Of a stretch of DNA of 64,000 nt, positions 1-64,000 are shown one piece after another. This DNA is from Styela clava (lineage: Eukaryota; Chordata; Ascidiacea; Stolidobranchia; Styelidae). Location: the NCBI RefSeq assembly GCF_964204865.1, contig NC_135262.1:13020001-13084000 (forward strand), in the 5' to 3' direction. The notes under the pieces are model-generated. The model ran no database searches, was not told the DNA's origin, and was given only the letters and a program-made list of their open reading frames with translations. Position numbers and translations under genes: made by a program. Position 1 is the stretch's first letter; each line of letters begins with the position of its first letter.

Positions 1-2
1 AA

Positions 3-2325
3 AGATACGACTTCGTCGTTGATGCATCCAACGAAGTTGCAAACTACTGGATAAGAGTACGCGCCTTAGAAAGCTGTGCTCGATTATCACAGATGGCGAT
101 TTTAAGGTAAAATCAATTTCAAATCAAAGAATTTTCATTTTCGATGTCGTTCGAGTGATTTAAAAGCTCGGATTAAAATTCATAAATTCACTCTCAAATT
201 GAGAATCTGTTGATTATACCTTAAATGGGGATGTCAGGAAAAATTGATGTTGATGGCATTATTTATTTATTATTATTTTTGCCTCACTGTACAGATATCA
301 AGGAGCGCCCGAATCAGATCCAAGTACAACTGCAGTGTCATCTGGAACTGAAAAAGAATTGAATAATCCATGGGCTGATGCTGCAAATGAAAGCAACAGT
401 CAGGTCACGTCGCTTAAAACGATGTATTCTCGGACATATCCGGCTAGGGTAGGATATGATGGTGAGGATTTCTCAGCATTTCTGCCATTAAATCCAAAGA
501 ACAGATAGGATTGACTATAATATCTGTAATGAAATCTTTAATACCTGTAATGGGACACGTATAATTGTACTCCAATCATGCTAGAAATTTTTCTAAAAAT
601 AACAAATGCTTTCCACTTTTCAGGAACGCCGGACCAAACTCATTTTATTGGATTTGATATATATATGATCAATCACCCGAGTTATAATCATCCCGAGCTT
701 TATGCATTTCCCGACGTCGTTCCTCGGTTCTTCTCACAACTAAACAACGTCTCATTTGCGTTTCCAAAATATCCCATGTTAACTCAATCGAAATATATTG
801 ATGATGATCATCTGTGTAATCCCGAAACGGCTCAATGGAACCGGAACACCTCCCGGTTTTGCCAGAATAACTTCTGTTCTTGCCCATACGTCATCAATGC
901 TAAAGTTGGAAATCTCGTAGAATTGGTGCTTTATGATGAGGGCATGTTTCCGTTTGTCGAAGTCGGGCATCCTATGCATCTACATGGACAGCATTTCAAG
1001 GTTGTGGCAATGAAAAAGTAAGGCATGGGCTATACATGTTTAACTAATGTATCGGATACGATGATCGGATCACATTTTAGTCATTTACTTGATAAGTAGC
1101 AGGATTTCCATTTTGAAAATCGGAACTGTTTAATGGATATGCTTGTGCTCAAGCCAATGAAAAAATATCTGAGTAATTTAGAATTTCCTAATTGTTACAG
1201 TATTCATTGAAGACGTAGTATGTTCAATAGAACATCGGTCATGCCAACCTTGAATTTATGCTGTGTTACAGAAAAAATCAGAATCATAAGTTCTGTCTCG
1301 GGATTCTGGTTAGATCAAAGTCTATGTCACTCTCATCAAATACCGAAATGTAAAAAATACAGTAGGCTGGGTATGTGTCACGGCTTTCAACCCATAGGTT
1401 ATTGCTGGATGTGTTATAACCTATTGCTATAATATATTGAACGCCTCAATCTCCTTTTGGCACATTTCAGGGTCGGCGATTCTCTCTCTCCCGAATCGGT
1501 CAAGGAAATTCATGCTAACGGTAGTATAGAATACAATTTCAACACAGTTCTGAAAGACACTGTTATTGTTCCTCATGGTGGATACACAGTTATTCGTTTT
1601 TTTGCTGATAACCCCGGAGTCTGGTTCTTCCATTGTCATCAGATCTTCCATTTGCATATAGGTAAAACGTTGTAAGTCAAATATTTATTGGACGTTTAGT
1701 GGACATAACGATCATTTTAATATTTTGTTGTTGTTCTTGTTAATTTTCGTCTTCATAATTATAAAATTGCTTTTCTCTTCGAATACTGGACCGATTGCTT
1801 TGAAATTTTCAGAGGTTAAAGATTGATTGTCAGAAAGCTATTATATTTATTTATTCCTAAATTTTCTATGAGTCTTATGAGATCTAATATTTCATCCAGA
1901 ATTGCTCTGTATTACTTTTTAATTATGGGGACACGATTTTTAATCCGTCAAGCGTGACGGCTGAAAATTCTTGCGACTGAAAAATCGGAGAATTTTTGAG
2001 GGTACGTTACCGGTAACGTCAAAGGTAAGGACTGCTTCACTCTGGTCCACGTGTCCATATATTTGAGCGTTGCTCTCTTGTATTTAAAACATAAATATCG
2101 GAGAAAAGTGATCATTTTTTTTTTTGTGTTATAGGAATGAGTTTGGTTTTTAAAGTTGGAGAACCTAGCGATTGGGTGAAACCGCCTGAAGACTTCCCGA
2201 AATGTGGACCCTGGCCAGGAAAAGCAGTGAGCAGAGCAGAGAGTTGTTTGTTCAAAAATGGATATATGATGTATATTCTCTTGCAAATGTTTTGTTACTT
2301 TGCCTTCCAAAATGCTGATTACTGA
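3..2325 (+). CDS. Laccase-type multicopper oxidase, 3' part (5' end outside window)
   Basis: This is the C-terminal part of a copper oxidase that takes electrons from phenol-like or metal substrates and reduces oxygen to water. Five exons join in frame at GT-AG sites: 3-106, 295-461, 624-1017, 1471-1661 and 2135-2325, giving about 349 residues. The first exon carries cupredoxin domain 2 (RYDFVVDASNEVANYWIRV). Exon 3 has the copper motif HPMHLHG, and exon 4 has HCHQIFHLHIG, whose next residue, from exon 5, is Met in the type-1 axial position. All visible trinuclear and type-1 ligands are present, so the enzyme looks active. The last 20 or so residues are hydrophobic and could anchor the protein. 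The N-terminal domain and any signal peptide lie off the left edge. Exon 2 was ended at a GTGAGG donor because reading on hits a stop. Family identity is firm; the physiological substrate is unknown. Confidence 0.92.
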
Positions 2326-2916
2326 AATCATCAAGTATGCTCGAAAAATAATTTGTCGACTGAAAATCTAATTGAATCAACAATATTGTGAACGATAGTT
2401 CACTGATTAGAAATTTTGAGAAATCGGTTGAACTCGGTACAGTTTATTTACCTTCAAAATCCGTATTTTCGAGATAACGTTCAATTCATACTTACATATC
2501 AACGAATAAACAACTATCAAAAATAGAATTGTACAAAATGATCAATCAAATTTTTTTAATTTGAATCGTTCTTCGTTGAAAGAACTGTTTTGTTATACCC
2601 ACCAGACAATCCACTTCATTTGAAATTCCTCTTGTTAGTTTTTCTGCTATGGAACATAATTTTACAGTAGCCTTAAATCTTTTGTCACGGAATTTTCCAT
2701 GAGAAAACTTCTCAAAAATTGATTTTGTTTCAAATTCAATATGAAAAATTTATCGCGAAAACAATATTCATCTCGCAATGATACGGTGTGATGAAATAGA
2801 AGTTAACTTTATGCATGATACAAAACAATGAAGCTTAATTGTTTAAGCAGTTATTCTTATATAAAAACACATTGCAGATATAAGCAATAGTGCATGCAAT
2901 TTGTGGATTTTTGGTT

Positions 2917-5900
2917 TCACACTTTTTCTTCTGTAATCTTGTGGTTCGTATAACCTCTTCCGTTGTTCGTTTCTGCATGTTCTTTTTCGATGGAAGTCTT
3001 GCAATTTTGACACTTACAGAGAAAAGCGTCATGGATTGGATAGTTCCAGTGATCCGGAAAAAGCATAACACAGAAACCAAGTATTACAAGAAAAGCTGCA
3101 GCGAGCCTTGCAGGACTGAATGTAACACCTTTCACAAAAATGTCAACGACTGAAAAAAAATTCAGCATGAGTGGAAAAATAGTGTTTTTTTTTATAATAG
3201 ATATTAATTCCAGTTCATTTTTATTATGCTTGACAAGTAACTCTGGTAGAGTTTGTTGTATATTCAACTATAAATATATACGCCCTATCGTAATAAATAT
3301 CTACTCTGATAATACAATACGAATAGCATTAAACATTGTTTATTACCTGCGTTGAGCGGGATTCCCAGCATCATTGCAATCGATATAAATAAAGGATACG
3401 TATAAGCCACGCCGAAATTAACAGCAAAGTTGAACACTAAAAGATTGGAACATTCATTAACCTGATAGAAAAATTCAATAGATTTTATATTATCAAGTTA
3501 TTTATTTGAAGTGAGACGTTAAAGTTACTCATGTGCATTAAAGGGATTGAACCACGAAACAAATTAAATTTGTTATATTCTTATATTATGGAGAATGAAT
3601 GGGTATCTGGAAAATCTCTCTTCGTTTCAAATTAAATTTACTTGTTCAATTTTACAATAAGGATGCGAAATAGAATAATCATTATTGAATAAATAAAGTT
3701 ACCCAAAGAAAGAAAGTTCGACGTGGTCAGGTCTGACCATGGTATATCATCCGCTTCAAAGTATTCCACTCCAGTAAAATAAAGAATCAAAAACACGATC
3801 CACATAAAAACTGCGTTGCTGACTCCGAGCAAAGACAGGAAGAGAGAAACTTGCCCCAAATTTGCAGTTCCCAACCACGACTTGAAAATAACCTGTAATA
3901 TAAATTATATATATTTGGGAGCACAAAAGGATTGTGAGGAGTTTCTGAATACTTTATATATAACTGCAATCACATACACTTTTTTTTATAAAACATGAGA
4001 GCAATGGTCAAATGTATAAACACCGAGGCCAGAACGAAATATTTTACCCACAATTTTCCCAAAATCATATCATAAACGAAGCTGAAATTGTGGAATGGCT
4101 ATCGTACGTGGGGCAAATTTACGTGGCATAACAGTTTATACATAACAGTTTTTAATTTGATTACCTCATCGCACACAAACAAACGAATCCCGTGGAGCCC
4201 ACAGAACTTTTTGAAATAAATTGAAGTAATAGCGACCATAACAATCTTTAACCACTGAAAATTTCAATGCAATTGGTTCAGTAGTTAAAATGAAAAGCGA
4301 TTTTTTCACAACAACAAGAAGAATTCTGACAACGACAATGCAACAGCAAAACGATCCTTAGATCCACTTCGTGTCTAATAGAAATCAACACATCTGACGC
4401 TTACCTTGTAAAGCGCTGCTCCAAAAGCAGATATAACTGTCATCATGGTACCTCCCAAAATTCCGGATCCGCCCACGAAACCATCGGCATAGGCAAATAA
4501 TGCAACCCCAGCTATGCAAAAAATGCAGGCAAAAATCTGAGAATAGGAATGTTTTTAGAATAACGCCTTCAGATGCTAAATGATATTATATACACGGACT
4601 AGGTGACAATTCCATTTGGGGTCGTAATAATGAGAGGGTATAAAACAATGACAATTTTTTATTTTTCTAACAGCTTCACAAAATACTGCTACATACCCTT
4701 ATAGCGTAAAGTCTTTCATGAAGAATGCATAACGCCAGCATGTAGACAAAAGCAACATTTGAAGCAAATATGGCAGAAGCATCGGTTGCAGCAATATACT
4801 TCAGGCTGGAAATATACAGGTAATTTGTGGCCAGCCACAACATATTTAAAGGAACAATCTTTAAGAAGAATTGTGTTTTCGATATTTCAGGAGTTTTAAA
4901 CATTCGCGCTGCATCTCTAAATGTAAAAAAAGTATACTAATCACATCTTACTGTGGAATTGTTTTTTTGTTCAGCATTTTCATTTTTTTCGTTATATATT
5001 TTTCATACAAAGTAAATGTCATAACTCTATGGCACACTTTGTTATTGGTCGTGGTACGACTGAACTAACTTTATAAGCAAATTGCAATAATAATTTATAA
5101 GTTTTGGACATTTCACAACACGTCCACATTCGAAATATCAGAAAAAAATCGTGTTTATGGAGATTTCAGTTTGATTTGATTTATTCGTATAGAGAAATAT
5201 TCTCTTACTATTACATATGTATATATATAAGTCGCAAAGAATCATACTATAAATCATCATCAATTTTGTAACAGATATTGCCCTCAATTCTTTGCTCTTT
5301 TTTTTAATTTCCGAATATAATTATCCGAGTCTGAAAGATTTATTTTATGATGGGTGTAACCCATTCGCTAAAGCAGAGAACCAATCACCTAAATAAATTT
5401 ATTATTTTTGATTACAAATGTAGTAGGCAGTTTGAAACTATGCCTAAATCTATTATGATAGAAGTAAAGACATGACCCCGAAAGGACATAGCTAAAATAT
5501 TGTTCATGAAAAATGAACATCACCTGAAAGACATTGATATTTCCGCACGGTTCCTGAATTTCAATCCTATAAAAATAGTGTAAGCTGGAAAGCACAAAGT
5601 CATCCAACATGTTCCCATCCAAGTGGTGAAGTAAGGAGCATTGAAGCTGGCAAGCTGCACGGCATTTTGTGCAAATTGTTGCGTCCCAACCCATGAAACC
5701 GCAAGAAATATAACAATGACGCATCCTAAATGAACGTTAAAATCAATATTTGCTACTCGGATAATTTTTAATGTAAGCGCGTGTTGCATCAACACGTTTC
5801 AACAGTTGATTTCTACCAAACCCAATCTAGTAAGAGTGTTCGTTCACTTATTCTTGTTAAAACATATTAAACTTAACAGTTAGCATCATTTCAATGTGTT

Positions 5901-8782
5901 TGAATTATCATGTGCATCAAACAGTAGTTTATATTAGTCTATATAGATCAACATCATTTTAATATGAGTTGTATATTACAATACGTCAAGCAGCCATTCC
6001 AATTTTCATTTGCGTGAATAGAAGGTTAAATGTTATTAATAATCATCAAATAAAACGGTCCGCTATCTTGAGCAATTTATGTAGCAATACACAATATGGA
6101 ACGTTATCTACTAATATATCGTACTTTATAGTTACACAAAAATGACAAAATACATACGAATATCAGACATGGAATTCTGAATTTTCGCAAGTTTGGCGAT
6201 TAAAATGATAAACCAAATTAAATCGGACCTGAACAGAAGCCTCTATGAACTTATCATTATAAATTTTGGCCATGTACATACCAATTGTGATTTTTTGCTT
6301 CTTTTCGTCCCAGAATTTTTCTTTTGCGGCAGAAATTTCAGCATCTTTTATAATGGACGACGATTGCGATGCAATCGAAGATCTTTTTTCGTCTGAATAA
6401 AACTCGTCTGCGTCTTCATCTATTTGGAAAAATGGAAAGATAATATTCATTTCATTAAAATATAGATCAGCGTTTCTCAAAGTCCAAAGAAAAATGTATG
6501 GATGAAATTGAACCAAGGTTCGAAAGTTCAACGTGACAAGCTGATGAATAGACGCAAGGACTAGTTTGGTCATTGACACTTACTGTCATTACTGTATTGT
6601 TTATTTATTTATATTAATAATAAAAATAAAAATGGAATGTTACTCAAAATCCTCATTAAAGGTTCAGATTTTTTACGCTGACAATACGCCGCAAGATAAT
6701 AGAGATTGAGATCCATTGATCTAGATCACTTTGCCGCGTCATGTACAAATTGTATGGATTGCGATTTTTTTGTAAAAAATTGTTTACAGAGTTAACAAAA
6801 CGTGTTTTTAACTGCGTCACTAAAGCAGTACTTTTGGTAGAGAGCGAAAAGATTGGATATTATTAAAATTTGATAAAATACAAAGCTAAGACTTCATGCA
6901 TGAGGATATGTATGTTACCTAATGCACGTTGGCGTTGTCGATCATAGGTCTCGATTTCTACTACTGATCTAAGATCATTGCTGAACATATGTTTGCCATC
7001 TCATTCAAGGTTATGAACCTTCTGAAAGGGCTATTAAGAACCCTCAGAAGATTTGGGCATTGCAAAAACAGCAGTGCCATATTTTTGTGTAGTTAGTTAC
7101 TTGTATAAAAAAAATTACCCAATTTGAAGGCGTGACCCAATCCGTGAATAATTTTAAAATAATATATAAATAATTGGATGAAGGATTTATGTTGAAAGAG
7201 ACCGATCCATTTTTTGATGCAGCTTTAAGAAGAAAGGGTTTGATGAATTTTTCACAGCAAAAATGCAAGCTTATCGTTGTCTAAATGCATAGATTTTGAT
7301 GGGTTAATGATCTATAGTTACAAAGACTTCATTCCAGAAGAGTAAAACCGAGAAATAGAAGCTGTGTTTTTTTATGTTAACCATTATTTTTCAACACATA
7401 ACTGAAAAAAAATCAATTATCGAACATCAAGAAATTACATTCTATGTCAAGAACAGCCTGTCTCATTTGAGTATATATTACTCTTGTTGCATCACCAACT
7501 ATTCATATACCACGTAGCACTTGTCAGTCTAAAACGCTATGTCATTGTGAGGAAGTATTGACTATTCTCATAAATGCGTCATCAGAAATTTGTACTACAA
7601 TCATTATTAGAGTTTTTCATCGCCACGTGTGTACTTATCTGCACAAGTTCAAACAAATTCCGATAATTTTGTTTGTTAAATGTGATTTACATTTTCTTGA
7701 ACAAATATATATATATACTAATCTTCGTTATATTCTTTATCGTTTGTTACAGCGCAACTTTAAAAACATTTCACGCCTATAATTGAACGGAATCATCCAT
7801 CAGGTTATTTTTTGGTGCTTACGTGAGCTCTATTCATCCACAAGTTTTTTAACCGATGTCTTTCTAATACTGCGATCTACCCTTCTATCTGGTTTCAGTT
7901 TACTTGCAACGTCGTAACCCTAGGACTCCCTGTACTTTTATATTTTTGGGATTAAAAATTTTTCCACTCGGTGTTACTTTATAATGATAAATATATAACA
8001 TAGAAGTACAAAATAATGATAACAAACAAGACAAGCACAACAAACGAAAATTTTAGAAAGTTGCAAAACTTCAAATGAGTTTAAAAAGTACTGCATCGGC
8101 AATGGACATTAAATATAGGCGAAAAACAACGATGAGATAGATACTTTCTGTATCGCACTCTAAACTTGTGAGCATTGTAATGATACATGCCTGTGTCATA
8201 CACGCGGGAAGTGTATAAATACAGACAATGACGTGATTCAGAACACATATTATTCTGTGGGCATTCTAGTTCTTATTACATCTCAAAACCAAACTGAATT
8301 GTCACACAGAGAGTTATACATTTCTACGCCAAAACTAAACATTATGACAGAAATGCTTACAATGTCATGATAATATTGATGTTAAGAGATAATCCAAAGT
8401 TTTACACATGTCCTTTCAAAAGCTGATTTTTTATATCTCAATCTGCCAAATGATGAATTGAATCAATGCTTGCCAAAAGTTACAGCGATATCAAAATAGT
8501 TCAAGTTATTCGAATCCCATTCTTTCTTTGTCTAATAAATCTATACCTTGTAGATGCTTGGTTACAGCCACTGCTTCATGTCGATATTTAGACGTTTGCG
8601 GAATGTTTCCTAGTATTTCATGTCCCCTTTTGTAAAACAGCCCTGACTTTTGACCTGTCTTGTCAAGTATCATTTATCTAGCCAATAACAATCATACAAT
8701 AGTAAAACCTTTCAGCATCAAATTGAAACTCCTTACCTTTATTATCAATTCGTCGCAGACTGGATGGTGGCGAATGTTCCAT
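2917..8782 (-). CDS. SLC35F3/F4-like solute carrier (drug/metabolite transporter fold), complete
   Basis: Eight exons join in phase on the minus strand: 8782-8737, 6419-6282, 5725-5524, 4916-4697, 4536-4405, 3892-3703, 3436-3347 and 3149-2917. The total is 1251 nt, or 416 residues plus stop, close to the size of SLC35F3/F4. Exon 1 has only 15 codons plus one base (MEHSPPSSLRR...), then a GTAAGG donor. Exon 2 is acidic and cytoplasmic in type. Exons 3-8 carry about ten hydrophobic segments. Family marks are AVSWVGTQQFAQ, AYADGF, ALYKVIFK, YFTGVEYF, NFGVAYTYPLFISIAMMLG and a final VMLFPDHW. SLC35F3 is reported as a thiamine transporter and SLC35F4 is an orphan, so the cargo here is inferred only. 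The tail after the last helix holds CKCQNC. The first intron is 2.3 kb and appears gene-free. An F5-type member is less likely. Confidence 0.9.
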
Positions 8783-10117
8783 TGTGATTGTCACAAAATT
8801 CGAGTACGTATAATAAAACTCGTCCGCATGATTAAATTAGCTGACAAATTATCGCTGTAAACTGTCGGTTTATTTACACTGATTGTTAGTAATGTACTGC
8901 TTGTCGTAATGTTTACTTTCGAACTACGCAAAACCAATGTCTCTTTCGCATCAGATTAAAATTTATAATAACTCAATATTTAGTAATGAAGCGCCGACAT
9001 TCACGCATTTTTAATCGGGAAATAGTTGAAGTCTTGTACATACAATTTGCTTCAATGCCCTGTAAAGTATATACCTGTTAATCAACTACCCAATGAATAA
9101 ATTGATTGTACGTGCTCTTTCATTAAATATATTATTCATAGAAAGTTATGGGTTGTTCGATGGTCAGGCCCCCGGTATCACTATACTTGTAGTTTGTGGC
9201 CCATTGCGCTAAACAGTTGCACGCCCCTGGTCTAGTACATGTCGAAGCCGTAATTCGTACAGAGTTGACTAATGACTACTAGCTAGCGTCGAGGTCATCA
9301 TTCGCTGTTTTATTAAGATTCACAGATTCTTGTATATATATATATATACTTAAAACTAACTTAGACTACTTGGTAATTTCAATCCGATTACAATGGAAGG
9401 GAAAATTGATTAATTGAAGATAAAACTGCATTCGATGGAGTTGCGTGTAACAAAAAAATTAAAAATCGGAATCAAAGCAATAGTAGAAGAAAATATAAGG
9501 GACCTACTGGAAGACTCAAAAAGAGAACATGATAAGAAGATATCGAGTCCAATTAACGAATTAGTCATAAATAATTCTCAACAAATGAGAAATTGGAAGC
9601 TATCTTTTGTCAAAGTGACCAATTAGTTGAGAAGCTTTCCGAAGTGACTAAAGAACTAGAGTGTCCGCGTCTCAAATATTCTAATTTTGACACTGATCCA
9701 TGCACAGTAACTTAATTTTACCCCAAATTCCAACGAAGACTTCCGTAGGAATCAAATTACAAAAATATAGCTTCCAGGAACAAAAGTTCACCCGGTCATT
9801 ATCAAATTAAAATTTATTTTCTCAAGATAATTAGGCACTGATTGAAATTATTATATGTAAATTTCTATCCTTACGACGTAGGCTACATAACTACCCATAT
9901 CAAAATATTAAGAGTTTCTGTTTACACGGACATCACGTTTCGGAAATTTCAGTACGAATGAAATATACCTTAATTATTCTGTCTTTTTATATTTAATCAC
10001 AGTAATCAAAAGTTAACTAACAGTTAAGGTTGCGTGAAAATTAACTACTTTTCCTTGCTCTATATGCCTTTGAGCAGGTGTATCCGTATGCGTATTACGC
10101 AAGGATGCTGTAGCAAG
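8783..10117. other. Intergenic, no confident gene
   Basis: This is AT-rich spacer upstream of the transporter gene. A 70-codon open stretch at 9414-9626 (+) reads as a charged, coiled-coil-like peptide (KREHDKKISSPINEL). It has no family signature and may be a relic of a transposon ORF. A stretch near 9200-9235 looks like the worn end of a hAT element, but no partner end was found. Confidence 0.4.
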
Positions 10118-10125
10118 AGTGTGGC

Positions 10126-10987
10126 CAGGGTTGCCATATTGGCTTTTTTAACGCCAAATTTGCCATTTTTGGCTTTTTTCAAAGGCGTTTGGCGTCAGAA
10201 TTTCCGTTTGGCTTTTTGGCGTTTTTTTGGCTTTTTTCAAGTCTATTCTAGTGCCTATTATTAAAATGATATGAAATACAATATTTCAGTATTTAGTGTG
10301 TAACAACTGAACAATAGCCTATTACTGTATTACCTGTACTTAGCTACGCAACATTAGGATTTCCTGGAGCATCGATTTCCTTGTTTGTTACATTAACTCT
10401 TACCCATACCCAATCAGAAATAATTGCAGTTTCTGCAGAAGCTCAGATAGATGTTCAAGCAGGGTTGTAAACATTGCCTCGTTTTTATAGTTTTGCGTGT
10501 TAACTACGCTAAAATTACTGAATTAGATATCAGTGGTCCACTTGTGAGCGGCAGGGGGTTAGATAAATTTTTTAATAAAATTTATGGTTTATAAATTTTA
10601 AAAGTGAAAAATTTTTCTATAGTAAAGTACGATATAGGGACAATTTTTTAAGGTATATCACAAGTGTAAGTAGAAACATGTAGGTATATTACATACTGAC
10701 AGACTGAAGCAGCACCTTGTATTGTATATATTGAATGGTAAAATAATGCCAGAATGCTGTCCACTTGATATTTATTTTATTTCCTACAGTTCTATAGGAA
10801 CTTTACTTTCTATTTGTGTGCCTCACTGAATGACCTGATGGCTCTACATCACCATCAGTACGTTGCCAAGGGCTTGGAATTTGACAAATCATGGGGCTTT
10901 TGTACTTAGTAAAATTGTTGGCTTTTTCTGGCTTTTTTTATGTCTTGATTTGGCTTTTTTTTTTAACGCTGGGGTCTGGCAACCCTG
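10126..10987. mobile_element. hAT-type non-autonomous element with perfect 8-bp target duplication
   Basis: The terminal inverted repeat begins CAGGGTTGCC on the left and ends GGCAACCCTG on the right. The flanks are identical 8-mers, AGTGTGGC, at 10118-10125 and 10988-10995. Inner ends are rich in GGCTTTTTT repeats. No transposase is visible in the 862 bp, so it needs a helper. The intact duplication suggests a fairly recent insertion. Confidence 0.85.
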
Positions 10988-11006
10988 AGTGTGGCTATTC
11001 TATTCC

Positions 11007-11256
11007 ATTCAAGAGTCTTGCTGCACACGAACACAAATATATTTCTGTAACGTTTCGATAGGTAAATTGGAGAGCTTTAGGAGATGTCCCTGTTGCTACG
11101 AAGGGCTTTAGGCTCCGCTTGTAGTGTTGTAGTCTGGTTTCTTTTTCAGTATAATTTTCTTCAAATTGTTGAAGTCCTTTTTGTGATGTTTGTAGATTCG
11201 GCGAAATGTTGCATACAGAAATACATTTGTGTTCGTGTGCAGCAAGACTCTTGAAT
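11007..11256. mobile_element. Short inverted-repeat (foldback) element
   Basis: About 35 bp at 11007-11040 (ATTCAAGAGTCTTGCTGCAC...) recur in inverted orientation at 11221-11256 with few mismatches. The end sequence AACGTTACAGAAATATATTT, in the same context, appears once more at 27520-27560. It is therefore a dispersed repeat family and not a gene, even though a 90-codon frame is open on the minus strand. Confidence 0.65.
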
Positions 11257-12969
11257 TGAATAATCAAAAGTTAGTTTAAAAATAGCTGTGATATAGATCG
11301 GTACTTTTTAATAACAGGGTTGCCTATTTGGAACTGAAATGATTGTTTGAGACATATATATTAAGGCGTAAGGTGTAAGACGTAAACTAGCAAAACCACC
11401 CTTAAAATAACCCCGAAAATGTTGCAATCAAAAAATATAGGTAGAGACGTTCGGGGAAAAATCCATTGTTGACTCATCATTACCACAGTCAGTCGCACAA
11501 TACTAAACACATAATGTCAGCTTTTGATTAATAAAACAAAACAAAAAATATGTCTTATGTGTAATGGACCTTTCCCCAACCTTTGACCTTGATTGTTTTG
11601 ATTTTGGTCGCTCAGACAAATATTGCAAATATTCTTATTTCCAAAAGCTTCATTAACATACAAAAATGGAATCACTCAGAGATGACTTTTCTATGACTTG
11701 GTTCTCCAAGAACTTTTCTTTCCACCAGCTGGAGACGGATACAAAACTTTTCATTGAAAGGTGATATTTAAACTTATATGGTTGAAGAATGTCAGAGGAC
11801 TGTGAGACCTGCGATCCCATGGTTCATAGACTAATAGATAGCGTCCAAGTTAGGACTAAATTGGTGGGTTTAGTATAGAAATGCAGGGGCAGTTTAAAAA
11901 GTCTTTTTTGCACAAACTACAGCAATCTGTAATTATGAACAGATGAATATTTTTTTCAGATGGTTCAGATGGTACATGATGGTTCAGTCGTCAATCTTGG
12001 TTCAACTCTGGAGTTCAAAGCCAAGTGCTATAGATAAGTTCAGGAGGCTCTGCCACCACATCATCTTCAAAAAGGGGTATCGCTGGATAGTCACCAAGTC
12101 TCTGATGCAATTTGCACATGCTAGGCACGGTGAGGGCACTTAAGTTTATGCCGTAGGCTATCATAGAAACACAGATTTATTAGCTCAGTAAGATGAGTGC
12201 AAATTATCGAAAGATTAGATTCAACAGGTTTATTGAGGTATTATGATCGATTACATACCACATAAAATTACAAGACCAATTATGTTATAGTGGTAAACAT
12301 GGTTTGAAAATTGTTACATATTCATCAGAACTACTGGTGCTTGTTGCCATATCGTTAGACTAACCAAGACTATACAACAGATGAAATTGAGGGGAATAAA
12401 AGATTTTACGCCGAGCCAAGCATGTACAAGGGTTCCCCAGCATTGGTAACAACCTATATGGAGGGAACAAAATAGATCAACAGTTTTGTCGTCTGTAGTT
12501 GGTGCTAAGCCCACAAAGTTAGATCGAGCCAGAGTTCCAATCATACCGGTTCAACCAAAAACAGTCGGGTATCTGATAGGTTTCACAATATAGTTTATTC
12601 ATTCAGTGTAGAAATAGAATATAACAGATTATAAAAAATATATGATGAAGGAACAAGCAAGAAAAAATATCCAAGAAAATTACTACAAATTATACAGTTT
12701 TCCAGATATTGTGTTGTATAGGATAAAAATACACACCAGATATATGCTTTTAGGCACAACAAACTGAAACCATGGAAGCAATGTAACTTCAAAATAATAG
12801 AATTAAATTCATTTCACAATTCCATTCACAGACATAATGCACCACAAAGATTTTACTGCTGAGTTATTTTATTAAAGCTGCCTGGTTTCATCTCCTGATA
12901 ATATGGGATAATTGCGCCAACTGAGCACTACCTCATTGCTGCATTGTTATATAGTCAGCCCATAGTCAG
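11257..12969. other. Intergenic, no gene recognised
   Basis: Only short frames without family features are present. A phrase around 11566 (ATGGACCTTTCCCC) recurs in similar form near 16040, 16836 and 60358, which suggests scattered remnants of one repeat family. Confidence 0.35.
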
Positions 12970-13257
12970 ATGGGCAAACACCCACCACTTGGTTCGGTTC
13001 TAAAGTTATCAGGTGATTATGAACAAGTTGTAATTTATATGACAGTGATAAATGCAAAACAACCTAACAAAATATGGATATTTATCACACACCACAGTTA
13101 CTACCAAGTGCAGGGCCAACTTCTGGTATCAGAAGCAGCTTGGTGTGACTTTGCAGTCCGCATAAAAATGATATTGCAATCACCAGGCAGGGTCACACCG
13201 GACATGGCTTGCAAGCGAAGCATCCTCCATAAAGTAACATCATTTTATCACCAATAG
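12970..13257 (+). pseudogene. YqaJ-like viral-recombinase/exonuclease domain fragment
   Basis: The 95-codon frame contains HHSYYQVQGQLLVSEAAWCD, followed by a PDMACKRS...VTSFY end. This matches the pattern of the C-terminal half of YqaJ-family exonuclease domains, in which a tyrosine-rich YYQVQGQL helix precedes a WCDF strand. In animals such domains are common in selfish elements. The N-terminal half with the catalytic acidic residues is not seen, and no splice context is evident. The piece is probably a relic. No partner gene is adjacent. Confidence 0.55.
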
Positions 13258-14261
13258 ATTGTAAAAAATTCTGCATGAAGTCCCAAGTCTTCAATATTAA
13301 TTTTCCTTCTTTATTCATCATTTTTACAGTTAGCAAATATGACACCAATGCTGGAAGAAGTGTGTTTTCTCATTTTGAATTATGTTGAAAGTGTTGCCTG
13401 ATTCTGAATCTTGTTAATTCTTTCGTGCCCTTTCATTGTTATTATTTCGTTTTCTTGTAGGTAGCCGCCTACTTTTTGAAATCTATTTTAAGTTATGCTC
13501 GACTTCCAGTTTTCTCTGCATTTTGTTTGTATGTTGACTTTTTGTGTTGTTTTATGCCAGAGAATCAAAATAAAATGATGATGATGCTTGCTTACATTTT
13601 TCTGCTGTCTGACAAAGCACTGTCATTTTCATTAGCGGCACTTGAGGTAGTTTCAACTAAAGAGTCTGGGGGCAGATCTGGTTGGATCCCTGACAATCCT
13701 TTCTCACTTTCGTCAGATTCGCATGTCTCTGTATCAAATGAAGTATCTGGTGACAGATCCTGTTAAATTATGATCCAAAGTTAACACTATTTCATGGTGC
13801 TTTGGGCAACAAGAATCTGATATAGGGTCAGGGTATTCATCAGTTGGTCCATCGCCTCCATGAAAATGCATGATGGAACGCATTGCTTGTATGAAAATTT
13901 ATTTCATATAAAAATCAACATATTGAATATGTCATAGGTATCGAAAACTATTTATGTTGGCCTACCTTGGTACACACGTAAGTATTTCTGGTGATTTTTC
14001 CTAGGTTGAATCGACTGTGAGGCCTGTTGCATTCCTTTATCCACCTCATTGCTGTTGGTGGTCAATATGTGGCTTCGGAAAAGGCACAAATCTTACTCCA
14101 TTTGAACGGCAGGGGTACCGTACAGGTTGTCAGACCGACAAATACCATATGCGCACCGTTTAAACATAGTTAGGCAAGTCTACGAAAATAATTCACTAAT
14201 AGATTCTGTTTAATAAAAATGCAACATTGTATCGAAGGCGAATTCTTCCGTATTGACATAC
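13258..14261. other. Intergenic, no gene recognised
   Basis: A 96-codon frame at 13476-13766 (+) has no recognisable domain. The rest is AT-rich spacer. Confidence 0.3.
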
Positions 14262-14269
14262 GGTAGGCT

Positions 14270-16460
14270 CAGTGGCGCAACCAGCGGGGGGGTTACGGGG
14301 GTCGTATCCCCCCCGTTTGAAATTCGTTTTTTTTTATTATTGTTCTACGTTCAAACAACGTCGTTCTACGGTCATAACAATCCGGTGAAAACTACTTTTT
14401 TCCAGTGCTTTATCACCTCGACGTAATTTAACACCGCCCGACTTCAATCATACCTTTTTGCTGTTAGTTACGTGATAATCGCTATCCCCGCGTATATGTT
14501 TGTATTCCAAAATGAGATATGTTACCTCAAAAAAGTAGAAATCGCGCGCTGTCGATGCGAATTGAAAGTGACAATAGCATAATGCTATCTCTCTCTCTCT
14601 TGTGACGAATACTCTCGTGCTTCATCATCTTGACGCAATGTAACGCCGCCCGTCTTCATGTTATAATGATGCAGTAGAAACTCTGAAAATCTGGATACGA
14701 AAATTATTTTCGGAAAAATATTGCTTCGATTAACCTAAGATTTTCTACATATGGAAGGCCGAAAACGCCGTACACATCCTACCGCCCCCGTTCGTCCACG
14801 TTCTGATTTAAAAACATTTCACAATTATTTCATTTTTTATCGCAATCGAAAACAGCCATGTGTGGCACGGCAATAACTAACAGTCGTCGTGAAAGGTTTT
14901 CAATAAACTTCGACTTGAAGTGCTTATAAGACGTCGAGGACGTTTTTGGTTGAAATTTTTTTACATTTGTTATCGTATATTTCAATTTAGTCACGATATG
15001 TTGTGCGCCTCGGCAATAAACTCAAAAGCAAATCCTGCCCTAATTAATTGTTTTCATCCTCAGTTATAGCTTCTAAATATTATTTGGTTTTTATCGGAGA
15101 TTTTATCGTTATCCCGACGTCGTTGAATCATTCATTTTAAGTTGGAGGTATTGGTTTATAATCAAAAAATTATAACACATAACATGAAAAATTTAAATCA
15201 ACGCCGACTCAAAAAGTAAAACACGTTTTTCCATCTTTATTCTCCATTATTGGCAGACGGAAATTTGGGAATCGGGTTTAACTAATTTGATTATGATGAC
15301 GATGGTAAACAAAAGTACACAAACATACCATACCGTTCTTAGTTTTTAGTCGTTATTTCTCTGTCCTTTCTTCTTTCTATGAGCATATTAATTAAGACCA
15401 TAAAACATGTTTTATTTTTAAACTCTGCGCTGATTTGAATATTTCATGTCGGCTGTTATGTATTTTTGTTTGTAAATGAATACCACTAACTTAAACTGAA
15501 CGATGTTGTCATCAACGCCGGATGCCGACGAAATCCGCGATGGATATTAAATACTATTTAAGAGCTATTTTATACGCGCTAAATTACAAGAAATGAAAAA
15601 ATTTCCTGTTATGTTCGGTCACTATCGAAACTGAGGATGAAAACAACTAATTAAGACACAATTTGCCGAGGACGCCTAAACCATCTCGACTAAGTTAAAA
15701 TACACGATAAGAGAATATTTTCAATCAAAAACGTCCTCGAAGTCTTATAAGTTCTTCAAGTCGGCGTTTATCGAAATTCTTTCATGTCAGCTGTAATATA
15801 TTGCCGAACCACACATGGACGACGACGCTAGGATATGTGCGCCATATTCGGGATTATTATAAACACGAAAAACAGTATTTGAAGTTTGCGATATTTGAAT
15901 TTAAATTCGATTTGGACATCCCTGCATTAAATTAATCAGTTTTTAGTTGTGTTTCCAAAAATTAGTTGTAAATCAATTATTTTAATTGTCATCATGTCTT
16001 CCGGTGAGCTTCAGTTTAGTTTAGAAATTTTCTGGGGTTAGGGTCGGGAAAAGGTCCATTCGCAAGAAGTGCATTTTGTTTTTAGTCTTGACGAATTCAC
16101 CCAACGAGCAACGCGCGGCACGAGGAAAACACTGGAATTTATTCAAGCCGTGTTTCACTATCCACGAGGCGCAAAGTGAGGGAAACGTTGAAAATAATTA
16201 AAAGCTTTTTGTTAGCAATTCGCCGGAATGTAATGAACGGCGTTTTTTTACCCACGAGGTGTAAGACATAGCGAAGCACCGTTAATGAACGAGGGCAAGG
16301 TAAGCGAAAGGCTGGGATTTAATCGATGGCGTTTCCCTTTTAACCACGAGCAATTGTTTCAGCGGGGCGACACCTAGTGGCGTTGCGACTTACGTCGTGG
16401 TTGCACTGTGTAAATTCCGGTCGGACCCCCCCCGTTGAAAACGGCCTGGTTGCGCCACTG
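14270..16460. mobile_element. hAT-type element, 2.2 kb, with large internal palindrome
   Basis: The ends are CAGTGGCGCAACCAG (left) and its exact complement CTGGTTGCGCCACTG (right). They are flanked by identical 8-mers GGTAGGCT at 14262-14269 and 16461-16468. Next to each end is a C-rich run followed by CCCGTTTGAAA or CCCGTTGAAAA. The inside is a degenerate inverted repeat: 14860-15070 pairs with 15630-15820, for example TTTTCATCCTCAGTTA against CTGAGGATGAAAACAA. No long reading frame exists, so the element is non-autonomous. A worn relative lies at about 30660-32010. Confidence 0.88.
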
Positions 16461-16468
16461 GGTAGGCT

Positions 16469-17995
16469 ACCGGTACCCTTGATTGCATCAGTACCGGTAC
16501 CGGTATGACTGTCTACTATTTTTTGGTTCGGAATAGCAGTTGGTTGACCTGCACGGTACCTTAACTGTAAGGTGCCTGCAACGGGTACATCCTTTTAGTA
16601 TAGATTGCGTGAACGTGATTTGCAACAAGTAACATACAGTATTACAGCTTTCTAATTCTCGCATCCCTGTGAAGAAAACAAAAGGCGAAAAAGAGGGACA
16701 AAGATCTGCCTAAACCGCCAGCAACCTGCGCGGAACGCGTTCAACGTTGTCAGAGCGACTTTTCAGCGGAGAATGTTTGTTTACATCTGCTCGCTTGTGA
16801 TTGGTTGAGAATACGGATGTTTTGATGTCGGGGAAAGGTCCATAACGCAGACTCAACAACTTGGTTCTGCTGCCCCCTACAACGTGCTACCCGGAGCGGC
16901 CGCCTCTCTCGCCCCCTCTAGGCGCGTCACTGAGGTATGTAAAACTTCATATGAAGATTCACTAAAATACCAGACGTGTCCAAGAAAAATCTGACGTATG
17001 GCACTTTACAGCATATGAGCGTGTTTTTCCAAATTTTTTTAAATCTATATTGTGGTGTGAGCAAAAATTGCTGGAGATACTGATCCAAAAATTTCGCTTG
17101 CAACTTTTGCGATATAGCATCCGGTCGAGTTAGATATTATTCAAAAAAAGGGCTCTGACAAGATAGTTTAAGTTGCCTTTTGCGTTAATGTTTGCAGCAC
17201 GTAAATTTGCGAAACAATAAATTTCGTCCACTATGTCTCCCTAATGTTATTTTTTTCAGTTTGCTCAACAGTTATTTGGTGTTATTACTATGACATCCGG
17301 TCAAAAGTGGTTTTCACATGTCCTTTCTTTTCAGCGGCGGCTCTGTTCTCTGTCCAGGGTTAGATAGATAGATACTGTAGTTTATTTTGAAAACTCCGTA
17401 ACACACACAAATGAAATTGGAGAATTTTGGAGAGCAAGCAAAACCTTAAAAAGAATTCAAAACATGAGAAATATCATGTGCCTGCCCACCAGCACACACA
17501 AACCCAATTTAATGAGGCTTGGGCCAGAATTAGGACAGGAAAGCATCTACATACCGTATTTACCCAAGAAGAGAGGAAAATCGACAAGACGACTTGATCG
17601 TACCACAGTCCTTCGTCCGGTTATCAGTCAATTGGGTATCGTATGGGATTAGTTTGCCAGTTCAGCTGTATTGCATGGATAGGCTACGTAACCCATCCTA
17701 CGCTGCTACGGCATACGGTACGGCGGCGAGGAGTCTGACAATACTGTCGCACATAATTATTCCTTGACTGCTCTCATCTTATATTCTATCTTATCACATT
17801 CAAGTTGAGCTTGACTTTTTATGTTGGTGTCTCCATTTAATATATTCAAATGCTTCAATAACCTGACTGCCACTATTCTATTTTAATTACTGCATCAAGT
17901 TGCATATGGCAGTATGGTATCTAGTTTTACATTTATGTTACTATAATCAACATTGTTCAGTTTTACTGTTTTAAGACTAATTATATTGCAATATT
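16469..17995. other. Intergenic with scattered CCGGTA motifs
   Basis: No confident gene is visible. A 62-codon frame at 17464-17652 (+) has no family mark. GTACCGGTAC phrases cluster at 16480-16510. A splice-acceptor-like TTATTATTCAG near 18008 could end a 5' untranslated intron of the next gene. Confidence 0.35.
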
Positions 17996-18074
17996 TTGTT
18001 ATTATTCAGTTGTTGGTTCGAATTCATAGTTGCATTACTTGGATTTTTCTTATCTGGAAATAAATATCCACTAA

Positions 18075-18554
18075 TTGGAAAGAAATATGTTGCGATTAGG
18101 ATTTGCAAGATTTCTAAACAGAAGGTCAATCAACTGTGTTCAAGGTGGATTTATGCGAACATCAACTCAAACAGCAACTGAAATTTCAGAAAGCAGAAGC
18201 CCAGCAGACATTTTGGATGAAGATCAGACACCATCTGATATCACCTCTGAAATTATACATGAAGCACCATCAAACCGCTATCAGCGTGAATTCAAAATCA
18301 ATGGAGTAATCCAGGACTTGTCCTTTGAGGAAAAAAATAGGTCTATTGAATCTACTTGGTTTGTATTGCAACATTGGGACTCAGAGAGACAGAAGCAAAC
18401 ATTTATAGTGAGATCCAATTCTCCAGGCATGATTATTTTTCTTTATAATAAAAATGCTAATGGCCAGTTTGCAACAATCCGAGGCAATATAGCTACCAAC
18501 AAGAGAGGAGACATACGTCTTATACCTCGTCATATTAAACTACACGAAAGATGA
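18075..18554 (+). CDS. Predicted mitochondrial OB-fold (SSB-like) protein, upstream member of tandem pair
   Basis: The single frame of 159 codons opens MERNMLRLGF. The second Met (18087) is an equally good start and gives a cleaner arginine-rich mitochondrial presequence (MLRLGFARFLNRRS). Residues 66-158 show the beta-strand spacing of a single-strand DNA-binding OB fold: YQREFKINGVIQDL, an STWFVLQHWDS strand, QTFIV, then FATIRGNIATNKRGDIRLIP and a closing HIKLHE. This is a weak structural match. I infer relation to the downstream gene from shared layout (presequence, acidic linker, OB-like core, closing hydrophobic strand). The polyadenylation signal AATAAA lies near 18772. No binding residues can be assigned, and another OB-fold role, such as in mitoribosome or RNA handling, is possible. 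Confidence 0.6.
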   Translation: MERNMLRLGFARFLNRRSINCVQGGFMRTSTQTATEISESRSPADILDEDQTPSDITSEIIHEAPSNRYQREFKINGVIQDLSFEEKNRSIESTWFVLQHWDSERQKQTFIVRSNSPGMIIFLYNKNANGQFATIRGNIATNKRGDIRLIPRHIKLHER

Positions 18555-19093
18555 GCGTAGGATTATTTCAATTGATATCAAAAACTTGAAAATATTTTCT
18601 GAGGATAATTGGGAATGAACTTTCATTTACAAAATATGATTGTTGTTTATCCAAATACAAAATTTGAACTTGCCTAGCTGGATAATTACAAAATATTTAT
18701 TCAAGTTGGTTTAATTACTTTCATCTATAGATGTCGTGTGTTTCATTTTCTGCTTTGGTCATTCCGTTATAATAAAAATTGAATTTCACTACAAACACTC
18801 TAGTTCTGTATGAATATTACGATTGACATAGAAGATTGTCCTTCTATCAAATGATTGTTTCTGAATGCTAGTATATAGGTCAAGTAAAATGGTTTAGGCT
18901 CCTGTTGAACTCGTGCATGAGGTCCAGAATACTCAGTTCATTGAATTTAATGACTATATGTTTTCAATGACTAAATTTTCTGTTTGTAGTTTGAACCTTT
19001 ATGTATTTTGTGTTGTTGATGTAATGCTTTCAATTTACTTGAAAGGATCCATTAATTACCGGTATGCTGTTTTTACTTCAGAAACAATAAATT

Positions 19094-19618
19094 ATGTTCT
19101 GTGCCAGAAGGTTGTTATGTAAAACTCTCAGCACAAGTGCGATATGCTCTTCAAAAAGAATGTGTGGACGGGGGATCGGGGAATCAAAGATTTATTCAGG
19201 GATGTGTGACCAAGAGCCAGATACTTCAGAGAAGAATACTGATTATGATGTTCCGACAATTGACGGTCTTTTCACTGCTAATATAAAAATTGACAATAGT
19301 GAAGATTGTGATAGGTTTATTCCACATCAAGAGCACATCTATTTAAGGAATCGAATCGAGATTTCTGGACATGTTTCGGACGAATTTGAATATATTGAAA
19401 ATGATGATGGCCGCGCTATTTCAGTTCGTTTCAAATTGCTCCATGATTCGGATTCTGGTTTACAAGAATTTGATGTTTGTGTTTTCAATAATAAGCGTTT
19501 GGCTGCTTATGTTATTAACAACATATCAGCGGGATCCTTGATAGAAGTCCATGGGCGAGCAGCAGTAGAAAAAAAAGGAAAACTCTTTATTTTAGCTCTT
19601 CATGTTATATTACTTTAA
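19094..19618 (+). CDS. Predicted mitochondrial OB-fold (SSB-like) protein, downstream member of tandem pair
   Basis: A 174-residue frame begins MFCARRLLCKTLSTSAICSS, a typical mitochondrial presequence without acidic residues. An acidic linker follows. From about residue 83 there is an SSB-like OB core: RNRIEISGHVSDEF, SVRFKLLH, EFDVCVFNN, LAAYVINNISAGSLIEVHGR, KKGKLFILALHVILL. The phrase order (V-F, LA-YV, GS-I-V-G, KKG, closing I-L) follows metazoan mtSSB, but the sequence is far too divergent to call it SSBP1. It lies 540 bp after a shorter protein of the same design, so a local duplication is likely. The start is the first ATG, just after AACAATAAATT. No intron is needed. The most likely place of action is the mitochondrial matrix, on single-stranded nucleic acid. 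Confidence 0.68.
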   Translation: MFCARRLLCKTLSTSAICSSKRMCGRGIGESKIYSGMCDQEPDTSEKNTDYDVPTIDGLFTANIKIDNSEDCDRFIPHQEHIYLRNRIEISGHVSDEFEYIENDDGRAISVRFKLLHDSDSGLQEFDVCVFNNKRLAAYVINNISAGSLIEVHGRAAVEKKGKLFILALHVILL

Positions 19619-20544
19619 CAAAACATTCGTTATTATGTTACCGATCGCAACAAACTTAAAATTATTTTTCTGGTCATTGTTTTATTTATATGCAGGCTTG
19701 ATGATACAAAGGCCCCGAATCCTAACTTAAATGGGGAATAGTACTGATATGTGTTGGGAGCGCCCATTGTTGTGCTGAAGGTTAAAACTCAACCTCACCA
19801 TGCCAGTAGAAAGTGGTTATAACGCAGTTGGGATTGTTATATTTCTTATGTCATATTGTGCCCATTGGAATGTAAATTATTAAACTGTATAAATGTAAAG
19901 AGTGTTCTTACAGAACTGGGAGTGTTAATATTAAGGAGTATCTGTAAAGAGAGTCCCTTTTCAACAGCTTCTGGTCGAGTATACAGTTTTCCATTGTTGA
20001 AACAGACAGAAAAATATTTTTTGCATTAGTAATACTGCCCCAACTCAATGGTGGACAGCGTGTGCACCAGAGTAATATTCAAATATGATATACACAACCA
20101 AATCATTGGACATCTCACACAACACGAGTAAATAATAATGACTCTACAGTTCTCAAATTCACTGTTGACCTGCTTCACTCAAAATCAAGGATTTGTAACG
20201 TGACAAATTCAAAATAATACTCTATTCAGTATCCATGATATTCTCATCTCAGAATGTAACAATGATGGCAAAACAGACACACACGTATGGTTTCAGGGCC
20301 ATTTTACAACATGACTGGCCAGTTGTTAAATGGACCAATCCCCAGGACAATGAGTGATGGAAAGGTTTCTTATGCACTCCGAGCATGTACAAATAATATA
20401 GATTTTGATAGACCTTGTTATCATTTATGTTGTTTTTTATTATCAACGTTTTGTAATAAATTTCTAACTAGTTTTATTATTTTATATCGGTGTGTCTTAA
20501 GCACAGATCTAAACAATTTCTCATGAATGCCACACTTCACATTT
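19619..20544. other. Convergent intergenic region
   Basis: This is the spacer between the OB-fold pair (+) and MRPL35 (-), holding the 3' ends of both. I see no further gene. Confidence 0.5.
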
Positions 20545-21291
20545 TCAGTGAAAATAAGGATTCTTCAATATTGGCTTTTGTCTGTGTGATATTCCGTCCC
20601 TACGTTTGTTTGTATATTTTGCTTGTTTGTTCTGCTTAAGCGATTGCTGATATCTCTGCCAGTTATAGTCTCTTTTTTCGTCAGTTTTTCCAAAATTGAT
20701 TTCAGGTACGTTAAAAGGGTTATAATAAAATTTTGAGTGCAAATCGTACCCAGCGTATGGGTTACTCACAGTCCATCTTTGTTTTTTCCACTCATCTGTA
20801 ACCATTTTATCAAGTAATTTTGTATGTTTTTTGCTGCACAGTACATGTCGCCGCAACCGATATACTCTACCAGGACCTCCCTTTTTCATATACTTTTTCC
20901 ACAAGCGCGTCCTATGCCCCGCTCTTCTTCTAAGCCACAATCCATTTCCGAGTCGTTTAAATCTTGCAAGAACAGCTTGGCTTGATATTTTCCCACCTGT
21001 TTTTTCACTGCAAACTGTAATACTCCTCGATTGATGTTGGAATAATATGTTTTTTGAAACAGTCAATAATGTAAACTGAGTTGGTTTGTTACCGAAGTCT
21101 TTACATATAGTGGAAGATACATGTTGTGATTTGTATGGTTCTATCCAAGACGAAAATAGATTTGAGTACGCAGCACTACATTTTTGAGAAGTTGACAACA
21201 GTGAAGATATTTTGGATGTAGAAAATGACTCGTGAACACTCTTTCCAAAAATCATTTTGCTGGCATTTCTCTGCAATATTCGTAGCCACAT
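20545..21291 (-). CDS. MRPL35: Mitochondrial large ribosomal subunit protein bL35m
   Basis: The frame encodes 248 residues from the ATG at 21291. The frame stays open upstream, but a pyrimidine-rich TTTTGTTTTGTGTGTCTTAG lies between the first in-frame ATG (21366) and the chosen one, so the upstream part is probably an intron in the 5' untranslated region. Residues 1-90 form a presequence and linker. Residues 91-180 are the bL35 core: SRSITVCSEKTGGK, AVLARFKRLGNGLWLRRRAG, LWKKYMKK, a basic RLRRHVLC stretch and LLDKMVTDEWKKQRW. This order matches vertebrate MRPL35. The C-terminal 65 residues, rich in Tyr, Asn and Lys, extend beyond the human protein. It is a structural part of the 39S subunit. 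It converges with two other predicted mitochondrial proteins. Confidence 0.92.
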   Translation of the reverse strand: MWLRILQRNASKMIFGKSVHESFSTSKISSLLSTSQKCSAAYSNLFSSWIEPYKSQHVSSTICKDFGNKPTQFTLLTVSKNILFQHQSRSITVCSEKTGGKISSQAVLARFKRLGNGLWLRRRAGHRTRLWKKYMKKGGPGRVYRLRRHVLCSKKHTKLLDKMVTDEWKKQRWTVSNPYAGYDLHSKFYYNPFNVPEINFGKTDEKRDYNWQRYQQSLKQNKQAKYTNKRRDGISHRQKPILKNPYFH

Positions 21292-21870
21292 TTTTATCAA
21301 AATGTTGGGTAGTTTATCCAAATATCTAAGACACACAAAACAAAAAACGTATTGCAGTATTGACAAAAATGGTTATGTCACATAAGTACTTGCACTACAC
21401 TATGGGTCCTCTTTTATAAATCCTGATCATTTGGGAACGCTGTCATAAGATAGAATTGATGTCTGTACTGCATGTGGTAATTTATTTTGAACCTCACTAA
21501 CAGGCCTAGGAGGCTCACAAATAAATGACAATGTGTTCAAGGATCTACGGGCCGCAGTAAGGTATTACAAAGAGTAAGTATGTAACGCAACAAATTTCCC
21601 CATAACGTTTAGTATTAAAATAATAACAAAAAAGTAAGTTAAACAAAATCTTTTATCCATTCTTCGGCCCAGTTTCTTTATCAGGCGCAGCGACAGTGCC
21701 TATCTGTTGAAATCCCAACTCTAAGACTGAAACCTTGTCGCGGTGAGTTGGTAAACGTTATTCAAGTAGGTGGGTTGTCTAACTCGGCTGAGGGCTAACT
21801 CGCCATGGACCACTCGCCATGCGACGGCGGTTAACGGGTTAGCCTGCAACTGTGCGGAGGCTCTTCTTGT

Positions 21871-22099
21871 AATGGGAGATGGAAAGGTGGCTGTTTATAC
21901 TAACAACTTCAATAGTAAGGATAAATATATTAAATTAAATGTGTTTGGTTACAATACCTACGTAGCAAATGGTAAAAAAGTGACAAGAAAACGTACTTAT
22001 ATGTCGGAAGGTATACCGGTACCGTACGGTACTCGACGCGCAAAGGATGTCTCAACTTATCATTTTCATCTAAGCATGCTAAATATATCATCATATTGA
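21871..22099 (+). other. 74-codon reading frame in left MULE arm (copy 1)
   Basis: The frame starts MGDGKVAVYTNNFNSKDKYI and ends HFHLSMLNISSY before a stop. It reads outward-in from the left end, and the same peptide is encoded in the opposite arm with six or so replacements. I do not recognise a domain. It may be an old first coding exon of the transposase trapped in the arms, or simply open by chance. Confidence 0.4.
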
Positions 22100-22189
22100 T
22101 TGATTGTATGAGCACTGAATCAACAACAACGCTAAATATATCAAAAGTTCTATTTTGCTACCGGCAGTCTCATTTTATTCTAACAGCCG

Positions 22190-22580
22190 TTGATTGCGAG
22201 CAGAGAGGGATAGAGAAAGCTAACTCGCCATGTCTATTTTCTTTATAATTGACGATCGACATCGCGAGAGAGAGAGAGGGCTAACTCGCCATGTCTTTAT
22301 TCTTTATAATTGACGATCGACATCGCGAGTTCGAGAGAGAGGGCTAACTCGCCATGTCTTTATTCTTTATAATTGACGATCGACATCGCGGGTTCGAAAG
22401 AGAGAGAGGGCTAACTCGCCATGTCTTTATTCTTTATAATTGACGATCGGCATCGCGAGTTCGAGAGAGAGAGAGGGCTAACTCGCCATGTCTTTATTCT
22501 TTATAATTGACGATCGACATCGCGAGTTCGAGAGAGAGAGAGGGCTAACTCGCCATGTCTATTTTCTATATAATTGTCGA
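22190..22580. repeat. Minisatellite array, about 65-bp unit, left arm
   Basis: Six tandem copies each contain GGCTAACTCGCCATGTCT, then TTCTTTATAATTGACGATCG, then ACATCGCGAGTTCG and an AG-dinucleotide run of varying length. The unit starts with the element's own end motif GGCTAACTCGCCATG, so the array looks like multiplied terminal sequence. Confidence 0.9.
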
Positions 22581-22747
22581 TTGCCCTGATGCCGGATGAT
22601 ATTAGTGTTAAGTCAACTCACCACGACAAGGTTTCAGCCTTCGAGTCAGAATTTCTTTTTACCAGAAGAAACCCAAGCACAGATAGGCATCATAGCTGTA
22701 CATGAAAAAAAAACTGAGGAAGGGGAAAAATACTTACACTAGGTTAC

Positions 22748-23473
22748 TTACTCTTTACAAAAGGCCGGATCGTAGATTTTTGAACATCTTCGAAGGAGAG
22801 CCTCCGCAGATAATCCTCCCTCCTTGAAAACACTCCAAACTTCCTTCAGCTTGTCATTTGCCCCGCTGTATTTTGCGTCAGCCCTTCTTGGTATATTTTC
22901 CTCCATTACTTCTGCTACATCCAATTCCACCGCAATGCTGACCTCGTGAATCTTGGATATAAGGCTATAAAAAGGCATATTTGTACGTGCTATGCTATTG
23001 AAGTACCGATGCCACCCTTCCAAATGGTTGTTAGTCCTAACGTCGAATACTGACCAGTCTTTTGGTTTCCAAACTGAGTTCTTCAGCCATGTCCTGTCGA
23101 AATATTCGGCAAATCTATTCAACCCGTCGGTGGTCATTTTGCCTCGCAGAGATAGGAACAGCGACGGGATGAACATATCTGGAATATAACACAGGGCCAT
23201 GACTTGCTTCATTAAATCTCTCGTCCCGATGTCCCTGAAAAATGGAAATTACATATTCAACAAAACGTTAATGATATAAACACATGAATGCATATGAGCA
23301 CTAAATTACTTACTTGTTATACAAACTTGCTAATTTGTTCTGTCGCATGTTCTTCATGATGGCCTGAGTGAAATGGAATGCACATCCCTGCCTTCTCACA
23401 TCCGGCCATACCAGAGACAGTGCTTGCCATGTTGCTGCTTCAAAGTCCATGACAAATTTCTTCACACGAATAC
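22748..23473 (-). pseudogene. MULE transposase, C-terminal exons
   Basis: Two exons join in phase: 23473-23314 and 23234-22748, with GT-AG sites between. The first reads KKFVMDFEAATWQALSLVWP and then GCAFHFTQA, matching the MULE domain region with the conserved acidic residue and the C-x-FH-Q motif. The second has WSVFDVRTNNHLEGWHRYFN, the usual post-catalytic R-TNN-EG-H motif. The frame ends at 22748 with a stop overlapping a good donor (GTAAGT), so the original gene may have continued. The earlier DDE aspartates and the N-terminal FLYWCH or zinc-binding part are missing. The immediate upstream sequence is minisatellite. Confidence 0.82.
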
Positions 23474-23509
23474 CTGAAAAATTTAAATGCAGAAAGCCTT
23501 GAAAACATT

Positions 23510-24000
23510 TAGCCTTCTCTCTCTCTCGAACTCGCGATGTCGATCGTCAATTATAAAGAATAAAGACATGGCGAGTTAGCCCTCAGCTCTCTCTCTCGAA
23601 CTCGCGATGTCGATCGTCAATTATAAAGAATAAAGACATGGCGAGTTAGCCCTCTCTCTTTCTCGAACTCGCGTTGTCAATCGTCAATTATAAAGAATAA
23701 AGACATGGCGAGTTAGCCCTCTCTCTCTCTCGAACTCGCGATGCCGATCGTCAATTATAAAGAATAAAGACATGGCGAGTTAGCCCTCTCTCTCTCTCGA
23801 ACTCGCGATGTCGATTGTCAATTATAAAGAATAAAGACATGGCGAGTTAGCCCTCTCTCTATCTCTCTCTCGAACTCGCGATATCGATCGTCAATCATAA
23901 AGACATGGCGAGTCAGCCCTCTCCCTCTCTCGAACTCGCGATGTCGATCGTCAATTATAAAGAAAATAGACATGGCGAGTTAGCTCTCTCTCTCCCTCTC
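23510..24000. repeat. Minisatellite array, about 65-bp unit, right arm (inverted)
   Basis: Seven or so copies of the same unit as at 22190-22580 lie here in opposite orientation, with CT runs of different lengths and one truncated copy near 23890. The two arrays differ in copy number, so each has changed independently since the arms formed. Confidence 0.9.
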
Positions 24001-24103
24001 TGCTCGCAATCAACGACTGTTAGAATAAAATGAGACTGCCGGTAGCAAAATAGAACTTTTGATATATTTAGCGTTGTTGTTGATTCAGTGCTCATACAAT
24101 CAA

Positions 24104-24328
24104 TTAATATGATATATTAAGCATGCTTAGATGAAAATGATAAGTTGAGACATCCCTTGCGCGTCGAGTACCGTACGGTACCGGTATGCTTTCCGACATA
24201 TAAGCACGTTTTCTTGTCACTTTGTTACCATTTGCACAGTAGGTATTGTAACCAAACACATTTAATTTAATATATTTATCCTTACTATTGAAGTTGTTAG
24301 TATAAATAGCCACCTTTCCGTCTCCCAT
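24104..24328 (-). other. 74-codon reading frame in right MULE arm (copy 2)
   Basis: This is the inverted partner of the frame at 21871-22099 (start MGDGKVAIYTNNFNSKDKYI). The differences seen are mostly amino-acid changing, which argues against strong selection on the peptide. Confidence 0.4.
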
Positions 24329-24410
24329 TACAAGAAGGCTAACCCGTTAACCGCCGTCGCATGGCGAGTGGTCCATGGCGAGTTAGCCTCCATCCGTCTA
24401 ACTCTCGAGC

Positions 24411-25035
24411 ATGTGTTTTGCAGAGCAATCGCTCTGTAGTCGAGTTGTCTTCTCCTCGAGCATCGATATCGCAGAGCGATCGCTTGACTGGTTAGCTGTC
24501 CGCCTCTCGTTGCTCTGTAGTCGAGTTGTCTTCTCCTTGAGCATCGATGACATCACGTCGCAGAGCGATTGCTCGACTGTCTGTCGAGCGACTGCTTGGT
24601 AGGCGACCATAGACTACACTACTAAGCTCACATTCATGAATATATAAGTGTTACTGTGAAGTATAAGGTTTTAATATATTTAAATGTGCTCATTCAAAAC
24701 ATTTAATATCAATAAAGTCAAAATTTTAAACGCACAGTCTTATAAGTCAACAGTCTAACTTCGCTAACGTTACTCCAATTTCGCCTGTAGACTGTATTTG
24801 TATTCATAAAACATGAGAAAAATAAGCCACTTTCACAAATAAAAATGCTTTCTAGAGAATATATTAATGTATTTTTCTCAACATTTGAACCCTGAAAATA
24901 TCAAAATCGCATTTCTATAGATCTGGAACACCGCCGTAGAAAATGCGAAAAGACGGACAAGTCACCAGGCCTCTCTGTAGTCGAGTTGTCTCGGGTGAGT
25001 TTTCCGTGTAGTCGAGTTGTCCGCCTCCCTTCGGA
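24411..25035. repeat. Repeats of CTGTAGTCGAGTTGTC
   Basis: The phrase CTCTGTAGTCGAGTTGTC occurs at about 24428, 24511 and 24970, and a shorter form at 25003. The first two are embedded in an 83-bp tandem unit with a GAGCATCGAT...GCAGAGCGAT block. No gene is visible, although the minus strand stays open as a repetitive peptide. Confidence 0.6.
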
Positions 25036-25089
25036 TACCGGTACCAATTTTAGTTTTTGTGCGAAGTAGTCAAAGCTGGTAAAGTAAAT

Positions 25090-26700
25090 TCATTTCACTA
25101 CCTACCAGGCATTCTGACATTTGATATATTCCAGTGTTCGGCACTTACCGGTACCTACTTCACCGTGCCATGCGTACAACGTACCGTGAGAAGATATTTG
25201 AGTCCATTATACGAATGATGCCCTGGAATTGTATTTGTGCTTTCACGCATATCTCTAACTGCTCCTTACAATCTTGTAAATACATAGACCAGTTCAAATT
25301 ATCCAAAGTTATTCCATTGTTCAAAAAAGGAGATGCAAAGGATGTAAAAAAAATACCGACCGATCTGCTTACTTCCTGCATTTTCCAAAATTCTAGAAAA
25401 AAATTATGTACCGTTTCCTAGGCCTCAACCATTTCCTAGGCCAAAAAATTTCTTTTATTCCCAGCAATTTGGTTTTCGCCAAAATCACTCAACATGTCAT
25501 GCAACATCTCTACTTGTCAGTAAAATTTTAGAAGGATTTGAAAAGAATGAGTATACTCTTAGTATGTTCTTGGACCTTTCCAAGGCATTTGATAGTATTG
25601 ACCATGACATATTACTAGCCAAATTGCACCATATTGGTGTTGGAGGTCAGAGTTATAATATAGTTTAAAAGCTACTTATCAGGAAGGAAACAAGTGGTAA
25701 TATACAATGACGTAGCATTTAGCACATACTGTAACTTGAATGTAGGCACTTTACAAGGTTCTATTTTGGCTCCATTATGTTTTTCAATCATTATTAACGA
25801 CTTTTCAAATTCTCTTTTATCACTCTGATATCATACTTTTTGCTGATGACTCAACGCCATATCTTCGAGGCAAAGACTTGCCTGAACTTTTGACCAACGC
25901 AAATACTGACTTGGAAAATATTCAAGCTTGGTTGTCTGCGAACAAACTCACTATTAATTTAGAAAAAACTAAATATATAGTAATTAGCGCGCCAAAGCAA
26001 AAGTGTCCAACACCGCAACAAAATCTGGAATTGAATGAAATAAATATAGAAAGGGTTAACCAGACGCGCTTTTTGGGTGTATGATTTGATGATAAATTGT
26101 GTTGGAAACAGCACACAAACCTGATTTTATCTAAAACAAGGTCATCTCTAGGTGCTATTACGAAAATACCCAACGATTTAAATACATCCTGTCTAATATC
26201 CCTATACCACTCACTAATATAAAGCCATATTCAACATTGCGCTTCAACTTATGTTCATCGCCAAACGTCCATTATCAAAAAAACTCAAAGTGTATGCAAC
26301 CGTTTTATTAGAAAAGTTTTCAATAGAGGAAATCGAGAAAAAGTTGATGACTTATTTAAAGAGTATAAGCTGCTACGTGTTGAGAATTTAGCTAAATTTG
26401 AAGTATGCAGCATGATGTTCTCTAGCTACAACAGGCAACTTCCATCCAGCCTGAACAGATTGTTCCGAACAAACATAAATTCAAATAGCAGAAATAAAGA
26501 AAAAATTTCTATTTCATTTATTGCTAAAAGTATCTCAAAAGAACCCATTGCAGTATGTGGACCAAAAGCTTGGATTTCCCTACCTAATGGCTCAAAAAAA
26601 TCAAACTCAGAATTTCGTTCCAATTTGAATCCGGCCATCAATAGAAACAGTTCTATTTGTCAAAGTAGCATGCTGGGCCCTTTCTTTCTCATATAGGTCA
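25090..26700 (+). mobile_element. LINE retrotransposon fragment (CR1/L2/jockey-like reverse transcriptase), decayed
   Basis: Pieces of one reverse transcriptase follow in order over three frames. They are KLSKVIPLFKKGDA (palm start), NQFGFRQNHSTCHATSLL, FLDLSKAFDSIDHDILLAKL (catalytic motif A), FADD near 25845 (motif C), then the thumb region ANKLTINLEKTKYIVIS and a C-terminal stretch open at 26412-26696. At least four frameshifts or stops interrupt it. No endonuclease domain is seen upstream, so it is 5' truncated as is usual for LINEs. Confidence 0.85.
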
Positions 26701-29700
26701 AAGCACAAAATCAAATATATTCTTCCCTTCCCTCCCCCCATAAAACTATATTACTCTATTGTGATCCTATGGAAATAACGCTTCTTTTTATAAAATATTA
26801 GCCTTAATTAAATAGTACTAAAATCTTTAAGCGAATCTTCAAGGATTCCCATTACATTCATCTTTTCGGGACACACGAGCCACAAGGGATGAATATTGAG
26901 GAAGTTTAGACCAATTACAAAAAAATTTTCATTCATCGTTTTTATCAATTCTTGTACCTAATATATTTTTTTTCTCAGAATTGGATCATGCATGGCCAGA
27001 TATGCTAATAACAGACAAAATATCACTATATTACATTTGACACACAGACAACTTTTCTGGTCTGCATTATACAATACTGAGAAACAAAACACCATTGTTT
27101 AATTTGGACTTCAATTGCTAAATATAAAACAAAGAGAGAGATCTCATCAATGACACTTATTTCGGCCACCCGCTGTTATTTAATCAAGAAATTCACTGAT
27201 TTTATTGATTATTTAACATGCGTGACTCCTATAATTCTACACTGATTGTTTAAATATGCATGTAACTGCTTTTCGTGTTGTAGTTGAACTATTGGGTGAG
27301 CGAACACGTACTACTTCTTTTATCAATACCTTTCCATCTAAAATCTGTACGTTTCAAACCTTACTCTAGGTTTTGTTCGCTTTCCCGATTCTATAATCAG
27401 TTACTTTTACTTTTGTTTTTATCTATTTTTTTATCGTCTATTGCTGATTATGGAGTCGAAATAAACTTATACTTATACTTATGTATGTCTGAAGAAGTCT
27501 GACTTTGGTCAGACGAAACGTTACAGAAATATATTTGTGTTAGTGTGCAGCAAGACTCTTGAATCGCTTCGAACTGAAGTATTTCATCAAAATCTCTATG
27601 GTCCACATTTTTGCTAAAATAGATATATTCTATCAAAGACTCTAATAGCACTATTGAGTGACGCATACCATATAGGCACAAGAACCGCAAATTTATCTTT
27701 TATACTTCGCCTATTCATACTATATGGTCTCACCACTCAAGGGCGCTGTATTCGCGCCTACATTTTGATTTCATTGTTATGTATATGTTTATTTGATGTT
27801 GTGTTGTCTCTATTTATATATATTGTCTTGTCTTATAAACTCCCCTGTATAAACAGTTTTGTATACTCCACCCGTACCACTTTCACCACACCAAACGACC
27901 CATTGCCCCACCTTGCACAACTGTCTAAATGAGGGACCATATAATACCAACCCCGTGTAACTCCGGAAATTTCTCCCGATGTTGAATTCGCCGACACGCT
28001 TGACTTGGCGCTGACAGATTATTATTGCTTCGAAAATCATCGTGCGACTTCCTGCGTTTTTCTGTGTTCTGACGGCGCTGTCTCGCGTCAAGATTAAGTG
28101 AGTGACTTATAAATATTCAAGTTAGTTGATATACTTGACTATAGAACTGATAGAATGCAGATTACAAAACAAAATAGAGGAACAATCAATTGAGTGGGAA
28201 GACCCTAAGACCGGTTCAGCACTCGAAAGCACATTGACAGTAAGATTTTAAATTCACTTTAAAGCTCCCATGAGTAGATGTAGTCTAGTAGAGAGCCGCT
28301 TTGTGTTACGATTGTTCAGCATAAAAAAGAGTAAGTTGTAAATGTTCCTATAGGTACCCAATACAGTAATGATTTGTCGAGAAATTAAATTTTGATAAGA
28401 GATATGTGTATTTTCGGACCATAAAAAAGTTGCAGTGTTTAGGAGTGAGGATTTATGCCTTGGTATCAAAGCAGTAAGCAAGAATATAAATGGACTGATG
28501 GGTGATTGAAATTGTGACGTCTGTATGAAAAATATGAATTAAACACACATATTTTAACTTCAATTAATAAGTGTTTTATGATGGAGTTCTACTGATCTTG
28601 ATAATTTTTTCCCAGATTCATCCTGTCCTTGTATACGAAGTCACCAGCTGAATATTACAACATAAGAGGTATTTGCCATGATAATCCATTTTGCTTGATT
28701 TCAGGCTGGAACTAATAACCTTTTTCACATGAATTGGATACCTATTATTGTCATTATCTAAACATGGCTTCAACATATATATATATTTATAATTTTAGAT
28801 GTGCCAAAAAGTTTTGAAATATTTTGTCGAGTGTTTTTAAATTATTGATTTGTGATCAATAGCAATACCTTTTTTGCTACTGCAAAATCCACCACATTTA
28901 TTGAATGCATTAATATTTCTCATGGAACCGTTACATTTTATTAATTCCATATTGTTTTGTGGGGTATTTACATTTTTGTTTCAAATAATACTTTGTCAAA
29001 GTGGCTGTTATACTTATATTTAAACACATACATGCTTAGATGGTAGACAAGGTTCAATCGTTGTGGGTAATTTATTTCAAAATATCGTAACTAAAATATA
29101 AACGTTTGCAGACGTCTCGAAACTCACTTTTGAAGAATGATTTGCTGTCACAAGATGGGGTTTTGGCATGGAAACACATCTAGAGGGAATTTATGAATAT
29201 ATGTCTAAAAAAACATTTGAAACAGCCATGTAAACTAACAGACCAACATGTTTAACTCAATAGCCTGATAAAAATGTCTGATAAATATTAAGCACAGGTA
29301 TAGCACAAAGAATTGTTTTGGGTATTAATTCATTTGTATTTTCCTATTAAATCTATCTTCTATTGAGCATTTAAATACTTGGATCATTATTATTATTTCT
29401 AAAATTACCAACAGTATTCAGGTCATTAATAACAGATGAACCGGGGAAATTTTTTTCGAAGTTTCTTCCTGCATCTGTTGCTAGGATTTCGGAGATGTCT
29501 GAATTTGAAGAAACGCCAAGTTTTGCAAACTGCAAAATACCTTTTTTGACATATGCAACAGCACTACTGACGAGGCTTCCCTCAAAAACGGAAATCTACT
29601 ACTACTCTCTGAAACATCTGGAGACAAAAGACTGCAGTAGATCAACTCAACAGGTGATTAGCTCAAGGATTTTTAACAAAATAAATGCTATACAGCTACA

Positions 29701-29873
29701 TGCAACACATCCTGTAGTTATATTCAAAAAACAACAACATTTCCTTGCTTCTCCAGCGTATGAAGGGCTTCAAATACTGGTACCTTCAACATGTGATATA
29801 CCATATTAGACCAAACATCTGTCAAACCCCGCTTTAATTGTGAGATAAAAGTCTTCTAAATTGTTTTACTATA
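26701..29873. other. Repeat-rich intergenic region, no gene recognised
   Basis: Short unassigned frames only. A copy of the 11-kb foldback end lies at 27520-27560. A 104-codon frame at 29495-29809 (+) opens MSEFEETPSFANCK and has no domain I know; its position just before a foldback element suggests transposon origin. Confidence 0.4.
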
Positions 29874-32785
29874 TCATACCAATGAGCATTTTACAATGAG
29901 TGGAAACTTCCAACTATTTGCTCATTAATCCATTGTACCCTGCATTTTTACGTCGTCCAGCTAAATGATTCGTTGCATATGGAGAAAGCATATCGCTCGC
30001 TGCAAAAATCACTTGCTTCGGCCGCGCTGGTTGCGAAATTGGCCGTATTAGGGCCTTTAATTTTTCGATTCGTGTTCGGTTTTGGGTTTCGAAGTATGGT
30101 ACGTTAAAGCATACTAACTATAAGCAAATGCTTATTGGGAATGCATATCTATTAGCTATAGCACAGAATATGAAGTCAAGTGCGGTTAGTTCTGATTATA
30201 GCATGGGATTTAGGTACATATTTATCCATGGGAAAGGAAAGGGATAAGAAGTCCTAAATATATGGCGAACCACAGCTTCTCGCAATCATAGTTTATAAGT
30301 CGCTCCATACGAAGCCCCAGGGCTCTCCGATTTCAAATCACTCTGGCAGTCTGGGATATCTCGACAATAAAAACGATGACAAAAATTAGAAGAATAGCAG
30401 GGAATCGGCTTATCGACATTCCTCTCCACATGAGTAAATATGTTAACCCCATCCCATATCAATGAATACAAACCCCCACGTCTCCCTTTACATGGGTCGT
30501 AACGAGTGGCGGGATTCAAATTTTTGTCAGCCGGTTCCATCACAAAAGTCATAGTTTTCGGCCGGTTCTGTTACATGTTTTTTTAGTAATGCTGACCGAT
30601 TCGCTGATCTCATTAAATTCCGTGAGACGGTTCTATAGAACGGGCTAAATTCTACCAATGGTCTTTATTCCCCCCCCCCCCCCCCCCCTTTGGTTTGAGA
30701 AAAAATTTCATGCGAAACTTCTTCCACAAAAAAGGAAGCACCGTCGTTTTACGGTCGCGCATTATGGTTTCGTCAGAACGATATTATTCTGCGTATTATC
30801 ACCGCAGCGCAATTAACACCGCCATACTTTTTTATCTTTACGATATGTTATTTTTTTAGTTGGCGCTGATAATGACAAATAAGAATGCGTGATTTTTGAT
30901 TGTTATTCAGTAACGCGTATGTAACCGCCGTTATGGCCGTTCGAAATGAAAGAAGGGTTATGAGCTAATTTCAGGACATTCTCTTTTATTTTAATACAAA
31001 TACAGGGCGCATTGAAAAGAAAAATAGAATTTATTAACATAAATTTATAACGAGTTACGTAAAATTTACCGACGGCTATCGCCAACAGACAGAAACGATG
31101 AATGTGAGAATTTTTTATTTTGTGTCATTTTTGCGCGATCATATTTTTTAATTTATACTTTTGCGTAAATCGCGTCAACATCGTTTTTGTAAATTTAGAA
31201 ACGTTGAATCAGATAAGCAAAGCATGTGAATAATGTATTCTATGCAAATTTCCCGAGATATTGCGGAGAAATAATATTTTGACCACGTAGAAATGCCATT
31301 ATTGCTGATTTATTCACGTGTTAAGTATCAGTGTTTTAAGCCAAAGCTGAACTACGTGAATACTCATCACTGAGTATTCTAGAGATTACCAATTTGCAGA
31401 GTTTTTTAACTATTATTTAACATGAAAGTAACACGGAAACGATATAAAATTAAAACATAAAAATGTCAACTAACAGCTTCACAAATATCGCATCCCGGGG
31501 TCAGTAATGATAATATTGTTTGCTCAAAATTGGGACCGTAACTGTGATACAAATCCAACACAGAGGATAAAAATCAGAATAAAATTAATTTTTGTTGTGA
31601 ATACTTTCCTTAATAGTTGTCTTTAACATCTTCGCCGATGTTTGTTAAAATATTAGGATAATTTTATAGAAAAAAACACGGTTTGCCCACCACTAATCAC
31701 GGCGCATGTAAATAATCAATAAATGACAATAAAAAATAACTTTGTTAGCATTAAATTCCAAGTAAAATTTCCGCATTTCATGATTTGATCGGAGCTACAC
31801 GCGAGCGTGTTTTTGTATATATTCACCAAACACCGTCAAGAAAACAGAGGCGAGCTACACGTGACTGTGGAATTTCGCTGTGAACGACGCATTGTTTTTA
31901 ATTTATTACACGCCTCATGTCGTTGTGAATTGAACTTTTGGCGCACTGTTTTAATTTCACCGTATTCCCCCCCACCCCGTTGGAAAAATCCTGGCTGCGA
32001 CCCTTGTTCAAATTCTATATCTCACTATTGATTACAAAAGTATAATTGCATCCAAATCAACAGTATCTATATATATGACTATATGAAGGATCGTTAAAAT
32101 TAAATAATATACATGCAAAAATCATAATTTATAACAAAATGTACTCTAAATAATAAAATAAAAAATAAACTTTTTTTGTAAATTCACAAGACATAAAAAT
32201 GGCAAATTTTGAATTTCAATGGCAAGATATCCCATAGTAATTTATAGTTAAAATCAGTATTTTTAATAAGTATACGAATAGCTCACAAAGTCCAGGCAGC
32301 CTGGGGGTTCATATGGAGCACAGAGCTATTTGGAGAGGCCGGGGTTCGCCATTTATTAGGCTTTCGGCTTTATCGGCTTTCCTCTCCCCCTGGATAAATA
32401 TGTAAGTCCCATGTTATATCAATGAATAAATACAGCAATAACCGCACCCCACGTGGCGACTGATTCATATTCTGTTCTGTAGCTACGTTTTCTGCCTAAT
32501 AGATATGTATTCCCAATATGCATATGCTTCTAGTTAGTATGCTTTCAACGTACCATACTTCGAAACCCAAAACCGAATACGAATCGAAAAGTTAAAAGCC
32601 TCAATACGGCCAATTTCGCACTCGACCCAGCTGAAACTAGGGATTTTTGCAGCGAACGACGTGCTTTCTTCATATGCAACGAACCATTTAGCTGGACGAC
32701 GTAAAAATGCAGGGTAAAATGGATTAATGAGCAAATATTTGGAAGTTTTCACTCATTTTATATATGCTCATTGATCATACATATA
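29874..32785. mobile_element. Foldback element with about 0.5-kb inverted arms
   Basis: The left arm (29874-30345) and right arm (32275-32785) are inverted copies with high similarity. Examples are CATTTTTACGTCGTCCAGCT and GGTTTTGGGTTTCGAAGTAT in the left arm and their complements in the right. The middle is a worn hAT relic related to 14270-16460. Exact ends and a target duplication could not be settled. A 72-codon frame on the minus strand of the right arm is a by-product. Confidence 0.75.
30660..32010. mobile_element. Worn hAT relic inside the foldback element
   Basis: After a C-run at about 30672, the sequence parallels the 14270-16460 element: a GTCGTT...TACGGTC block, TTAACACCGCC and GCGCTGATAA. 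On the right, CCCCGTTGGAAAAATCCTGG is followed by CTGCGACCCTTG, a mutated form of the same terminus. No coding capacity is seen. Confidence 0.6.
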
Positions 32786-33047
32786 AATTTTTCGTGGCTT
32801 GAAACACTTTTTAAAGTTAGACCATCGGGACTATTATAAACTAACATTTGCGATCAGACCTGCTATGTGTTTTGGTCTAACTCGTCAATTAAAGATTTCA
32901 GAACCCCCCCCCCCCCCCCCCCCTTTTGAGGGTACAAATACTACGAAACTCACTTGGTAATAGTCACTCGTAATAGTACATAAGGACATTTTGGCCTAAC
33001 CCTAACGTGGTACACGTACTACGTTCCGGTGTCCTCCTTTCTTGGTA

Positions 33048-33251
33048 CGCATACTTCAGGAGTACGGAAACTTGACTGTAATCACATACATCTTAATCTT
33101 CGTTCTAGCTGCTGTGTTTCTTCAATTGGTTTCGTATTCCATGAGTCCTATTGTCCATCTTGTTGTTATTATTTTGGCTGCAGTACTTTGCGTATACATT
33201 TGCTCAAATTTTTTGAATACTTTCTTCTCAAGTAGTGTTGTTACATCTTGA
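33048..33251 (+). other. Possible terminal exon encoding two membrane helices
   Basis: After an acceptor-like CATACTTCAG, the frame reads EYGNLTVITYILIFVLAAVF and later SPIVHLVVIILAAVLCVYIC, two clean hydrophobic segments, and then a stop. AATAAA follows about 95 bp later, near 33346. No upstream exon was found. I do not recognise the family. It could be the 3' exon of a gene whose 5' part has been displaced by the neighbouring elements, or chance. Confidence 0.3.
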
Positions 33252-33388
33252 CATTCAGTTCATTGTTTAATAGGTATTCGCTCATGAATGATTTGAAAAT
33301 TTTTTTTTTATATCAAGTGTCGGATGTTCAATGATGTGATGATGGAAATAAATTTCAGCTGCTTGCATGTGTTGAGATAGCCTTAGTA

Positions 33389-33530
33389 TTGCAACGGTAC
33401 GACTTAACCGGAATACCAGTTGGTGCTCGCCACTGATACAGTCTAGTAATACTGTAATAATTAGTTCAGAAGATCCAATGTGCTGCAAAGACACACAAAT
33501 AGGTTCGAAGTTCACGATGCAAACGAAGAG
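33389..33530 (-). repeat. Partial LTR (3' side of the gypsy element)
   Basis: It matches 50318-50465, with one clear length change: the right copy has an expanded CCGGTACCGGTA stretch where this one has CCAGTT. It sits directly after truncated integrase, so a deletion removed the integrase core and most of the LTR. Confidence 0.8.
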
Positions 33531-33593
33531 TCTTAATATTAGGTAAATTGTCACAATCTTCCATCAAATATAAACGAAGATGATCAACATGAG

Positions 33594-36336
33594 CTATTCT
33601 ACATTTACCATCATTTTACACATTTTTGCACGACGTTTTCCATGAGGGGTTTTGGTAGCAGTGCAAGCTTTACAATAACGACACCAAGAAGATACTTGAC
33701 TGTGCATTCTAGCCCAATAAAATCGTTCCCTCAATTTTTTATAAGTTCGTTCTTTACCCAAATGTCCACCAGTACGCAACTCATGGAGTTGTCGGTACAT
33801 TTCGCGACGCAAAACTAAAGGCAACACAATTTGAAAAATGGATTTCCTTACAGGCGCGGATGGCAAAAACTGGCGATGAAGCACTCCATCGATGACTCTC
33901 AATAATTTCCACTGGCTGCACAGGATTTGAACTTCACAGGAGGAAAACAAGATTTCTGCAGCTGGAGGTGATCAGTACTTTAGAGATGTTATCGTCCTTC
34001 ACCTGCATCTCACACATATCGGTCGATGAAAACGAAGCGAGCCATTCCATAGAATTACCATGACTCGGTTGCAAAGCAGCAACTTTGACAGTTTCCAATT
34101 CACACGGCTGATCACCGTTCCCACAACTAGTGCAGGAATCACGCTTACATCGGCGACGAATACGACTCAAACCATCAGCATTGCCATGCTTGGAAACAGC
34201 ACGATGTTCAACTGTAAAATCGTAAGTGTCCAGACCTGATATCCAACGAGCTACAATGCCTTCCGGATCTTTAAAATTCAGAAGCCAACGTAATGAAGCA
34301 TGGTCAGTTCTCAGTTTGAAATGGCGACCCCACAGAAAATGACGAAAATGTTTGACCCCCCCCCCCCCCCCCCCAAACGCAACGCAATAAGTTATCGATA
34401 CGTTGCACAATATCTCTTCTGTGCCTTGTTAAGGGTAACGCTGGCATATGCAATGACTTTTTCCTCGCCATTCTGAATTTGACTTAAAACTGCGCCAGCT
34501 CTAAAACCAGAACAATCAGTATCTAATATGAATTCGTCTCCATCTTCCTGTGGAAATGATAAAACAGGAGCACGAACTAAAAGTTCTTTCAAGCGAAGAA
34601 AAGCGACATCACACTGCTTTGTCCAAGCAAATTCTACAACGTGTGTGCAATGGTAGAAAAATCTTCAACAAATTGTCTGTAATAATCACAAAATTCAAGA
34701 AATGACTGCAATTCTTTGACATTAGCAGGCTTGGGCCAATCACGAACAGCAGCAATTTTTCCATCGCTACAGCTTACACCATATTCAGATATTACATGTC
34801 CCAAATATTCCACTTTACGACTAAAAAGGTTACACTTCTCTGGCTTGAATTTCAGTCCAGCAGCACGAATTCGTAAAAAAACTTCACGTAAACTGCTCAT
34901 GGCCAGATCAAAGTTTTCGCCATAAGACAAAATATCATCTAAAAATGCGAGACATATTTTCCATAGAATTCCAGCCAAAACTTTGTCTATTAAACGCTGG
35001 AAGCAAGATGGCGCATTGGCCAGACCGAAGGCAAGAACAGTGATTATTTTCCTGGCAAGCTGAATGTGTTTTTACCCCATCTTCTGGGTCGAGTTCTACT
35101 TGCCAGTACCCACTCGTCAAGTCCAACGATGAAAACCACTTTGCTTTACCCAATGCATCCAAAATATCATCAATTCTTGGCAAACTGTAGGCATCTTTGA
35201 TGGTTACCAGATTAATTTTACGGAAATCGATACAAAAACGACAACTTCCGTCTTTCTTAGGAACGAGAACAATAGGCGAATTATAGGGATTTTCACTCGG
35301 TTCTATTACACCTTGAGCAAGCATGCTCTGTACTTGTTTCTCTGTGATTTCTCTTTTCGCCCATCCCATACGTCGCGGTGGAACTTTGATTGGTTCAGAT
35401 GTTGACGTTTTAATCTTATGTTTGACTATAGAAGTTCGTCCCAGTTTGCCATCAGGACCAGCAAAAACATCCTGAAATTCAACGAGCAAATCACGAACAC
35501 TTTGACGTTGTTCAATCGTCAAATCTTCTGGATCGTCGACGAGCTTTTTAAATGTTCAGGTAGTTTCCTGGTGTCCATGACATCACCAGGCACCACTTAT
35601 TCCAGAGAAGAGACAGTCAAGTTTTCTCGTGGGCATAGTAAACCGATAAGCAAATCCGCAGGTATTTCTACCGCTTCCTTGCTAACATTGACCACCATGA
35701 GAGACACTAAAGGGCATGGGGCGTCCACCACTCCGGGAAATAAAAATAAACCACGATGGTCATACTCGCTCTCAAACACACACGCAGCCTCTGCCACAGC
35801 TATAACGTCACTATTGGGTTTCCATGGGAAATTCAAACGACCATAAATCACCATCTCACTCTCGCTGGGAACAGTCACACATTTATCTACAACAATGCTA
35901 CAACTAGGAACAGACGAAACAGGCTTAGTCAGGGAAACAGTTTTACCATCAACCTCCATTTGACCTACAGACATATGCAAAACACAGTCATGCTCTTAAT
36001 CCATACCAAGCAAACCATAGGGGCACCAAGATCAGCAATAATCACTCTCTGAACAGCACACACAGAATGAATACAAATTTTCAAGTCAATCATACCACGA
36101 GCTTTCAGAGAAGTACCATTAGCAGTTTGAAAACAAACATCACAAGGAGACAAATCACACACCTCCTCACCAATAGAACAAAAAACTGCATAATCTATGA
36201 GCGTAGCAGCACTACCAGAATCAATAAGAAAAAGTACAGTAATGCCATTAACTTCAACCATAGCATACCAGTTAGTGGGTAATCTCAAAGAACAAATCAA
36301 ATTATCAAAATCATGGTCCATGCATACATTCGTCAT
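33594..36336 (-). pseudogene. Gypsy pol: protease, reverse transcriptase, RNase H, integrase zinc region
   Basis: From 36336 downwards: an aspartic protease with LFLIDSGSAATLID, then a reverse transcriptase at 35522-34935 with FCIDFRKIN and WFSSLDLTSGYWQVELD. The catalytic motif near 34945 is FLDD in place of the usual YLDD. RNase H follows with LDTDCSGFRAGAVLSQ (34592-34392, resuming at 34320). The integrase zinc-binding H-H-C-C region (GGHLGKERTYKKLRERFYW, then CRYCKAC) ends at about 33600. Frames change at about 34980, at 34610 and at a 20-base C-run near 34357. The integrase DDE core is absent. Confidence 0.88.
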
Positions 36337-36339
36337 CTT

Positions 36340-36738
36340 TCCAGTAGCAACCGAGGACCCCCGTGCTACTGATTTCTGTTTAATAAAGGCATATCATTAT
36401 TCTTGGGAGCAGGGTGAAACTGGGGAATATTCCCACCGTCACGAGGAGTTTGGCCATTCCCACCCCAGGCAGAATTTGAGCTATTCCCTTGGGAAAAATT
36501 TCCTACAGGGCCACTGACCGTTTGCTGGGCCGAATAAGCAGAAGGCTGCGAATTCTGTGGAACATAATATCTATCACACTGAGAAGCTATATGACCCCTG
36601 CCATTACATATCTGGCACAGGTTCTCCGGACAATTCCTACGTATGTGACCCTTGGCACCACAACCATAGCAAGTAATAACTTCATTCCTACGCCCACCCT
36701 TCTGACGGGAGAATCGGGGTTGATGACCTTTGTCAAAC
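36340..36738 (-). pseudogene. Gypsy gag C-terminus with zinc knuckles
   Basis: The minus strand encodes CYGCGAKGHIRRNC and then CQICNGRGHIASQC, two CCHC knuckles, followed by a Gln/Asn/Gly-rich tail. It is the in-frame continuation of the gag segment that stops at 40498; the P/THAP-type insertion between them copied the 7-mer GTCAAAC. Confidence 0.85.
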
Positions 36739-39700
36739 CAATGACATTAAACAACATGATGCGCAACTCCGGCATTTTTGGCCGAAGATCGTATCCGATA
36801 GCACGCTCCAATGCACATACTTGACGAGACGAAAACGAGCGAATGTGTGCTTCTTTCAAGGCATAGCACGAATGGTGTTCGTGCCTGCTTTGACAGTTGT
36901 TGTCGATTTTAATGATATATTGGAAAATTGAAGGTAAAAAGAAATCGGAAAAAAGTAAGGTAAATACTATTGTTGTATATCACACTCGGGCATCGCACTG
37001 TTAAGTACATGTGGGAAAGCCAGCTTTTGTCAAATACTACGAAGTTATTAAATCAGTACGGTACGTAGTTGCCCATTTGCCGAAATTGCTTATTTACTTA
37101 CCCCTTATGGTTTCAAATAGTTCATACACCTCCATTTCGATTTTTTTTAATCAGTGAGGATATATACTCATTGCTGTAACATACTATTGCTCATTCACTT
37201 TTATTTGCGTATTGAATCAAAGGGTTAACAAGTTCACCTAACATTTCACTCATACCGGTCTATATTGTATAGTCTGATCTCTCAAGTATTTGGAGCCACC
37301 GATGCTTGTAATTTTCTGTCTAAACCCCTTTATTAGTTGGTTTATATACCAAATTCAGTAAAACATTTTTTACATAAAACATGAGATATTGGATTTATTA
37401 GCTTTTCCAATCTAAATCATATAGACTGCTTTATTTATTCTTAACGAAAATTATTGAATCTCCTCTCTTTTTTCAGATGTGAAAGTTTTGGAAAAACCTG
37501 TCTAAGCATTGTGGGACTCCTACAGCACAAGAGGCAATAGCAAAAATAGTAAGTATATCAATCAAGAAATTAAGCCGACATAAAGCAAAACTTTTAACTA
37601 TTCGTCCAACCTCAATTTCCTAATATTTATTCACAGGACAACTGTAGCAGAAGGGGATATTTCAGAAGTCTGGCGACATATCAGTGACAGTGTGATTCCA
37701 AGAAATACAATCAGAATACTCCATAAATGTTTGCAATAGAAGAACAACCTATGGAGGCATGCAAAGACATTTGAACCTCCGGTAGAGTTGTGTATGGCCC
37801 CTACATCCCGCAGGGCTTGAGGAAAATAACTAAAAATTCCGAAGCGTAAGATTGCATAAGCGGTCTTCTTTGTAAAAAGGCACAAAACATGCCAGACATA
37901 CTTAAAACAGCTTTGGAAAATGAGGATTATGGGTCGGTCACTCACTACACCTGTGTTATATTTGATTCATCAACTTTTGGTAGTACTAAAGAAGAAATTC
38001 AGGAAAGGGTATAATCATGATTCATGATAAAATACTGTTATATATTTTGGACAACTTCAATCTAGACCAGGGATATCAAACTCGCGGCCTCAGAGAACTT
38101 CCAGTGAGGCCCTCGAACGCTTAACAATAATTGTAATAGTATTTTGGAGTTTTTTTTTTATCTAAGTGTAATAGATTTTTCAACCTTTTTGAAGTGAAAT
38201 TGAATATTCACACAGAAAGCAATTTACCAAAAGTAGTTTTGGAAAATTAATTTTTTTTGTTCACATTTTGACCCAATTAAGAATACACATCAAGCTAGCA
38301 AAAGAATACTTGAATAAAACACTTGAGTGAATAAATTAAACGCAAAGTACATGAAGAAGGTGGCATTTTCGAAGAAAATGGGAGTTGCAATATTTCTGCA
38401 TTTCACAAAATTTTGAAGCACATTGTTTAATTTGTCATATTTCCATCAGTACAATGAAAAACACATTAAGCTCAGCAGTCAATACGACAATTTTGAAGAC
38501 CAACTTCGAACAGAAAATTTTCATGTGTTTGTATATTAATATAAATATACAACGACTTAGTTACTAAAAATCAATATCAATAATAATTCAAGCAATCCTA
38601 TGCTATGCAATGTGGCGCGAAATGTCTTGTCGAAAATATCTGTCATTTGTTTTTCTACTGATCTATTCATGAAATGATAAAAGTAACTTTTTTGCATTAC
38701 TGGAATTAATTAAACATTCGCAAAGTTCCAGATTAACCCATGATCATGTGACCTCGTTAGTTAGAGTTGGTACCATAAAATCATTTCAGCCTGGCCTTAG
38801 TATGCTGGTGACACAAAGAGATGCCAAACGTCAGGACAAATGTAATTAAAAAAACATTGAGTTTATACTGTAGTATTTTTGTTAATTTTAAGTCCATATA
38901 TTTAGATTAAGTCATTTTTAGTGTATGTATTATTCTTTCCTTATCCAAAGCTTGTTCAAAAATGATTTTGATGGTTGTATAAAGAATTTTATGATTTTTT
39001 GTAATAAATACAGTAACTTACAATAATAGTGGAATGCAAATATTAATATGTAATTGCATTTGAAATTAAAGAAAATAATAAAACTTAATCAACTGTTTAG
39101 TTGCATCACAATATATGTCACAAACTAAATCTTTCTGAAAAACATACCTTTCAAGTATACATTATCAAAAAGTGTTTTCGGTCCTTTTTACAATTTCCAA
39201 AATGCAATGCGGCTCTCGAAAATCCATGCGTTTGACACCACTGATCTATTCTAGACAATTCAAGCATTGCTTTTGGAAATAATATCACTTCAATTAAATT
39301 GAAAAAAATCTCGCTACATAAATACAAAATCGTTGCTATCATAAAGGTAAACCAATTCAGCAATTCTTTGTCTTGAACTTTTCATACTCCACAGCCCCTA
39401 TTAATTTTTTTTTAATTTTAATTATCATGTGATGGCCATACATATCTTTAACTTGTATTTTCTGTCATGATGTATTATCTCAATGTGTCAAACCGTAGTA
39501 GTATATATTTACGGTCAAACTTTTAATTAGTGTGCATATTTTGCTTCCAGTAGACATAAATGTACAGTATTGTCTTGTTTATTACCTCAGCTTGGAGTAT
39601 TGACAAGAAAAAGGTGCCCGTAAAACTCTTTGTTATAATCAGAATTCACAATTAATAGGAATCATAAACAGCCAACATTCAATGAGAATTATATGCCAAA

Positions 39701-40497
39701 TCCCTCAGAATAAATTTGTCTTCTAAAATCGGAGGAAGGCAAAACATATAGGTAGTTTCCATTCATACAAGCCTTTCAAGAAGACTTACTCGAGCCAAAC
39801 TAAATGAGCATCGTCAGATGATCGGTAAGGCTGCAAGTTGAATCAGCCCTGCAACCTCCCGCATAGAAGATATTAATTAGTGGGCTATGAACTAAATTCC
39901 TACATTTAGACACAAACCTATCTACGAGGCATTATGTACCAGCAATGTTACCTACGGTTAACTAAATATGTAATTATGTCTAATAAATTAACCTACTAAA
40001 GCAAGTTCGATAGGTGCAAACTAGTGTTATGGAATTGTATCACAGCACCGTTAAGAGAAGTAAAAACAGTTTTGCTGTTTTGTATGACACTCTCTTTAAA
40101 TGAAATTTCAATGTTTTCCAACATTAATATTACTAACTTTGAACTTTGTCATTATCTGCAAAATGTTCCACAAAATCTTTACGCTATCGCGTTTGTAATC
40201 TTCTCTGATAAAAAAAAACGTCTATGATGTCCAGAATTACTCTTTACAGCTTGTCTGCCATTCCAGCTTTCCAATTGAGCAAAACTTCTTAGATATAGAG
40301 ATTATTTTCTTTCGTTACAGGCGCAAAAAGGCAGGCAATACACGTAAAGAAGACGCCGGGTAGCAAAAGCGAGCGGAAAACGGTCGCGAAAGGCGACGAG
40401 AAATATGTGCATTGGAGCGTATCATGAAATACAATCTTTCGCATGTAGTCTTATGGAGTGACGTCAGAGTTGCCTATCATGTTGTTTAATGTCATTG
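36739..40497 (-). mobile_element. P/THAP-superfamily element, 3.76 kb, inserted in gypsy gag
   Basis: The two ends are inverted repeats of about 31 bp starting CAATGACATTAAACAACATG, with two mismatches, flanked by GTCAAAC at 36732-36738 and 40498-40504. The 31-bp repeat length is that of P elements; their target duplication is 8 bp, here 7 exact. Near the right end, on the minus strand, lies a worn THAP zinc-finger exon, clearer in the copy at 51859. No intact transposase is visible. A hAT element (38068-39243) is nested within. Confidence 0.8.
38068..39243. mobile_element. hAT-type element nested inside the P/THAP element
   Basis: The left end is CAGGGATATCAAACTCGCGG and the right end is the complement of CAGTGGTGTCAAACGC. 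Flanking 8-mers ATCTAGAC and ATCTATTC match at six of eight positions. Related ends occur at 54041-54055 and 63095-63112. No transposase is seen. Confidence 0.7.
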
Positions 40498-41096
40498 GTC
40501 AAACATAGCACGAAAACTGTCAAGCATCTCTTTAATATCATTCCGCAGCTTACTAAATTCAGATTCACACACACCATCATCACGGTCAGAATTATTCACA
40601 ACAGCTACCATGGGCTTACTCGCACGATTACAACCAGGTGCACTGTGCGTAGCATCAATAGAATGACAAATATCAGCCACAGTAATTATTTCATCCAAAC
40701 TCTGAGTTTGCCTGATTGTCAAAGTCTTACACATCTCGAAATCAGGAAAACCTGAAATGAAACGCTGCTTAATTAGGCTCTCAAGAGCAATAATATCCAA
40801 AAAAGGATAAGCCTTCCTCGACAATATTCCGTTGGCGTCTCAGGGGCCAACTTCTTCCTGTTATTAAACAGAGTAGCAAAGTATGACTCCTTACCCTCTG
40901 GATAATAACGCTTTTTCAAGTGATTCACTGCAACACTCAAACTGTGTCTATCTGGAAGGGATAATTCATTCAACAAAGACAAAGCCTTCCCACGCATACA
41001 TGCAGTAAAATGAACACCAGCAATTTTATCAGTTTATCCATTACAGGTAGTAATGGATGAAAAATGACACAAATAATCATCCAGACATACCATCGC
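40498..41096 (-). pseudogene. Gypsy gag, middle part
   Basis: The minus-strand frames read GVHFTACMRGKALSLLNELS and KKRYYPEGKESYFATLFNNR, a typical retrotransposon capsid order, then a helical stretch. One stop near 41030 and a shift near 40810 break it. It connects at both sides to gag pieces beyond the two insertions. Confidence 0.8.
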
Positions 41097-43022
41097 CAGG
41101 GATGGCCAATACCGAATAGTTCACTATTTCGAATACATTCGAAATTATTTTTTTCGAATATGAAATTTCGAATACTTCGAAAATAAAATCCACCAATTGA
41201 AGCTTATCTAAATGTATGTAGGAATTTCCATACAATAAGCAAAGGAATAACTGCTATCTACAAGTTACAACCTAGCTATATTACCAGGCATTTCATATTT
41301 CCAGATTATTATGATATATATTTTATATACCAGGAGTCATGTTAACAGAATTAAATTGATACGGCAATATTGGTATCGGTGATGGATTTCAATATTTGCT
41401 CAACACAAAATCATCCTAGTAAAACGCCCATACTTTTAAATACCAACCATTATCTAAATTATTTGCCGATAAGCGGGATAAAGTATGAGTTATTTTTCCG
41501 ACTTGTGACAATTTTTTCGTGAGTACAAAAATGCGAATCAAAAATTATTTATATTCGGGAACTTTACCACACATTTTGAGCCCGCAGATCGCCGTTGTAT
41601 GTTTGAGTAATAATACTTTTATTATTTTATAAATATGAAAATAGGAATCAAAAACTATTTATAATCGGGTGGTTTACCACACATTCTAATTCCACAGATC
41701 GCCGTTGTATTTTGTAAGTACGAAAATAGGAATCAAAAATTAATATTAATCGTGAGTTTGCCGCACAATTTATGTCCACAGATTGCCGTGATATTGTGCT
41801 GAATATAATTAGTTTTTGATTCTTATTTTCGTACTCACGAAAAAATCGTCACAAGTCGGAAAAATAATTTATACTTTATCCCGCATTTTGGGAACTAATT
41901 CGGATAATGGTTGCCATTGGTTTGTAGTTAAAAGTATGGACTTTTTACTAGGATGATTTTGTGCTGCGCAAAATATTCGAATTCCATGACCGATACCACA
42001 ATTTAAAATGCCTTACGGTGTTAATTAAATTCTATTATCATAACTCAAATGTAGGTAAATCGGGCAGTTTACCACACATTTTAAGGCCACAGATCGCCGT
42101 TGCATTTTAGAACTATAATAGTTGATTATTTCGTAAATACGAATCCGAAATTAATTATAATTGGGCCGTCTACCACATATTTCATGTCCACAAATACCCG
42201 TGGTATTTGGTATTAATACTTTCATTATTTCATCAATATGAAAATAGGAATCAATATTTAATAATATCGGTCATTTTACCACACATTTTATGTCCACAGA
42301 TTGTCGATACAACCATGAATTACGTTGAACAGAATTAAATTAATACAGCATGACATTCTAAATGCTGGTACCAGTCATGGATTGGATTATTTTGCGCAAC
42401 AAAAATCATCCTGGTAAAGGGTCGATACTTTTAACTATCGTTATCAAAATTATTTGCCAGAAACAATTTTCTAATAAATCGACTTGTTTTTCCAACTTGT
42501 GACAATTTATTGGATATCGTAACAATTACGGCTATAAATTCCATATTTCCCGGCTAATAAGTCCACATGGCAAATAGGACGATGTCTATTTTTAGCACTC
42601 AAAAAAGGGGGTTTTCCATATAGGCCTCCAATAAGACGGGTAGAAAAATTGTGTTCCTGTTGTTCAGTTATGCTAATATGCGCTAATAATTTTATATGTT
42701 TAGAACCAGATCCTGTTAGTTTGGTAGAATCATACTCACAGAATTAACTATATTTAACAATTGAGAGGTAAATTTAAGTTGTAAAGCGGCAATCATTTTG
42801 GACAACCTATTAACCCGAACGTTGAAATAATTTTGAAATGTGATAAGTACTACACTGTACGTCCACGGGTTATTTCACGGCTGTATTTTCTTGTCCCTGT
42901 CGTGTTCTGCTGAATCGGCAAAACGAAAGGGGCACAAATCATAACCGGCCTGCGGTTAAATATCATGATTGGCAGACCCTAAGACCCAAATATAAGGTTA
43001 CACAAATCATGCTTGAGTAATG
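41097..43022. mobile_element. hAT copy A of the composite (right end missing)
   Basis: It aligns along its length with 47575-49285. It stops just after ATGCTTGAGTA, where copy B runs on for a further 430 bp to its right terminus. DCAF10 3' sequence begins at the break. The internal array 41560-42310 repeats a unit of about 100 bp (ACCACACATTTTA...CCACAGATCGCCGTTGTAT). Confidence 0.8.
41560..42310. repeat. Internal tandem array of the hAT copy, about 100-bp unit
   Basis: Repeated phrases are TTTACCACACATTTTA, CCACAGATCGCCGTTGTAT and ATACGAAAATAGGAATCAAA. Several units are inverted or partial. A shorter version lies at 48045-48510 in copy B. Confidence 0.75.
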
Positions 43023-43155
43023 AGTACTTAATGTAATAACCTCATACTAAAGATGCAAAAATGTTTTATTTCAAAAAATAAACCAAGCATCTGATTATAT
43101 ACAGAACCAAGATGGGATTAATTTTTGACGAGACAAAATTCAAACATTGCATTAC

Positions 43156-46100
43156 TTAATAAGTAACGGAAATAAAGCCATAGACAACCTTGTCGAAGGC
43201 ACCAATGCAATGTAAAAGTATTGCTGAGTTATTCGGATGAACATCGATGGAGTGACCAACAATATCATCACCATACATATCTAAAACAGGAGATCCACAC
43301 CCTCTATAGCGATCAATTTGATTGCGTCTGAAAGAAAAAATATGACAAGATGTTGTATACCTACAATCGCAAAAAAAATGTTTTTATTCATACTAAGTCT
43401 GCTGTTTCCGGAATCTCACATTAGTTATGTTTGACTGGAACAGTGCCTTATTTCCTTATACTAATATTAATTATTAATGTTGATTGATGAGTTCATATTT
43501 ATGACTGATTCAATAAAGTGAAAAATAATTATAAAACATTACCAGAGCATGTACTACAAACATGTATTGCACCACTTATTCTAATTTGGGCATTCATCAA
43601 AACTATAGCTAAAACTATTTAATAGCAACCGTTTGAATATTTTATGACAAAACATATTTGAACATTCTCACCAGTCCACACATGCCTAAATTCAAACACT
43701 CTGAAATCAGGTAAACTCTGGTCAATGCTGAGATTGCTGTAAGAAGTTTCTACGCATACAGGCTCTTAATTTAAATTAATAATCCGTACCATATTGACAA
43801 TAATCATATTGGATTTGATAATTTTCTAATATAACCAGCAATTTATCTGGTATCTCTGGAGACAATGACAAACTGCATGTTTAATGAAGTATAACAAAAC
43901 ACCTTGTGACAGGCTTCGTCTGTGTCAAATGATTGAATGAAGGAATTGTTCTCTTCTTTGTGATTAAACCCAGAAAATCATTTTCAGCTCTTATGAAACC
44001 GATATCATCTTCTATAGACGATAACTGCATATGAACATAAAGTTGATGAGTTACAATAAGACTTCTAACCAAAGCATGTACACGACTGCAGGACTATGAT
44101 GGAATATAAGATAATCATAGTGTGCATGCGTTCAATCAGAATTTCCCAGACGGCTGCATTGAAGAATGATGGGCGCTCCAGAAGTGTGTATACCAATATT
44201 ATGGAGGTAACTAATTTTGTTCTCCCACTTTACATCAAGTTTTGTAAATGGACTGAAACCTATGGGAAGGGGGTATATTCATTTGGCTAACACAGACAGT
44301 CACCGAACTCAATAGAACTAAAATAGAGGGAAAATCGGACTAAAATTATGGCCAAACCTAACCTGGTACACACAATACAGGAGTACCGAAGAATGTGTGC
44401 GAGTGAGATAGAAACTTCTATATTATTTTTGAAAACACGAACAGCCATATTCAATGGTCCGGATATAAGAATGCATTATTGTACTACAATTTTTGATTTG
44501 GACACCCTTTGTTAATAACGATCTCAGATTCAAATACCAATCATGCTACCGTACCAGAATGTAAAAATTCGGTGGGCATTGCAAGACTGAAATAGATTCT
44601 GTTCCTTGCGTATTGGTGTCTGTCCATACAGAGACTTGTTTAGAGTTTAAATGAAAACACCTAGATTCATAAAAATGAAAATGAAAAAGCAAATGAAGCA
44701 ATAGACTACAGAACAACTGAGCAATCTAAACTTACATCTAAATTATTAATTCCGATAACTTCATGAAATGTTGAACTTGACAAGTAAAGGTTGTCACCAG
44801 CAGGAGATAATCTTATTCTCAATAAACCTCCAACAGTTAACAATACTCTAGTTTCAACATTTTCATCATCCTTCACACTGATAAAAACAACAAGTTCATT
44901 CGATTATTTACTAATAAAATTGTGATGACATTTATTAGTTCTGTGACTTAATTTTACCAGTAAAAAACCTACTTCTAACATTTTGATTCGAAATATTGAA
45001 AAAGGTCCGAAATCTTGAAAATGTTTCTAGCTGGAATAACACATACTAAAATATTTAATTATATTGAATGATGACTGGAATTGAGTGCATGTGAGGTGAC
45101 AGTAGAATGAAAGGCTATGCAAGCCCATGAGAGTTCAACCTATACTTCACTTACATGGATGACAGAGAAATGAATATAATTCATTAAAAAGGGCAAATTA
45201 AAAGTCTAACCATCTTAGCATTCCAGATTTTAGTTCTCGAGTCAAGCATTCGCTATAACACTTGGCATAAAAGTGGTTAGTTTAAGCTTGCTCTAATTGT
45301 GACAATCCTGTATGTTTAAATGGATTCCTGTCTAGGATGTGATCAGTAAGTAAGTCTTGACTTTAGTCAAAAATTTGACAGGATAAAATTAGCAAAAATG
45401 AGATAAAAAACCTTATTTAAAAAACCTAATTAATATCATGTTAAACTGTAATATATCATATTAATAATCGAGAAGATATGCTACAGAAAAGTTTTTCAAA
45501 TTCTCAAAGTTCAAACTACAGATATAAATATTGAAAATGAACGCTCACTTATTAATGTCCCATACTCGTATTGTGTCATCGAATCCTGAGGAAACAAGTT
45601 GTTTAGATGGTTGATGGAATTCAATATTTTTAACCCATGAAGTATGACCTCTTAACCGAAAAACTTCCTACAAAACAATTATTTATCCTTATGGATATAT
45701 ATACAATAGTCTTCTCTGTGCTAATTTATACTTTACAAGGTACCAATTTCATGGTAAAGAAATGACTACCATGCCCATTTTCGTTGGAACAGGTGTTGTA
45801 AATGTTGTGTCAACATCCTGGTACATAATGTTAGGCACATACCCTAAATCATTATCTAAAACTGTTTCAGCTACTTTAAACAAATATTCTTTTTGAAAGA
45901 AATAGGGATTTTTTTCCATTGCACCAAGCAGTGCCATATTTCTCAAAAAGTGCAAATTACTTGAGTTGCGACAGGTTAAAATGTGTTCAATATGTCCAGT
46001 CGTATATAAAACCAAAAAAAGCTGTACAAAATATGCGAAACAAAACTTATTTTTTAGCTCCTTTCGAGGTCTGCTCTGAACTGAATTCAAAGATTGAAAT

Positions 46101-47277
46101 TTTTGTGGAAGTAGGTAACCTTACAAATGGAAAACCTTTTTAAAATTGCGAAGATCCCAAACTGCAATGGTGTGATCATCAGAGCAAGAAGCAAACATTT
46201 TCTCGTCCATGAATAAAATATTGTTGACGCAATCACTAAAAATTAATTAACAGTATATGTATATCAGCAGGATTTGTAAAAAAAACTGGAAAAACATCTG
46301 TGGCGAGTAAGAATTGTATATAATAATTTTAGCATTGGTCTTTTCATATTTATTCCTAAGAGGAGAAACTATAAAATGACATTACAAACCAAATTACTGG
46401 GCCACATACAGCTTTGGTTTTGAATTATAGAAATAGAATTATGAATACATGGAATTAAAGAATCCAGTAATGCACTAGTACAGAGGTCGGGAACATCTGC
46501 CTCGCGAGCCATATATGGCTCTTTTGGTGACGTATGACATATGGCTCCCAGAAAAATCCAGGATTCTAAGGCTAAGCTTATTATTGTTTCAAACTCTTTA
46601 CAGCCAAATTTAGCAGAAAATGCGCCAATACATTTGATGTCTAAGTTATCTAAAAGAATCACCAGACAGGCATTGTAACAAAACTAGAGGATCATGGAAC
46701 ATATTTTGTTACATCACGAAGCGATAGAGTAGCGGAGCAATAGAATAAAGCTTCTCGTTTATTTGTACGTACTAGTTATAGTATTTGTCATATTTGAATC
46801 GGGACTAGCAAAGCTAGATTTTAAAATAGTACGAAGATGCCTAAACGAAAGAAGGGTGATGAGTATCGTAGATTTCAACTTGTGCTGCATGTGAGCAACC
46901 GTTCAAGGCCCGCAGCCACAACATGCAGCATCAGAAATCACATTAGGTAAATGTATATTGACATGTGTTAACTCTTGAGTGAAAATTGCAGACCTTTTAA
47001 GTGAAGAAATGCTATATGGCTCGCATGGAAATGTATTCAAAAATATGTACCTTTTATGGCTTTCTTGACCAAAAAGGTTCCCGACCCCTGCTCTAGGATA
47101 TAATTCAAACCTGAACCATTACGATTCCAATCACATGTTCAACCCACAAGGATTAAATAAACAAACTTTAGGAAATGTAATTACCGATGAGCATCCTGTT
47201 TGTGTTGCAGAACCTTATTAGTCATCGGATCTATCAAAACAACACTATTGTGCTCACATGCTGCAACCAGCAACTGC
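43156..47277 (-). CDS. DCAF10: DCAF10 (WDR32) gene fragment, six exons, captured inside hAT composite
   Basis: Exons on the minus strand are 47277-47185, 46235-46136, 45667-45549, 44877-44736, 44024-43903 and 43327-43156. They are all in phase, about 249 codons. DCAF10 is a WD40 substrate receptor for the CUL4-DDB1 ubiquitin ligase. Its marks here are [56 protein letters not shown] and [14 protein letters not shown], all close to human DCAF10, then a variable middle. The first coding exon is absent, and the reading ends (TY, stop) about 150 residues short of the human C-terminus. AATAAA (minus strand) lies at 43065-43070. Exon 2 has a weak donor (GTTTTC); all others are good. There is no premature stop. 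Because it lies within a transposon it is probably a duplicate, not the main gene, and may be non-functional. An assembly misjoin is the other explanation. Confidence 0.8.
44169..44356. repeat. 190-bp repeat, copy 1 (in DCAF10 intron)
   Basis: It begins GGGCGCTCCAGAAG and ends near ACTAAAATTATGG. A direct copy lies at 47387-47566, abutting hAT copy B. It is probably a MITE or relic whose ends I cannot define. Confidence 0.7.
46481..47090. mobile_element. hAT MITE in DCAF10 intron (MPKRK-type transposase start)
   Basis: The termini CAGAGGTCGGGAAC and GTTCCCGACCCCTG are inverted repeats. Flanks CACTAGTA and CTCTAGGA agree at six of eight positions. Inside, on the plus strand, ATG at about 46836 opens [14 protein letters not shown], the typical N-terminus of hAT transposases of this type, which breaks off soon. 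The element is a deletion derivative. Confidence 0.78.
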
Positions 47278-47386
47278 CTGAAAAATATTTCAAATTTTGT
47301 ATGAATTTATACAAATTTTCCTTAGTTGTTATTGTGGAACGTCTGAATCCTTTGTAAATCAATATTTTGGTTCCACACGCAAATTT

Positions 47387-47566
47387 GGGCGCTCCAGAAG
47401 TATGTGTATAATATGGAGGTAACTAATTTTGTTTTTCTATTTTACATCAAGTTGTGTGAAGGGACTGCAACCTACGGGCATGAAAAGGAGATATTCACTT
47501 GGCTAACACATACAGTCCCCGAACTCGTAATAGAACTAAAATAAAGGAAATCGAAATAAAATTATG
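47387..47566. repeat. 190-bp repeat, copy 2
   Basis: This direct copy of 44169-44356 lies between the first retained DCAF10 exon and the left end of hAT copy B. Confidence 0.7.
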
Positions 47567-47574
47567 GCGTAAGC

Positions 47575-49714
47575 CAGGGATGGCCAATACCGAATAGTTC
47601 ACTATTTCGAATACATTCGAAATTATTATTTTCGAATATGAAATTTCGAATACTTCGAAAATAAAATCCAGTAATAGAATCTAAGTGTATGAAGGAATTT
47701 TCATACAATAAACAATGGAATAACTTCTATCTACAACCTGGCTATATTACCAGGCATTTCATGTTTGCAGATTATTGCGATATATATTTTAAATAACATG
47801 AGTTGTATTAATTAACAGAATTAAAATAATACGACAAGGCATTTTAAATAGTGGTATCGGTGATGGATTTGAATGCTTGCGCAACACAAAATCATCCTAG
47901 TAAAACGCCCATACTTTTAAATACCAACCATTATCCAAATTATTTGTCAAAAAACGGGATAAAGTATGAGTTCTTTTTCAGACTTGTGACAATTTTTTTG
48001 TGAGTACAAAAATACGGATCAAAAAGTAAATATATTCGGGAACTTTACCACACATTTTAAGTCCGCAGATCGCCGTTGTATGTTTGTGTAATAATACTTT
48101 TATTATTTTATAAATACGAAAATAGGGTTCAAAAACTATTTATAATCGGGTAGTTTACCACACATTTAATGTCCACAGATCACCGTTGTATTTTGTGAAT
48201 ACGAAAATAGGAATCAAAAATTAATATCAATCGCGAGTTTGCCTCACAATTTATGTCCACAGAATGCCGTGATATTGTGCCCGAATATAATTAATTTTTG
48301 ATTCTTATTTTCGTACTCGAAAAAATTGTCACAAGTCGGAAAAATAATTTATACTTTATTACACATTCAAGTCCACAAATCGCCGTTGTATTTTTGAGTT
48401 ATAATAGTTTTAATATTTTGTAAATAAGAATCCGAAATTAATTATAATTGGGCAGTTTACCACACATTTCATGCCCACAAATACCCGTGGTATTTGGTAT
48501 TAATACTTTCATTATCGATACTTTTGACCATCATTATCAAAATTATTTTCCAGAAAGCGGGTGAAAGTATTTTTCTAATAAATCAACTTGTTTCCCAACT
48601 TGTGACAATTTATTGGATATCGTAACAATTACGGCTATAAATACCGTATTTCCCGGCTAATAAGCCTACATGGCAAATAGGACGATGTATATTTTTAGCA
48701 CTAGGTTTAGGTTTCCCATATAGGCCTCCAAGAAGACGGGTAGAAAAATTATTCCCTGTTGTTCAGTTATGCTAATATGCGCTAATAATAATGTTTAGAA
48801 CCAGATCACGTTTGTTTAGTAGAATCATACTCACAGAATAAACTATTTTTAACAATAAAGCGGTAATTTTAAGTTAAAAATCACAATCATTTTGAACAAT
48901 CTATAATTTTATAGGGTCAGAACAGAACCAGATCATGTTTGTTTGGTAGAACCATACTCACGTAATTAACTATTCTCAACAACGAAGCGGTAAATTTAAA
49001 TTATAAAGCGGCTATCATTTTGGACAACCTATCAATCCGAATGTTGAAATAATTTTGGAATGTGATAAGTACCACACTGTACGTCCACGAGTTATTTCAC
49101 AGCTGTGTTTCATGTCCCTGTCGTTTTCTGCTGAATCGGCAAAACCAAAGGGTCATAAATCACTTACTTTATCGCGGTGGCCGTGTTTTCTCTTTTAAGT
49201 AACGATAACCGGCCTACGATTAAATATCATGATTGGCAGACCCATAAGAACCAAATATAAGGTTTAACACAAATTATGCTTGAGTAGACTAATGCGAAAA
49301 ATAACAGGCCACATAGAAATAAAATGAACATGCTTTCTCAATAAGGCGCCCCTCCCCCCAAAAAATCAAGCCAAAATTGGGTCTAGAAAAGCGACTTATT
49401 AGCCGGGAAATACGGTGATTGTCGATTTTTCGACTAATGGAAATGATTTTGTGAATTAAAAGACGAATGTCGGCAATGTCCACCAACGCAAACGTGCAAA
49501 TGTGTCGCAACACTATGCGACGTACATTCGCGCTGAATATAAACAATCAAAAGGCCGACTCATCGTCATTCAATACATTCCGGTAAAACGAAACACCGTG
49601 TTTACGGCGAAAAGTGACTACTATTCGTAATTATTCGGAAATGAGCCGAAAAGGTATTCGAATACCTTGATATTCGAATAATTTCGAATATTCGATTCGT
49701 TTTGGACAACCCTG
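47575..49714. mobile_element. hAT copy B of the composite (both ends present)
   Basis: It starts CAGGGATGGCCAATACCG, as copy A does, and ends TTGGACAACCCTG. The region next to each end is rich in TTCGAATA palindromes. The 8 bp to its left do not match ACCATCGC on its right, so it did not insert here on its own. Confidence 0.82.
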
Positions 49715-49722
49715 ACCATCGC

Positions 49723-50276
49723 CATTAAAAGTATCAGGCTGGATATCCACTCTCATGCTATTAATCATACCAAAAGGAACTGCCTTGCAATCAGTAACGT
49801 TACCATTCACACTTGCATGCATAGGTGTGGACTGGTCAACCACACACTCATCAGCAAAATTCAATTTTTTAATAGTACCGGTACCTTCTACCAAACATTC
49901 CTTACCAGGGTGGTCAAGTTTACCATTTTTATCAACACACTTGGGCATCTCAGGGGTTTTTAAAATAGGTTCAGGAATAAATGATGGCACTTCACCCTCA
50001 GCCATGGCCTCGTCAATGCTCTCTAGACGGCATACAACCCGTTCGAGTACTTCCTTCATGCCAAAATCTCTTTCTTCAAGTTGTATAACACTGATCTTGG
50101 CTACTTTCAGTTGAGACAAAGCATCTTGCAGTTGTCTAGCCAGTTCTTTATTTTCAGCTTCCAGATTTATTTGCCACTAGTACCGGTATGTCTTTATTCA
50201 TGTTTTCCATCTGGGCAATTTTAACCCATATTACATCTCGTTCCTGGTCGCAATTCTTTCTTCGGTGTGACATCAT
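49723..50276 (-). pseudogene. Gypsy gag, N-terminal part
   Basis: The frame starts at a double ATG (50276) as MMSHRRKNCDQERD. It then shifts frame in a CCGGTA stretch near 50185 and continues ENKELARQLQDALSQLKVAK to DIQPDTFNGDG at the hAT insertion. It has a coiled-coil character. Capsid sequence follows on the far side of the composite. Confidence 0.75.
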
Positions 50277-50317
50277 GAACTTTTAATCAAAAACAATTCT
50301 GGCGCTAGCACGTCAAT

Positions 50318-50465
50318 TTGCAACGGTACGACTTAACCGGAATACCGGTACCGGTAGGTGCTCGCCACTAATACAGTCTAGTAATACTGTAATAATTAGT
50401 TCAGAAGATCCAATGTGCTGCAAAGACACACAAATAGGTTCGAAGTTCACGATGCAAACGAAGAG
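50318..50465 (-). repeat. LTR core (5' side of the gypsy element)
   Basis: It matches 33389-33530. On the minus strand AATAAAGTCTCTTCG marks the polyadenylation signal. The outer LTR boundary to the right could not be set because the other copy is truncated. Confidence 0.75.
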
Positions 50466-51858
50466 ACTTTATTAAAATAGTGTAAAATCCACGCTTAAAG
50501 CAGATAAAATAAGATCGACAAAAATACGGCCCTTACCCAGCGACAGCAGAAGCAAGAAGAGCCGGTTCACATATGCAGTGGTGGTTGAAGTCGAGTAACT
50601 GAAACCAACTGTCGGGCGAATTACGGCTCAGACCATTGAGATGTATATAACTAGAAAGCGCATAGGAGCAAAAAATTTGTGCCGAATTGAAGGTCGCGGC
50701 GGCCATCTTGGTACGCGCGATTTTCTGCTTGCGGATGCAGTGAGTAGGTTGGATTTGCTGTGTCAGTGGTGCAAAATGTAAGATTATTTGAGGAAATTCA
50801 TCGTTCTGCGCGTTGTAGTGGATTTTCACGCTCTTGTTAGTGGTTTGTCCATTAACTTGGAAACGGATAACACAAAACGTGTACCGGTATGCACATGAGT
50901 TGAAGAATCAAGTTTTGAAAGTCCGGTGGGTACGGTGCCGTATCGGTAGAATTTATATATGTGATTCGGTATAGATACCGGTAGTAATACCATGACAAAT
51001 AATATACGGAAGCATGATCTGTAAATCAAGTCTGCTGAAATGCACGGTTTTGTCAGATTGCTGAAATACCGGTACAGGTACCGTATTATTCGCTAACTAG
51101 GTTGTGCTTGATTCTGATGTGTTTATACATAATGCAATGGCAGTCTAGGACTGAATCAATGAACAAGCTCAAATTGGAACCTGTTGAATAGACATTATTT
51201 GTTATGACTAATTTTGCTTTTCATTTAAAAATAAATTTTACCAGAGAAACAACATTCACTCATGTAGAGGCGAAATACCAGTACCGTAAGTCATCTAGCA
51301 AGCAATCTGAACCTAGTAAGCCATTTCCCTTCAAATTTGAATTATTAGATGGTTCTTGTTTTGTAGTAATCGCTCTTCTGTTTATCAAGCCTACAGTATC
51401 AAATGATTCGAAATTTTCTGAGGAAAAGATTGTTATTGTCGCTAGAAGGCTATTACTTTTACTGGAACAGAGAAAATACGACAAAGACTTATCCCAATTA
51501 GGCTTTCCGTATCAAAATATGTTGATAACAAAAATTCAGTTTTGATATCATATTCATGATTATATCGCATAAAAAACAAGTAGTTGTGAGCATAACGCCA
51601 CTGCTTTAAAAATCATTATCCCATTCGTCTCTGCTTACATATGTGGACATGGGTTTTCTATACATGTTCAAATTCATACGAAAACAAGGAACAAACTTGG
51701 TGTGCAAGATCACATGAGATAAATAAGTACATGTACGCTATTTTTGTTGAGTGGCAGTGGCAGCTAATTTAAATGTCGTCGGAATAGCACTATGCTATGT
51801 TATTCTAATGTTTTTTTTTTCCGGTTTGAAAATCTTGTGGGTTCGCAGATACCTCAGA
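50466..51858. other. LTR outer part and spacer, no gene recognised
   Basis: The first few hundred bases may be U3 of the gypsy LTR. A 113-codon frame at 51204-51545 (+) opens after an ATG and holds a hydrophobic segment (CFVVIALLFI) but has no known domain. CCGGTACC motifs occur at 50885, 50985 and 51070. Confidence 0.35.
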
Positions 51859-54175
51859 CAATGACATTAAACAACATGATAGGCAACTCTGACGTCACTC
51901 CATAAGACTATACGCAAAAGATTGTATTTCATGATACGCTTCAATGCACATAGTTATCGTCGCCTTTCGAGACCGTTTCCCGTTCGCTTTTGCTACTCGG
52001 CGCCTTCTTTACGTGTAGTTGCCTTTTTGCGCCTGTGACGAAAGAAAATAATCATTATATCTTAGAAGTTTTGCTCACTTGGAAAGCTGGAATGGCAGAC
52101 AAGCTAGCTGTATAGAGTAATTCTGGACATCATAGACGTTTTTATTTTATCAGAGAAGATTACAAACGCGATAGTGTAAAGATTTGTGTGGAACATTTTG
52201 CAGATAATGACAAAGTTCAAAGTTACTAGTTTTAATGTTTGTACCTATACATTGAAATTTTATTTAAAGAGGGGGGGCTTACAAAACAGCAAGACTGTTT
52301 ATACTTCTCTTAACGGTGCTGTGATACAATTCCATAACACAAAGTTTGCACCAATCGAACTTGCTTTAGTAGGTGATTTTATTAGACATATTACATATTC
52401 AGTTTATCGTAGGTAACATTGATGGTACATAATGCCTCGTAGATATGTTTGTGTCTAAATTTAGCTCATAGCCCACTAATTAATATTATCGTCTATGCAG
52501 GAGGTTGCAGGGCTGAATTCAACTTGCAGCCTTACCGATCACCTGATGATGCTCATTTAGTTTGGCTCGAGCAAGTCTTCTTGAAAGACTTGTGTGAATT
52601 GAAACTACCTATATCTTTTGCCTTCCTCCGATTTTAGAAGACATATTTAATCTGAGGAATTTTGCATATAGTTCTCATTGATTGTTGGCTGTTTATATTT
52701 CCTATTAATTGTGAATTCTGATTATAACAAATAGTTAAAAAAAATTTTTACGTAATTTACTGGCACCTTTTTCTTGTCAATACTCCAAGCTGAGGTAATA
52801 AACAAGACAATACACCTGGAAGCAAAATATGCACACTAATTAAAAGTTTGACACATTGAGATAATACATCGCGACAGCAAATACAAGTTACAATACAAGT
52901 CATACATACAATATGCCGCATCGCATTTTGGAAATTGTAAAAAGGGCCGCAAACAGTTTTTGATAATGTATACTTAAAAGATATTTTTAAGATAGTTTTG
53001 GTTCATATATTGTGATGCAATTAAACAGTTGGATAAAGTTCTATTATTTTCTCTAATTTCAAATGCAATTACATATTAATATTTGCATTCCACTATTATT
53101 GCAAGTTACTGTATTTATTACAAAAAAATCATAAAATTCTATGTACAACCATCAAAATCATTTTTGAACAAGCTTTGGATAAGGAAAGAATAATAAATAC
53201 ACTAAGAATGACTTAATCTAAATATATGGACCTAAAATTAACAAAAATACTATAGTATAAACTCAATGTTTACTCAATTACATTTGTCCTGACGTTTGGC
53301 ATCTTTTTTGTGCCACCAGCATACTAAGGCCAGGCTGAAATGATTTTATAGTACCAACTCTTATAGTAACTAACGAGGTCACATGATCATGGGTTAATAT
53401 GGATCTGTGAGAGTGTTTAATTAATTCCAGTAATGCAAGAAAGCGTATAGATCATTAAACAAACAAATGACAGATTTTTTTGACAAGAAATTTTGCGCCA
53501 CATTGCGTGGCATTGAGTTGCTTGAATAATTGTTGATATTGATTTTTAGTAAACTAAGTCGTTGTATAATTATATTAATATACAAACACATGGGAATTTT
53601 CTGTTCGAAGTTGGTCTTTGAATTTGTCATATTGACTGCTGAGTTTATTGTGTTATTTCATTGTACTGATGGAAATATGACAAAACAAAAACAATGTGCT
53701 TCAGAATTTTGAGAAATGCAGAAATATTGTAAATCCCATTTTTCTTCGAAAATGCCACCTTCTTCATGTACTTTGCGTTTAATTTATCCACTCAAATGTT
53801 TTATTCAAGTATTCTTTTGCTAGCTTGATGTGTAAATTCTTAATTGGGTCAAAATGTAAACAAAAAACAAAATTAATTTTTCAAAACTACTTTCAGTAAA
53901 TTGTTTTTTGCGTGAATAATCAATTTCACTTTAAAAAATTGGAAAAATCTTTTACATTTAGATAGAAAAAAACTTTCAAAAAACTATTACTATTATTGTT
54001 TAGCGTTCGAGGGCCGCACTGGAAGTTCTCTGGGGCCGCGAGTTTGACATCCCTGGGTATATTGAAGTTGTCCAAAATATTGAACAGTATTTTATCATGA
54101 ATCATGATTATACCCTTCCCTGAATTTCTTCTATAGTACTACCAAAATTTGATGGAACCAATTGTAACACAGGTG
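51859..54175 (+). mobile_element. P/THAP-type element, second copy, inverted relative to the first
   Basis: It starts with the same CAATGACATTAAACAACATG terminus and follows the first copy, inverted, as far as the point equivalent to 37945. The rest of the element and its other terminus are missing. It also carries the nested hAT, whose end TTTGACATCCCTG is at 54043-54055. At 52137-52226 it encodes KICVEHFADNDKV, the C-terminal CxxH part of a THAP zinc finger, stopped by TAG. Confidence 0.75.
52137..52229 (+). pseudogene. THAP zinc-finger remnant
   Basis: Thirty open codons read RFYFIREDYKRDSVKICVEH then FADNDK, matching the IC-x-x-HF end of THAP domains, which bind DNA in P-type transposases. 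The first two cysteines are not identified in frame. A stop follows. Confidence 0.55.
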
Positions 54176-54711
54176 TTTTTATATAGGGACCCCCTGTGCT
54201 GTACCACCGTTAGTTGGAATTGAAAGTTTTTTATGTGGACGGTACCGTACCTACCGGTACGGTAGACTGTTAAAAACATACCGGTACCGCACCTAATACC
54301 GTAATAGAATAGAGTAATCAGTGAAAATAAAAATAGTCTACTTTGGCTGAACTTTTGCAATTTTACCTTAGCTGACCGAATTTATTTACTTTTAGTCTCG
54401 TGTGTCTGCAGAGAAATTCAATTATTATTTATTTTTCTTTATTAATGCAATGCAGTATTGAGCATGTCTGTACACGCATTTACGCACGCAATTATTATGT
54501 TGTTACCGCATATAATTAAGACGTTGAAACTTTGCACGAAGCTCTAAAAATGGATGTAGGGTGGTGTAGCCAGTCGGCGGACGATTTCATTCAAACCGCT
54601 ATAAAACTAAAACCAATATTTCTAACCCGTTAATGTTTTCACGGTAGGTGCATTGGCATTTATTCTACACGCTTAACCTCGAATTAACTTTCTACGACCA
54701 GGGGTTAAAGC
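54176..54711. other. Intergenic with CCGGTACC clusters
   Basis: Runs of TACCGGTACGGTA type lie at 54240-54290. No gene is seen. Confidence 0.4.
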
Positions 54712-54719
54712 TATATAAA
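54712..54719 (+). promoter_or_regulatory. TATA box
   Basis: TATATAAA lies 116 bp before the ATG of the small secreted-protein frame, and a start site would fall near 54742. Nothing else marks the promoter. Confidence 0.5.
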
Positions 54720-54834
54720 CCACCAAAGTATGACACTCTGAAGACGTATTTGCGACCGAACGGCCAGTGTGCGACCACGGATTTCAAGCATTGAACAACG
54801 TTTCTGCTGCGTCGAGACTAGGGCATACGCAGCC

Positions 54835-55089
54835 ATGCGTGAAAAAATTTTACTTCTCATCGCATTTCTGACCGTCATATATTTTGAGAACACGGGTATT
54901 TCAAACAAATGTCGTCAAATTATAAACAAAGCACCGCATCATAGCAATCAAACGGACCAAAACACGGTGGTCGCAAATTGGTCGACAAAGATATTATCGA
55001 CATATTGGAAATGTGCACCCTCCTATTCCCCCTCCTTTAAATGTAGAAACGCGAAACTTCAAAGATGGTTAAAAGAAACACAACTCTAA
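54835..55089 (+). CDS. Possible small secreted protein, 84 residues
   Basis: The ATG sits in GCCATGC. The first 16 or so residues, MREKILLLIAFLTVIYFE, form a good signal peptide. The mature part is basic and holds three Cys in similar settings (NKC, WKC, FKC), with one NQT glycosylation site and a Lys/Arg-rich end. There is no dibasic prohormone layout and no known domain. It is a single exon, with a TATA box upstream and no good polyadenylation signal nearby. It may be real and lineage-specific, or a chance frame; the promoter and the signal peptide together favour real. Confidence 0.4.
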   Translation: MREKILLLIAFLTVIYFENTGISNKCRQIINKAPHHSNQTDQNTVVANWSTKILSTYWKCAPSYSPSFKCRNAKLQRWLKETQL

Positions 55090-56102
55090 CCACCTGCCAA
55101 GTTTCATCTTTTTATCTCTTATATTGGTGTGGATTTTTGAGCTTTTTCAAAGGAACAATGGGTAGTTGGCGACATGGATAAATGGTCCATTTTTTTCTTC
55201 GGTTGGGTTTTCGGTCGAAACTTTTTTGTGTGTAGCCGCTTTTTAGTGTAATTTCGCAGAGCTACGAGGGATAAGTGGACGATAACGCGATAAATATGTA
55301 AATCCTATCCTATATGCAGTTTTAGATTAATGTACTGTGTCTAAAAGAATAACTTGTGTAAGTACTTATGTTGTTTTAGATTAATATACTATGTATCGAA
55401 AAAAATTGTATATTTCATCCATTCGTTTATAGACATTAAATACTCCAGTAGGCTACTCTGTTTGGGCAATGCATTTGTCAGTTTGTAGGAATGGGACCAG
55501 ACCAATTCAAACGACTGCCATATATACCGTATTTTTTTGTTTTACGGTTATTTGAATCAATACTAACCCTACCCCTTGGCCATGGGTTTCAGCACCTGCA
55601 GATATACACATGGGTTCAATGTACGGTTACCTTTTTTTTTCTGGAAGCGTTTCAGGCATTCTGTTTGCCTGCCTTTTGTTAACTGTGTATTTGACTGTAA
55701 AACGTCTGCCGATCATGATGTGATGTGACATTAAAGTAACTTCTAAAGTTATTTGTCTCTCCTCCTTGGGCTTACAAATCCTCACGTCAGATTGTGTTTT
55801 CAGACGCCTTTATCAAAACTAAATTGTTGTTTGAACTGGGTATGCTTCTATATAATCAAGCATGATCTGATTCTACCAGACTTTGCCACATGATATTAAG
55901 AACTTAAGATTAATAAATGTGACAATTATCGCATAAAATGAGAATTAGGTAGTATTTTTCAATATTTCCTAGACCAATGGATAATACGCACCCCCTTATT
56001 TAGGAGACTATCATGAAAGTGCGTATTATACACAGAGAAATGCGGTATATATCATTTTATGATCAAGTTTTGAATAAAAATTTGGCCCTATTTGTGTACT
56101 TG
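55090..56102. other. Intergenic, no gene recognised
   Basis: AT-rich spacer. A short inverted pair, GATAATACGCAC (55980) and GTGCGTATTAT (56019), flanks about 27 bases and could form a hairpin. Confidence 0.35.
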
Positions 56103-56298
56103 ACATTTTTTTTTACTATGATCATATTTCATTCCCTGGATTGAATTTTTCAAATTTCTGTCTTTGTAAAGCAGTATGATGAAAATAATGCCAGAAGGAG
56201 GACATTTTTTTTACTATGATCATATTTCATTCCCTGGATTAAATTTTTCAAATTTTTGTTTTTGTAAAGCAGTATGATGAAAATAATGTCAGAAGGAG
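56103..56298 (+). repeat. Tandem duplication of about 98 bp over the PLPBP start
   Basis: Copy 1 (56103-56201) and copy 2 (56202-56298) differ at only a few positions. Each contains a T-rich tract, the acceptor-like TTTGTAAAGCAG and the start ATGATGAAAATAATG. The duplication therefore doubled the acceptor and initiation region of the gene. Confidence 0.92.
56176..56277 (+). promoter_or_regulatory. Upstream ORF overlapping the PLPBP start codon
   Basis: The duplicated ATG at 56176 opens 33 codons (MMKIMPEGGHFFYYD...). Its TGA stop at 56275 overlaps the main ATG at 56274 as ATGA. It would be translated only if transcription or splicing starts before 56176; use of the second acceptor (CAG at 56272) removes it. 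Confidence 0.5.
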
Positions 56299-57014
56299 TA
56301 ATTGACATAGCTGGTAATCTAAGAGCAATTCAAGCTGCCATCAAAGAGACAACTGCACGGAGAGCAAACAATGGGGCTGAACCAACACTTGTGGCTGTGA
56401 GCAAAACAAAATCTGTTTTAATGATCAAAAAAGCGTATGATGCTGGTCAGAGGCATTTTGGAGAAAATTATGTGAAAGAACTTCTTGTGAAGGCAAAAGA
56501 TGCTGATCTGAATCATCTTTGTCCAGACATAAAGTGGCACTACATAGGGATGTTGCAGAAAAACAAAATAGCACAGCTCATTGGTTGCCCCCGTTTATAT
56601 ATGGTTGAAACAATATCATCATTTGAAGTGGCAGACAGCTTTGAAAAAAAGACAAAAGAAGGCACGTCCTATCAAGTTATGATTCAAGTTAATACCAGTG
56701 GTGAAGATAGCAAAAGTGGGATTTTACCTTCAGAATGTGCGAATCTAGCATTTCATATTGTTGAAAATTGTCCTAAACTAAAACTCCGCGGAGTAATGAC
56801 TATTGGAAGCTTTGGACATGATTATTCAAGTGGGCCTAACCCAGACTTTGAATGCCTTAGAAATTGCAGAGAAAAGGTATGCGAAAGATTAAAAATTCCA
56901 TTAGACAATATAGAATTGAGCATGGGTATGTCTGCAGACTTTAAAGAAGCCGTTCTAGCTGGTAGTACTAATGTTCGTGTTGGTAGTCAAATATTTGGTT
57001 CTAGAGAAAAGTAA
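56274..57014 (+). CDS. PLPBP: Pyridoxal phosphate homeostasis protein (YggS/PROSC family), intronless
   Basis: This 246-residue protein binds pyridoxal 5'-phosphate and buffers its level in cytosol and mitochondria. The PLP lysine is Lys44 in LVAVSKTKS. Other family marks are GQRHFGENYVKELL, IKWHYIGMLQKNK (human has IGHLQK), VMIQVNTSGEDSKSG, LRGVMTIGSFGHD, GPNPDF, LSMGMSADFKEA and the phosphate-binding STNVRVGSQIFG. It is full length with no break. The start is the first of two adjacent ATGs; a third lies at codon 5. The coding region has no introns, while the human gene has several. No poly-A tail or target duplication is evident, so a retrocopy is not shown. Intron loss is as likely. Confidence 0.94.
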   Translation: MMKIMSEGVIDIAGNLRAIQAAIKETTARRANNGAEPTLVAVSKTKSVLMIKKAYDAGQRHFGENYVKELLVKAKDADLNHLCPDIKWHYIGMLQKNKIAQLIGCPRLYMVETISSFEVADSFEKKTKEGTSYQVMIQVNTSGEDSKSGILPSECANLAFHIVENCPKLKLRGVMTIGSFGHDYSSGPNPDFECLRNCREKVCERLKIPLDNIELSMGMSADFKEAVLAGSTNVRVGSQIFGSREK

Positions 57015-58642
57015 ATCATGTTCAATGACGTAAAGGTCATTCATTTTTCCGCAAAATGATAGTTAATCTCAAAAGTTCTTTTTCGTTCAATGTTGCATTT
57101 TAGAAAGAAATTTGTTTTATTCCTAGAATAATTATGCATTTCGTTCACTATAATTTATCAGAGGGTTTTTAATCAGTTTGCTTTCGGAAGTTCATAAAGC
57201 ATCATTCGTGTGTAAAATCTATTCAGGCAATAATGTATGAGACATATTTTAATGTAAAACGGGACTAGTATTCAAGCTCTACCCATTGCTCCCTTTTTCT
57301 TTCAAAGTAATGAGTAAATTAATTTAAAATATCTTCATCAATCAATCAATTTTATTTTGGTCACTCTGAAAGAAACAACAAACGGACAAGCAAAATGCAG
57401 AGGACGGGCATATCTTAATAAAAAAGGTAAAAACGTACGAGTATGTGCCCATCCCCATGAACAGTCAAGTAAAATCGGGCAATACCTTTTAAATCAATTT
57501 TAAAATGTGAGACACTGATCAATTCAAAAAAGAACAATAAAATTGTGGCTGCGGTTTTTATGTGGTCATTACAGAAAAAATTGATTGATCAGTGAAATTT
57601 TATCACATACCAATTGTGAATCACAAGAAAATGAACATGTATGTGAAAAAGTGGCATGCATAGACTTGCAACAACATACAGAATCGTTACAGCAGACTTG
57701 TACAATTAGAACCGTCTGCACTCAACTTCTTATTTGCAAATATGTACCGGTAATGCTTGAGGGCTTGCTGGTTGCATTCTTGTGTAGCTGTTTCAAAATG
57801 ATAACATCCAGTCAAACGCTATGCTGTAAAAGTGTAACTGAAAAAAAAACACAATTATGATAGGATGGAATGCATGTCTATGGTATGTGTATCACAACAG
57901 TGCTTTTCCATAAAAAACATGGAATAAGAAAAAAAACTTGTTGACGTAAAATGGTGATGCTGTAGTTCAATTTCATTGCAAAAATGACAGTGACAAAAAT
58001 TGTTTCTTTCAGCAAATAGATTGAACATTTCATAACAGTCTATGCACAATCATGGATTGGGGTATCTGTTTTTTTTTTTTTTTGATTAGTTCAATTTAAA
58101 ATCATTGTATTCGTTCCAATGCTTATTTCCATGAACGACCACCATTCCAACAGGTGACAACAGTTGTCCGGTCTTTTCTGCGCTCTGTTCCATCATCCAC
58201 AACTAGACTTCATTATTCGATGCCTAAATTGAATTTTCCATAAAACTTGTCCATCTATTTTATAATTTCATCGCAGAATGAAATTGTCTGGGCCTGATTT
58301 GTGAAAATTATGCGCATATTTGTACCCGAAACTGTTTTGTTACTTTACTATTTCAATCATTTGAACGTTCTGCCAGCTAGCCTTAGATGGTGTACAAAAT
58401 TGCTACCGGTAAGATTATGAAAATATATATTTGAAATATTAACAGAATAAAGGCAATTGCACCAGGATATGGTAAAATGCTACATTAGAAATACAGAATA
58501 TAATATGAAATAGTGTCAATTTGTAACGGTAAGATAAAAACTGAGAATATGTTTTGCTCATTTAATTAGACTCGTTGTTCATCACTACTACTTCTGCCTC
58601 TTTGATATGCAGCTATGAATCTTATTATTTGCTTCAGTTTGA
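57015..58642. other. Convergent intergenic region
   Basis: 3' untranslated DNA of PLPBP (+) and TRIQK (-) with no other recognisable gene. CAATCAATCAATTTTATTTT near 57340 resembles the A/T-rich end of a repeat. Confidence 0.4.
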
Positions 58643-60093
58643 TCATTTCGCCAGGGATGCATAGAACATGACATACAGCAATGCGAGTATCACAGAAAAA
58701 GCTACCGCAACAAGAACAATGTCCTGCAAGATATAACATATGTCAGTGTTTATTATTTATTTCGACACCTATTGAAACAGAAGAATTTTGATATAGTAGT
58801 TTTGTAACTGACAGGAATTGCTTTCAAACAGTGCAAAACAAGTTTATTAGGTGGATAATAACATTTAGTAAACATATTCCATCGTGACAATACATAGAAT
58901 ACGCACAAAAAAACTAAATATGGCACAAATCTAAAAAAATCATCTCTGGAGGTTTTGGTTTTCTGACAAAAATCAAGACAACACAAACTAAACGAAATGC
59001 AGATATACCAGGAAGGGGAGCATAACTTAGTATGAAGTTGTGTTGCATATCAACTCATTTTATAAAAGATTTTTTTGTTGTGCAATTTTACTTCGAATGT
59101 GGCGTGCAATTTACAAAAAAAGACTGATTCGCTTAAACTATCAAATCGTCTAAGAGCAGTGGGACCAGATTAGGCCTGGACCAAATAGGTTAGAACATTT
59201 AGCTCACCGAAAGTGCAGTTGATGACTTTTTAGCTTCAGCTATCGTCTTCATTTCTTTTATCGCACTTTTTGACTTCTTATAATCTTGCTTACCTATATA
59301 TAAATAAAGCATGGTCAACACCCACCAAATATTTATAACTGCTATTCACATATAAAGCTGTGGCCCTGCTAAATTAGTGTTTGAAATGCTTAATTGGTCA
59401 ACACCATATGTTTATAAGTGCACCCATAGGAAGATATAATTTTGTATAAAGATGTTTCGTTTTGAAAGCATTGCACTTTCTGACTTTTGAATGCCATAAT
59501 CAGGATAAAATGTACCGCAGTTACGCAGTGAGGAAAATGACTGTCCAAAGTTAGGGCAGTGAAGGAAAACAGTCAGATGTCACAAAAAAAGATTATTTCA
59601 ATAGTAAACAGTCCAATTAACCCAAAATTTGCAGGAAATGTAAATTACCGCAACAATGTTTTACCGAGCAATTTTGGACAATAAATGGTCAAGTTATTGA
59701 TAAAAATATGGTATTTTTGTCCTTAGGTGCTTTTATGGTACGGTACCATACCAACTCCAAAAATGAAGAAAAGAGGTCAGGGGAATAAACTATGTGAAAT
59801 TTTCACTACGGTCGATTTTTTATGCCAGCTGCTGCGTGATACTGTGTCATATGATCTTTCACTGTTTTACGAGCTCTGGTGCCGGAAGTAAATCTGAATA
59901 CTCGATCCAACACCGGTATCAATCTATACTACCAGACTACAGTACGGTACCGGTACCGGTACCGGTAGGTAAGATCAATTTATTTCGACTCCATAATCAG
60001 CAAAATAAACCGTACCATACTATAAAGCTCACCTATACGCTTTCGGTAATTTTCAACAATTGGTCCTCTTGTCATTGAATCCTTTTTCCCCAT
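58643..60093 (-). CDS. TRIQK: Triple QxxK/R motif-containing protein
   Basis: Three exons, 60093-60033, 59293-59208 and 58723-58643, join in phase to 75 residues plus stop (human TRIQK has 86). The product begins MGKKDSMTRGPIVENYRKRI. It continues KQDYKKSKSAIKEMK, retaining the QDYKK motif and basic spacing that name the family. It ends with one membrane helix, DIVLVAVAFSVILALLYVMF, and a short tail, YASLAK. The acidic tail of the vertebrate protein is missing. TRIQK is a small endoplasmic-reticulum membrane protein of unclear function. The ATG chosen is the one in GCCATGG; the frame is open further upstream, but that part has no similarity. Confidence 0.9.
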
Positions 60094-61014
60094 GGCTGAC
60101 AATATATTAGTTAATTCGAAATAAATTGCAAACTGAACTGACTTGTTTTTACACTTCTTGATAGTTGCAAATTTAACGTGGCAATTCTGCAGATGCGATG
60201 GATGAGTGGTTACGTTTGTAAACATGCAGGTTTGCGCATGAGGGGAATTTATTAAATTCTTAGTTCATTTGTTGTTCAAAATTACCTCTACGCGAAAAAT
60301 TTATATTTTGTCGGAAATTGTACAATTTTGTATTTTACTTTCGCGAAATAAAAAGCAATGGACCTTCTCCCGACCTTTCACCCCCGAAAAATTCTTCCTA
60401 TACTTTACCATTGCCAAATTTTCAGTGCTTATTTTGAGAGAGTGGGTTCGCGAGTTGGCGCCTGTAAATGGTCTTCTCTAAATTTCGCAAGACAAAAGGT
60501 AAAACACCGTTAGACCGTGAGACGAGGTCCTGAGAAACGCCTAAAATGAGTTTCGTAGCGTGAAAATAATTCTAAAATATTCCTTATAAATTTAGTAACA
60601 AATAATGCCTTGTTCCAACTTCAAAAAGTTGCACGTTTTACGGAAAAGACGCTTTTACTACAAGAAATATGTGCTACGAATCCTACGATCTGTCCTATAT
60701 TCTCTACATTTCCGGCAATGAACAATGACTTCTGCATGACGTAACAATTAAATTGAATCAGCTGTTAGCGAACCGATGAATCTTAGTTTTAACACTTGCG
60801 TTGAGTTGGGTAGCCTTTCCGTAGCCCTGTTTAGTTATTAAACACATGTAGATCCTTACCAAGGTTATGGGCCGTGAGACGAACCCTTGAAAAACGCCCA
60901 GAAAATGAGTTTCGCAGCGCACATCTGGTAACTAATTAAATTCTTTAGTTTTGTATGAAAATGAACATACTGAACGCATTACAGCTCGTTCCACAATCCT
61001 GATGCGAAATTGAA
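60094..61014. other. Intergenic with a direct repeat
   Basis: About 45 bp starting CCGTGAGACGA and ending ATGAGTTTCG(T/C)AGCG occur at 60517-60561 and 60871-60918. No gene is seen. Confidence 0.45.
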
Positions 61015-61390
61015 TATAAATTTACTTTATTTATTACAAAAAATCATAAATTTTTATGTACAACTATCCAAAACGTTTTTGAACGAAGTTTTGATAAGGA
61101 AAGAATAATACATGCACTAATATGACTTAACCTTAATATTTGGACCTAAAATTTACAAAAATACTCCAGAATAAACTCAATCGTTTGGCATCTCTTTTGT
61201 GTCATTAGCTTACTAATATTAGGCTGAAATGATTTTACAGTACCAACTCTAATTAACGAGTTCACATGATCATCGGTTGATCCAATGACATTAAACAACT
61301 ATCGTTGAGAATGTTTGATTAATTCAAGTAATGCAAAAATATTACGTTTATCATTTAATGAATATATCAGTAAACAAATAAATGACTTAC
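61015..61390. mobile_element. hAT fragment related to 38068-39243, with a P-terminus insert
   Basis: It follows 53100-53460 closely. In place of about 12 bp it holds CAATGACATTAAACAAC (61283-61299), the exact first 17 bases of the P/THAP terminus. Confidence 0.65.
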
Positions 61391-61452
61391 GTTTTGGACC
61401 GGTTCTGCACAGTAACATCGTGTCCCTCAAAAACAAAACGACCCGACGAGGG

Positions 61453-61770
61453 CTACAGAACACAGTCCCATTTGCCAAGATAGTCCATACCTAGGATGCC
61501 CATGCGTGACCCTAGATCGGCGACGACAACGGTATGTTCCACAGACCAGCTTTCAATCGTCAGGTTGACATCAAGTGCACCATTAGACACTGGCAGTACG
61601 AAGTGGTACTTGAAAAGAATGCAGTTCTGGAATGTCCGAATTTTCCTGCAACGTCGAGTAAACCGCGGTGTCAATGAGCCGCACCAGTCAATGAGGGACA
61701 CCCGCACCGGTATCAATCAAAAAAAAAACAGGCACGCCAAGTTCAGAATATCTTCCAATATGATCTGACG
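61453..61770 (-). pseudogene. Second gypsy-type fragment: aspartic protease
   Basis: The minus strand reads LIDTGAGV near 61715, then FVLPVSNGALDVNLTIE and VADLGSRMGILGMDYL, the usual retropepsin order of DTG followed by the hydrophobic ILGxDYL flap end. A frameshift follows the active site. No reverse transcriptase follows. Confidence 0.7.
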
Positions 61771-62042
61771 CCACGTTTCCTCTCAATATTTACTTCAATT
61801 TATAATATTTTATTTATTAATTAACAATCTCAACACAAACCAAATACTCCAAACAAAACGACAAGCATACAATAAAGCGATGAGTACCAGGCAGCACAAT
61901 GCAAGAAAACAGAATATACACAATAAAAACGCTTTGAACAGTACTGATGATAGCTAATTCCCTGACAACAACCAAAAATACAACGCTAAAATAACTGCAA
62001 TGGCACTGTACTGATACGATAATATCAGCCTACTGTCTAGCC

Positions 62043-62536
62043 CAGTGTTCTTCAACCTTTTTTATCGAAGTATACCTTTTACAGTTTTTCAAGAACTTTG
62101 TATACCTTACAAATACCAATGTTTATTTAAGGCTCAAATAAACAATAAATTTTAAGCACATATTATACTGCAATATCATCATGCAATCTAATAGGCTAGT
62201 GACCGCAAGTTATAAATTTGACTGACTGCCTTAGCGTCGACGGGAATAATGTTTGACTACCGGTAAATCAAACAAAGTGCATGCAGCATGGCATCCGAAA
62301 TCACCAACCCAGACACATGCCCGTATTATCTATATAATTTGTGATGTAACAACGTGCTCACGTCGGTTCTTAGCGTTAATTACATTTTACATTTCATGTG
62401 CGCCGCGTTTGCATTGTTGTATCCAATTGAATATTTTATAGGCTGTACACCTTTCGTATACCCTTCATCAGTTGTATACCCAACTTATGTTCTGGTATAC
62501 ACTTGGGTATACCGTATACCCGGTTGAAGAGCACTG
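62043..62536. mobile_element. hAT MITE with perfect 8-bp target duplication
   Basis: The ends CAGTGTTCTTCAACC and GGTTGAAGAGCACTG are inverted repeats. Flanking GTCTAGCC is identical at 62035-62042 and 62537-62544. There is no coding frame, and the GTATACC phrase is repeated near both ends. Confidence 0.88.
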
Positions 62537-62544
62537 GTCTAGCC

Positions 62545-64000
62545 TATAAACATCCAACAAATCCCCATCCCGCAGTCACAAAACCACAAACAAACATCCC
62601 CGATAACCCACCGGAGACCAGAGGCACTCTCACAGACACTCATGACCACAATTCAACCAAAAACCAACACCACTCAGACAACCTCACCCTACCAACCACA
62701 GCACACGCTAACAGGCACACCCAGAAAAACAGATCGACAGTGTCACAACGCCCCCAGTGTTTTCAAAGCCAAAACACCAAATAAGGTAACAATATCACTT
62801 GACATCATTTACCAAATAAAGCAAGGGTCGTCACATCTTCTTGAAGTTGTCTTTTGCTAGCTTGAGGATTGTCCATAATTAGAGTCGAAACCAATGGTGG
62901 AAAATTTTTTTACTACTTTTTGGAAATTCTAGCAAAATTTACTCAATTTTTTCAACATTTTTATTTATCAAAAGGTATAAGCAAGCAAAATACGTTTGAA
63001 TTACCGTACAGGAAAATGTGCCTTTTGGTGAAAATCTTACAAAAAACTGCAATTCGTTATGAATACTCATGGGCCGCATTGGAGGTCACTGAGGGTCGCG
63101 AGTTTGACAGCCTTGGATTGAACCATCCTAATTTTCGATTCTCATGTTAGAATAAGATCTGGAAAGACACGTTGTCATGAAGATATAATTAATATATGAA
63201 TCGAGAGTTGGCTTATTTTACTTTTCAAAAACTTACAGGCGACGTACAGGCACATGTCCGCAATCGCATTAAGATACTGTAATTAAACAGAATGTGCTAA
63301 TTGTTTTGAATTGCTGTGCTCTCTTTGTTGTTGGGTTGCCGATATCTATATTTTCAATTTTACGAAAATCGAGAACACCGAGAAGTTTGCGATTCACCGA
63401 ATTAAGCAAATAGGTCACTCACTGTTCAATAAATATTCAGTCGCAGTACATTTCCCTGAAACACTTTCCCAAAATTTATTTAATCTGTAGGTATGGCATA
63501 ACTGACTTCAATCAAGTTGACTTTGGGTATAATAAGTTCATACTTCATCATTGTAACCACGTGGGTCTTTTTTCTTCATATTTTATGTGGAATCGATTTT
63601 CTAATGGTTGGGAAAAAATATACTATAGCCTACTTGACTTAAAATGTTACTCAGTGGCTCCCAGTGTGAAATCGAATCCAACGTCCTATCCCGTTTGGAA
63701 CTATAAATTTGAACTCACGTTATACTTTCTTTGGTTTCAATTAGTGCAATATTAGGACGCACATTTCCTACGATCATCGGTGTCATTCGAAATATTGAAT
63801 CTTATACTGTTTTATTGATCGAACGTAATAAAAATTACTAGAGACTTTTCAACAATAAATTTTATTGTCCCGTCACTGACAAATACATAATTTTTTATGC
63901 TACATAAATGTGCGAGTTGTAGCAATAATATTTATAAAATTATCTGGAGACGTCGCTGGCTTTTGTATGTTTCTCTGTGGTGTTCATGGTAATAATCGTT
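62545..64000. other. Intergenic, no gene recognised
   Basis: A Pro/Thr/Asn-rich frame at 62503-62784 (+) looks compositional. A hAT terminus (GCGAGTTTGACAGCCTTGG) lies at 63096-63114. The remainder is AT-rich spacer. Confidence 0.35.

Follow-up and report, generated by a model that had tools for sequence, protein, structure and literature searches.

The analysed window is a 64-kb stretch of the 376.6-Mb Styela clava genome (C17:13020001-13084000), and it contains an 8,618-bp composite unit (window positions 41097-49714) that bears hAT termini at both ends and is flanked on either side by the 8-mer ACCATCGC. From left to right, the unit consists of a truncated non-autonomous hAT element on the plus strand (hATL), a piece of a multi-exon host gene lying on the minus strand and a complete non-autonomous hAT element on the plus strand (hATR). 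The 8-mer occurs twice in the window, at 41089-41096 and 49715-49722. The presence of at least two copies anywhere in the window is not rare (15 of 100 shuffles), whereas the agreement of eight out of eight positions at two fixed places has a chance probability of about 3e-5. Both copies abut exact hAT-like ends, CAGGGATGGCC starting at 41097 and GACAACCCTG running up to 49714, and the terminal inverted repeats (TIRs) were CAGGGATGGCCAA and CAGGGTTGTCCAA. Short TIRs of this kind are typical of the hAT superfamily. The duplication is found only outside the pair: the outermost ends on both sides are intact and adjoin ACCATCGC, the two hATs are in direct orientation, and the inner flanks, ATGAGTAC and GCGTAAGC, do not match. 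A first-pass annotation of this DNA had described a hAT composite enclosing host exons between identical 8-mers, and both the composite and the 8-bp target-site duplication (TSD) around it were confirmed.

The unit interrupts a minus-strand repeat, read as the gag of an LTR retrotransposon, whose part 3' of the insertion spans 40773-41096 and whose part 5' of the insertion spans 49715-50176. The two flanks were queried separately against the genome. For the left flank, 26 of the 31 other matches were used, the remaining five falling short of the junction, and for the right flank 28 of the 35 other matches were used, the remaining seven starting away from it. The flanks were joined over exactly one 8-mer in 25 of the 26 junction-reaching related matches, and the left TSD copy occupies this single place; in the one remaining match the flanks were 5 bp off, with the left match stopping early, at 319 of 324. 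The right TSD copy was assigned by sequence and flank comparison. The relatives of the repeat are thus uninterrupted and have one place for the 8-mer, indicating that 8,618 bp and an 8-bp duplication were added to the copy in the window. Pfam analysis of an 86-aa frame of the interrupted repeat returned no match; a zinc knuckle and an aspartyl protease were recognised by Pfam on the same strand at 35965-36746. Of the annotated insertion into a retrotransposon gag, the interruption of a repeat that is empty in 25 of 26 relatives was upheld, but the gag identity received no Pfam support from the 86-aa frame.

hATL (41097-43019) retains an intact left end and is missing about 300 bp at its right end, so that about 1.9 of 2.2 kb is present, as judged by alignment to hATR and to its relatives. 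It aligns with hATR over most of its length but has no counterpart to the final 428 bp of hATR in that alignment. L066, a relative on C1 belonging to the same subfamily, extends about 300 bp past the point at which hATL stops; the right terminus of L066 is itself damaged. At the left inner junction, no clear trace of how the right end of hATL vanished was observed. hATR (47575-49714) is complete by comparison with its full-length relatives. Retrieval with hATR yielded 30 loci, namely hATR itself, two partial copies and 27 other full-length copies, the last group having a mean mutual identity of 97.8%. An exact 8-bp TSD at offset 0 was present in 18 of these 27 relatives, a TSD with an offset or one mismatch in six (L038, L040, L051, L055, L058, L060) and no clear TSD in three (L036, L048, L053). 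hATR, in contrast, has no matching duplication of its own, being flanked by GCGTAAGC on the left and ACCATCGC on the right. Three features that had been annotated at the outset, namely a left hAT copy without its right end, a complete right copy and an inner hAT end without a matching duplication, were therefore all borne out. Over the length of hATL, the identity to the 27 relatives of hATR was 89.9-91.2%, and judged from these values hATL and hATR are different subfamilies and hence not halves of one element. Both elements are classified as hATs by their short TIRs and by 8-bp TSDs, the latter scored on the relatives of hATR. No frames longer than 85 aa were found inside hATL or hATR. Across the genome, the hAT dimerisation domain (PF05699) gave 150 scored matches among 1852 candidates, some of them in frames of more than 600 aa, and a candidate source of transposase is thus plausible.

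The carried gene piece (43020-47574, minus strand) contains six exons with AG/GT borders, which form a single open 248-aa frame on the minus strand when joined. Exon A, the first carried exon (47185-47277), is followed by exons B (46136-46235), C (45549-45667), D (44736-44877), E (43903-44024) and F (43156-43327), the last of which includes the stop codon at 43156-43158. All six were delimited by splice borders and the joined frame, and exons B and C were additionally recognised by Pfam, each as a WD40 repeat. The 3' UTR and flank (43020-43155), with a minus-strand AATAAA at 43065-43070, match the sequence on C18 described below. The carried exons belong to the 3' portion of the gene, and the piece extends through the stop codon into the 3' flank. 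The 248-aa product matched the Pfam WD40 model (PF00400) above its cut-off (E = 4e-14), and matches to other beta-propeller models were below their cut-offs. The gene is tentatively named DCAF10, in agreement with the vertebrate protein of that name. Regarding the six spliced DCAF10 exons of the first-pass annotation, the AG/GT exons, the open frame and the WD40 assignment stand, and the gene name is putative. Its left breakpoint, 43022, was corrected to 43019/43020, and the right one, 47575, was retained at 47574/47575.

A genome search with the gene piece, in which 40 of 6147 candidates were scored, identified one other copy of the whole piece, on C18, and no second copy of the composite; the candidates were mostly copies of an intron repeat, and further partial gene copies could be missed. 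The parental gene is located at C18:19407962-19412527 and shows 98% identity over query positions 1-4550 (98.2% for the whole piece). The next upstream exon (C18:19413187-19413429) is seen on C18 only, splices in frame to exon A and lies about 0.66 kb past the position of the window's right breakpoint, so that the fuller gene is on C18. The gene piece is accordingly not a single-copy gene with its upstream exon beside it, the situation that had been considered incompatible with a mobilised gene. Directly 3' of the C18 gene lies a hAT element of 1,037 bp (C18:19406922-19407958), oriented as hATL. At the left junction, C18 reads CCCTG followed by ACTATGAGTACTT and the window reads GAGTA followed by ATGAGTACTT; comparison of these sequences places the left junction of the window 3 bp from the boundary of the C18 hAT. 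At the right breakpoint, C18 reads GGCGTAACCCTAACC and contains no hAT, which makes it an empty site for hATR. In the window, hATR adjoins intronic sequence of the gene piece, 4.56 kb from hATL. The proposal that a hAT would be present at both breakpoints of the original locus thus held on the left, where the element has the same orientation, but not on the right, where C18 is empty. The C18 hAT has no TSD (left TACTAATT, right ACTATGAG), implying that one side was rearranged and that its insertion history is not fully readable. Neither a second hAT to the left of the C18 copy nor the missing duplication was found within the fetched 30 kb, and a C18 haplotype with both hATs is absent from the assembly.

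The relationship between hATL and the C18 hAT was evaluated using the first 886 bp of hATL as a query. Out of 970 candidates, 39 copies other than hATL were scored, and the C18 hAT ranked first among them with 96% identity and 1445 bits; the runner-up reached 95% and 1377 bits. Over the ungapped 886 bp, hATL was 96.2% identical to the C18 hAT and 94.7-95.2% identical to the next four copies, and the C18 hAT was 94.6-95.5% identical to the same four. A first global alignment of hATL and the C18 hAT had given 85% identity, which was read as a misalignment of internal repeats. The pair has in common 17 alignment sites (15 substitutions and 2 one-base gaps, of unchecked polarity) that are absent from the next four copies; private sites in the same comparison numbered 17 for hATL and 16 for the C18 copy. 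A maximum-likelihood tree of ten copies (hATL, the C18 hAT, the four next-best copies, hATR and three members of the hATR family) recovered the split uniting hATL and the C18 hAT with a support of 100. By a modest margin, these comparisons suggest that hATL and the C18 hAT are kin. Compared with L066, the C18 hAT lacks about 1.2 kb of internal sequence. Interrupted repair after excision commonly yields internal deletions and end losses in such elements.

The divergence between C17 and C18 was uneven along the compared segments. Differences were counted at 34 of 886 sites in the hAT, 9 of 138 in the 3' flank, 23 of 831 in the repeat-bearing stretch at 46270-47100 and 26 of 2,838 in the remaining noncoding part of the gene body. 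The hAT showed no significant difference from the adjacent 3' flank (P = 0.17) but did differ from the gene-body noncoding sequence (P = 4e-8). This unevenness calls for a diverged donor haplotype on the 3' side or for partial gene conversion, either of which would explain it. The exons differed at 3 of 746 sites, with one amino-acid change, as compared with 58 of 3,803 sites for all noncoding sequence (P = 0.013). No selection on the carried exons was detected when they were compared with the 26 of 2,838 gene-body noncoding sites (P = 0.25), and constraint on C18 alone could explain their low divergence (5.7 differences expected, P = 0.18).

The composite is very probably a hAT macrotransposon that arose by end bypass, in which the hATL left end and the hATR right end moved jointly out of a C18 haplotype that lies outside the assembly. 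An intron-containing piece of six exons appears to have been moved from C18 to C17 by two neighbouring hATs acting as one unit, a clear natural example of a mechanism described chiefly in maize. This reading is based on the outer TSD with its exact TIRs and the pre-insertion site seen in 25 of 26 matches, on the C18 gene with a same-strand hAT at its left boundary and an empty hATR site, on the kinship of hATL with that hAT, and on the presence of two nearly complete elements of different subfamilies, with hATR lacking its own TSD. A hAT insertion point at the parental gene accounts for each inner junction, and one of these two points is seen on C18. In the donor haplotype, hATL would have lost its right end, probably through interrupted repair after excision, and a second hAT, hATR, would have inserted into an intron of the gene. 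A putative hAT transposase, supplied in trans as neither element contains a long frame, would have brought the hATL left end together with the hATR right end. Such pairing would skip the lost end of hATL, and the 8.6-kb unit would have moved to C17. The gene may have been retained on C18 because the donor site was restored from a sister or homologous chromosome; alternatively, it may be carried by another haplotype. The observations that speak against macrotransposition are the C18 hAT without a TSD, the modest kinship margin, the uneven divergence, the left inner junction with no clear trace of the end loss and the lack of an assembled haplotype with both hATs.

The first-pass annotation had offered a macrotransposon or a gap-repair product as explanations; the parental locus, its left hAT and the pre-insertion sites favour the former, and the latter is disfavoured because the hATs are of different subfamilies and both nearly complete. 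Under gap filling, a plain hAT at C17 would have undergone a break or excision that was repaired by template switching to C18, so that the element was filled with gene DNA. The finding of one composite copy among the 40 scored candidates is consistent with this, and most single-copy animal Pack-TIRs are attributed to gap filling in PMC8277862. The flanking TE parts of a gap-filled Pack-TIR should, however, belong to one element, whereas hATL and hATR come from different subfamilies and together make up almost two entire elements. Moreover, the inner boundary of hATR is an exact TIR and the left inner junction coincides with the boundary of the hAT at the parental locus; several template switches would be required at just those points, and we consider gap filling improbable. 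Fork template switching that builds a chimera near the donor, which then transposes (FoSTeST), was put forward for multicopy Pack-TIRs in the same paper, and it likewise predicts a TSD around the unit and a copy on a different chromosome. We nonetheless regard it as very unlikely, as there is no second composite copy among the 40 scored candidates and the switch is unnecessary if both hATs were already at the gene, where the left one is indeed seen. FoSTeST shares the final transposition step with macrotransposition and differs in the origin of the donor only. The 98% identity and the repeat-rich nature of the loci could also point to a segmental duplication or an assembly chimera into which the hATs inserted independently afterwards. 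This is hardly credible given the exact outer TIRs with the 8-bp duplication, the flanks that join over a single 8-mer in 25 of 26 relatives and the absence of a separate duplication for hATR; an assembly chimera would not produce the TIR and TSD pattern.

Ac/fAc and Ac/Ds macrotransposons of maize were reportedly described by Huang and Dooner in 2008 and by Wang et al. in 2022. The maize cases resemble macrotransposition at the present locus in that two linked hATs act jointly, their outer ends pair and the inner DNA is carried along. They were observed in lines with Ac, whereas two diverged non-autonomous subfamilies in an animal genome are involved here; also unlike in maize, one element has been deprived of its right end, and the event occurred naturally at an undated time. 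Macrotransposons formed by Ac in maize are well documented, and PMC9910405 describes one of 28 kb that was excised and left a modified 8-bp TSD. End bypass (transduction) is also carried out by P elements in Drosophila, according to PMC8277862. In that system, as here, the transposase takes flanking DNA by using an outer end, but there a downstream sequence accidentally serves as the end, a role that falls to the genuine right terminus of another hAT in the present unit.

The PMC8277862 survey reports 370 Pack-TIRs in 100 animal genomes, 208 of them hAT-associated, which renders the earlier statement of hAT gene capture as a plant matter out of date. Animal Pack-TIRs are similar to the present unit in that host DNA with a known parental copy is found between TIR ends of one superfamily. 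The survey was limited to internal sequences of 100-5,000 bp between two TEs of the same element and left out any parental copy that had a TE within 100 bp on its flanks; according to the authors, end-bypass cases may escape. The C17/C18 locus, with a TE directly at the parental copy, differs from that set and is of the excluded kind. Since parental loci with adjacent TEs are dropped there, such animal cases may be systematically overlooked. A literature search, with most subscription journals outside its reach, found no hAT macrotransposon that arose naturally in an animal and carries several exons of a host gene.

We tentatively suggest, as a possibility rather than an expectation, that a gene-adjacent hAT deprived of one end through abortive repair is immobile alone and becomes gene-carrying, since it can move only with the distal end of the next like-oriented hAT, which may even belong to a different subfamily. 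If true, intron-containing gene pieces would be carried off with their splice sites and poly(A) signal. The unit on C17 has kept the AG/GT borders of six exons, the stop codon and the poly(A) signal, and it could therefore give ready-made 3' exons to a local promoter. On this reading, a pair of diverged non-autonomous hATs can function as a single transposon, apparently in a genome other than a plant's, and the parental locus and the empty insertion site are available in one genome. The locus further draws attention to a type of gene duplication that was excluded by design from one large animal survey (PMC8277862).

The carried gene, a piece comprising six exons of a WD40 gene (43020-47574, minus strand), contains an intronic repeat of approximately 620 bp (46466-47117), which was found in at least 38 other places among the candidates scored, mostly at 74-86% identity. 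The divergence between the C17 copy and the parental copy on C18 was higher within 46270-47100 than across the remaining gene body. A Pfam search with an open frame located in an intron of the same gene piece (45752-46000, minus strand) yielded no match. Another repeat, of approximately 200 bp, was present in two copies (44172-44387 and 47382-47574), both starting near GGGCGCTCCAGAAG; the end of one of them is the point where hATR, the complete non-autonomous hAT copy, joins, and several further copies are carried by C18.

The retrotransposon-like repeat interrupted by the composite insertion is flanked on both sides by the arms of a long inverted repeat (38123-40497 and 51859-54000; 85-98% complementary), which are perhaps two oppositely oriented copies of another element.

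Elsewhere in the assembly, an hATR-family copy at C13:9834100-9838612 was split into two pieces (hATR query 1-938 and 931-2140), with an 80-84% relative between them. The outer element overlaps itself by 8 bp at the split, and this overlap looks like a target-site duplication, i.e., one hAT nested in another. In some full-length relatives of hATR (L038, L040, L055, L058 and L060), the right TIR and the duplication were separated by 1-3 additional bases. Two of these, L055 (C14:16125521) and L058 (C14:16144870), have nearly identical flanks, and this locus is therefore probably itself duplicated.
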